This document shows, in pieces, positions 1 through 33,932 of a stretch of 33,932 bases of DNA. The stretch is from a virus. The stretch lies in the IMG/VR virus record IMGVR_UViG_3300046028_008740, positions 1 through 33,932 of that record; one strand, 5' to 3'. Made by a program: the position numbers and the translations under genes. The notes beneath the pieces were generated by a model. The model did no database searches. It saw nothing but the letters and a program-made list of their open reading frames with translations, and had not been told where the DNA came from. Positions within the stretch are counted from its first letter, which is position 1, and each line of letters begins with the position of its first letter.

Positions 1-501
1 AGTCTCAAGTGGGTGCGATATTGGGATAAGGCTTCGACGGTCGATGGTGGGGACTATACCGTTGGCGTTTTGATGTGTGAGTGGGACGGCAAGTTTTATG
101 TGACGGATGTGGTGCGGGCTCAGGTATCGCCACAACAACGTCGGATTTTACAACGTCAATGTGCCGAAATGGACCCGCGCGGAACGGTGTGCTGGATTGA
201 GCACGAAGGCGGATCGGCGGGGAAAGATGCGGCGGAATTGGAGGCGCGAGAATTGGCCGGGTTTGCGGTGCGGCACGAACATCCGACCGGCTCAAAGGAA
301 GTCAGGGCCGATCCGTTTGCGGCTCAGTGCGAGGCGGGGAATGTCATTTTGGTGCGTGCGAAGTGGAATCGAAAGTACATTGAGGAACTGTGCACATTCC
401 CGAACGCCAAGCACGATGACCAGGTGGATGCGTCAAGCGGGGCGTTTGGCAAACTTGCCGTGAAACGGCGGATCCGAGTTGTAGGAGGCCGGGATGATTA
501 G
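1..501 (+). CDS. terL: Terminase large subunit, C-terminal nuclease part (5' cut by window edge)
   Basis: The frame is open from the first base, so only the last 166 residues are seen; a GTG at position 13 is internal, not a start. The visible part fits the RNase H-like nuclease domain that cuts concatemeric phage DNA during packaging. The sequence RYWDKAST...GGDYT near the beginning supplies the first acidic residue of the metal site, and KHDDQVDASSGAF near the end is the usual terminal acidic motif of this domain. The ATPase domain must lie outside the window. It overlaps the portal gene by 8 bases, as expected for a packaging and head operon. Confidence 0.9.
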   Translation, partial: SLKWVRYWDKASTVDGGDYTVGVLMCEWDGKFYVTDVVRAQVSPQQRRILQRQCAEMDPRGTVCWIEHEGGSAGKDAAELEARELAGFAVRHEHPTGSKEVRADPFAAQCEAGNVILVRAKWNRKYIEELCTFPNAKHDDQVDASSGAFGKLAVKRRIRVVGGRDD

Positions 502-1756
502 CGGCAACGGCGGCAATGCGTTTGGCGAAAATGGCTCGAATCTGAAAATATACAACGGGATGGGCGGGGGCGGCGGAGGTCGCAGTTTTGCCCTTTTACC
601 GGGTGCGAAACATGACTGGGAATTAGAGGCGGGGCGGCTTTATCTCAACGATGTCGTTTCCATCGCCTGCAATTGGATTGCCGAAAAGGTCAATTTGTGC
701 CCGTTGGTCGTGGAGGAGCGCCAAGGCGATGGCACCTGGGCACCGGCATACGATACAGGCTTGGCCGAATTGTGGGTCAAATCAAACGACAATTACGACT
801 CGTTTACTCGTGATTTGGCTATGGCTTTATCAGTCATCACTTCCGGAAATGCGTTTTTGTACATCGAACGCGACGCTTTTGCGGGGCTGCCGATCGGCCT
901 CCACTGGCTTGACGAACGATACGTTTTCCCGCTCTATCCAGCGACTGGGGAACGCTATCTGGACTATTGGCGCTATATGGTCAACGGTCGGACGCTGAAC
1001 ATTCCCAAAGAAGATGTTTTGCATTTCCGCTGGGGAATTGATCCGCTGAACACGCGGCTGGGACTCTCCAAACTCAAGGCGGTTTTGCGCCAGATTTGCC
1101 TTTTGAATGAGGCGGCTGGCTATTCGGTTTCGATCCTCAAAAACGGTGGGGTTCCCGGTCTGATCATCACTCCTGAAGATTCGAACGATGAATTGTTGGA
1201 CGACGAAGGCGGGGAAATTGAGAGTCAGGTCAACCGAATGACCCGTGGTGATAATCGGGGGCGAACGATTTCGCTGAATCGTCGGATCAAGATTGACACC
1301 ATCGGTTTTAGTCCTGAACAAATGGCTTTGGACAAACTCCCAAACGGGGCTATGCCGATGGTTCTGGCGGCCATTGGTACGAGTCCGGAGGTTCACGGCC
1401 TGCCAAGTGCCACCAAAACTTACGATAATTTTGGCGTGGCCATTCAGGCTGCCTGGCGAAGCGGGGTTCTACCGATTTTGGGGCTGATTCGTTCGACCAT
1501 TTCACGGCGTTTAATGCCTGAGTTTGGGCTTGATCCGCGAAAGTATCGGGTGGTTCATGATTTGTCTCAGATTCCCGATCTGGCGGAAAACCTCAACGAT
1601 CGTCACAAACGGGCTCGTGACAACTTCACTGCCGGTGGTATTTCGCTGAATGAGTTCCGCGCCGAGCTGGGCAAGGCGCCGGATCCGTTTGGGGATCGGT
1701 ATTTTTGGGAGATCACGGCACAACAAGCGAATCAAGCGGGGGTTGGCATTGTTTGA
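494..1756 (+). CDS. Phage portal protein, HK97 type
   Basis: This 420-residue protein is predicted to form the dodecameric ring at the capsid vertex through which DNA enters and leaves. Length and sequence style (a segment LNDVVSIACNWIAEKV, then LHFRWGIDPLNTRLGLSKL and the KTYDNF region) match HK97-family portals. The N-terminus is glycine-rich and low complexity for about 30 residues. The start ATG has a clear AGGAGG at 483-488. It lies between the terminase and a DNA methyltransferase whose start overlaps the end of this gene. Confidence 0.92.
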   Translation: MISGNGGNAFGENGSNLKIYNGMGGGGGGRSFALLPGAKHDWELEAGRLYLNDVVSIACNWIAEKVNLCPLVVEERQGDGTWAPAYDTGLAELWVKSNDNYDSFTRDLAMALSVITSGNAFLYIERDAFAGLPIGLHWLDERYVFPLYPATGERYLDYWRYMVNGRTLNIPKEDVLHFRWGIDPLNTRLGLSKLKAVLRQICLLNEAAGYSVSILKNGGVPGLIITPEDSNDELLDDEGGEIESQVNRMTRGDNRGRTISLNRRIKIDTIGFSPEQMALDKLPNGAMPMVLAAIGTSPEVHGLPSATKTYDNFGVAIQAAWRSGVLPILGLIRSTISRRLMPEFGLDPRKYRVVHDLSQIPDLAENLNDRHKRARDNFTAGGISLNEFRAELGKAPDPFGDRYFWEITAQQANQAGVGIV

Positions 1757-2399
1757 AATCATCACTGGCGATTGTCACGAAGTTTTAAAGGGGCTGGAAA
1801 CAGGCTCGATTGATGCCATTGTGACCGATCCACCTTACGGGATGAATTACAAGTGTGATTCGACTCGATTCAGTGGCGGGAACGGTAGTAATCGAAGACA
1901 GTCGCAAGGTGTGAAATGGCCTCGGATTTTGAACGATAATAAACCTTTCGATCCGGCCCCGTGGCTGGATTGGAAGAAAGTCATCATGTTTGGGGTCAAC
2001 CATTTTGGCGAGAAATTGCCGGTTGGAACAACTTTGGTTTGGATCAAGCGGAATGAACCAGCGTATGGAACTTTTCTATCTGACGCGGAATTGGCTTGGA
2101 TGAAAGGCGGCCACGGTGTTTACTGTTTCAAAGACACCAGTTATCAGGCGTCAAACCAGCGATTCCATCCGACCACTAAGCCGATTCCGCTAATGCGTTG
2201 GTGTATCAAGAAATTGAAGTTGAAGCCGGGGGCCACAATTCTGGATCCGTTCTGCGGTTCTGGATCCACCGGAGTGGCGGCAATTCGCGAGGGGTTCAAT
2301 TTCATTGGAATTGAAGCGGTTCCAGCGTATTCCGAAATCGCCAAACGTCGCTGCGAAAACGAACTTGCCATGATCAAGGCGGAAACTCATGCCAATTGA
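1749..2399 (+). CDS. DNA adenine-type methyltransferase (orphan, beta-class order)
   Basis: The product has 216 residues if it starts at the TTG at 1749; a TTG at 1743 is also possible and there is no ATG in the right place. Catalytic motif IV DPPY is at residues 27-30 and the S-adenosylmethionine-binding motif DPFCGSGSTG is near 166-175, so motif IV precedes motif I as in beta-class N6-adenine or N4-cytosine methylases. PTTKP before motif I is also typical. No restriction partner is nearby, so self-protection of phage DNA or epigenetic control is more likely than a restriction system. It is embedded between portal and minor head genes and overlaps both. Target sequence is unknown. Confidence 0.88.
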   Translation: MFEIITGDCHEVLKGLETGSIDAIVTDPPYGMNYKCDSTRFSGGNGSNRRQSQGVKWPRILNDNKPFDPAPWLDWKKVIMFGVNHFGEKLPVGTTLVWIKRNEPAYGTFLSDAELAWMKGGHGVYCFKDTSYQASNQRFHPTTKPIPLMRWCIKKLKLKPGATILDPFCGSGSTGVAAIREGFNFIGIEAVPAYSEIAKRRCENELAMIKAETHAN

Positions 2400-3213
2400 G
2401 CCAAACGACCACAATTTACCGCTTGGATCACGACTTTACCCAATCTTGGTGGGGAGCTTCAACGCCCAGGCTAAATTGGTAAAAGAGCGATTGACGGGGA
2501 AAAAGTCGATCTTTTACACGCCTGCGGAACTGTTGAGACCGTCGGATAAAGGCTTGCTCGAAGAGTACGAACGGATTGTGCCGGTGATCACGGGGATTTG
2601 GGACAAGAGCGGCAAGCGGCTTTATCGAGCTGTGGGGCTGGATCCAGAACGATGGCGGGTGAACTCCGAATATCTCAAGGGTGCGATTCGCGCCAGCACT
2701 CTCAATTTTGCCGAATCGACCCAGGCGACATTTCACGAAGATTTCAATGGGCATTACGAAATGCTCAAACACGCGATCAGGGCTGAGATTGAGCTGGGGC
2801 GGCTGGGAGCGGGCGAATCGACTGATCAACTGACGAAACGATTGATGAAATATTTTCAGGATAATAATCGATTTCGGGCCCGTCGCATTGCCCAGACTGA
2901 AGCGGTGAGAGCTCACCATTTGGCTATGCAATGGTCGGCAAAGGATTCCGGCGTGGTGGCTGGATGGCAATGGGTAGAGACTTCGGCCTCATGCCCGATC
3001 TGTCATGCGATTGCGAAAGATGTGAACAATCCGACCGGACGGCGAACGGTCAAGCTGGGGCAGATTTTTGCGGTTCGTGGGACCAATCCCGATTACAAAA
3101 ATATTCGGCACCCGCCAGCGCATCCGTTTTGTCGATGCACTTTGAAAGCGGTTTTGGAACCAAGTTATACCCGTAACCCGAAGCCGATTGACTGGTCTTT
3201 TTTACCGGCTTGA
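2389..3213 (+). CDS. Minor head / head morphogenesis protein (Mu gpF, SPP1 gp7 type)
   Basis: This is a 274-residue protein. The C-terminal part has the family signature: RARRIAQTEAVRAHH, then SASCPICHAI with a Cys-x2-Cys pair, and the closing HPFCRCTL, likely a metal site. Proteins of this family enter the procapsid with the portal and stay in the head in few copies. The start ATG overlaps the methyltransferase stop region by 11 bases. A 60-base gap with a hairpin separates it from the prohead protease, so translation coupling ends here. Confidence 0.88.
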   Translation: MPIEPNDHNLPLGSRLYPILVGSFNAQAKLVKERLTGKKSIFYTPAELLRPSDKGLLEEYERIVPVITGIWDKSGKRLYRAVGLDPERWRVNSEYLKGAIRASTLNFAESTQATFHEDFNGHYEMLKHAIRAEIELGRLGAGESTDQLTKRLMKYFQDNNRFRARRIAQTEAVRAHHLAMQWSAKDSGVVAGWQWVETSASCPICHAIAKDVNNPTGRRTVKLGQIFAVRGTNPDYKNIRHPPAHPFCRCTLKAVLEPSYTRNPKPIDWSFLPA

Positions 3214-3243
3214 TATCGGCTAGTCGGCACACATCGAAAGTCT

Positions 3244-3266
3244 CTCCAAAGCAACCACTTTGGAGG
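3244..3266 (+). promoter_or_regulatory. Hairpin covering the ribosome binding site of the prohead protease
   Basis: A perfect 8-bp stem (ctccaaag at 3244-3251, ctttggag at 3258-3265) with loop caacca includes most of the GGAGG (3262-3266) that serves the GTG start at 3274. When folded, this would reduce translation of the protease. Base pairing is seen directly; regulation is inferred. Confidence 0.55.
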
Positions 3267-3273
3267 ACGAATC

Positions 3274-4110
3274 GTGACGCAAGCCGAAATCACCAGCGAA
3301 CTGAAGCGAAAAACGGTGCCGTTTCTGATCAAATCGTCAGTAGGCGATTCGACGGGGACATTTTCCGGGATTTGCTCGGTTTTTAACAACGTCGATTTTG
3401 CGCGTGAAATCATTGCGCCGGGCGCGTTCTCTGAGACGCTTCCATACTTCCTGAGTGAAGGATTTGTGACATATGAGCACGACTGGGACGAACCGATCGG
3501 CAGGCCAACGGCGGCTGAGGAGACGGGCGAAGGGCTGTTGGTGACGGGCGAAATTTATCCGGAAATGTTCGAGGCTTCGAGCGTCCTGGCTGGAATGAAG
3601 CGCGGTGTCATCAAACAAATGAGTATCGGTTATTACGTTCAAGAGGCGAAATTCCTTAGTCTCGAAGAAACTGTTGCCTACTGGAATCAGGTCGGATTTT
3701 CGCCCAGTCCGAACGATCTTGGATTGGCTGCCAACGGGGTGACGCTTCTGACTAAGTTGAAGCTCGAAGAGGCTGCGATCTGTATGCGAGGGGCGAATAA
3801 TCAAGCCCGCGTTACAGGCGTGAAAAGCTATCTGAAGAGCGTTTTGGCTGACCTGTTTGGCAAGCCGGAAACGAGTCCGGTTGCGGATCAAAAGCACATC
3901 GATTTATTGACTGACCAGATCTGGAAGTCAATTCGTCCGGCCATTCGCTCAGAGGTTTTGAACCTTTTGGGCCCAGCTCCACACGAGCCACAAAAATCAC
4001 AGGTTCCGGACGTGGAATCTGTCTCGAAATCAGCTCAAGGCGCAATGCTGCGAGTTGATCGTTTATTGATCGATCTGCAAGTCGAAGCGGCCCTTGGGAG
4101 GGGCGTATAA
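3274..4110 (+). CDS. Prohead protease, HK97 gp4 / S78 type
   Basis: This 278-residue serine protease matures the capsid by removing the N-terminal delta part of the capsid protein. The probable catalytic His is H69 in YEHDWDEPIGRP and the Ser is S117 in KQMSIGY, both in the usual spacing. It is longer than the HK97 enzyme; the extra C-terminal 70 residues or so are charged and variable. The start is GTG, preceded by GGAGG 7 bases upstream, which sits in a hairpin. The next gene, the capsid protein, follows after 2 bases, so the two are co-translated. Confidence 0.92.
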   Translation: MTQAEITSELKRKTVPFLIKSSVGDSTGTFSGICSVFNNVDFAREIIAPGAFSETLPYFLSEGFVTYEHDWDEPIGRPTAAEETGEGLLVTGEIYPEMFEASSVLAGMKRGVIKQMSIGYYVQEAKFLSLEETVAYWNQVGFSPSPNDLGLAANGVTLLTKLKLEEAAICMRGANNQARVTGVKSYLKSVLADLFGKPETSPVADQKHIDLLTDQIWKSIRPAIRSEVLNLLGPAPHEPQKSQVPDVESVSKSAQGAMLRVDRLLIDLQVEAALGRGV

Positions 4111-4112
4111 CA

Positions 4113-5513
4113 ATGGAAGTATCTTCGGACTACACCGCCTGGGTGTCGCAATTGCTGGAAATGCAAAGCGAGTCTCGGGATCTGTCAAACCGGATCACGG
4201 AGGGCACTGCCTCCCCTGACCAAAAAAACAAGTTCAATGATATCGTTCCCAAGATTTCAATTTTGGCGAACCAGATTCAGAACTTCCGAACCGCTCAAAG
4301 CCAAGAGCAATTCAAGGCCATGGAATCGGCTCTGAATTATTCGCTGAGGGAACAACCGACGGCTCCGGCCCGTGCGGGTGCTCGGTTTTATAACCTTGGG
4401 GCTGAGAAAACCGAAGAAGAAGTTCTGGACCAAAAAACCATACATAAATATGGAAGTTTGGAACGCGAATTGGGCCTGAAGAAGTTTTCGGCCATTTCCG
4501 ATCCTGAATATAAAATGGCCGTCGAAAGTGCTCTCCGCTATGGCTGGAGCGGCGTTTCGAACGGTGAAATGAAAGCGCTTGATTCCGGTGCTGACGAACG
4601 CGGCGCGGTGACGGCACCGGCTGAGGTGATCAATATGATCATTTCACGGCTGAACGCTCCGACTCGCGTGGGTGGGATCGTCAAAGAGATCAACACCGCG
4701 CGGGATTCGGTCCAGTTTTACCGCAACGCCTATGATGGCGACGATATGTATACGAACTCCTTTCGCCGGATTGCGACTGGGAGCCGACCTGCAACGGACA
4801 CGGAAGCCATTGTGACGGGATCGGGAACGGCTTATGTCGAGCCCGTTAAAATCCAAGTCCATACTTATATGATGGTCGGACAGATTGAAAATGATCTGTT
4901 GATGGATTCAAGTTTCGACTTGATGAGCTGGTTCACGAACGAAATTTCCAAGTCGGCGGCTCAGGATCGTGATAATGATATTATCAACGGTAATGGGGTT
5001 GGCCAGAATATGGGGATTATGAACTATGTCGGTACAGGCGCTGTCTTTGGAGTTTCCGCCGTCAATACCGGCGATGCCAATCTGTTGACTGTGGCCGGGC
5101 TTTCGAATCTGCTTTGGGATCTGCCTGAACAGTATTGCGAAAATGCTGTTTTGACGATGAACCGGACCCATGCGGGCAAGGCTTTGGGCGCTCTTCGAGG
5201 ATCGACGGGCCTGCGAATCTATGGCGATGTGGACGCAGCCAACGGCGCTTCCATGGTGGGTCCATCGGGTCAAAAGCTCGAAGGATATCCCGTCATTTAT
5301 AGTTCCAAAATGCCAACGGTGGCTGCCGGCAATTTCCCAATCCTATTTTGGGATCCATCGGCCTATGTCAGTTTGACTCGTCAAAATATCTCGATCAAAA
5401 TTCTTGATCAGACGCGAGCGAAGCAAAATATGACCGAAATTGTTGCCAAAATCCGCTACGGGGGCGATTTGGTTGAACCTTATCGTTGTCGCGCTCAAAA
5501 AGTGTCCGTCTAA
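4113..5513 (+). CDS. Major capsid protein, HK97 fold
   Basis: This is a 466-residue shell protein. The first 75 or so residues are charged and helical and look like the delta/scaffold domain; the protease encoded just upstream would cut it off, probably before the segment beginning near GADERGAVTAP (about residue 155) where the shell domain starts. Typical shell features follow: APAEVINMIISRL, a long E-loop-like stretch, and the closing ISIKILDQTRAKQNMTEIVAK region found in HK97-type capsid proteins. No separate scaffold gene is seen. The exact cleavage site cannot be read from sequence. Confidence 0.93.
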   Translation: MEVSSDYTAWVSQLLEMQSESRDLSNRITEGTASPDQKNKFNDIVPKISILANQIQNFRTAQSQEQFKAMESALNYSLREQPTAPARAGARFYNLGAEKTEEEVLDQKTIHKYGSLERELGLKKFSAISDPEYKMAVESALRYGWSGVSNGEMKALDSGADERGAVTAPAEVINMIISRLNAPTRVGGIVKEINTARDSVQFYRNAYDGDDMYTNSFRRIATGSRPATDTEAIVTGSGTAYVEPVKIQVHTYMMVGQIENDLLMDSSFDLMSWFTNEISKSAAQDRDNDIINGNGVGQNMGIMNYVGTGAVFGVSAVNTGDANLLTVAGLSNLLWDLPEQYCENAVLTMNRTHAGKALGALRGSTGLRIYGDVDAANGASMVGPSGQKLEGYPVIYSSKMPTVAAGNFPILFWDPSAYVSLTRQNISIKILDQTRAKQNMTEIVAKIRYGGDLVEPYRCRAQKVSV

Positions 5514-5539
5514 ATCTCCAAAAGAAAGGAGCTTGAACC

Positions 5540-5998
5540 ATGTTGATGTCAAATTATCTATCGACTGCCGTCCAATTAAAGCGCGTTCTGAACGCCACGG
5601 CGGCTGGTTTGACTGCGGTCAATACCAGTTCGGTCGATCTGCAAAACAAAGATGGTTGTCGATTTGTCGTTGCCTTTGGGACGCTTACCGCCACTCAGGT
5701 GACAAGTGTCAAATTGCAAGGGTCGAATGACAATTCCAATTGGGCTGACCTGTTGGATGTTGATTCGGGCACAGTGATCACTACGGGCAACCTGGCTGAC
5801 GCTGACTCAAATAAAGTCGTGTCGCTAGAAGTTTACAAATGCAAGCGTCGCTATGTTCGGGCCGTGATTTCACGCGGTACGGCCAATGCCGTCATCGACG
5901 GTGCCTGGGGCGAACTGGTGTTGCGGAACGCACTGCCGATGGCACTCGATGCCACTCAGGCTAAGACTGCCATCATGTCCGGATACTCCTACACCTGA
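5540..5998 (+). CDS. Probable head decoration or capsid-associated protein
   Basis: No family is named with certainty. The 152-residue product is rich in Thr, Ser, Val and Ala, has no membrane segment and is predicted mostly beta. It contains KLQGSNDNSNWADL, a phrase common in small beta-sandwich virion proteins encoded right after capsid genes. The position (between major capsid and gp6-like connector) and a strong AAAGGAG at 5525-5531 suggest an abundant structural protein, possibly a surface decoration subunit. A second ATG at 5546 could also be the start. Confidence 0.5.
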   Translation: MLMSNYLSTAVQLKRVLNATAAGLTAVNTSSVDLQNKDGCRFVVAFGTLTATQVTSVKLQGSNDNSNWADLLDVDSGTVITTGNLADADSNKVVSLEVYKCKRRYVRAVISRGTANAVIDGAWGELVLRNALPMALDATQAKTAIMSGYSYT

Positions 5999-6012
5999 GT
6001 TTAGGGGCCGTC

Positions 6013-6588
6013 ATGGCTGCACTCATTTCACCCGCAGATCTGCCTGAATCGCTTTCGGGCAGGTCTGACATTAGCCGGCTGATCATCGCTGCAAGTTCGT
6101 TGGCAGAGCAATTCTGCCGACGGACTTTTTCGCGTGAAATCGGTCGTGTTGAAACTCACGACGGTGGGGACTGGGCCGAAATCTGGCTCAGGCTCACACC
6201 TGTTGAAACTGTCACTTTGGTCACTCACAACGGCAGCACTGTTTCCGAATTTGTATTTAATCCGGAAACGGGCCGTCTCAGGCGTGGTGATGGATGTGGT
6301 GATATCGACTTTTCGGAGTGGTTTCCCGCCGGTGCCGACAACATCTCTGTCACTTACACGGGCGGATATGCCAAGATTCCGGAGGAAATCAAGGAAGCGG
6401 TGGTCATCGGCGTGACCAACCTGGTACGCGAAAAAAACCGTGATATCGGATTGCAATCGGAAAATATTGGTGGCGAATATTCCTGGACAGCAAAAACCGA
6501 TACGACCGATCGTTATTGGATTTTTGGCAACACCGGAAAGTCACTGCTCAGGGGCTTTCGACGGTCTGGAAAGTATGTGATTGGCTAA
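6013..6588 (+). CDS. Head-tail connector, HK97 gp6-like
   Basis: This 191-residue protein is probably the adaptor ring that docks under the portal. It begins with an alpha-helical part (LISPADLPESL...SRLIIAASSLAEQFCRRTF), then a beta domain (SVTYTGGYAKIPEEIKEAVVIGV), which is the usual layout of gp6/gp15-type adaptors. Its place directly after the capsid genes and before small neck genes agrees. The following gene begins at or overlaps its end. Confidence 0.8.
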   Translation: MAALISPADLPESLSGRSDISRLIIAASSLAEQFCRRTFSREIGRVETHDGGDWAEIWLRLTPVETVTLVTHNGSTVSEFVFNPETGRLRRGDGCGDIDFSEWFPAGADNISVTYTGGYAKIPEEIKEAVVIGVTNLVREKNRDIGLQSENIGGEYSWTAKTDTTDRYWIFGNTGKSLLRGFRRSGKYVIG

Positions 6589-6589
6589 A

Positions 6590-6925
6590 ATGGCATTCGA
6601 AGACTATCTCACAACCACCTGCGATATCTACACATCGGACAACACCCGAAATGTTGCCGGCGCGGTTCGTGGTGATGTTTTCGCGCTGTTCCTGGGCGGT
6701 CAACCCTGTACGTTGCCGATGCCGATCGACCAATCCAAGGGCGAAACTTTGGGCCGGGCTGGGCTGATTTTGGATACGAAAATCTTGATGGGCGGGCCAC
6801 GGCGCGGACTGACGGTGGATCATCAAATCCGGATCGGGTCCAGACGGTTCGACGTCGATTCCGAGCTGGATCAAGTGGGATATGGTCGGGTGATCAAGGT
6901 GCTTTGCAGGGAGGTCGTGGGCTAA
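6590..6925 (+). CDS. Probable head closure / neck protein
   Basis: This small protein has 111 residues from the ATG at 6590. A TTG at 6581 gives three more residues and is closer to a GGAAAG, so the start is uncertain. The beta-rich body with IRIGSRRFDVDSELDQVGYGRVIKVLCREV resembles head closure (stopper) proteins that sit below the adaptor, and the gene is in the position where those genes lie. Family assignment comes mostly from context. The stop and the next start share one base (TAATG). Confidence 0.55.
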   Translation: MAFEDYLTTTCDIYTSDNTRNVAGAVRGDVFALFLGGQPCTLPMPIDQSKGETLGRAGLILDTKILMGGPRRGLTVDHQIRIGSRRFDVDSELDQVGYGRVIKVLCREVVG

Positions 6926-7317
6926 TGTCATTCAAAATCAACGAAGCGGAAATGAAGCAAATTCGGGGCGATTACATGCCACGGGTTGACGCGGCGGCGG
7001 TGGTGGTCAAGAATGAGATGGTTCGATTGTTGACCTTGGTTGATGGTGCTTCGATGCGTGCGGGTGGTGGTGGGAGGCGGTCGAAACGGCGTCTGAAGTA
7101 CGGCGCACGACGGTCGAAAGTGGGCGAAAGTCCATACAAGCAAACGGGAACACTTTCGGGGAGCGTCGCAATTGAGCGGCGGCCTGCGGAATTGACCTGC
7201 TTTGTGGGTGATGGGGTTTTCTACGGGGCCATCCTCGAATTGCAACTTGACCGGCCTCACATGCGTTTGGCTCTTGATAATACAAGCGCAGAAGTCTTTC
7301 GAATATTGGGGGTCTGA
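6925..7317 (+). CDS. HK97 gp10-like neck/tail protein
   Basis: This is a 130-residue basic protein. The family pattern is visible: an N-terminal helix with VDAAAVVVKNEMVRLL, a basic middle (SKRRLKYGARRSKVG), SPYKQTGTLSGSVAI, and the ending FYGAILELQLDRPHMRLAL, which matches the YG...LE...RP.L..AL ending of gp10-like proteins. These work at the head-tail joint. The start is chosen at 6925 because a GGGAGG lies 10 bases upstream (6909-6914) and the stop of the previous gene overlaps. Confidence 0.7.
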   Translation: MSFKINEAEMKQIRGDYMPRVDAAAVVVKNEMVRLLTLVDGASMRAGGGGRRSKRRLKYGARRSKVGESPYKQTGTLSGSVAIERRPAELTCFVGDGVFYGAILELQLDRPHMRLALDNTSAEVFRILGV

Positions 7318-7322
7318 CGCTC

Positions 7323-7655
7323 ATGACACCGGGGAATTGGCCGATCACGATCATTCAAGGCCAGACTAAATTGCCTGTGATTACTTGGGTTGATAAGGAT
7401 TTGACCGGTTGCAATGTGCGTTTCCTTGCGAAAAACAGTCCGATCGACGGCGAATACGAGATGAATCTTACAGATGCTAACGGCGGAATTACCTGGGTCG
7501 CGCGAGCTGCGAGCGGGTCATTCCAAATCAATTTAACCTCGACACTTACAAGCAATCTGGCTGAGGGATCCGGTGATCATCTGGTTTGGGTGGATTTTCC
7601 GGACGGTTCGAAATTTCCTTTGCTGGCAGGCTCTTATCAAGTTCGGAAAGGTTGA
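7323..7655 (+). CDS. Unknown small beta protein before the tail fibre
   Basis: The family is not firmly recognised. The 110-residue protein contains no signal peptide or membrane helix and has alternating hydrophobic strands (TIIQGQTKLPVITW, DHLVWVDFPDG, FPLLAGSYQVRKG). This resembles the N-terminal Ig-like attachment domain of baseplate upper proteins in lactococcal-type phages, which hold receptor binding proteins. It is 3 bases upstream of the fibre gene, so a role in attaching the fibre is plausible but unproven. Confidence 0.45.
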   Translation: MTPGNWPITIIQGQTKLPVITWVDKDLTGCNVRFLAKNSPIDGEYEMNLTDANGGITWVARAASGSFQINLTSTLTSNLAEGSGDHLVWVDFPDGSKFPLLAGSYQVRKG

Positions 7656-7658
7656 CCG

Positions 7659-9086
7659 ATGGATGATATTCAAGTTGTAACCATTGGGATTCAGGGGCCT
7701 CCGGGCGTCAGCGGATCATCCGTACCCGCTACAACGACCACACTGGGCGGCGTGATCGTCGGAAACAATCTGACCGTGCTGGCCAACGGGTTGCTTTCAG
7801 CTAATTTTATCGCAACATCCAATTTGCCCTGGGCGAATATCACGGGCAAGCCGACGTTCGCCAATGTCGCTACCAGTGGACTTTATACCGACCTCACTGG
7901 CACGCCTAATCTAAGTGTCTATCTGACAACCACAGCGGCCAGCGCAACTTACGCGCTGATATCGAGCCTTGCAAGCTATTTGACAACGGCCAACGCATCG
8001 ACGACTTACTCCGTCTTGGGTCACACGCACACGATTGCCAACGTGATTAACTTGCAATCGACTCTGGACGGGAAACAACCCAGCGGGTCGTATGTCCTGA
8101 CAAGCAACTCTGCACTGACGGACGCACGCACACCACTCGCACACACGCAGGCGTGGTCAACGATCACCGGCACACCCACATTACTTGGCGCTGGTGGGTA
8201 TGGTATCACCGATGGGCTGACGGCGGCAACGGCGGCATCGACTTACCTCACCTCTGCGGATGCAAACAATGCGTTCGTCCCTAAAACGATCTCTGTCATA
8301 GCCGGCACAGGCTTGACGGGCGGCGGTGCGCTCAATGTGTGTCGCACGCTGACGCTGGCCACAAGCGGTGCCACAGCGGGAACCTACGGATCGGCGACAA
8401 CGGTTCCGCAGGTCACGGTTGACACTTACGGGCGGATCACCGGAGTTACAAATGTCGCCATCACAGCGGGCGGGTCGTACACGCTGCCGATTGCCACGAC
8501 TAGCACTTTGGGCGGTGTCAGGCAAGGATCAGGCGTGGTAATTGATCCTGCGACTGGTATCCTTAGTATCTCCGGTAGTGGTGGTGGCACGGTCACATCC
8601 GTGACGGGCAGCACGGGAATCACGGTTACAGCCTGTACAACGGCACCGGTGGTTTCAATTGATTCGACGGTTGCCACGCTGACGGGCACGCAAACGCTCA
8701 CAAACAAGTCAATTCCCGGCGCGATCATATCCGGTGCATGTCTAACATCAGTGGTCGATTGCAACTCCGCTCCGATCCGTGGTGGAGGAGTGCAAAAGTA
8801 CGCACTTTCAAGCCAATCAACTTACACAGTCATTGAATCATTCTGCGGTGGCGTGATTGATTACGTTGGCTCTTTGGCGATCACGATTACGATCCCGTCA
8901 CTTTCCAGCGGCTGGAACTGTACCTTTATCCAGTCCGGAACGGGGCGGATCACGCTTGTCGGTGGCTCAGGGATCATACTTGTGGCAAGAAACGGCCTGA
9001 AATCAGCGGGACAATACGCCGTAATTGGCGTTCTGGCCACAACCACAGTCGGAACTCTGGTGGTCACGGGAGATACAACCACATGA
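7659..9086 (+). CDS. Tail fibre-like protein with collagen-like start
   Basis: This 475-residue Thr/Ser/Gly-rich protein begins with a short collagen-like run (GIQGPPGVSGSS) and continues in fibre repeats such as LPWANITGKPTFANV, GLYTDLTGTPNL, LTDARTPLAHTQ, GAGGYGITDGLTAATAA and the LTGTQTLTNKSI phrase common in T-even type fibres. No catalytic domain is seen. Such proteins trimerise and bind host receptors. The stop overlaps the start of the next adhesin by 4 bases (ATGA), so the pair is translated together. Its place between neck genes and tail tube is unusual. Confidence 0.8.
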   Translation: MDDIQVVTIGIQGPPGVSGSSVPATTTTLGGVIVGNNLTVLANGLLSANFIATSNLPWANITGKPTFANVATSGLYTDLTGTPNLSVYLTTTAASATYALISSLASYLTTANASTTYSVLGHTHTIANVINLQSTLDGKQPSGSYVLTSNSALTDARTPLAHTQAWSTITGTPTLLGAGGYGITDGLTAATAASTYLTSADANNAFVPKTISVIAGTGLTGGGALNVCRTLTLATSGATAGTYGSATTVPQVTVDTYGRITGVTNVAITAGGSYTLPIATTSTLGGVRQGSGVVIDPATGILSISGSGGGTVTSVTGSTGITVTACTTAPVVSIDSTVATLTGTQTLTNKSIPGAIISGACLTSVVDCNSAPIRGGGVQKYALSSQSTYTVIESFCGGVIDYVGSLAITITIPSLSSGWNCTFIQSGTGRITLVGGSGIILVARNGLKSAGQYAVIGVLATTTVGTLVVTGDTTT

Positions 9087-11236
9087 TTTTCCTCCCATCT
9101 GCCAAATTTTTATATCGCCCACAAACCACCGTCGCTCCGTGGACACCGTTATCACTCACCAACGCCGTGCTTTACGGCTGGTACAAGGCTGACGCTGGCA
9201 TATCCGTATCCACTGACGGCGCAAGTGTTGAAACGTGGGCCGACCAAAGCACCAATAATAACCATCTGGCACAGGCAACAACGGCGAATCAGGGCGTGTT
9301 CCGAACGGGTGCGAACGGTGTCAATGGGCTACCGGTGCTGGAGTTTGCAACATCATCAACGACACCAAGATTCTTTCACAATCCGGACTTCCCCGGCGCT
9401 ACAAACGGACTCAGCTTCTACGTCGTCTCTCGCAATTCGGCTTACAACGCCTCCGCTCTGTACACAGGCGCGTTTGCGATAGGCGATTTATCAAATGGTT
9501 CGATCCAACAATTATGTAATCACCCATCAACTCCAACCACACAACTATTCAGGATTTACGCATCAACCGGGGCCGATTTTGGAGTTGCTGTCACCGGAAC
9601 TAATTTCATGGTCACTAAAGTTTCGCGTGGTACAGGGTTAAATTCAGCAAAAACCCAATCGACTTATTCTACGCTGCAAAACCAGATAGCAGTAAATAGC
9701 GCTGCATTGCAGCCAGGTTTCTGGATCGGCAAGAATTACATCGGCTCCGTTGGCTCCAAGATCGCCGAAGTCATCGTCTGCAATCGCGAACTGACACCGG
9801 ACGAAGAAATCAAGTTAAACACCTACCTACGCAGCCGTTACGGCTTCGACCTAAATTACGGTGCCGACCTTCCCGTTGCAAGCCCTGCCCTCTGGCTCGA
9901 CGCCAGCCGCAGCGACACGCTGTACACCGACAACTTACTGACCACAGCAGCCACAACCGACAATGGGCCGGTGGGTGGGTGGAAGGATCTGAGCGGCAAT
10001 AATCGGCACGCATTGCAAACCGGCACCAATCGGCCAACCTGGCGAACGCCTATCAACGGGCTGAATGGTCTGGGGATGATGAGTTTCAACGGGTCAAGCC
10101 AGTGGTTGGACATTGCGAGTTTCCCGTCTCTGGCTACTGGGTACACGTTTTACGGCGTCATTAAACAACCAACAGCCACAGGAGCGGTGTTGTCGTCCGC
10201 TAGTGCCGGTGTTGACGGTAGCACGGCAGCGATGGTCGCTGGCCCGGCTGGCCCGGCAGTCACTGCGTTTGGCAATGCTCAGATCAGTACGACACAGAGC
10301 AAGTTCCCTGGCGGATCCAGTGCTTATTTCGATGGGGCTACAGGTTATCTGTCGCTGACCGGAAACAGTTCCTTCCAGTTCGGAACGGGCGACTTCACGA
10401 TAGAAGCATGGGTCTACATCTCTGCAAACGCAGCGAACCAGCAGACTATCTTGGATGCCAGAGGGGCAGCTACTGCAACCCCGTTTACATTTGGGTTATA
10501 TCAGTCGAAATTGGCTTTTTATGACGGCACGATGCGGCAGTCGTCCGCAACAATCACAAGTGGTCAGTGGTATCATTTTGCGGCGAGCCGATCTAGTGGA
10601 ACCCTACGGCTATTCATCGACGGAATAAGCTACTACAGTGCCTCCAGCACGACAAATTTCACGACTGGTGCAAACAGCATTTATATTGGCAGAGGATTTG
10701 ATGCGGCGGGATATTACGCAAACGGCTACTTCGATGACATACGCATCTCTAAATTTGCTCGTTACACATCGGCGTTTACTCCATCCGCACTACCGCTCCC
10801 AGATACAGCGGCAACCGACCCCTACTTCGCCCAAACCTCGCTGCTCTTGCACATGGACGGGGCGAACGGTTCAACCGTATTCACCGACTCCTCAAACAAT
10901 GTCGGCACAGGCATCACGCAAGGAGGTAAATCGCTAGCCCAGCCAGTTCCCTCAGGCACAGTGGTCGGGGTGATTGGCAACTACGATGGGACGCACACGG
11001 CTGGAAATTACTTTGTCAAGACATCAAGTTCTGCGGCAAATGCGACCGGGGTAATGACGCAAGCTGCATCCACGCCAGCCACGGGCACAGCAGCAATCGG
11101 ACGACTGACGAACGCAACAGCATACTTCAATTCGCAAATATATGAGCTGGTCGTTTTGCCACGCCAGTCAAACAGTACCGAAGATCAAGCATGGAAGACC
11201 TACACAGCCGCGAAATGGGGGGTCACCTGGTCATGA
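9083..11236 (+). CDS. Large adhesin with LamG/concanavalin-like modules
   Basis: This 717-residue protein is built from repeated modules. Two related segments (about residues 20-230 and 260-380) share WYKAD/WLDAS, then ETWADQSTNNNHL or GGWKDLSGNNRHAL, and NGVNGLPVLEF or NGLNGLGMMSF. A clear LamG-like jellyroll follows (about 400-560) with YFDGATGYLSL, FTIEAWVYI, FTFGLYQSKLAFYDG, WYHFAASRS and IYIGRGF. These folds bind glycans or proteins. There is no signal peptide, as expected for a virion protein. It is likely the receptor-binding protein partnered with the upstream fibre. Confidence 0.75.
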   Translation: MIFLPSAKFLYRPQTTVAPWTPLSLTNAVLYGWYKADAGISVSTDGASVETWADQSTNNNHLAQATTANQGVFRTGANGVNGLPVLEFATSSTTPRFFHNPDFPGATNGLSFYVVSRNSAYNASALYTGAFAIGDLSNGSIQQLCNHPSTPTTQLFRIYASTGADFGVAVTGTNFMVTKVSRGTGLNSAKTQSTYSTLQNQIAVNSAALQPGFWIGKNYIGSVGSKIAEVIVCNRELTPDEEIKLNTYLRSRYGFDLNYGADLPVASPALWLDASRSDTLYTDNLLTTAATTDNGPVGGWKDLSGNNRHALQTGTNRPTWRTPINGLNGLGMMSFNGSSQWLDIASFPSLATGYTFYGVIKQPTATGAVLSSASAGVDGSTAAMVAGPAGPAVTAFGNAQISTTQSKFPGGSSAYFDGATGYLSLTGNSSFQFGTGDFTIEAWVYISANAANQQTILDARGAATATPFTFGLYQSKLAFYDGTMRQSSATITSGQWYHFAASRSSGTLRLFIDGISYYSASSTTNFTTGANSIYIGRGFDAAGYYANGYFDDIRISKFARYTSAFTPSALPLPDTAATDPYFAQTSLLLHMDGANGSTVFTDSSNNVGTGITQGGKSLAQPVPSGTVVGVIGNYDGTHTAGNYFVKTSSSAANATGVMTQAASTPATGTAAIGRLTNATAYFNSQIYELVVLPRQSNSTEDQAWKTYTAAKWGVTWS

Positions 11237-11652
11237 CTCAGATCCCCCTTCGCATCTATTTCGCCGTCCTCCCAGCCAATCGCCAAACATTCGCTGATTG
11301 CTTGTCAGGCAACCTCTCAGAAGCGTCAATCCGGCTAAAAGAAATTGCAACTGGCGACGAGTGGTGGGGTTCAAACGGCGGCTTATATTACCAGTCTCCG
11401 AATGAAATCAACCGAACATGTCTGAATCAGGCTCAGGCGTGGTTTTTGGCGATCGGATTTCAAACCGATATCGGAGTTGATAGCAATAACGAACCGATCA
11501 CGATTGCATTTCCTGCCGGAATCATCGTTGATGGCAACGCACCAATCACCGTGCCAGGCAGTCCAGATCCCGGCTTTGATGCGTTCATCTTGGCATGTGG
11601 ATTGGAATTGTGGACAGACACACCAGCACCACCAAACGGGAACGGCACATGA
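11233..11652 (+). CDS. Unknown late protein in the adhesin region
   Basis: I do not recognise this 139-residue protein. The start at 11233 is chosen because its ATG overlaps the stop of the adhesin (ATGA). It is acidic, with EIATGDEWWGSNGGLYY in the middle and a Pro/Gly-rich tail, and has no membrane segment. Tight coupling to the adhesin suggests a small assembly factor or accessory virion subunit. Confidence 0.6.
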   Translation: MTQIPLRIYFAVLPANRQTFADCLSGNLSEASIRLKEIATGDEWWGSNGGLYYQSPNEINRTCLNQAQAWFLAIGFQTDIGVDSNNEPITIAFPAGIIVDGNAPITVPGSPDPGFDAFILACGLELWTDTPAPPNGNGT

Positions 11653-11864
11653 TCGAGCCTGAACTACCGAACCACTTTCGCAATTGCCTTTTATCCCTGC
11701 TGAAGCTCCATGATCTGCAATTGGCTGGAAACGATGATTCCAGCGATGCCGAAACGGTTCGTGCGGCTCTTGATCTCGAATGGCCTCTTTTGTCCATGCG
11801 AGAGCAAGCGGCCTGGATCGAATTATCCGATCTTTTACCGACTCAGAAAGCGATATCCAAATGA
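11649..11864 (+). CDS. Unknown small protein
   Basis: This short acidic, mostly helical protein has 71 residues, with Leu-rich helices (LLSLLKLHDLQLAG, MREQAAWIELSDLL). It overlaps its neighbours on both sides through ATGA junctions, so it belongs to the same translated chain as the adhesin and the nuclease. No function can be assigned. Confidence 0.6.
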   Translation: MIEPELPNHFRNCLLSLLKLHDLQLAGNDDSSDAETVRAALDLEWPLLSMREQAAWIELSDLLPTQKAISK

Positions 11865-12220
11865 TCTTAGTTCCCGAGGTTACTTACACTTACAACGCAT
11901 TCGTCATTCGCGTTGTCGATGGCGATACAGCCGAGCTTGACGTTGACCTTGGTTTCGACGTCCATTTTCGGATCTCCGTGCGTTTCAAAGGCTACAACGC
12001 GCCCGAAATGCGGGGCCCAAACAAGGCCGATGGCCAGTTGGCGAAAGATGAATTGACTCAGCTTTTGACGGGTCATTCGATCATCATTAAAACCGATAAG
12101 CTCCATTCTCAAAGTTTCGCGAGATATCTTGCGACGGTTTTTGTCGGCACCGCTGACGGCTGGGTCTCCGTTGCCGATCACATGATTGGCAAGGGTTTCA
12201 ATGTCAAACAGGGCTTGTGA
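11861..12220 (+). CDS. Staphylococcal nuclease-like (SNase/thermonuclease) protein
   Basis: This 119-residue OB-fold nuclease keeps the main active-site residues: VVDGDT with D20 and D22, R41 and E49 in RFKGYNAPEMRG, and R88 in FARYLAT, corresponding to the metal and phosphate ligands of staphylococcal nuclease. It has no signal peptide. The start ATG overlaps the upstream stop. Being a late gene, it may degrade host DNA during lysis or act on packaged DNA; the role is inferred. A strong hairpin follows 8 bases after the stop. Confidence 0.8.
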   Translation: MILVPEVTYTYNAFVIRVVDGDTAELDVDLGFDVHFRISVRFKGYNAPEMRGPNKADGQLAKDELTQLLTGHSIIIKTDKLHSQSFARYLATVFVGTADGWVSVADHMIGKGFNVKQGL

Positions 12221-12227
12221 ATGAGGC

Positions 12228-12255
12228 ATGTTCCCGAAACGGATTTCGGGAACAT
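12228..12255 (+). terminator. Perfect 12-bp hairpin after the nuclease gene
   Basis: The arms atgttcccgaaa (12228-12239) and tttcgggaacat (12244-12255) pair without a mismatch around a 4-base loop cgga. The downstream bases are not U-rich, so it is either a weak or Rho-assisted terminator, a processing site or an RNA-stability element. It stands between the adhesin/nuclease block and the membrane-protein block. Confidence 0.5.
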
Positions 12256-12346
12256 CCTGATTCAGATACCTAATTAAGCGGCCTTCGGATTGGGTTCGAT
12301 GGTTCTCAATGAACCTTATTCGGACTCTCTTTTTGGAGGCTTTGGC

Positions 12347-12547
12347 GTGAATCTGCTCAATCAAATCAATCGCAAGCAAGCGTTCGCGACTCTCATGACG
12401 GCTCTATTGGTGGGTGGGGCTGCAAGTATCACAGCTCTTGCCGCAGATCTACCGAAGTACGTGGACGTTTCCGGCCCGCTTGGCGCGGCTCTGTTGGCGG
12501 CTCTGTTTTACGCTCGCGCTGCCCTCAATTCGGGCTCTGATAAATGA
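12347..12547 (+). CDS. Small two-helix membrane protein, holin candidate
   Basis: The product has 66 residues from the GTG at 12347, preceded by TTGGAGG. It has two hydrophobic helices (about residues 12-32, AFATLMTALLVGGAASITALA, and 41-56, GPLGAALLAALFYARAAL) and a short charged tail. This is the size and build of a class II holin. It precedes a second small membrane protein by a 4-base overlap and lies in the same block as a peptidase, which supports a lysis role, but many small phage membrane proteins look alike. Confidence 0.55.
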   Translation: MNLLNQINRKQAFATLMTALLVGGAASITALAADLPKYVDVSGPLGAALLAALFYARAALNSGSDK

Positions 12548-12816
12548 TGGTCGATCCTGAATCCATTTTCCGTGATTTCGGAGTTCTCACAGCGTCACTC
12601 TATTTCGGATCTTCCGGTTGTACACTCGCGCTAGTCGCGAACCAACCGGAGGAAACGGCTGTGATTACTCTGATAAAAATCATCCCTGCCATGTTCACGG
12701 CTTTCGTGGGCGTGTTGCAGGTGATTTACACGATCAAAATCAAGCGGGAAAAATTGGCCGTCGAACGCGAGCTGCGTTTGGAGCGGCTCCAACGTCAATT
12801 TCCTGATCCTGATTAA
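12544..12816 (+). CDS. Small membrane protein with charged C-terminal helix, holin/antiholin candidate
   Basis: This is a 90-residue protein. It has two hydrophobic segments (about 12-33 and 41-66, including TLIKIIPAMFTAFVGVLQV) followed by a highly charged helix rich in Lys, Arg and Glu. The start overlaps the preceding stop (ATGA); an ATG three bases later is equally possible. Pairing with the preceding small membrane protein suggests a holin-antiholin pair or an inner spanin-like protein. No family is recognised. Confidence 0.55.
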   Translation: MMVDPESIFRDFGVLTASLYFGSSGCTLALVANQPEETAVITLIKIIPAMFTAFVGVLQVIYTIKIKREKLAVERELRLERLQRQFPDPD

Positions 12817-12828
12817 ATGGGAGTTCCC

Positions 12829-13089
12829 ATGTCCGATCCAGTCGATGATTTACCTGAGGCTCCAAAGTTTGTTGGGATGGGGCTGGCATGGCTAATCTTT
12901 TGGCCGATTTTCCAACTTTTAGCCAGGCGGCTGATTCGCAACTTGGTCCCGTATTTTCTGGATAAGCTGCGCCAAGAGCTGACAACCGGCCTCCCAGCGA
13001 GCGTTTCGGACTCCGAAATTTCCGCGCTCGTCAATAATCAACACGACAATTTAAAGGGGGCGTACCATGTCCGATACCTTGCCGATTGA
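12829..13089 (+). CDS. Small single-span membrane protein
   Basis: The product has 86 residues from the ATG at 12829, which has GGGAG 5 bases upstream; an ATG at 12817 lies directly after the previous stop. One hydrophobic helix is seen at about residues 16-32 (FVGMGLAWLIFWPIFQLL), then a basic stretch and an amphipathic C-terminus. Function is unknown; the neighbourhood suggests lysis or membrane control. Confidence 0.5.
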   Translation: MSDPVDDLPEAPKFVGMGLAWLIFWPIFQLLARRLIRNLVPYFLDKLRQELTTGLPASVSDSEISALVNNQHDNLKGAYHVRYLAD

Positions 13090-13243
13090 TCCGGAAGTTC
13101 AAGCGTCGATTGACGATATTGCCAATTTGGTACAAACCAAAGTTGATGCGGCTAAAACCGAAGTCAAGGCCGAATCTGAAGCTGTGAAAAAGCAGGAGAC
13201 ACTGGCCATTTTGGCTAATCTCAAAAGTCGGCTCACTCCTTAA
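13067..13243 (+). CDS. Small acidic coiled-coil protein
   Basis: This short gene encodes 58 residues and overlaps the end of the previous gene by 23 bases in another frame. It begins ATG at 13067 with a strong AAAGGGGG just upstream and ends with TAA. The product starts MSDTLPIDPEVQASIDDI and is almost entirely helical with Lys/Glu/Ala heptad-like spacing, without membrane segment. The good ribosome binding site and protein-like composition support it as a real gene. Function is unknown. Confidence 0.55.
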   Translation: MSDTLPIDPEVQASIDDIANLVQTKVDAAKTEVKAESEAVKKQETLAILANLKSRLTP

Positions 13244-13274
13244 ATTCGCCATCGTTTTGGCTGCCGGGTGGATC

Positions 13275-13808
13275 ATGCGAAAGCCTGTTTTTGCGCTGCT
13301 GTCACTCCTGTTGGCCTCAGGTCCGATTCCGGATCCTACCGTCGATCCGATTCTGCCGATGGTCGCTCACACTATTCCACCATCGTCCGAAGCCTCGTGG
13401 GGTTTTGGCGATGGCGGATCGTTTTTTTTGGTAGGCAAAACCACGGGCATCGTCACCATTGTTCGAACCGGCGAATCGGCCCAGGTCGAACCGGATCGAA
13501 AACCGCCTCCGAAGCCAACACCGGTGGCCGAGTTCAAACCGGTCGCCGCGTTCCTTTTTTTCGACTCGAAAAATTTCACCGTCGCGCAAGCCACAATCAA
13601 AAACGATGTATCGTTGCGAGAAGCGGCAAGCCGTTTGGGCGTGCCACTTTATTCGGTATTTTCGGACGAAGCGGAATTTGCCGGTCCAACTTGGCAATCG
13701 GCCATCGGTCAAACGGGGACTCCGTGCCTGGTGCTTTTGGATAAGGCAAACAAGCCGAAAACCGTGAAAATTCAAACCGTCGCGGATGTTTTGGAGGCTC
13801 TCAAATGA
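13275..13808 (+). CDS. Exported protein with thioredoxin-like C-terminus
   Basis: This 177-residue protein starts at the ATG at 13275 with a signal peptide-like N-terminus (MRKPVFALLSLLLASG). A Pro/Lys-rich linker (near residues 75-90) precedes a domain of about 80 residues with an alpha/beta pattern and GTPCLVLLDKANKP, which resembles the cis-Pro strand region of thioredoxin-like folds; no CxxC motif is present. The stop overlaps the start of the papain-like peptidase by 4 bases, so the two products probably act together outside the membrane, for example at lysis. Confidence 0.5.
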   Translation: MRKPVFALLSLLLASGPIPDPTVDPILPMVAHTIPPSSEASWGFGDGGSFFLVGKTTGIVTIVRTGESAQVEPDRKPPPKPTPVAEFKPVAAFLFFDSKNFTVAQATIKNDVSLREAASRLGVPLYSVFSDEAEFAGPTWQSAIGQTGTPCLVLLDKANKPKTVKIQTVADVLEALK

Positions 13809-14632
13809 ACTGGGACGATTTGGAGCCTGACCGGATCATTCTGCCTGACGACGCGCCGGATGGGATTTTGCGAAAATTAGTGTCGTATCAAACTGAATCC
13901 GCTTTGATGCGTGGTTATACCCCTGATTTCGAGATCCCTGACGTTCCGGAATCGGACTGGCGGGAATTCGAATATTCGACCACTTTGGACACTGTTGAAG
14001 ATCAGGGCGATATCGGAGCCTGTAACGGTTTTGGGGCTTCGGGCGCGGAGTGGTGGGTTCGCTGGCTTGCCGGGCTGGGCACCCAACGGCTTTCGCCCTG
14101 GTTCGTCTATGCGATTTTGTGCCAAGGTCGCGATGTCGGATCAAGCCCATACGCGGCTTTGGAACTGCTCAAGACCTTGGGGACATGCTCATTCGATCGT
14201 GTTCCGATCGGCCTGATTAATCCTCGAAATCTGACTCAGGGAGCCTATGACGATGCCCTCCGGTTTCGGGTCCAGCGTGGGCCTCATATTTCCGGCTTTC
14301 GCCAATTGATGAGTGCCACACAACTCGGATTCGTCGTCAACGGCACACTCCATGCCGACAACGGGATTTATACGCTCGATCGATTTGGTGTCAGTCAAAA
14401 TCGTCCGGGGGTCCATAATCACGCGATTGTCAAAGGTCTGGGGGCGAAACGACTTCCGGACGGTCGATGGGCCGTGAAGTACAAAAACTCTTGGGGCCGA
14501 AAGTTTGGGCTTGAAGGGTACGCTTGGGGAACAGAGGCCACTTTCGAAGGTTCTTATGCGGAGGAATTTGCCGTTGCCTCGGCCTCTTTTGATCCGCGAA
14601 CCTACACACCGCCAGTTCGATTGGCGATTTGA
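13805..14632 (+). CDS. Papain-like (C1A-type) cysteine peptidase, possible proteolytic lysin
   Basis: In this 275-residue protein the C1 catalytic residues can be placed: oxyanion Gln Q67 and nucleophile C73 in VEDQGDIGACNGF, His H206 in GVHNHAIVKGLG, and Asn N228 in YKNSWGRKFGLEGYAW. The order and spacing are those of papain. No signal peptide or propeptide inhibitor domain is obvious in the first 60 residues. It lies behind holin-like genes and an exported protein, and no amidase, muramidase or other classic endolysin is seen in the window. A lysin acting on a protein-rich envelope is therefore a reasonable hypothesis; processing of virion proteins is the alternative. Confidence 0.8.
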   Translation: MNWDDLEPDRIILPDDAPDGILRKLVSYQTESALMRGYTPDFEIPDVPESDWREFEYSTTLDTVEDQGDIGACNGFGASGAEWWVRWLAGLGTQRLSPWFVYAILCQGRDVGSSPYAALELLKTLGTCSFDRVPIGLINPRNLTQGAYDDALRFRVQRGPHISGFRQLMSATQLGFVVNGTLHADNGIYTLDRFGVSQNRPGVHNHAIVKGLGAKRLPDGRWAVKYKNSWGRKFGLEGYAWGTEATFEGSYAEEFAVASASFDPRTYTPPVRLAI

Positions 14633-14655
14633 TCCCTCTCCAAAGGAGTTTCAAC

Positions 14656-14919
14656 ATGATTCCATTTCTGATTGCTGCCAGTTTGATTGGGCAATGCCCA
14701 GGCGGAACTTGTCCGCTTCCTGTTCAAGTCCTTTCCGCACCGCAGTTTGTCTACTTTGTGCAACCCCCAGCGAAGGAGGTGAGAGTGACAGAAACGACGA
14801 AGACCACGATCGTATTTGTGCAAACTCAAAACCGTAAGGCCGGACTGTTTCGGAGGGGGGTGATCCTACCATTGTTTGCGAACGGATCCGGCCAGGCTTG
14901 TTTGGGATCGTGCCGCTGA
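14656..14919 (+). CDS. Small exported protein after the peptidase
   Basis: This 87-residue protein starts at an ATG with AAAGGAG 7 bases upstream. It has a hydrophobic N-terminus (MIPFLIAASLIGQCPGG) suggesting export by signal peptidase I; a lipobox is not convincing. Four Cys residues occur, two near the start and two near the end (SGQACLGSCR). It may be an outer spanin-like or envelope-acting protein of the lysis block, but no family is recognised. Confidence 0.5.
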   Translation: MIPFLIAASLIGQCPGGTCPLPVQVLSAPQFVYFVQPPAKEVRVTETTKTTIVFVQTQNRKAGLFRRGVILPLFANGSGQACLGSCR

Positions 14920-14948
14920 TTTGGTCGTTTGGTGCCTTGGGAGAGGGG

Positions 14949-14986
14949 CCGGGCCACCGTTGCGAAACTGGGGGCCCGGTCTTTTT
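14949..14986 (+). terminator. Intrinsic terminator between lysis-like block and tail genes
   Basis: The GC arms ccgggcc (14949-14955) and ggcccgg (14973-14979) pair perfectly and are followed by tctttttcc (T-run 14982-14986). This would reduce read-through from adhesin/lysis genes into the tail genes. No clear promoter is visible just after it, so partial termination is likely. Confidence 0.65.
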
Positions 14987-15001
14987 CCATTTTTAAGGAG
15001 C

Positions 15002-15421
15002 TTGAAAATCGATATTCAAACCTTGGTTTATCAAAGATGGTTGATGTGTGTCGAGACGCCCTTGAAAGTGCCTTTGACCACCTATTTGACACCTACCGGA
15101 ATCGTTCCACCGTATGCAACGGCGGAATATGTCACCAAACAAATCCCGATGGGCCGGGGCCGATCATTGCAGGAACATACCCTGAAAATCACGGTTTATT
15201 CACCCGATGAACGTGTGATCCAATCCGTCTTTGTGGCATGTGGGCTGGATTCGACAGTTCCGATAGGATTCCACCGCGCCGAAATTGGTGATGACACGGT
15301 TAAAGCAGTCTCTCAGATCACTGAAGCCGGGCTGCCAAAAATCGAGCTTGATCCACCATTGGGCGGCGGGAAATGCTACTCGCGAGTGCTGATCATTCGA
15401 ATTCGAACTGGGAGCAAGTGA
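15002..15421 (+). CDS. Probable tail completion protein
   Basis: The product has 139 residues if it starts at the TTG at 15002. AAGGAG ends one base before that TTG, which is too close, so the ATG at 15044 (125 residues) or a rare start codon is possible. The pattern PPYATAEYVTKQIP followed by EHTLKITVYSPDE resembles DUF3168-like tail completion proteins, where a PxYV strand is followed by HTL.I.V.S. It stands just before the tail tube gene, the usual place. Family identity is inferred. Confidence 0.55.
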   Translation: MKIDIQTLVYQRWLMCVETPLKVPLTTYLTPTGIVPPYATAEYVTKQIPMGRGRSLQEHTLKITVYSPDERVIQSVFVACGLDSTVPIGFHRAEIGDDTVKAVSQITEAGLPKIELDPPLGGGKCYSRVLIIRIRTGSK

Positions 15422-15425
15422 TAAA

Positions 15426-15812
15426 ATGCCTGACCTGAATTATATCGACGGATCTTCGGGAACGATGAAAGTCGGGACGGTCGAATATTCCGTCGAAAGT
15501 TGGAACGCCAAACTCGAAGCCGGGATGAACGCTTACACCGCCTCGAAAAACGGCGGCTGGGCTGTGCACCGCAAGTCATTCAAGAAAATGACGGGCTCAG
15601 CGACAATTTTATATGAGTCCGACGTAGGCTGTTATGCCTCCGGCCCGATTCCGGGTAATACCGTCACATTGACGCTTATTGCTGCCAACACTTCGAATTT
15701 CACAGGAAATTTCGTGATTGGCGAATCCGATTTCAAGTGGGATCCATCTGGCGTCGCCAAGATTGATATTTCCTTTGGGAACAGTGGACCGATTACCACA
15801 CTCCCATCTTGA
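15426..15812 (+). CDS. Major tail tube protein (putative)
   Basis: This is a 128-residue beta-rich protein. VGTVEYSVESWNAKLEAGM near the start, TGSATILYESDV in the middle and FKWDPSGVAKIDISFGNSG near the end follow the layout of small siphovirus tube proteins, whose last strands form the inner barrel. It comes directly before the tail assembly chaperone, as tube genes do. No contractile sheath gene is present nearby, so the tail should be non-contractile. Confidence 0.7.
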   Translation: MPDLNYIDGSSGTMKVGTVEYSVESWNAKLEAGMNAYTASKNGGWAVHRKSFKKMTGSATILYESDVGCYASGPIPGNTVTLTLIAANTSNFTGNFVIGESDFKWDPSGVAKIDISFGNSGPITTLPS

Positions 15813-15900
15813 TCCATGGATCATGATCGTTCTAGCGCTGGATTGACTGGTTTCCAGTTTGTCCAGCGTACTTTTAAAACCTCTCTCCAAAGGCAATCTC

Positions 15901-16392
15901 ATGACAAGCGGCAACCCAGTTTTAGTCACGGTATTTCCGAGCCCTCGCGAAGTCCTTTTTGCGGGGCAAGTGATCCGTGTTGGAAAACTCAAGCAACGGC
16001 AAAAGGCCGATATTCAAGCGTTTTTGGATAATTTGCCCGAGCCTAACGAACGGGTCGAAGCAGGTCTAAAAGCGGATGCCAAATTGCGGGGCTACAACTA
16101 TGTTTGGCCTCTCTCGATTGACAAGATTGCTGTGCTGCTCGATTTGGATTATCAGTCCAGATACACGTTCTTGAGGATTGCAATCAAGCCCCACAATCTC
16201 GGTTTGAGCGACGATCAGATTAACGAGTTGGTGGACAATTGCGACTCCGACGATGAAGTCCTGGACGTCCTGTTCGCGGCCTTTGGAGTTGAACCGGCTG
16301 CCGTGAAAGCGTTGGCCGATCCGGTTTCGGAGACTTCAAGCCCAAAAAAAGACGATCCGGCGGGGCCACTCTCGACTGGGCCCGGATCTTGA
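15901..16392 (+). CDS. Tail assembly chaperone, short (G-like) product
   Basis: The product has 163 residues from the ATG at 15901; a TTG 14 codons upstream is less likely. Its place between tail tube and tape measure, the acidic helical C-terminal half and the overlapping second frame identify it as the G-type chaperone that keeps the tape measure protein soluble while the tube forms. The in-frame codons CCA AAA AAA near the end form a slippery site (16344-16350). Ribosomes that do not slip end at 16392 after 13 further codons. Confidence 0.78.
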   Translation: MTSGNPVLVTVFPSPREVLFAGQVIRVGKLKQRQKADIQAFLDNLPEPNERVEAGLKADAKLRGYNYVWPLSIDKIAVLLDLDYQSRYTFLRIAIKPHNLGLSDDQINELVDNCDSDDEVLDVLFAAFGVEPAAVKALADPVSETSSPKKDDPAGPLSTGPGS

Positions 16393-16625
16393 TTGACGTT
16401 CAGAAATCGACTCACTGGTCATTGAGCGAGCTGGCTGATCTGGATGACGATCAGCTTTTGTTCTTCTGGACGGCCGGGAAATCGGTCTCAATCAAACGGC
16501 CTGAAATCTCGTCTGGTTTGACCATGAAAATCGATCGGAAATTGAGCTGGGCCGAGAACATTGAAAAATTCGAAGCTGCAAAGCGTGATCATGAGGAGTT
16601 GAAACACCGTGGGCAAAATCGCTGA
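15901..16625 (+). CDS. Tail assembly chaperone, frameshifted (GT-like) product
   Basis: A -1 slip on A AAA AAA (16344-16350) joins the first 150 residues to 91 residues read from 16350 to 16625, about 241 in total. The -1 frame is open across the junction and gives RRSGGATLDWARILIDVQ and then an acidic helical T domain (STHWSLSELADLDDDQLLFFW). The T part has no good independent start: only a TTG at 16389 without a ribosome binding site. In lambda and many siphoviruses the GT fusion binds the tape measure protein, which here begins at 16609, inside the end of T. Confidence 0.72.
16344..16388 (+). promoter_or_regulatory. Programmed -1 frameshift signal (slippery heptamer plus hairpin)
   Basis: The heptamer A AAA AAA in the correct phase is followed, after 3 bases, by gatccgg (16354-16360) that pairs perfectly with ccggatc (16382-16388). 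A 5-bp core of that stem would leave a spacer of 5 bases, close to the usual 5-9. The GC-rich loop has further pairing potential (ggcc at 16364-16367 and 16379-16382, which would compete with the outer stem). Confidence 0.7.
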
Positions 16626-18471
16626 AGCCTTTGTTGAAATTGGTGGTCGCGATTCTGCGTTTCGGGAGTCGGTGCAAAAGCTCGAATCGATCATGCAACC
16701 GCTTGGCCGAAACGCTGAAGGATTTGCCAGGGCGATGGATTCGGCGGCGGATCATTCGGGAGGCGTGTTTTCATCGGTACTTTCTGGCGCGGCCACGGCT
16801 CTGCGTGCTTACACGACGGTCATGCTGGCGAATCGCGCTTACACGATTGCATCGAAATTTTCGGGTACAATCAATCCGTTTGCGGGCGTTAAAATCAGCG
16901 CGATTTCCGTGTTGTCGTCAGCATTTAGCGGGCTGACTTCCAAGTTCGGTCTGGCTGCCGTGAGTTTGCTTGCGGTGGCGGCGGCGGCGGCCATTGCGGT
17001 GGCGGCGTTTGCTTTGATTGCCGTGGGTGTTGGTAAGGCGTCGGACTTGGCTGAACAGGTCGATTTCTCGAAAATCGTCATGGGCGATGTCGGTTTTGAC
17101 CAGGCTAGTAAAGCGGCTAGCGCCCTCTCCAATCAATTCGGAATTCTCAGAAAAGATACCCTCAACGTCGCAACCACTTCTGCATCCATGGCCAAAAACC
17201 TTGGATTTACGAAAGAAGAAGCGACGGGATTGGGTATCAGCGTGGCTCAGTTGGCCACCGATTTAAGCAGTGCCTCAAACACCTCGTTTCCGCAGGCGGC
17301 GGGCGCGATTCAATCACTGTTTCGCGGTGAATCCGATCCGATCGAACGATTTGGAGTTACGATCACCGAGGCGGCGGTTGAAGCCGAGGCACTCAGTTCC
17401 GGCCTGGCTAAATCGAAAGATCAAATTGACGCGACGGTCAAGTTTCAGGCTCGTTGGAATCTGCTGATCAAGCAAACGGCCGACTCTCAAGGAAATCTGA
17501 ATAAAACCGCGTCGAGTTTCGCGAACGTGATGAGGAACGTCAAAGGGCAAGGGCAAGAGGCTCTGACGACTATTGGGGAATCGTTCATGCCTTTGGCCGG
17601 AATCTTTGCCCGCGTGGCTCTGGCGGGGATGACATTTGTTCGCCGGATGGCTGAAGGTTTTGATCTTTTGATGACACCTGTGAAGTATTTGGCCAACCAG
17701 GTCAATATGCTCTCTGATTCGCTCATGGGTATGGTGGGGATCGATCCCAAGAAATTCAGCCTGTTTACCGGTGATCCAGTCAAAGACGAAGCCAAAAAGG
17801 TCAAACGATTTACCGAAGAATTGGCTGCGGAGAAGATGAAAAAGGCAGCGGATTTAGCCGATTTCGAGTTGAAGAAAAAGCACGGTTTGCTGACCGACGC
17901 TGACAAGGAAAAAGCCGGTCAAGCTGGGCAGGAAGAACTCCGAAAAAAACAACAGGAAACTGAAACGGCTGCCAAGCGGATGACGGATTTGCAGGAGCGA
18001 GAAGCGGATTTGATCGAGAAAAAGAAGGAAAAAGAAGAAGATTACGCCAAGGCGATGAACAAGACTTATGACGAGCACCTGAAAAAACAGGCGGAACTCG
18101 AAGCAACGTTCGAACGCGAACGGCAACGAAAGGCTGAAGACGCGGCTATTGATGCCAAGCGGCGTCAAGAGGATCGGAACGCCTCATTTAATTTAAAGAG
18201 TGGTGGCGAAACGGCTGATATGCTCTTTACGGCGGCCATGGATCAGGGCCGCGAAGACAAGCGGAGCAGAGAAGACGCTGTTCTTGACGAGCAACGAAAA
18301 CGGGGTGACATGGCGCGAGAGATCGAGGATTCCAGAAAGGCTGCCGAGGAAAAACGCGCCGAACTAAATGACGAAAAGGCGTTGACGGATGACGGGATGG
18401 CGAAAGAGATTGACAAGGTGGTTGTGGAGCTCAAAAAAATCTACTCGAAATTTGACATGAGGATGGCTTAA
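16609..18471 (+). CDS. Tape measure protein
   Basis: The product has 620 residues from a GTG at 16609. It opens with IAEAFVEIGGRDSAFRESV, as tape measure proteins often do, has a hydrophobic Ala-rich segment at about residues 107-143 (probably membrane-penetrating at infection), and a long charged coiled-coil C-terminal half rich in Glu, Lys and Arg. From the usual 0.15 nm per residue, the tail would be about 90-95 nm. It overlaps the chaperone T frame by 17 bases. No peptidoglycan hydrolase motif is seen in it. Confidence 0.88.
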   Translation: MGKIAEAFVEIGGRDSAFRESVQKLESIMQPLGRNAEGFARAMDSAADHSGGVFSSVLSGAATALRAYTTVMLANRAYTIASKFSGTINPFAGVKISAISVLSSAFSGLTSKFGLAAVSLLAVAAAAAIAVAAFALIAVGVGKASDLAEQVDFSKIVMGDVGFDQASKAASALSNQFGILRKDTLNVATTSASMAKNLGFTKEEATGLGISVAQLATDLSSASNTSFPQAAGAIQSLFRGESDPIERFGVTITEAAVEAEALSSGLAKSKDQIDATVKFQARWNLLIKQTADSQGNLNKTASSFANVMRNVKGQGQEALTTIGESFMPLAGIFARVALAGMTFVRRMAEGFDLLMTPVKYLANQVNMLSDSLMGMVGIDPKKFSLFTGDPVKDEAKKVKRFTEELAAEKMKKAADLADFELKKKHGLLTDADKEKAGQAGQEELRKKQQETETAAKRMTDLQEREADLIEKKKEKEEDYAKAMNKTYDEHLKKQAELEATFERERQRKAEDAAIDAKRRQEDRNASFNLKSGGETADMLFTAAMDQGREDKRSREDAVLDEQRKRGDMAREIEDSRKAAEEKRAELNDEKALTDDGMAKEIDKVVVELKKIYSKFDMRMA

Positions 18472-18474
18472 ATC

Positions 18475-19302
18475 ATGCCTGTACCGGCTGCGACTTGGAA
18501 ATATGTGTTTGATTCAGCGCCTGAAGTCACCGGCAGCGGCGGCACTATGACGGCCTCGGCTCTTTTTGAAATTGCCATTGGAGACCGCAACGAATTTATC
18601 AATTCGGCTTGTGGTTTAACCAGCGGCGGCGGCGGCTGGCCACTGCCTCAGATTCCATGGGATTGTCCGTTTCAGCCTGCTTCGGGTCTATTGTGCAGCG
18701 GTTTTAAGTGGGTTCCGTTTGGGCTTCGCAACTCGATTTCAGCGTCTGACAACACCGTCGATGGGCACTACGAATTTGCTCACGTTACGCTGAATTTTGA
18801 GCGTCCGAAATACGATTACCAATCACCATCGCCTCAAAATCAGATTGACACGAGTCAACCGATTTTGTTCTGCGAACAGACGATCGAGACACATACAAGA
18901 ACTGTGACGGTGCCTGGCTACGAACTTGAATACGTTGGCGCACCGGCCACGGAAAAGCCTGTGGGCCCGGTTGTCAAATTTGCGGTTCAAGCTGACTATG
19001 TGCTGAACTTCCCGTTTGTACCTTATATTCCGTGGAACTTTTTGGAGCCATATCACGAATCTGTGAACGATCGCGTTTTATTCGGAAAAGCCAAAGGAAC
19101 GATTCGATTCTCAGGCGCGAGCATTAAAAATGAAGTGCAGTCAAACGGTGTGACGCGAACAAGTTGCGTCTTGAAAATGAGCTATAACGCGATAGGCTGG
19201 AATAAGCAGATGGCGACGAACGGACTGATCTATGAATTGAAGATCAAAAACAGTTCTGATCGCATTTACAAATACGCCAATCTTGCAGCGATTTGGAGCT
19301 AA
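18475..19302 (+). CDS. Probable distal tail / minor tail protein
   Basis: This 275-residue protein belongs to no recognised family. Its position right after the tape measure suggests the distal tail (Dit-like) protein. The body is beta-rich and aromatic (YKWVPFGLRNSIS-like stretches, FNFPFVPYIPWNFLEPY region), with six Cys. No membrane segment. It is separated from the tape measure by 3 bases and from the next gene by 3 bases, so all three are one operon. Confidence 0.6.
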   Translation: MPVPAATWKYVFDSAPEVTGSGGTMTASALFEIAIGDRNEFINSACGLTSGGGGWPLPQIPWDCPFQPASGLLCSGFKWVPFGLRNSISASDNTVDGHYEFAHVTLNFERPKYDYQSPSPQNQIDTSQPILFCEQTIETHTRTVTVPGYELEYVGAPATEKPVGPVVKFAVQADYVLNFPFVPYIPWNFLEPYHESVNDRVLFGKAKGTIRFSGASIKNEVQSNGVTRTSCVLKMSYNAIGWNKQMATNGLIYELKIKNSSDRIYKYANLAAIWS

Positions 19303-19305
19303 CAC

Positions 19306-20616
19306 ATGAGAGAAGTCATAAAAAAAGGCGACGATATTCGCTCGATCCGCAAGCCGATAAACAAACTGGCGGAGTCTTTCCCACAAGCGTTTTGGGTGGA
19401 GAATGGAACGTCAACTTGCGATGACGGTAGTATTTCGATCACGGTTGACAGGGATGAAAAGCAGTGGATCAAACTGACCAGCAAGTTGGCTGGAACTCCG
19501 ATCAAATACGCTTGGAAAATGGTCAATCACGATCGAACTACGGACGCCTGGACGGATTCTGTTGTGACTGGCGACACTGTGGCGGACTGGGCGGAGGAAT
19601 TAAATAACGCGGATTTGGCCGTTGGTACGGACACTCGGTATTTAGCGCGATTGCATCCACAATCGGGCCGGTGGATTATTGAGACGGGCGGTGGTGGTAC
19701 GAACACCAAGACCCAAAGCAATCCGATAATCATGCTTTTAGGACCGTGGGCAGACTACAAGGACTGCCCAGGTGTACCTGCCAAACCGCCGACATTTACG
19801 GCCAACGGGACTGACTTTTGCGCCCCGCCTTACGCTTGGGCCGCCTACGATGTTTGTAATTACAAATATGTCAAGAAATTCGATATGCGGGACTTTGGAC
19901 ACTGGGCCACCGAGCTTAATGGAGGTTCCGCAACAGCGTTTCGAAGGCTCTACAACGCCTATTATGGCAACTCTACAGAGAGCGCAAACCTGACAGCCAA
20001 CACGCCCACAAGTTGCAAGGGCGTTCGTTTCTTGGGGTACTCGTCTCAAGCCTCTTTGGTCTGTACTTGCCCTTCTTGGATGACTCCGGTTAAGTGTTTA
20101 ATGCTTAAATTCAAGACGATCCCGAGGCCATGTGCAGCACCTTCCAATTGCGGTTATTCTTGCGGGTCCACCTTCCTTCAAATGGACGAATTCGACATGT
20201 GGGATAAAGAATATACAGTGCAACTCTGTTCTACCATCAGTTGCTTTTTTGGCGGGAATGTCGGCAGCACTCCGTGGACGGTTGACTTGCAATTCCTTTC
20301 AGCATACACCGCTGACCAGTGCTTTTGGGGGCCGGATATCATCGACCCTTGCAACCCGTGTGATGGGTTCGGCAAGTTTACTCTAGGGATTTTATCCGGA
20401 ATCCAAGCCTCCGATTGCGGTGGTGCGGGCATCATCACATCGACAATCACCGATATCGAAATGAAAGATCTGGTCACGAACTGCGTGGCGAAAAAGCCGA
20501 CCAACATCAAGCTCTGCAATAATTGCCAAAACGTAGGCGTTCCGATCCACTTTATCCTACCGGAAACTGTCGAGCTGTCCTGCTGTGTACCGAAAAATAC
20601 TGGCACTTGCCCATGA
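19306..20616 (+). CDS. Cysteine-rich tail protein
   Basis: This 436-residue protein has 23 Cys, almost all after residue 150, many as pairs (CTC, CNPC, CNNC, CC). The first 130 residues contain a beta domain without Cys apart from one (TSTCDDGS). Tail-tip position after the probable distal tail protein suggests a hub or tip subunit. Such Cys density implies bound metal or disulfides formed outside the cell. No family is recognised. Its stop overlaps the start of another Cys-rich gene. Confidence 0.6.
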   Translation: MREVIKKGDDIRSIRKPINKLAESFPQAFWVENGTSTCDDGSISITVDRDEKQWIKLTSKLAGTPIKYAWKMVNHDRTTDAWTDSVVTGDTVADWAEELNNADLAVGTDTRYLARLHPQSGRWIIETGGGGTNTKTQSNPIIMLLGPWADYKDCPGVPAKPPTFTANGTDFCAPPYAWAAYDVCNYKYVKKFDMRDFGHWATELNGGSATAFRRLYNAYYGNSTESANLTANTPTSCKGVRFLGYSSQASLVCTCPSWMTPVKCLMLKFKTIPRPCAAPSNCGYSCGSTFLQMDEFDMWDKEYTVQLCSTISCFFGGNVGSTPWTVDLQFLSAYTADQCFWGPDIIDPCNPCDGFGKFTLGILSGIQASDCGGAGIITSTITDIEMKDLVTNCVAKKPTNIKLCNNCQNVGVPIHFILPETVELSCCVPKNTGTCP

Positions 20617-20942
20617 TTTGCCAATGCCAATCACCCGGTCACTGCCCAATTCGCGGCGTAGCCACAACCGAAGCGATGGTGTCGGTATGCGTCCCATATC
20701 AACCGTTGCCTTGGGAGCTGACGCCAGCTCCGGTCACTCAGTCACAAGTGATTGGTAAGACCTGCCGAGCTTGCATCAACCGTGGCGAGCCTGTGATAGC
20801 GGCCAATGGTCGGCAAGTTGGTTCCGAGGGCTGCGGATGTACTTCCCAAAGTATTGCCTCCGGTGTCCTTTGGTGGACTTGCAATATTCGATCTTTGCCC
20901 GTGCGTGAAGATCGGGCCGAAACTTGCGAAAACTACTCTTGA
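20613..20942 (+). CDS. Small cysteine-rich tail-region protein
   Basis: This is a 109-residue protein with 10 Cys, arranged as CQC, HC, VC, TCRAC, GCGC, TC and TC. The ATG at 20613 overlaps the stop of the preceding Cys-rich gene (ATGA). The CxxC and CxC pairs would suit two zinc sites or disulfides. It may be an assembly partner or extension of the upstream tip protein. Function is unknown. Confidence 0.6.
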   Translation: MICQCQSPGHCPIRGVATTEAMVSVCVPYQPLPWELTPAPVTQSQVIGKTCRACINRGEPVIAANGRQVGSEGCGCTSQSIASGVLWWTCNIRSLPVREDRAETCENYS

Positions 20943-20958
20943 ACAAGGAATTCCGAAA

Positions 20959-21411
20959 ATGCCTCTGAACAGTTCTTCCGTGTCGTCGATCGTCTCGATA
21001 TCGTGCAGTCGAACCACTGCGAGCGGATCGATCGTGACGGCTTCGACACAATTTCAGGACACGCCACTTTTTAACAACGGATCCGCCACCGTTTTGACGG
21101 CGGCTCACTGTGTCGATATCAATCTTGTGGCCAACGCGACGGCATTGGTTTTGGCCAATCTCACGACGACATTGACCGAAACGGTGACTCCAACGGCGCT
21201 GAAATACTTGCGAATTTCGAGCGCTGAGGGGAATTCGAACTTGACGGTGACGGCCTCGGTTTTAGGGCTGAGCGCGTTCCCGATTCAGCCAGGCGGGAAA
21301 TTCGAATGGCTCACACCTACAGCCAACGGCCTGGCACTGACGGGAAATCAGACTTTGTTGGCTAATGGGACGGCGAACCAGACTTTGCGAGTGACGATGC
21401 TGGTCAATTGA
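20959..21411 (+). CDS. Last gene of the late operon, probable virion protein
   Basis: The product has 150 residues from an ATG with AAGGA 9 bases upstream. It is rich in Thr, Ser, Asn and Ala with repeated beta-strand phrases (SGSIVTASTQF, ATALVLANLTTTLTETV, GNQTLLANGTANQTLRV), similar in composition to phage structural proteins such as decoration or tip-associated proteins. No signal peptide. A bidirectional terminator follows immediately. Family unknown. Confidence 0.55.
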   Translation: MPLNSSSVSSIVSISCSRTTASGSIVTASTQFQDTPLFNNGSATVLTAAHCVDINLVANATALVLANLTTTLTETVTPTALKYLRISSAEGNSNLTVTASVLGLSAFPIQPGGKFEWLTPTANGLALTGNQTLLANGTANQTLRVTMLVN

Positions 21412-21414
21412 TGC

Positions 21415-21453
21415 AAAAAAAAGCCCGGCGAAACACTTGTTTTCGTCGGGTTT
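21415..21453. terminator. Bidirectional terminator between convergent operons
   Basis: The stem cccggcgaaa (21424-21433) / tttcgtcggg (21441-21450) has ten pairs including one G-U, with a short loop. On the minus strand it is followed by eight U residues (A-run 21415-21422), a strong intrinsic terminator for the leftward operon. On the plus strand only three T follow, so it is weaker for the late operon. Confidence 0.85.
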
Positions 21454-21477
21454 GGATATTGTTCTGAGAATGCCGAA

Positions 21478-21751
21478 TCAGCGTTTCGACTGGGTTTTCA
21501 TCAGGGCTAGAACACGATTGCTTTTGACTTTTTTGAGCGAAGATAACACTTTGAATTGTTGCGACTGGATTTTGACGTAGGGATTCTCAAACGGTGTGCC
21601 GGTCCTTGGATGTAGGCAGATCACGCCATTTTTTTTCGATATTTTCCGACGCTTCCACATAGGCTTTCAAGGCGTTTGCATACGCCTCGATTTCGATGTC
21701 TCGACACATCGGATTATCTCTTTTCAGTTCCGCAGTGATATCCATCATCAT
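21478..21751 (-). pseudogene. Small-terminase-like (P27 family) gene broken by a frameshift in a homopolymer
   Basis: Read leftward, a frame starting at ATG 21751 gives 54 residues and stops at 21587. The continuation in another frame (to 21478) gives ICLHPRTGTPFENPYVKIQ and a basic C-terminus. Joined at the run of eight A (21629-21636) as if it had seven, the protein reads AYVEASENIEKNGVICL...TGTPFENPYV, the pattern of P27-type small terminases. So either the gene is inactive or the run length is a sequencing or assembly error; the shift needed (+1) does not fit ordinary -1 slippage. Its start overlaps the stop of the PLD-like gene. Location on the leftward operon, far from terL, is unusual. 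Confidence 0.6.
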
Positions 21752-22371
21752 TTCGCCCACACTTTCGTTTGTGAAAACAGGTCAAGCGTTTCTTTGTCGA
21801 ACGCGCTTGACACTTTGCTTGACTTGTAGACTTCGGCCCCATTGCAGGTGATTGGCAGGATTTCCAGCTCGGATTCGATCCGCTTGACCAGCTCGTAATC
21901 TTCGCCACCTTCGGTCAAGTCGAATTGTTCGAATCTAGGATTGAAATTCAGGTTCATCGATCCCCGAAGTAGGAGCGTGAAATTTCCATCGGAAATCGTC
22001 GCGATTTTTGAGTGATTGACGACGAACCGAACGCTTTGGGCTCCGAATTGGTCTTGCCACTGATTCAATAGAGTCCGGTTTTTTTTGATGCCGATGTGAT
22101 CAATCACAAGTGTTGCCTCAGTGATTCGATTGTCGTTCCGCAGGCGCTCCAGGCACTGAATCTCATATTCGGCAATTGTCCACGTCCAAAGCGATACCTT
22201 GGCGGGCCCGCATTGATCCAAGCAAGCCAGAATCGCGTCGATCATCGAGAATTGGCCTCGGGTGATTGCGAAAAGGGATGAACCTTTTTCGATTTTGCCG
22301 ATACATTCGGCGGCGGTTTGAAAACTTTCGACGGCTCGTTTGCGTCTGGCGGATACGGATGCGACTGGCAT
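21748..22371 (-). CDS. PLD-like (HKD-type) domain protein
   Basis: This is a 207-residue protein. The C-terminal half has VNHSKIATIS followed by LLLRGSMNLNFNPRFEQFDL, resembling the HxK...GS.N half of phospholipase D/nuclease active sites. Only one such half-site is visible, so the active enzyme would be a dimer, as in Nuc-type endonucleases. No signal peptide or membrane segment is present. It is the second gene of the leftward operon that starts from promoter copy 1, and is coupled to the small-terminase-like gene. Substrate is unknown; DNA processing is more likely than lipid hydrolysis in a phage. Confidence 0.65.
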   Translation of the reverse strand: MPVASVSARRKRAVESFQTAAECIGKIEKGSSLFAITRGQFSMIDAILACLDQCGPAKVSLWTWTIAEYEIQCLERLRNDNRITEATLVIDHIGIKKNRTLLNQWQDQFGAQSVRFVVNHSKIATISDGNFTLLLRGSMNLNFNPRFEQFDLTEGGEDYELVKRIESELEILPITCNGAEVYKSSKVSSAFDKETLDLFSQTKVWAK

Positions 22372-22393
22372 TGGATTGGCCTTTGGTTGGTGA

Positions 22394-22714
22394 TTAAGAG
22401 ATTTTGATCAATCGGACGGAATCGGACTCGAATTCGTGACGCCATTCCACGCCCAGGCGGTAATCGTCGCGATATAGGAACTTATCGTTGCCCAGGTCGA
22501 TCGCGAGCGAGTTGCTGACGTTTGCCCACTCGTATTGCTCGAAGCCGTCGTCGTCGATTGTGACGATTTCGAGCGAATCGATACGGTAGACTGGCTTTCC
22601 AGATTTGAGGGCTTGATTCCACGTTTTCATTTGACGGGCGGCGGAACGGCTGATGTAGCCAGTTCCGTTGCATTTATCGCATTCGACCTTGATAACCTTT
22701 GGTGATTCTTGCAT
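22394..22714 (-). CDS. Small protein with one DnaJ-type zinc motif
   Basis: This is a 106-residue protein. Near the N-terminus it has CDKCNGTGYI (Cys12 and Cys15), one CxxCxGxG repeat as in DnaJ zinc centres, but no second pair, so metal binding would need a dimer or partner. The rest is an acidic beta-rich domain. It is the first gene after promoter copy 1 and should be strongly transcribed when the operator is free. Function unknown. Confidence 0.65.
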   Translation of the reverse strand: MQESPKVIKVECDKCNGTGYISRSAARQMKTWNQALKSGKPVYRIDSLEIVTIDDDGFEQYEWANVSNSLAIDLGNDKFLYRDDYRLGVEWRHEFESDSVRLIKIS

Positions 22715-22731
22715 CTTACTGACTCCGATAC

Positions 22732-22799
22732 GTTGTTTTGTTTCTTACTTTTCTTACCCTTACACCTATATTATAGCACCTATTCCGGAATAGTCAATA
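22732..22799 (-). promoter_or_regulatory. Promoter/operator copy 1 (leftward), 68-bp repeat
   Basis: On the minus strand TTGACT (22797-22792), a 16-bp spacer and TATAAT (22775-22770) form a near-consensus sigma70 promoter. The spacer holds the perfect 14-bp palindrome ctattccggaatag (22780-22793), ideally placed for a repressor. The whole 68 bp, including the leader up to 22732, is identical to 24809-24876. Confidence 0.85.
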
Positions 22800-22817
22800 T
22801 TAACTCTCAAATATAAA

Positions 22818-22848
22818 TAAAAAAACCGCCTTTTTTTTGGGCGGTTTT
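22818..22848 (-). terminator. Terminator of the second leftward operon
   Basis: The perfect 9-bp arms aaaaccgcc (22822-22830) and ggcggtttt (22840-22848) are followed, reading leftward, by a run of U from 22825-22818. It lies 29 bases after the coiled-coil gene and just before promoter copy 1, so it insulates the two units. Confidence 0.85.
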
Positions 22849-22876
22849 CGGTCAATTTTAATCACCGTCAATCGTC

Positions 22877-23635
22877 TTACCGATCCTCTTGCGGCCCGTT
22901 CAGGCGAGCGCCTTTGGTGTATCGCTGACGTACCGATGAAATACTACGACGTTGCGACGAAGTCAGCCTGGCTGCGTCATTGGCGGTCATTGTCAACGGA
23001 TTCAGATCGATTTTCAAAGCGGCTTCGATGGCGGCGGATTCGCTTTTTGACTGAACGTAAGGGCTCAATTTCGCCCGCACACTTTCCGCCATTGCGCCTT
23101 GCTGATTTTCGCGCCGGATTGCTATCAAGATGCGTTCCGCGTCCATCACTGTGGGGGCGTCATAGGCTTTTAAGCGCTGTTTTACGGCGGCCTGAAGGCC
23201 AGAATCGAGATCAAGTAATTTCATTGAAATATCGAGTTCCCGCGCGGCGGCTTTGTTCTTGTCGCGCATTTTGTCCATTTCCACCTTTTTCACCTCAGCC
23301 TTTTTTGCGGCGCTTTCCCGCTCGATTTGTGCGTTATCTCGCTCTGTTTGGGCGTGCTCCTGAGCCTCTGCCTTGGCTGCGTCGGTCCATTTCCGGACGT
23401 TCTCCGCAAGTGCCCAGGGTGGAATTTCGTACTTTTCCGACTTAAATCGGACAACTTTTTCGCCGTCGATTGTCTTCATTGCAATTATCGGCCCGTGATC
23501 AAACGGACGCTCGAAGCCACCGAACCGGGTGGACGCGGTTTCGGCGGTCCGATACAGCGATCCACCGGGCGGGATGTAAATTTCGTCACCAAGTTTGAAC
23601 TGGGCCAACATCAGGGCTGCGATCGAAGCGAACAT
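22877..23635 (-). CDS. Unknown protein with central coiled coil
   Basis: This is a 252-residue protein. The N-terminal 75 residues form a small beta domain (FKLGDEIYIPPGGSLYR, VVRFKSEKYEIPPWAL), a long charged helix at about 80-140 (rich in Lys, Glu and Ala) is likely coiled coil, and the C-terminal part is helical and basic (LTSSQRRSISSVRQRY). The N-terminal hydrophobic stretch MFASIAALMLAQF is short and not a convincing signal peptide. It is the last gene of its operon, before a strong terminator. A 202-residue frame on the other strand is a shadow. Confidence 0.6.
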   Translation of the reverse strand: MFASIAALMLAQFKLGDEIYIPPGGSLYRTAETASTRFGGFERPFDHGPIIAMKTIDGEKVVRFKSEKYEIPPWALAENVRKWTDAAKAEAQEHAQTERDNAQIERESAAKKAEVKKVEMDKMRDKNKAAARELDISMKLLDLDSGLQAAVKQRLKAYDAPTVMDAERILIAIRRENQQGAMAESVRAKLSPYVQSKSESAAIEAALKIDLNPLTMTANDAARLTSSQRRSISSVRQRYTKGARLNGPQEDR

Positions 23636-23675
23636 CGTTATTTTCCCAAAAAAAAGGTTGATCCGAATTGGAAAA

Positions 23676-23903
23676 TCATTCCGGCAGGGCGTCGATTGCC
23701 TGCCGGTTGATCTCGTTTTTCGACACGTTCTTTTGAATTGCGATCCGAGCCAACTTATCCGCCTGGTGGCGAAAAAGGATGGTTTCGAACCGAACCAGCT
23801 CCTCCGCCGAATCGGCCAACGATTTTACGCGACGATATTTTGGAGCTGGTCCCGGCGGGGATTTTCGGGGCCTGCCGGGGCCACGTTTGACAGGGTCGGT
23901 CAT
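23676..23903 (-). CDS. Small RHH-type DNA-binding protein with AT-hook-like start
   Basis: This is a 75-residue protein. RGPGRPRKS near the N-terminus resembles an AT-hook. The second half (LVRFETILFRHQADKL, then ARIAIQKNVSKNEINRQAIDAL) fits a beta strand plus two helices of the ribbon-helix-helix fold. It is a candidate regulator, possibly of the palindromic operators of the leftward promoters. It overlaps the preceding gene by 4 bases. Confidence 0.6.
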   Translation of the reverse strand: MTDPVKRGPGRPRKSPPGPAPKYRRVKSLADSAEELVRFETILFRHQADKLARIAIQKNVSKNEINRQAIDALPE

Positions 23904-24265
23904 ATTGTTTCCAGCTCCTCCCTAATCTTGTAGCTTGTTAATAGGTCCGCATATCCAGCTTGGTCATTGATTAATAGATCATTATTAGCCTGACGTGTAG
24001 CCAGAAGATGACCGTAATCATTTGCATTTCCGCAAGATACCTGATCATCATCATCTGCTTCAAATAAGTCTTCTGAGTGCCGAGGGAAATCAAACCATCC
24101 ACGCATCCTCACAAGTGTATCGGCGTGAAAATCCTGTAAGAGTTCAGGCGTGCAAGTATCTACACTGACCACTTCTGGGCTTCGAGGCGGGTGCGAAAGC
24201 TGTGGGCTAATCCACAAAATATAAAGCTCGTCGTTGTTTTTACGAAGTTCAATCGTACCGTTCAT
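23900..24265 (-). CDS. Unknown acidic protein
   Basis: I do not recognise this 121-residue acidic protein. Hydrophobic strands occur only at the start (TIELRKNNDELYILWI); the rest is polar with an acidic patch (LFEADDDDQ). It has a good ribosome binding site (CAGGAGCC) and overlaps the RHH-type gene by 4 bases, so both are made from the same message. Small acidic early proteins are sometimes DNA mimics; there is no direct evidence of that here. Confidence 0.55.
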   Translation of the reverse strand: MNGTIELRKNNDELYILWISPQLSHPPRSPEVVSVDTCTPELLQDFHADTLVRMRGWFDFPRHSEDLFEADDDDQVSCGNANDYGHLLATRQANNDLLINDQAGYADLLTSYKIREELETI

Positions 24266-24288
24266 CGGTCTGGCTCCTGTTAGTGTGA

Positions 24289-24795
24289 TTAGATATTAGA
24301 TTCGATTTGGTCGGCTATTGCTCTCAAAGCGATAGCCATGATTGATTTAAATCCTTTGGTATCGCAGTCGATAAGCTTTTCGACATCCAGCCACCGGGCA
24401 AAGTGCTCTACGTGCGTGTACTCGAACCGATCGTCGCCTGTATACTCAGCGATCAGCAGTTCCGCCGCCTCGCTGCAAGGGACCGGCCTCCACTCTTGAT
24501 ACCGTTGAACTTTGCCGTCGTGCCTGAACAGCTTGATCCACAGGTACTCAGGATCTTCGGAAAGCTCGCCAGACTCCCAGGATGGACTGACCCAGTCGGA
24601 CCCAACAAGCACAGGATCTTCATCCGAAAGATCGTCAATCTTGCAGACAGCCCACTCGTCCATCCATACACGCTGTAAACCGTTTGGCTCGTAGAAACGA
24701 GTCAAAAGGATTGTGCCCGCAGGCTGAAGGGCGGCAAACCTCTGGATCAAGACTTCGGTTTCGTCGATATCTTCGGCAATTTTCAAGTGGCTCAT
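24289..24795 (-). CDS. Unknown acidic protein, first gene after promoter copy 2
   Basis: I recognise no family for this 168-residue, acidic, tryptophan-rich protein (WMDEWAVCKI, SDWVSPSWESGEL, EHFARWLDVEKL). It has AGGAG upstream of its ATG and follows promoter copy 2 by about 50 bases, so it is expected to be strongly made when the operator is free. No membrane segment. Confidence 0.6.
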   Translation of the reverse strand: MSHLKIAEDIDETEVLIQRFAALQPAGTILLTRFYEPNGLQRVWMDEWAVCKIDDLSDEDPVLVGSDWVSPSWESGELSEDPEYLWIKLFRHDGKVQRYQEWRPVPCSEAAELLIAEYTGDDRFEYTHVEHFARWLDVEKLIDCDTKGFKSIMAIALRAIADQIESNI

Positions 24796-24808
24796 CGTTC
24801 CGGCTCCT

Positions 24809-24876
24809 GTTGTTTTGTTTCTTACTTTTCTTACCCTTACACCTATATTATAGCACCTATTCCGGAATAGTCAATA
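24809..24876 (-). promoter_or_regulatory. Promoter/operator copy 2 (leftward), 68-bp repeat
   Basis: This copy is identical over 68 bp to 22732-22799. TTGACT is at 24874-24869, TATAAT at 24852-24847, and the palindrome ctattccggaatag at 24857-24870 lies between them. It drives the 168-residue gene and three downstream genes up to the terminator at 22848-22818. Confidence 0.85.
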
Positions 24877-24919
24877 ACTAATCCAAGATAATTCCAAAAC
24901 TTTTTCGGATTCAGCCGAC

Positions 24920-24953
24920 AAAAAAACCCGTCAAACCTTCTAGGAAAAACGGG
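24920..24953 (-). terminator. Probable terminator after the integrase operon
   Basis: Reading leftward, cccgt (complement of 24949-24953) pairs with acggg (complement of 24927-24931), with a short inner cct/agg stem, and seven U follow (A-run 24920-24926). The stem is short and interrupted, so strength is moderate. It would end transcription from the integrase side before promoter copy 2. Confidence 0.6.
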
Positions 24954-25137
24954 CCTTACTTCCTGGAAATACGTCGTCCCCGATCCAAGCGGCTCCGTAT
25001 TTGCGGCTCCACTGACTGGCACGAAAGCACCGATCAATAAGCTCCGCTCCGGCCTTCGCCGGGTTTGTGAATACACAGTGTAGCACAGGTTGCAAAGGAT
25101 CAATTTCGCACCTCTCCCCCCTCCCCTGCCCCGCCAT
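24940..25137 (-). CDS. Small protein of unknown function
   Basis: The product has 65 residues from the ATG at 25137; the start is uncertain because no good ribosome binding site precedes it. The sequence CEIDPLQPVLHCVFTNP, then AELIDRCFRASQW and YGAAWIGDDVFPGSKARF looks protein-like with conserved-type aromatic and Cys residues. It overlaps the end of the upstream gene in another frame. Its 3' end overlaps the probable terminator. Confidence 0.4.
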   Translation of the reverse strand: MAGQGRGERCEIDPLQPVLHCVFTNPAKAGAELIDRCFRASQWSRKYGAAWIGDDVFPGSKARFS

Positions 25138-25420
25138 CGGCCACAGTTTCGGCCACAATTTCGACGGCCTGAATCGAGCGTTTTAGGCGCGACAAACTAG
25201 CCCCGCGAAGCCGCATCATCGCGGTGATTCCGTCGATCTGTGATCTTGGGAGCGTTTCGACCAACGCCACAAGACCGCGCGTGACAATCGGACCGGATCC
25301 GCCATCGATCGTATATTCCAAAGCACCCAGGAGCGCCGAGGCGTCGGGCGAAAGGTTGCATCCCAACTTTTGACCGGCGTTCGAAATCTTCGTTTCTTCG
25401 CCGCGTAATTTCTTCGCCAC
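25100..25420 (-). CDS. Small protein of unknown function downstream of integrase
   Basis: The product has 106 residues from a GTG with GAGG 7 bases upstream. A basic N-terminus is followed by a helical middle (LSPDASALLGALEYTI, IVTRGLVALVETLP) that could be an RHH-like or other small DNA-binding fold, and a Gly-rich acidic end. It lies 77 bases after the integrase in the same direction. Accessory regulator is a guess only. Confidence 0.45.
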   Translation of the reverse strand: MAKKLRGEETKISNAGQKLGCNLSPDASALLGALEYTIDGGSGPIVTRGLVALVETLPRSQIDGITAMMRLRGASLSRLKRSIQAVEIVAETVADGGAGEGGEVRN

Positions 25421-25497
25421 TTCAGAACCTCATTTCTTCGAAAGATCCCGCCGCCATCGTGACGACGGGAATTCAACCCGTTGATCCTAAGCTACCT

Positions 25498-26586
25498 CTA
25501 CCCCCCCCCCCCCCCTAAATTAACATCGGGATAAAGCTGTTCAGCGACACTTAAAAGCGCTTCGATTGTCTCTTTAGAGTATCGGCGCGTCATTCTCGGA
25601 TCTGTATGCCTCAGAACCTTTTGCGCGGATTCAATATTGAGTTTTGCATTGATTTCAGTTGCAAGGTTGTGCCTAAGTTGGTGAGGGTACCAGTGAGGCA
25701 CACCCGCCGATATGCAAGCCTTGGCAACCGATTTAGCCTGGTGGCCGACTGACCACGGAAACCAACGATCGCAAAATGATTTGGGCATATTTGCAATCAA
25801 AATTTCAACGGCTGGCGAAGGTATCAAAACAAAAGTGATACCGATGTGCTCAAGGGTTTTGTGTTTTTCTAACCGGTATATCCAGTGCGCTCGAGACATA
25901 TCACAATCTTGGGGCCGCATCTTCAGAAGCTCTTGCGACCTCATTCCGGTCAATCGCTGAATCTGGATTGCGATTTTTACGCGAGCTGGTAAGAAGGGCA
26001 GGGCCAGTTCATACTGAGACGATGTGACGGGCTGCACGTCCGGATTATCCACCGCGCCTTCGCGGCCAGGTGCGATCGGCTTGACGGCAGCCAGTCGTTG
26101 CCAAACGTCAGGCTCCAATAAGCCTTCTTCGACGGCCCATTTATAACACGCCACGATTTGTGTGGCTCTCTTATTGACTGTGCGCCTGACTTGACCACGC
26201 TTGATAAGCGCCTTTCGAATGGTCTTGAGATGTGCAGGCCCAAACTCGCTCGCAAGCCGGCTGCCCCACAGATCGCTCATGGCTTCGATGGCGTACTTAA
26301 GATTTACGGCCTCGGTCCGACCTTTTTTATTGTGCCCATAGTAGGCGACAGCGTAGGTAAGGTACTTGATTCCTAATTCCATCACCGTCAGTGGTTTTTG
26401 CGGCACAATCTCGGCTGGCCAATCACCGGTGGCATGGATGATTTCGCAGAGTTCGTAATAGGCTTGCCGTGATTCTGGGGAGTTGTAGAGCCCCGGAAGA
26501 TACTTGAACACGGTGTTGAAATAGATTCTGGCGCGTCCAGAACTATGCAAAGTGTAAGTGGGTATAGGGTTAGGAGGGCGAGCCAT
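25498..26586 (-). CDS. int: Tyrosine recombinase / phage integrase
   Basis: The product has 362 residues from the ATG at 26586. Catalytic residues are visible: R216 in LTGMRSQELL, K241 or K243 in RLEKHKT, H302 and R305 in PHQLRHNLAT, H327 in VLRHTDP and the nucleophile Y336 in RRYSKE. The N-terminal 60 residues with NSPESRQAYYEL are of the type common in planctomycete integrases, followed by a core-binding domain. It should recombine the tRNA-like site 105 bases upstream. The last five codons are all GGG in a run of 15 G directly before the stop, so the C-terminus is prone to slippage. Confidence 0.93.
   Translation of the reverse strand: MARPPNPIPTYTLHSSGRARIYFNTVFKYLPGLYNSPESRQAYYELCEIIHATGDWPAEIVPQKPLTVMELGIKYLTYAVAYYGHNKKGRTEAVNLKYAIEAMSDLWGSRLASEFGPAHLKTIRKALIKRGQVRRTVNKRATQIVACYKWAVEEGLLEPDVWQRLAAVKPIAPGREGAVDNPDVQPVTSSQYELALPFLPARVKIAIQIQRLTGMRSQELLKMRPQDCDMSRAHWIYRLEKHKTLEHIGITFVLIPSPAVEILIANMPKSFCDRWFPWSVGHQAKSVAKACISAGVPHWYPHQLRHNLATEINAKLNIESAQKVLRHTDPRMTRRYSKETIEALLSVAEQLYPDVNLGGGGG
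25501..25515. repeat. 15-C homopolymer at the integrase 3' end
   Basis: Fifteen C on the plus strand encode five terminal Gly of the integrase. Gain or loss of one base would shift the frame just before the stop and extend the protein. Confidence 0.9.
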
Positions 26587-26622
26587 GTCGCCACCGTGGT
26601 AAATTCTCAACATTTGTGTCAA

Positions 26623-26814
26623 AGAACTCAGGTAAACCAGATCGCTTAACGTCTTGTCGTAAAAGTCTAGTTCGTAAAGACTTATGCCAATACACCCGAG
26701 AGGATTTGAACCTCTGACCTTTTGCTCCGGAGATTTGCTTAGTTGACATCATCAAATCGGGTCCGGGTGTAGTCGATGCAGGTTAAGGATTTACAGCGAT
26801 TTAGCTGGCAAACG
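26623..26814 (-). other. attP: Phage attachment site (attP) region with tRNA-Arg 3' half
   Basis: On the minus strand 26732-26691 reads like the 3' part of a tRNA: anticodon loop CTCCGGA (anticodon CCG, Arg), variable AGGTC, T-arm AGAGG TTCAAAT CCTCT, 3' acceptor CGGGTGT and A. No D-arm or matching 5' anticodon stem exists, so it is not a full tRNA, although ACACCCG at 26770-26764 could pair with the acceptor. This is expected for an attP core matching the 3' end of a host tRNA gene. Flanking repeats such as ctttacgaac and cttttacgac (minus strand, about 26655-26681) may be integrase arm sites. Confidence 0.75.
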
Positions 26815-27042
26815 TCACGCTTCTTCCTCTTGCTCCAGAAACTTCGTCGTTGCCTGGTAAGCTTCTTCACGCTCTTTATCAGAGAGTGACAAGAAGTGGT
26901 TCAGCGCGGTGAGTGGTAGTAAATACTGACCAGACACCCGACCACTCACTTTCCGCCCGTTTACCTGCTGCCTTGCGGTCTCTGTGCGGATCGTGTCCCG
27001 CCACTGTTTTGGGATCCGCATCTCAAATCTTACAAGTTCCAT
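26815..27042 (-). CDS. Small putative DNA-binding regulator, divergent gene
   Basis: This is a 75-residue protein. LVRFEMRIPKQWRDTIRTE near the N-terminus fits the strand and first helix of a ribbon-helix-helix protein; the C-terminal half is helical and acidic. It has a strong AAAGGAGGT upstream and its own promoter (TTGACG 27099-27094, 17 bp, GATACT 27076-27071). It faces away from another RHH-type gene across a shared control region, as repressor genes of temperate phages do. Confidence 0.6.
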   Translation of the reverse strand: MELVRFEMRIPKQWRDTIRTETARQQVNGRKVSGRVSGQYLLPLTALNHFLSLSDKEREEAYQATTKFLEQEEEA

Positions 27043-27070
27043 TTTTGGTACCTCCTTTCTACTAAGAGAT

Positions 27071-27175
27071 AGTATCGTCTATTTACGTATTTCCGTCAAA
27101 CAGTGATTACGGATTTTCGATTTGGCCGATTTTACGAACTTACCACTTGACGTAATTACGGAATTGTGTTACGTT
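27071..27175. promoter_or_regulatory. Divergent promoter pair with repeated ATTACGGA boxes
   Basis: Leftward promoter: TTGACG (27099-27094), 17 bp, GATACT (27076-27071). Rightward promoter: TTGACG (27147-27152), 17 bp, TACGTT (27170-27175). ATTACGGA occurs at 27106-27113 and 27155-27162, the latter inside the palindrome cgtaattacg (27151-27160) overlapping the rightward -35 box. Further copies lie at 27368-27375 (as TTTACGGA) and 27424-27431, the last again as cgtaattacgg. These are likely operator sites of a small regulator. Confidence 0.65.
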
Positions 27176-27217
27176 CTCATTGCGTTGGTTGGTTTCACAT
27201 TCAGGGGATAAATAAAA

Positions 27218-27424
27218 ATGATTCGCAAGCGCGTCGAGTTCCATCTCGAAGAGTCTCTCTATACCGATTTGTTGGTCATGTCCATTGAGCTCGATCAAAA
27301 GATGGCCACTTTGATCAGGGGCTCGCTGATCAAGCAACTCGACCACCATAAAAAAACATCGGCAAAATTTACGGAATTGCGAACTCTCGTATTGACGAGA
27401 CGCCGAAAAAGCGTAAAGTCGTAA
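27218..27424 (+). CDS. RHH-type (Arc/CopG-like) regulator
   Basis: This is a 68-residue basic protein. RKRVEFHLEESLYTDLLVM and then SIELDQKMATLIRGSLIKQL match the strand-helix-helix arrangement of Arc/CopG proteins. It is the first gene of the rightward early operon and lies between two sets of ATTACGGA boxes (27106-27162 and 27368-27431), which makes autoregulation likely. The Lys/Arg-rich tail may help DNA binding. Confidence 0.65.
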   Translation: MIRKRVEFHLEESLYTDLLVMSIELDQKMATLIRGSLIKQLDHHKKTSAKFTELRTLVLTRRRKSVKS

Positions 27425-27469
27425 TTACGGAAAAGCGGATTTCTGACACATCTAACGATAGGGATCAAA

Positions 27470-27670
27470 ATGCAAACAGCCAACTACGGTGCCGGTTACG
27501 AAGTCCAAATAACTCGGGAAAGAGGTGAGGGCTTTACGGTGAGACGAATCGGCCCTTACCTCTCTCCACGAATTGCATCGCTCAAAGCTCGCAGGGTGCG
27601 TTACCGTGCTGACCAAGTGGTTGAAGTGATCCAATGTTCCGAAAACAATGAGGATCGGTGGTCGTCATGA
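27470..27670 (+). CDS. Small unknown early protein
   Basis: This is a 66-residue basic protein with beta-type N-terminal half (GYEVQITRERGEGFTVRRI) and a helical basic middle (RIASLKARRVRYRADQ). It overlaps the start of the exonuclease gene by 4 bases (ATGA) and has GGGA upstream. A palindromic ATTACGG box lies 39 bases before its start, so it may also have its own regulated promoter. Function unknown. Confidence 0.5.
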   Translation: MQTANYGAGYEVQITRERGEGFTVRRIGPYLSPRIASLKARRVRYRADQVVEVIQCSENNEDRWSS

Positions 27671-28578
27671 ACAGTATAGCAGAAGTTTTGCCACGCGATA
27701 TGTATTACGGGTCCGCCCTGGTGGCCTCTATCCTCGGATTGGATGGCGCGTTTGGGTCACGGTATTCGGTCTGGGATCGGATGTTGAACGGCCATCAAGA
27801 TCCTGTCAACGATTACATGAAGTGGGGTGTGCGGCTTGAAGATGACATTTTGGAGGAGTACGAAGAACACGAAGGAGCGGGCAAGATTGTTGCTCTCCAA
27901 GCTCATTACGCCTATCCGGAATGGCCCAAAGCTCGTGCCACTCTTGATGCTGTCGCCTTGGTGGACGGCGAACGGGTTGTCGTTGAAGCGAAATCGTCGG
28001 GTGATTGGGATTGGGACGAAGTTCCGTTGTCTTATGAGGCTCAGGTTCAGTGGCAGCTTGGTTGCGCTGGTCTGAAACGGGCTCATTTGATTGTCTGGTT
28101 TCGGACGACCTGCAGACCCAAAATGTTCGTGATTGATTTTCAGCCACAAATCTTTGATCAAATGATCGAAGCGGTTCGATCTTTTGATGAGGATCATGTT
28201 TTGACGGGCATTCCGCCTGAAGTCGATGGGCATTCCGCCACGACTGAGGCTCTGAAGCGGATCAAGGGTAATGGCCAGATTGCGGCCATTGATCAGGTTG
28301 CGGGTGATGTTGTTTTGTTGGCTCAGTTAAAAGAGGCGATTAAATCGCTCGAATCGCAGGAAGATGAAGTTTCCAATCGGATCAAGGCGGCCCTGGGCGA
28401 ATGCGAAAAGGGGACCGTCAATGGCGATGTGGTGGTGACTTGGGGCTCTCGGTCCAGCTCTCGGTTCGATCAAAAATCGTTTAAGGCCGATCATTCTGAT
28501 CTGGCTGCAAAGTACGTTGTGACAAGCGTTTTTCGTGACGGTCTAAGATTCAAAAAACAGAAAGAAGCACTCAAATGA
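27667..28578 (+). CDS. YqaJ-type viral recombinase exonuclease
   Basis: This 303-residue protein is predicted to be the 5'-3' exonuclease that makes single-stranded ends for the annealase encoded next. The nuclease core is recognisable: E58 in GVRLEDDILE, D94 in ARATLDAVAL, E107-A-K109 in VVVEAKSSG, and Gln residues in EAQVQWQLGCAG, the usual YqaJ/lambda-exo order. The C-terminal 90 residues are helical and basic. It overlaps RecT by 4 bases, so the pair is co-translated. Confidence 0.88.
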   Translation: MNSIAEVLPRDMYYGSALVASILGLDGAFGSRYSVWDRMLNGHQDPVNDYMKWGVRLEDDILEEYEEHEGAGKIVALQAHYAYPEWPKARATLDAVALVDGERVVVEAKSSGDWDWDEVPLSYEAQVQWQLGCAGLKRAHLIVWFRTTCRPKMFVIDFQPQIFDQMIEAVRSFDEDHVLTGIPPEVDGHSATTEALKRIKGNGQIAAIDQVAGDVVLLAQLKEAIKSLESQEDEVSNRIKAALGECEKGTVNGDVVVTWGSRSSSRFDQKSFKADHSDLAAKYVVTSVFRDGLRFKKQKEALK

Positions 28579-29891
28579 GTATTGCAACAACTCCAGTCGG
28601 TAGGCTTGATTCGGCCATGAATGGCCAAAAACGTCCGGCTCCGGATCATCCAACGATTGCCAGAATTCAGGCGAAAGCCATTGAATTTGGGAAGGCAATG
28701 CCAAAAGTCATGACGGTGGATCGTTTTATGAGAGTTGCCATTGGGGCGATTCGTCGTAATCCAAAGCTGTTGGAATGCGATCCGCTTTCGCTTATGGGTT
28801 CGCTGCTGGTGGCGGCCCAGCTCGGGTTGGAGGTCAACACGCCTTTGGGTCATTATTATTTGATCCCTCGGTATAACGGCAAAACTGGCAAAAACGAAGC
28901 CGATGGCCAGATTGGGTATAAAGGCTGGATTGAGCTGCTCAATCGAACCGGCGCGGTTCGTGATTTGGCGGCCCACGTTGTTTACGAACGCGACGAATTT
29001 ACCTATTCTCTTGGCGATGATGAAAAGATCGTTCACGTTCCGGCCTTGGGTGATCGTGGTGAGGCGATTGCATTTTATGTGATTGTTAAGCTCACGAACG
29101 GTGGGGTGCGGCGTCGCGTTTTGTCTCGTCACGATGTGGATCAATATCGGAAACGTTCAAAGTCTCCGAATAATGGTCCTTGGGTGAGCGATTATAACGC
29201 GATGGCTTTGAAGACGACGTTTCTTCGCGAAGTGCCATGGTTGCCCATGTCGCTGGAATTGCGGGAAGCGGTGTCATATGAAAATGCGGTCGATGCCCAG
29301 GCGAAAATCGTTTACAAAGATGGCTCGAATCAGATTGATTATGAAGTTCCGGAACCGGTTCAGCAGATCGAATCGCAATATCAACAACCGGATTACGAGC
29401 CTGAATACGAGCCTGAGCCTGAACCGGTGCCTGTTGAAAAGCCACGTCAAACACGTCGTGCGCCTTCGCGGCTGCCGGCTCCGGCGACGGTTATCGAAGA
29501 GGGTGTGCCTGAGGTGGTGGCTCCGTCGGTGCCGGTGGCTCCGAAACATTTGAGCGAGTCGAATCCCGATCACGTTCGAGCGTTCGAAAGTTGGATTTCG
29601 GCAAAGGAAACCGAAGTTCGCGCTGCTGGTCTGGATCATCTGTGTCTGCCGGGTGCATTGGCCAGGGCGATTTATGCGAATTTAGTGGAGCGCGGAATTG
29701 CTCAGCAATGTGCCGATACTTACGGCCAAAAACGGCTGAATATTGCCAAATTGCGAAGGGATTGGGATGAGACTTTGAACCTTCTGAATATCTCATTCGG
29801 ATTGCTCTTGAAGAAATCGGAACCTGAAAAGAACGTTTCTGGTGAGGCGCCTTGGCAGGATGGTAACGACGGGTACCAGGGCGATTATTGA
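28575..29891 (+). CDS. recT: RecT-family single-strand annealing protein with extra C-terminal domain
   Basis: This is a 438-residue protein. Residues about 25-240 match RecT (LLVAAQLGLEVNTPLGHYYL, GYKGWIELLNRTG, YNAMALKTTFLREVPWLP). Typical RecT proteins have about 270 residues; here a Pro/Glu-rich linker (near 265-290) leads to a further 130-residue helical domain and an acidic aromatic tail (WQDGNDGYQGDY) that resembles single-strand binding protein tips. The partner exonuclease is directly upstream. Together they form the phage homologous recombination pair. Confidence 0.9.
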   Translation: MSIATTPVGRLDSAMNGQKRPAPDHPTIARIQAKAIEFGKAMPKVMTVDRFMRVAIGAIRRNPKLLECDPLSLMGSLLVAAQLGLEVNTPLGHYYLIPRYNGKTGKNEADGQIGYKGWIELLNRTGAVRDLAAHVVYERDEFTYSLGDDEKIVHVPALGDRGEAIAFYVIVKLTNGGVRRRVLSRHDVDQYRKRSKSPNNGPWVSDYNAMALKTTFLREVPWLPMSLELREAVSYENAVDAQAKIVYKDGSNQIDYEVPEPVQQIESQYQQPDYEPEYEPEPEPVPVEKPRQTRRAPSRLPAPATVIEEGVPEVVAPSVPVAPKHLSESNPDHVRAFESWISAKETEVRAAGLDHLCLPGALARAIYANLVERGIAQQCADTYGQKRLNIAKLRRDWDETLNLLNISFGLLLKKSEPEKNVSGEAPWQDGNDGYQGDY

Positions 29892-29921
29892 TTGGGGATT
29901 AAAACCGTCGTCAGTGGGTCA

Positions 29922-29965
29922 AGGGGGTCTATTTCCCTGCGTTGGTTCGATTCCAACGGGCGGCT
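29922..29965 (+). other. tRNA-like double hairpin (T-arm and anticodon-arm-like)
   Basis: Stem AGGGG/TCCCT (29922-29926 and 29934-29938, one G-U) with 7-base loop GTCTATT is followed by a perfect T-arm GTTGG TTCGATT CCAAC (29941-29957) and GGGCGGCT. No matching 5' acceptor or D-arm is found and the variable region has only 2 bases, so a working tRNA is unlikely. It may be a tRNA remnant or a structured leader. The rest of 29892-30147 contains no convincing gene. Confidence 0.3.
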
Positions 29966-30095
29966 TGTCAGGTTGGCTAACGATATCCAGTCGGCTTGAC
30001 AGACTCCTCGATTTCTTGATTCCGACCTTGTTTTTTCGGCTTTGCAGTCGGGCAGGGTCACTTGATTAATGGGGGCGTTGGCTGGTCATACTCGC

Positions 30096-30120
30096 GCCGG
30101 GGGCTTCATACACCCCCGGC
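30096..30120 (+). promoter_or_regulatory. GC hairpin upstream of csrA homologue
   Basis: The arms gccggggg (30096-30103) and cccccggc (30113-30120) pair perfectly around cttcataca. No T-run follows, and the AAGGAGG of the next gene starts 14 bases later. It may be a partial terminator or a leader structure controlling the CsrA homologue. Confidence 0.55.
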
Positions 30121-30147
30121 AATCACATCATCAAGGAGGTTGCAACG

Positions 30148-30378
30148 ATGCTCGTATTTTCAAGACACAAGGATGAATTCATTGACCTGTTTATTGACGG
30201 GGTCAAAATTGCGGAAATTTTGATTTCCGAAATCCGTGGCGATAAGGTCCGGATCGGTATTCAGGCTCCAAGAAATGTTGAAATCCATCGTCGCGAAGTT
30301 GCGGTGAAAGCTCAGCCGGATGCGATGCGGCAATTTAGCCAATTCGCGATCGAACAACCAACGTTAGAAAGTGCGTGA
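30148..30378 (+). CDS. csrA: CsrA/RsmA-like RNA-binding regulator
   Basis: The product has 76 residues. MLVFSRHKDEFIDLF, then EIRGDKVRIGIQAP and VEIHRREV match CsrA along its whole length; the RNA-contacting Arg equivalent to R44 of E. coli is R48 in IHRRE. The C-terminal 20 residues are phage specific. CsrA dimers bind GGA in hairpin loops or ribosome binding sites and block or stabilise messages. The ribosome binding site of this gene, AAGGAGG, itself contains the A-N-GGA target, so autoregulation is possible. It may retune host or phage translation early in infection. Confidence 0.9.
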   Translation: MLVFSRHKDEFIDLFIDGVKIAEILISEIRGDKVRIGIQAPRNVEIHRREVAVKAQPDAMRQFSQFAIEQPTLESA

Positions 30379-30381
30379 TTT

Positions 30382-30615
30382 ATGGCGGTACGAACTCACT
30401 CTGATAAGCGCCGGGCGCTTATGGATAAATTATTGACGAAAATCAAACTGATGCGAGCGGCTCAAAAGGCCAGTTTTGCAAGCAAATCATCGGGATTGCT
30501 TCATGAATCCAAAGCTCAGGAACGGGATTGTGATGCGATTTTGCTCGAAATATCCGTGCTGGAACTCTATTCAGGCGATAGCGCTGTGATTCCACCAACC
30601 ATGTTTGGGAGTTGA
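30382..30615 (+). CDS. Small helical unknown protein
   Basis: This is a 77-residue protein, basic N-terminal half (HSDKRRALMDKLLTKIKLM) and acidic C-terminal half (DAILLEISVLELYSGD). It follows the CsrA homologue by 3 bases and is probably made from the same message. A target or antagonist of CsrA would be conceivable but nothing in the sequence shows it. Confidence 0.5.
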   Translation: MAVRTHSDKRRALMDKLLTKIKLMRAAQKASFASKSSGLLHESKAQERDCDAILLEISVLELYSGDSAVIPPTMFGS

Positions 30616-30619
30616 TCGA

Positions 30620-31057
30620 ATGAAATTTCCAGACATGATTGCACATCGAATTTTGAATCACGCAAAACGAGCGAACCTGCAAGGTGCTCCACCGACCGTC
30701 ACCAGCCTTTGTAAAAGTTATGGATACCCAATGACATCTTGGCTCCGGAAAACGGTTGCGGATCTATTGGACGCTGAGGGCGTTCCCCGCAGGCGTTCTC
30801 CGCGTCGAACTGTCAAGGAATCCTTGTCAGTTGGAGCTGAGGAATTTGGCCAGAAATTCGAGTCGTTGTCACAGGTTTCTGTTGATATAAATAAAAACCC
30901 AATTCGTGATAAGATCATAGTCCAGGAATACGATTTCGCGACCATCGCCAACAGAAATTTACAAAGTCCGTGTGACGACATAGATATCTATCTTGTTGCG
31001 CGGGCGAAAGCCGGAAGCGTTCGAGCTTTCGAAATACTCAAAAAAGTTGTAGGTTAA
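30620..31057 (+). CDS. Unknown early protein, possible DNA-binding
   Basis: The product has 145 residues from the ATG at 30620. The N-terminal half (PDMIAHRILNHAKRANLQ, TVTSLCKSYGYPMTSWLRK, VADLLDAEG) may form a winged helix or other helical DNA-binding fold with a basic RRRSPRR stretch; the C-terminal half is acidic and ends with a helix. It ends 3 bases before the replication gene, so a role in replication is possible. Confidence 0.5.
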   Translation: MKFPDMIAHRILNHAKRANLQGAPPTVTSLCKSYGYPMTSWLRKTVADLLDAEGVPRRRSPRRTVKESLSVGAEEFGQKFESLSQVSVDINKNPIRDKIIVQEYDFATIANRNLQSPCDDIDIYLVARAKAGSVRAFEILKKVVG

Positions 31058-31060
31058 CCG

Positions 31061-32014
31061 ATGCGCAAGGCTTTTGTACCTGAATTTTGGATCATCTCCG
31101 ATATTGGTGACGCGGCCTTGCGTACCATCATGGTTTTGGCTTTGCATAAAGATAAGCAAGATCATTGCTATCTGACAAACGAGAAATTGGCAGGCATTTT
31201 AAATAAAGATGCCAGGCGGGTCCGTTCGGATTTATTGAGGGCCGAACAATTAAGTTTGATCCGCCGAAAATACACCGATCGTGGCCAACGATATTTCTTA
31301 CTGTTGATGAACGATTGTACAGAGGACGCAAAACGTCCGGAGGGGACGGAGGACGTCCAGGGGGGCGGACGGAAAACGTCCGGGGGGGCGGACGCTGAGC
31401 GTCCGGGGGGGCGGACGATATGCGTCCTCCCCCCTAACAACCCCCATATAGGAACAACAGTTCTTAACAATCTATCTAAACAACAAACAGAACGCGGGGG
31501 TGACGATGTGAGTGAGTGTCTGTCTGTTTCCAACGCTACGCTGCCTCCAACCGAATTGAAGCAGGAAGCACCACCGGACGTGATCCGAATGGCGACCCAA
31601 TTGCAGCTCGAAAGCTGGATTGGCGAAGTGCAGTTCCAAAACATCCTTTTGAGTGATTGGAGGGTCAAGGAAACGCTGGCTCGGGTGCACAGCAAGGGCG
31701 GGGGCAAGGGTGGCCCATATGCCTGGGGCATTTTCAGGAAATTGCCTGTGGAAAAGCCCAAGCCGGAAACGAACGGTTACAGTGCGGCGGCTGTCAGTCA
31801 TGTTCCGAACCTGCAACCAAAGCCACGGCAGGCCGATGCGCATGAGTTGGTTTTCACGGAAATCAGCAACCGAATTGCCGATGCGAAGTGGTCGATTTCG
31901 GCTAAAAGTCGTTGCCTTGACAAGTTGTTTACACTGGAGCGAGCTGGAAGTGCGGAATCGTATCGATTTAAATTGGAAAAGGTGATTGAGGAGGTTAAAG
32001 ATGACGTCCAGTGA
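31061..32014 (+). CDS. Replication initiator-like protein with winged-helix N-terminus
   Basis: This is a 317-residue protein. The first 90 residues (DAALRTIMVLALHKDKQ, CYLTNEKLAGILNKDARRVRSDL, LSLIRRKYTDRGQ) fit the winged-helix domain of phage replication proteins. A Gly/Arg/Pro-rich low-complexity linker (about 92-130) is encoded by the iteron array at 31322-31429. The C-terminal part is helical with basic and Gly-rich patches (SKGGGKGG). As in lambda gene O, the origin appears to lie inside the gene. The next gene overlaps its end by 14 bases. Confidence 0.72.
   Translation: MRKAFVPEFWIISDIGDAALRTIMVLALHKDKQDHCYLTNEKLAGILNKDARRVRSDLLRAEQLSLIRRKYTDRGQRYFLLLMNDCTEDAKRPEGTEDVQGGGRKTSGGADAERPGGRTICVLPPNNPHIGTTVLNNLSKQQTERGGDDVSECLSVSNATLPPTELKQEAPPDVIRMATQLQLESWIGEVQFQNILLSDWRVKETLARVHSKGGGKGGPYAWGIFRKLPVEKPKPETNGYSAAAVSHVPNLQPKPRQADAHELVFTEISNRIADAKWSISAKSRCLDKLFTLERAGSAESYRFKLEKVIEEVKDDVQ
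31322..31495 (+). repeat. ori: Palindromic iteron array with adjacent AT-rich stretch, probable replication origin
   Basis: The unit cgtccgggggggcggacg occurs exactly at 31377-31394 and 31400-31417, with a one-base variant at 31354-31371 and a degenerate copy at 31334-31348, spaced 20, 23 and 23 bp. Each full unit is itself an inverted repeat (cgtccg/cggacg). An 8-bp inverted repeat gaggacgc (31322-31329) / gcgtcctc (31422-31429) bounds the array. An AT-richer stretch with many A and T steps follows (31435-31495), suited to unwinding. The layout copies the lambda origin. Confidence 0.75.
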
Positions 32015-32714
32015 CATTGCAATGATTGCGATTCGAGAGTGTTTTGAGCATTTTGATATCGATCAAATGCCGTCGAAGGATGAACAGACGCGCTGGCGGC
32101 ACCTGGTGGAACGGTGCAAGTTGACCGTTTCGCAGGTCAGGTCGATCCTTTCCGAAACTGCGGCGGAAAATGAGAGTTTGAGTATGGATAAAATCTTTCC
32201 CGCATTTTCCCGCATCGCTTTTGCCCAATCGGTTGTGATCAAAGAAGAAGAAGCCGACCGGACGGGAAAGCGAGAGTGTGCGTATTGTCGAGATCAAGGA
32301 ATGGCCACATGTTACAACCCTCGCAATCCCAAGCTGCTCGTTTCGGTCGTTTGCATGTGCGATACGGGGGCGGCTCTTTCGGAGCGGCTGAACGGGGCAA
32401 AGAATGCGACTGCCCACCATTCGGCTCGTACCGAGTCCAGCGTTCGCCAGGCTGTGATGCTTTTCCACCAGCACGAAAATGAGCGATTGGAATTGTGGCA
32501 GAAGCGTCACGGTCTGGAAATGGAAGATCGTGACGAATTTTTCCGGATATTCAAACTTCGTTTTCTGGCGAAATTACCAGAACTGTTCAAGCCGGCAAAA
32601 CCGATTGCGTTGAACACCAAGAACGCCCAGGTTGGTGGTTTGCCTGCAAGCGTGAATGAACACGAATTGGCTTTTGCGGCTTATCACAATGGGGATGAAA
32701 GGGGCTGGGAGTGA
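32001..32714 (+). CDS. Zinc-motif protein in helicase-loader position
   Basis: The product has 237 residues from an ATG with GAGGAGG upstream. The N-terminal 80 residues are helical; a Cys cluster (C93, C96, C104, C118, C120) could bind zinc; the rest is helical and basic. It follows the initiator-like gene, where phages such as lambda carry the helicase loader, but no AAA+ motif or P-loop is present. A loader or replication accessory role comes from position only. Confidence 0.6.
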   Translation: MTSSDIAMIAIRECFEHFDIDQMPSKDEQTRWRHLVERCKLTVSQVRSILSETAAENESLSMDKIFPAFSRIAFAQSVVIKEEEADRTGKRECAYCRDQGMATCYNPRNPKLLVSVVCMCDTGAALSERLNGAKNATAHHSARTESSVRQAVMLFHQHENERLELWQKRHGLEMEDRDEFFRIFKLRFLAKLPELFKPAKPIALNTKNAQVGGLPASVNEHELAFAAYHNGDERGWE

Positions 32715-32992
32715 TTAACAAACACGAATGGCTGGTGGTTGTGACGAGGAAGGCTTGCGAGTTGTCTGGACTTTGTCACAGAGACATTCCTTATCGGTTA
32801 TTTCGGGAATCGACTCGTAGCCAAATGATGCCTCCGTACCATGGCCAGGCGGTGATATTGGAAGATGACGGCAAGGTGGTTTGGAGGGTCACATATAGTC
32901 ACGGGCTGGCTAACGACGGTGTGAAGGGTGTGGCTTATGTGGCCGATTGTCAGCGTTACGAACAAGAATGGGAGTTGGCCGATGATCGTTGA
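32711..32992 (+). CDS. Small unknown early protein
   Basis: The product has 93 residues from a GTG that overlaps the preceding stop (GTGA). It contains a strand-rich middle (QAVILEDDGKVVWRVTYSHG) and basic N-terminus with two Cys. No family is recognised. It begins a run of six short genes joined by overlaps of 4 to 20 bases. Confidence 0.55.
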   Translation: MINKHEWLVVVTRKACELSGLCHRDIPYRLFRESTRSQMMPPYHGQAVILEDDGKVVWRVTYSHGLANDGVKGVAYVADCQRYEQEWELADDR

Positions 32993-33179
32993 ATCAAAAG
33001 AGCGGATCGAAAAACAAATGCCGGTTGGATATCAGCGCAAGCCGTTTGGGCGAATTGTGGCGGGGGATATGGTTTGGATGCCGAAATTCAAGGGCTTTCG
33101 TCAGCCAACCGATTTGAACTTTTCGGACAGGGTACGAGACTTTTCTTTTGTGATTGAGTTGAAAGAGGTGGCGGGATGA
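32982..33179 (+). CDS. Small basic unknown protein
   Basis: The product has 65 residues from an ATG that overlaps the end of the previous gene by 11 bases. It is basic and beta-rich (GRIVAGDMVWMPKFKGF, DFSFVIELKEV). No family is recognised. A GGGAG lies 8 bases upstream, supporting this start. Confidence 0.5.
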   Translation: MIVESKERIEKQMPVGYQRKPFGRIVAGDMVWMPKFKGFRQPTDLNFSDRVRDFSFVIELKEVAG

Positions 33180-33415
33180 ACAAGCACAAATGGGACACGA
33201 TTGACGGCGAATCGTGGCGGATTACTTTGGGGAACATCCAAGGCCGGGTGTGGATCTATTCGGGGTTTTACACTGGCTGTATTTGCTTTTTACAGCGAGG
33301 GGATTTCGAAGAACGCATTGGGTACTTTGAGAAGTTGGATGATGCAAAAAAGGCGTGCGAAGAGCGGATTGCAATGGTGATGCCAACGGAGGATCCAGAT
33401 AATGACACCGCTTGA
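33176..33415 (+). CDS. Small unknown protein
   Basis: This is a 79-residue protein overlapping its neighbour by 4 bases (ATGA). GESWRITLGNIQGRVWIYSGFYTG suggests a beta sheet, followed by a helix (KLDDAKKACEERI), as in small KTSC- or DUF-like early phage proteins. Its ending DPDNDTA resembles the ending TDDTA of the next gene. Confidence 0.5.
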   Translation: MNKHKWDTIDGESWRITLGNIQGRVWIYSGFYTGCICFLQRGDFEERIGYFEKLDDAKKACEERIAMVMPTEDPDNDTA

Positions 33416-33659
33416 AAAGATTCTAGAATCCGAGTTTGAGGATCTTCTCACAAGGATTGCGGAGCTTGAGGCGGAACTGGCCAAGCGACCTATTGTTTAC
33501 ATCGCCAAGCTCCCCTTCGGCACTACGTTCATGACTCACGAGGAACCGCAGGTGTTTCTTTCGATCGAGAACGCTAAAAAGTGGTTCTTGACCGTTCCGA
33601 TTTATGACGTCGAGTTCGAGCCTTACAAGGGAGAGGAGCCAACAGATGACACTGCTTGA
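33402..33659 (+). CDS. Small unknown protein with N-terminal coiled coil
   Basis: This is an 85-residue acidic protein. Its first 28 residues form a charged helix (LEKILESEFEDLLTRIAEL), then a beta-rich part (IVYIAKLPFGTTFM). It overlaps the previous gene by 14 bases. The junction with the next gene repeats the previous junction in sequence, which hints at local duplication. Confidence 0.5.
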   Translation: MTPLEKILESEFEDLLTRIAELEAELAKRPIVYIAKLPFGTTFMTHEEPQVFLSIENAKKWFLTVPIYDVEFEPYKGEEPTDDTA

Positions 33660-33714
33660 TTTTATCGCCAGCCTAGAGCTTGGGGAGGACGACGATGGCA
33701 GAGACAACGATTGA
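33646..33714 (+). CDS. Very short possible gene, 22 residues
   Basis: ATG at 33646 with GAGAGGAG upstream opens MTLLDFIASLELGEDDDG and stops at 33714. It resembles the N-terminus of the preceding gene (MTPLEKILESEFEDLL) in start context and style, so it may be a truncated duplicate. Expression is possible but its product may only couple translation to the next gene. Confidence 0.3.
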   Translation: MTLLDFIASLELGEDDDGRDND

Positions 33715-33932
33715 TTTCATGGCGATCATCGCAGCAGATCGTAAAGCCTTAGCCGATAAAGCCAAGGCAATTGCGAAATTTCATGGTCGCAATGTTGTGA
33801 CACGCAACGACCGAAGAGAAGCACAAAAAGCACTGTCCGCAACTTTTCGCGATATGACCGAAGAGGAGTTCGACGAAGACGAGTTTGAGCGAGTCGCGAA
33901 ACTGATTCGGGACGCTATTTTTGACGCTAGAA
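33695..33932 (+). CDS. Unknown early protein (3' cut by window edge)
   Basis: ATG at 33695 has GGGGAGG 8 bases upstream and the frame stays open to the last base, giving at least 79 residues. The visible part is helical and charged: TTIDFMAIIAADRKALADK, then a basic stretch and an acidic one (MTEEEFDEDEFERVAKLI). No family is recognised. Confidence 0.6.
   Translation, partial: MAETTIDFMAIIAADRKALADKAKAIAKFHGRNVVTRNDRREAQKALSATFRDMTEEEFDEDEFERVAKLIRDAIFDAR

Follow-up and report, generated by a model that had tools for sequence, protein, structure and literature searches.

A papain-type peptidase and its exported partner

The window analysed here is the whole 33,932-nucleotide stretch of IMG/VR virus record IMGVR_UViG_3300046028_008740. 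It is a fragment that begins inside a terminase gene, and it encodes the terminase C-terminus, a portal, a MuF-like protein, an S78 protease, a capsid protein, a tape-measure-like protein, an integrase and RecE/RecT-like proteins; it is part of a temperate tailed phage. Between the fibre-like and tail genes, after small membrane proteins and an exported protein, lies a (+) strand gene for a papain-like peptidase at 13805–14632, with an ATG at 13805 and a stop codon ending at 14632. The product is 275 aa long, has three cysteines (residues 73, 106 and 128), and its N-terminus is not hydrophobic. The initial annotation had assigned it a catalytic set of Q67, C73, H206 and N228, and this assignment was correct. 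The four residues are invariant, in the order Gln-Cys-His-Asn, in all 16 alignment rows, and they are kept in every relative ORF that covers all four columns (64/64, 19/19 and 79/79, with coverage by 64 of 65, 19 of 21 and 79 of 80 ORFs in sets that overlap partly, the first two sharing records).

Pfam family PF00112 matched the window protein right at the cut-off (20.7 bits, E 4.8e-4) and is clear in relatives (E 1e-11 in L018, E 3.7e-9 in L026). An AF2 model built from 16 sequences showed the papain fold with a pTM of 0.80 and pLDDT below 50 at residues 1–32 and 271–275. Its best PDB match was xylellain (3ois_A; Z 22.7, rmsd 3.2, 231 residues aligned, 17% identity), which Foldseek matched at E 1e-11. 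The C1A-fold matches in BFVD include entries called 'Peptidoglycan binding-like' and 'N acetylmuramidase (Fragment)', a description that goes by entry name only. In three pairs of sequences the peptidase had dN/dS values of 0.155, 0.15 and 0.116, and the gene is under purifying selection. We conclude that 13805–14632 is a real gene for a C1A (papain-type) peptidase.

The enzyme shares the fold, the Gln-Cys-His-Asn set and an NSW motif with C1A peptidases of the papain/xylellain type (PF00112), and differs from them in its three cysteines, its cytoplasmic start, its constant exported partner and the lack of a recognised propeptide domain, as PF00112 was the sole Pfam family reported at E ≤ 1. 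An I29-type inhibitory propeptide is common in C1A peptidases without being defining. The CHAP, NlpC/P60 and C39 domains of endolysins also have a papain-like fold, and they likewise bring cysteine peptidase logic to lysis; unlike these, the window enzyme is C1A by sequence, and a search for CHAP matched none of 17 records.

The partner gene, 13257–13808 (+) with a likely Met start at 13275, encodes a hydrophobic N-terminus, a Pro-rich linker and a C-terminal thioredoxin-fold domain. Its stop codon overlaps the peptidase start by 4 bases (ATGA, 13805–13808), in agreement with the coupling to an exported protein first described for this locus. The C-terminal domain has the element order of the thioredoxin fold and matched thioredoxin best (Z 8.6, rmsd 3.7, 83 residues aligned), with ERp27 at Z 8.5 (rmsd 2.6, 84 aligned). 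We rejected a redox thioredoxin as its identity, since CxxC is missing from all 11 alignment rows; the partner shares the fold of thioredoxins and ERp27 and differs from them in this respect, in being exported and in carrying the domain on a Pro-rich linker. A dN/dS of 0.486 for the partner derived from an ungapped comparison and was set aside.

The pairing of the two genes extends well beyond the window. No record of the phage collection held a match to the partner. A partner profile matched 20 of 24 records, the window included; the four that it missed are G007 and G023, whose papain genes are cut by contig ends, and G008 and G009, which are distant forms (L011 and L013). A reciprocal scan of viral contigs with the partner gave 67 loci, 56 of them new and many near-identical to each other. 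A papain gene lies downstream of the partner in 54/54 new loci with sequence left, the other two ending too soon. The 4-base overlap recurs in 47 of these 54; six have the papain start 481–1171 bases further along, and the last has a papain truncated where the contig stops. When papains were clustered at 90% identity, those from the papain and the partner scans made up 16 of the 89 representatives, and the 16 group together in a tree with support 0.972, where the group is labelled by scan of origin and not by a checked partner for each sequence. No feature of the locus is more informative than this constant exported partner, whose constancy lay beyond the view of the initial annotation. At L020:9246–9899, a methyltransferase-like gene, recognised by reading its translation, lies between partner and papain.

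The module around the pair

One relative from the viral contig scans is L001, a 38-kb contig, at 97% identity. Further relatives share 37–43% identity (L004–L006, L017–L026 and the fragment L029) or 27–33% (L007–L010, L014, L027 and L028, with L008 and L014 on one contig). The latter include huge-phage contigs, a group to which the 595-kb LR756511 also belongs, and L011, L012 and L013 are distant relatives. LR756511 has a second C1A-like gene at 449310–450011 (−), matched by the L013 and L011 proteins and not by the window protein. Downstream of the papain in L003, L007 and L014 (and in part L009) are genes for exported CxxCH proteins (haem c type) of ~620 and 240–300 aa and for an amphipathic repeat protein, all beside the partner-papain pair.

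Three small (+) strand genes precede the partner in the window. The first, 12290–12547, encodes a small membrane protein that is holin-like by size and position only (homologue L005_8475, E 2e-11). The second, 12544–12816, encodes a small membrane protein whose C-terminal tail is charged and which is holin-like only in size and topology (Kyte-Doolittle value 2.21; homologue L023_8556, E 1e-5), and the third, 12817–13089, a small membrane or amphipathic protein (homologue L018_5660, E 2e-11). Each product has one hydrophobic segment, scored as 19 residues with a Kyte-Doolittle value ≥ 1.6, so that the three small membrane proteins originally noted upstream were borne out. The 12290 protein has no PHROG match and the 12544 protein no PHROG holin match, and the small membrane proteins fit no holin family.

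Upstream of these, at 11780–12220 (+), is an endonuclease-like gene (phrog_452, E 1.9e-23) with a homologue of 53% identity in L157 (E 2.5e-38), which we take to be of the staphylococcal-nuclease type. Between the fibre-like genes and the module, 11191–11652 (+) encodes a 153-aa protein that ends in PPNGNGT; it has 9 C-terminal residues in common with L018_3919 (E 0.005), and proteins with similar ends occur at the same place in relatives. On the other side of the peptidase gene, 14629–14919 (+; Met at 14656) encodes a small exported protein with CPGGTC after a hydrophobic start. It matches L005_8975 weakly (E 0.006) and may correspond to the Cys-rich exported protein that relatives encode upstream of the partner. 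L005 also has counterparts of the partner (E 1e-12) and of the papain (E 1e-60).

We counted these neighbours by phmmer at the 36 loci with more than 2.6 kb of upstream sequence, which are partly redundant. With the window's proteins as queries, the 12290 gene was matched at 35 loci, the nuclease at 16, the 12544 and 12817 genes at 8 each, the 11191 gene at 5 and the 14656 gene at none. L157 queries matched the Cys-rich exported gene at all 36 loci, a fibre-associated gene at 31, an amphipathic gene at 28, the nuclease at 9 and two membrane genes at 1 and 7. Together, window (8) and L157 (28) queries find the 12817 gene at 36/36 loci. By blastp (E ≤ 0.5), the nuclease, partner and papain are the only window genes with a direct match to their L157 counterparts. 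The search for the same gene order in related phages thus returned a nearly constant first membrane gene upstream of a constant pair, with the other small genes being variable members of a common plan.

The sequence downstream of the module varies, as read from translations: tail genes follow in the window, MuF, S78 and capsid genes in L004, a P22-like coat gene in L018 and L020, an HK97-like capsid gene in L023 and L157, and a terminase gene in L026, whose papain gene is followed by one for a 93-aa protein with a single membrane segment. The module is a portable unit whose neighbours change and whose company is kept, as in lysis cassettes; other portable units would do likewise.

The peptidase gene sits among structural genes, downstream of the fibre-like ones, which would suit a virion protein that processes head or tail proteins or rides in the particle for entry. 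We consider such a role very unlikely, as the window encodes an S78 prohead protease of its own (one of 69 representatives in one Pfam scan was of the S78 family) and the module, by the translations read, is not fixed in position with respect to head and tail genes. In the available text on phage XacN1, moreover, a C1 family peptidase is named among potential lytic enzymes and is not among the lytic enzymes named as packed in virions (PMC5852040).

Wall enzymes and C1A peptidases in other phages

The initial annotation had recognised no muramidase, amidase or transglycosylase in the window. Pfam on the larger ORFs and six-frame searches with seven families agreed, finding no classic peptidoglycan hydrolase there. 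We considered and rejected a lysozyme at 22877–23635 (−), which has a weak Pesticin match (E 0.014, residues 181–241) and for which a family search matched neither of two records (the window and L001) at E ≤ 1.

The six-frame searches covered 17 records, namely 15 module-bearing records (the window included) and the two partner-less records, G008 and G009; five partner-bearing records of the huge-phage group (G005, G006, G010, G021 and G022) were left out. Amidase_2, Phage_lysozyme, SLT, CHAP and M23 were matched in none of the 17, and M15_3 and Hydrolase_2 in one each, G008 and G009 respectively, which were the sole two matches. All seven classic peptidoglycan-hydrolase families therefore scored 0/15 in the module-bearing records searched, which are mostly fragments, several of them near-identical. 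Two of them, G019 and G020, carry an exact 123-base repeat at their ends, of a kind found in none of the other records, and are for this reason probably complete genomes.

A broader Pfam survey of 149 protein representatives from 12 records, in which 25 and 21 families were listed, also revealed no wall hydrolase. The representatives and the papain (150 of 155 chosen, five ORFs having been dropped by hand as likely spurious) came from 269 clusters of 515 ORFs of ≥75 aa. Outside this set are 104 single-record clusters of 75–139 aa, and 10 window proteins were Pfam-scanned earlier than it. Family searches of this kind may overlook a wall enzyme that is small or of a new type.

C1A peptidases are found in other phages, and a tblastn search with the distant L013 protein matched 32 phage records, Prevotella Lak phages among them. 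We examined the gene contexts in THSA-485A, GMA2, Aleemily, BillNye, FLC9 and GX15bay. In Gordonia phage GMA2 the papain is annotated 'putative lysin' and lies between lysins and a 'putative holin', and in Gordonia phage Aleemily a gene labelled 'cysteine protease' is flanked by a holin on one side and, across one small gene, by an amidase lysin on the other; the same label is used in three further Gordonia phages. These distant C1A homologues adjoin lysins and a holin, and, unlike the module-bearing records searched, GMA2 (by Pfam) and Aleemily (by annotation) additionally own an amidase and a C39 lysin. The Gordonia phages have a small gene upstream of the papain; we rejected a relationship to the thioredoxin-fold partner, as blastp gave no match at E ≤ 1. 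In Thermoanaerobacterium phage THSA-485A the C1A peptidase is directly downstream of a GH25 muramidase with PG_binding_1, so that the preceding gene is that lysin and not an exported partner. The C1A gene of Streptomyces phage BillNye adjoins a terminase, and the contexts in FLC9 and GX15bay were uninformative.

In a wider scan of viral contigs we confirmed at least 447 C1A relatives and kept 80. Detection of wall enzymes with single local references marked just 4 of the 80 broad loci; it was too insensitive and was replaced by family searches. Amidase_2 was present in 7 of 50 records from these loci and M15_3 in 0/50. In six of the seven amidase-bearing records no more than 2 kb separates the amidase from the papain (gaps of 235–1924 bases; the seventh is 6353 bases away), for which random placement of the amidase gave P 7.9e-6, with the 2-kb limit having been set after the gaps were seen. 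At other limits the counts were 3/7 at 1 kb (P 0.0075) and 6/7 at 3 kb (P 5.5e-5). Small membrane neighbours were modestly enriched in the broad set (21/74 versus 54/336, P 0.019). C1A peptidases thus turn up repeatedly in lysis regions, where those of the cultured cassette phages have a classic lysin for a neighbour.

In PMC9671378, on Gordonia lysis cassettes, the terms 'papain' and 'cysteine protease' are absent from the main text. The main text of PMC7162821, on huge phages, does not use 'planctomycet-' or 'papain'. Among the matches listed from open-licence full texts there was no paper on a papain-type endolysin, which is no proof of absence.

A proposed role in lysis

On balance, we favour the view that the C1A peptidase belongs to the lysis module of this phage as its envelope-cutting enzyme and stands in there for a classic endolysin. 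Gene order, not activity, supports its description as probably a lysis-region peptidase in an endolysin's place. It may be understood most economically as a peptidase of lysis regions that elsewhere is a companion of classic lysins and here, with an acquired partner, is the sole visible envelope enzyme. This much of the initial annotation's endolysin reading stood, through the conserved module, the C1A genes in cultured lysis cassettes and the 0/15 result for the seven families; its proposal that the enzyme opens a planctomycete protein wall by proteolysis was not supported.

The peptidase would be made and folded in the cytoplasm, its sequence having no signal sequence, and would escape once the small membrane proteins have made the inner membrane leaky. 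In the periplasm it would meet the constant exported partner, which its hydrophobic N-terminus would anchor or secrete and to which its Pro-rich linker would give reach. The CxxC-less thioredoxin-fold domain of the partner may then dock, protect or activate the peptidase, which would cut the peptide bonds that hold the envelope together, slightly more likely those of peptidoglycan peptides than those of envelope proteins. We infer holin function, release, docking and the target of the peptidase alike, and sequence cannot separate the two kinds of target.

Several observations weigh against a sole lysis enzyme. Where cultured phages have the papain in a lysis cassette, a classic hydrolase is present too, and the papain may therefore normally be an accessory; holin family matches are lacking for the small membrane proteins; the BillNye gene is beside a terminase; and in the huge-phage group the pair is followed by the CxxCH exported proteins and nothing lysis-like. 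An accessory lysis enzyme with its partner could loosen outer-membrane or S-layer proteins, serve a spanin-like role, or clear debris for virion dispersal, perhaps with the nuclease of the module, and peptidoglycan would then be left to host autolysins or to a phage enzyme that escaped recognition. We regard this as possible and somewhat unlikely. Such a role would fit the papains beside an amidase or GH25 in the Gordonia and Thermoanaerobacterium phages, the M15_3 or Hydrolase_2 match in each of G008 and G009, the amidases within 2 kb in six of the seven amidase-bearing records, and a nuclease-like gene in the module at 16/36 loci. Against it stand the 0/15 module-bearing records with any of the seven classic families, two of these records being probably complete, and the 149 representatives with none. 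The conservation of the small module genes is weaker when counted with the window's own proteins than when pooled with the L157 queries, and because of this we hold the lysis-enzyme reading with slightly less confidence and the accessory one with slightly more.

The N-terminus of the peptidase would also suit an intracellular or envelope effector unconnected with lysis, which would degrade host defence or receptor proteins during takeover or to exclude superinfection. The partner would then direct its trafficking or inhibit it. Pairs of peptidase and regulator do occur: on plasmid NZ_CP085450 (L066), a gene for a C1 family peptidase is followed directly by one annotated as an I42 family protease inhibitor, and in huge phages, which carry the partner-papain pair too, its surroundings do not resemble a lysis region. 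We nonetheless judge an effector improbable given the location of the gene among structural genes, the membrane gene upstream at 35/36 loci and the distant relatives in lysis cassettes.

The planctomycete host suggested by the initial annotation was not supported. No relative turned up among 84,980 species genomes in two pattern scans, and neither the partner nor the 22877 protein had a plasmid match. The capsid protein had distant matches only, to phages of mixed hosts (131 records, all below 60% identity). A protein-rich wall as the target is likewise outdated as a premise for planctomycetes, which, according to the available text of PMC4432640, possess lysozyme-sensitive peptidoglycan sacculi. 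Nor was proteolysis as the lysis chemistry supported, as C1A peptidases elsewhere accompany peptidoglycan enzymes and could cut peptidoglycan peptides.

A bolder form of the lysis-enzyme reading, which we find doubtful, is that this phage family lyses its hosts with the C1A peptidase as the sole envelope enzyme, which would cut load-bearing envelope proteins and not peptidoglycan after docking on the constant exported CxxC-less thioredoxin-fold partner, while the nuclease of some modules would help to dismantle the cell contents. The peptidase family and its occasional annotation in phage lysis regions were already known; added here are the constant two-gene unit and the lack of a recognised endolysin beside it. 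Lysis genes in phages of uncultured hosts are easily overlooked if annotation seeks few peptidoglycan-hydrolase families, and the C1A peptidase with its constant exported partner is the only visible lysis candidate in this phage group. C1A peptidases are common in viral contigs and lie near amidases where amidases occur. If our favoured reading is true, the pair would represent a new class of lysis enzyme, provide a two-gene marker with which to find it, and make it possible to ask if a bacterial envelope can be opened by cutting proteins.

Some further features of the window stood out. A DNA methyltransferase gene at 1650–2399 overlaps the end of the portal gene, and 1715–2388 has no counterpart in L001, which is otherwise about 95% identical. 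At 21748–22371 (−), on the strand opposite to the structural genes, is a gene for an endonuclease-like protein (phrog_16945, E 3.9e-29). The fibre-like region at 7651–11232 is strongly diverged between the window and L001, and the neighbouring 11232–22649, which includes the module, is 94% identical.
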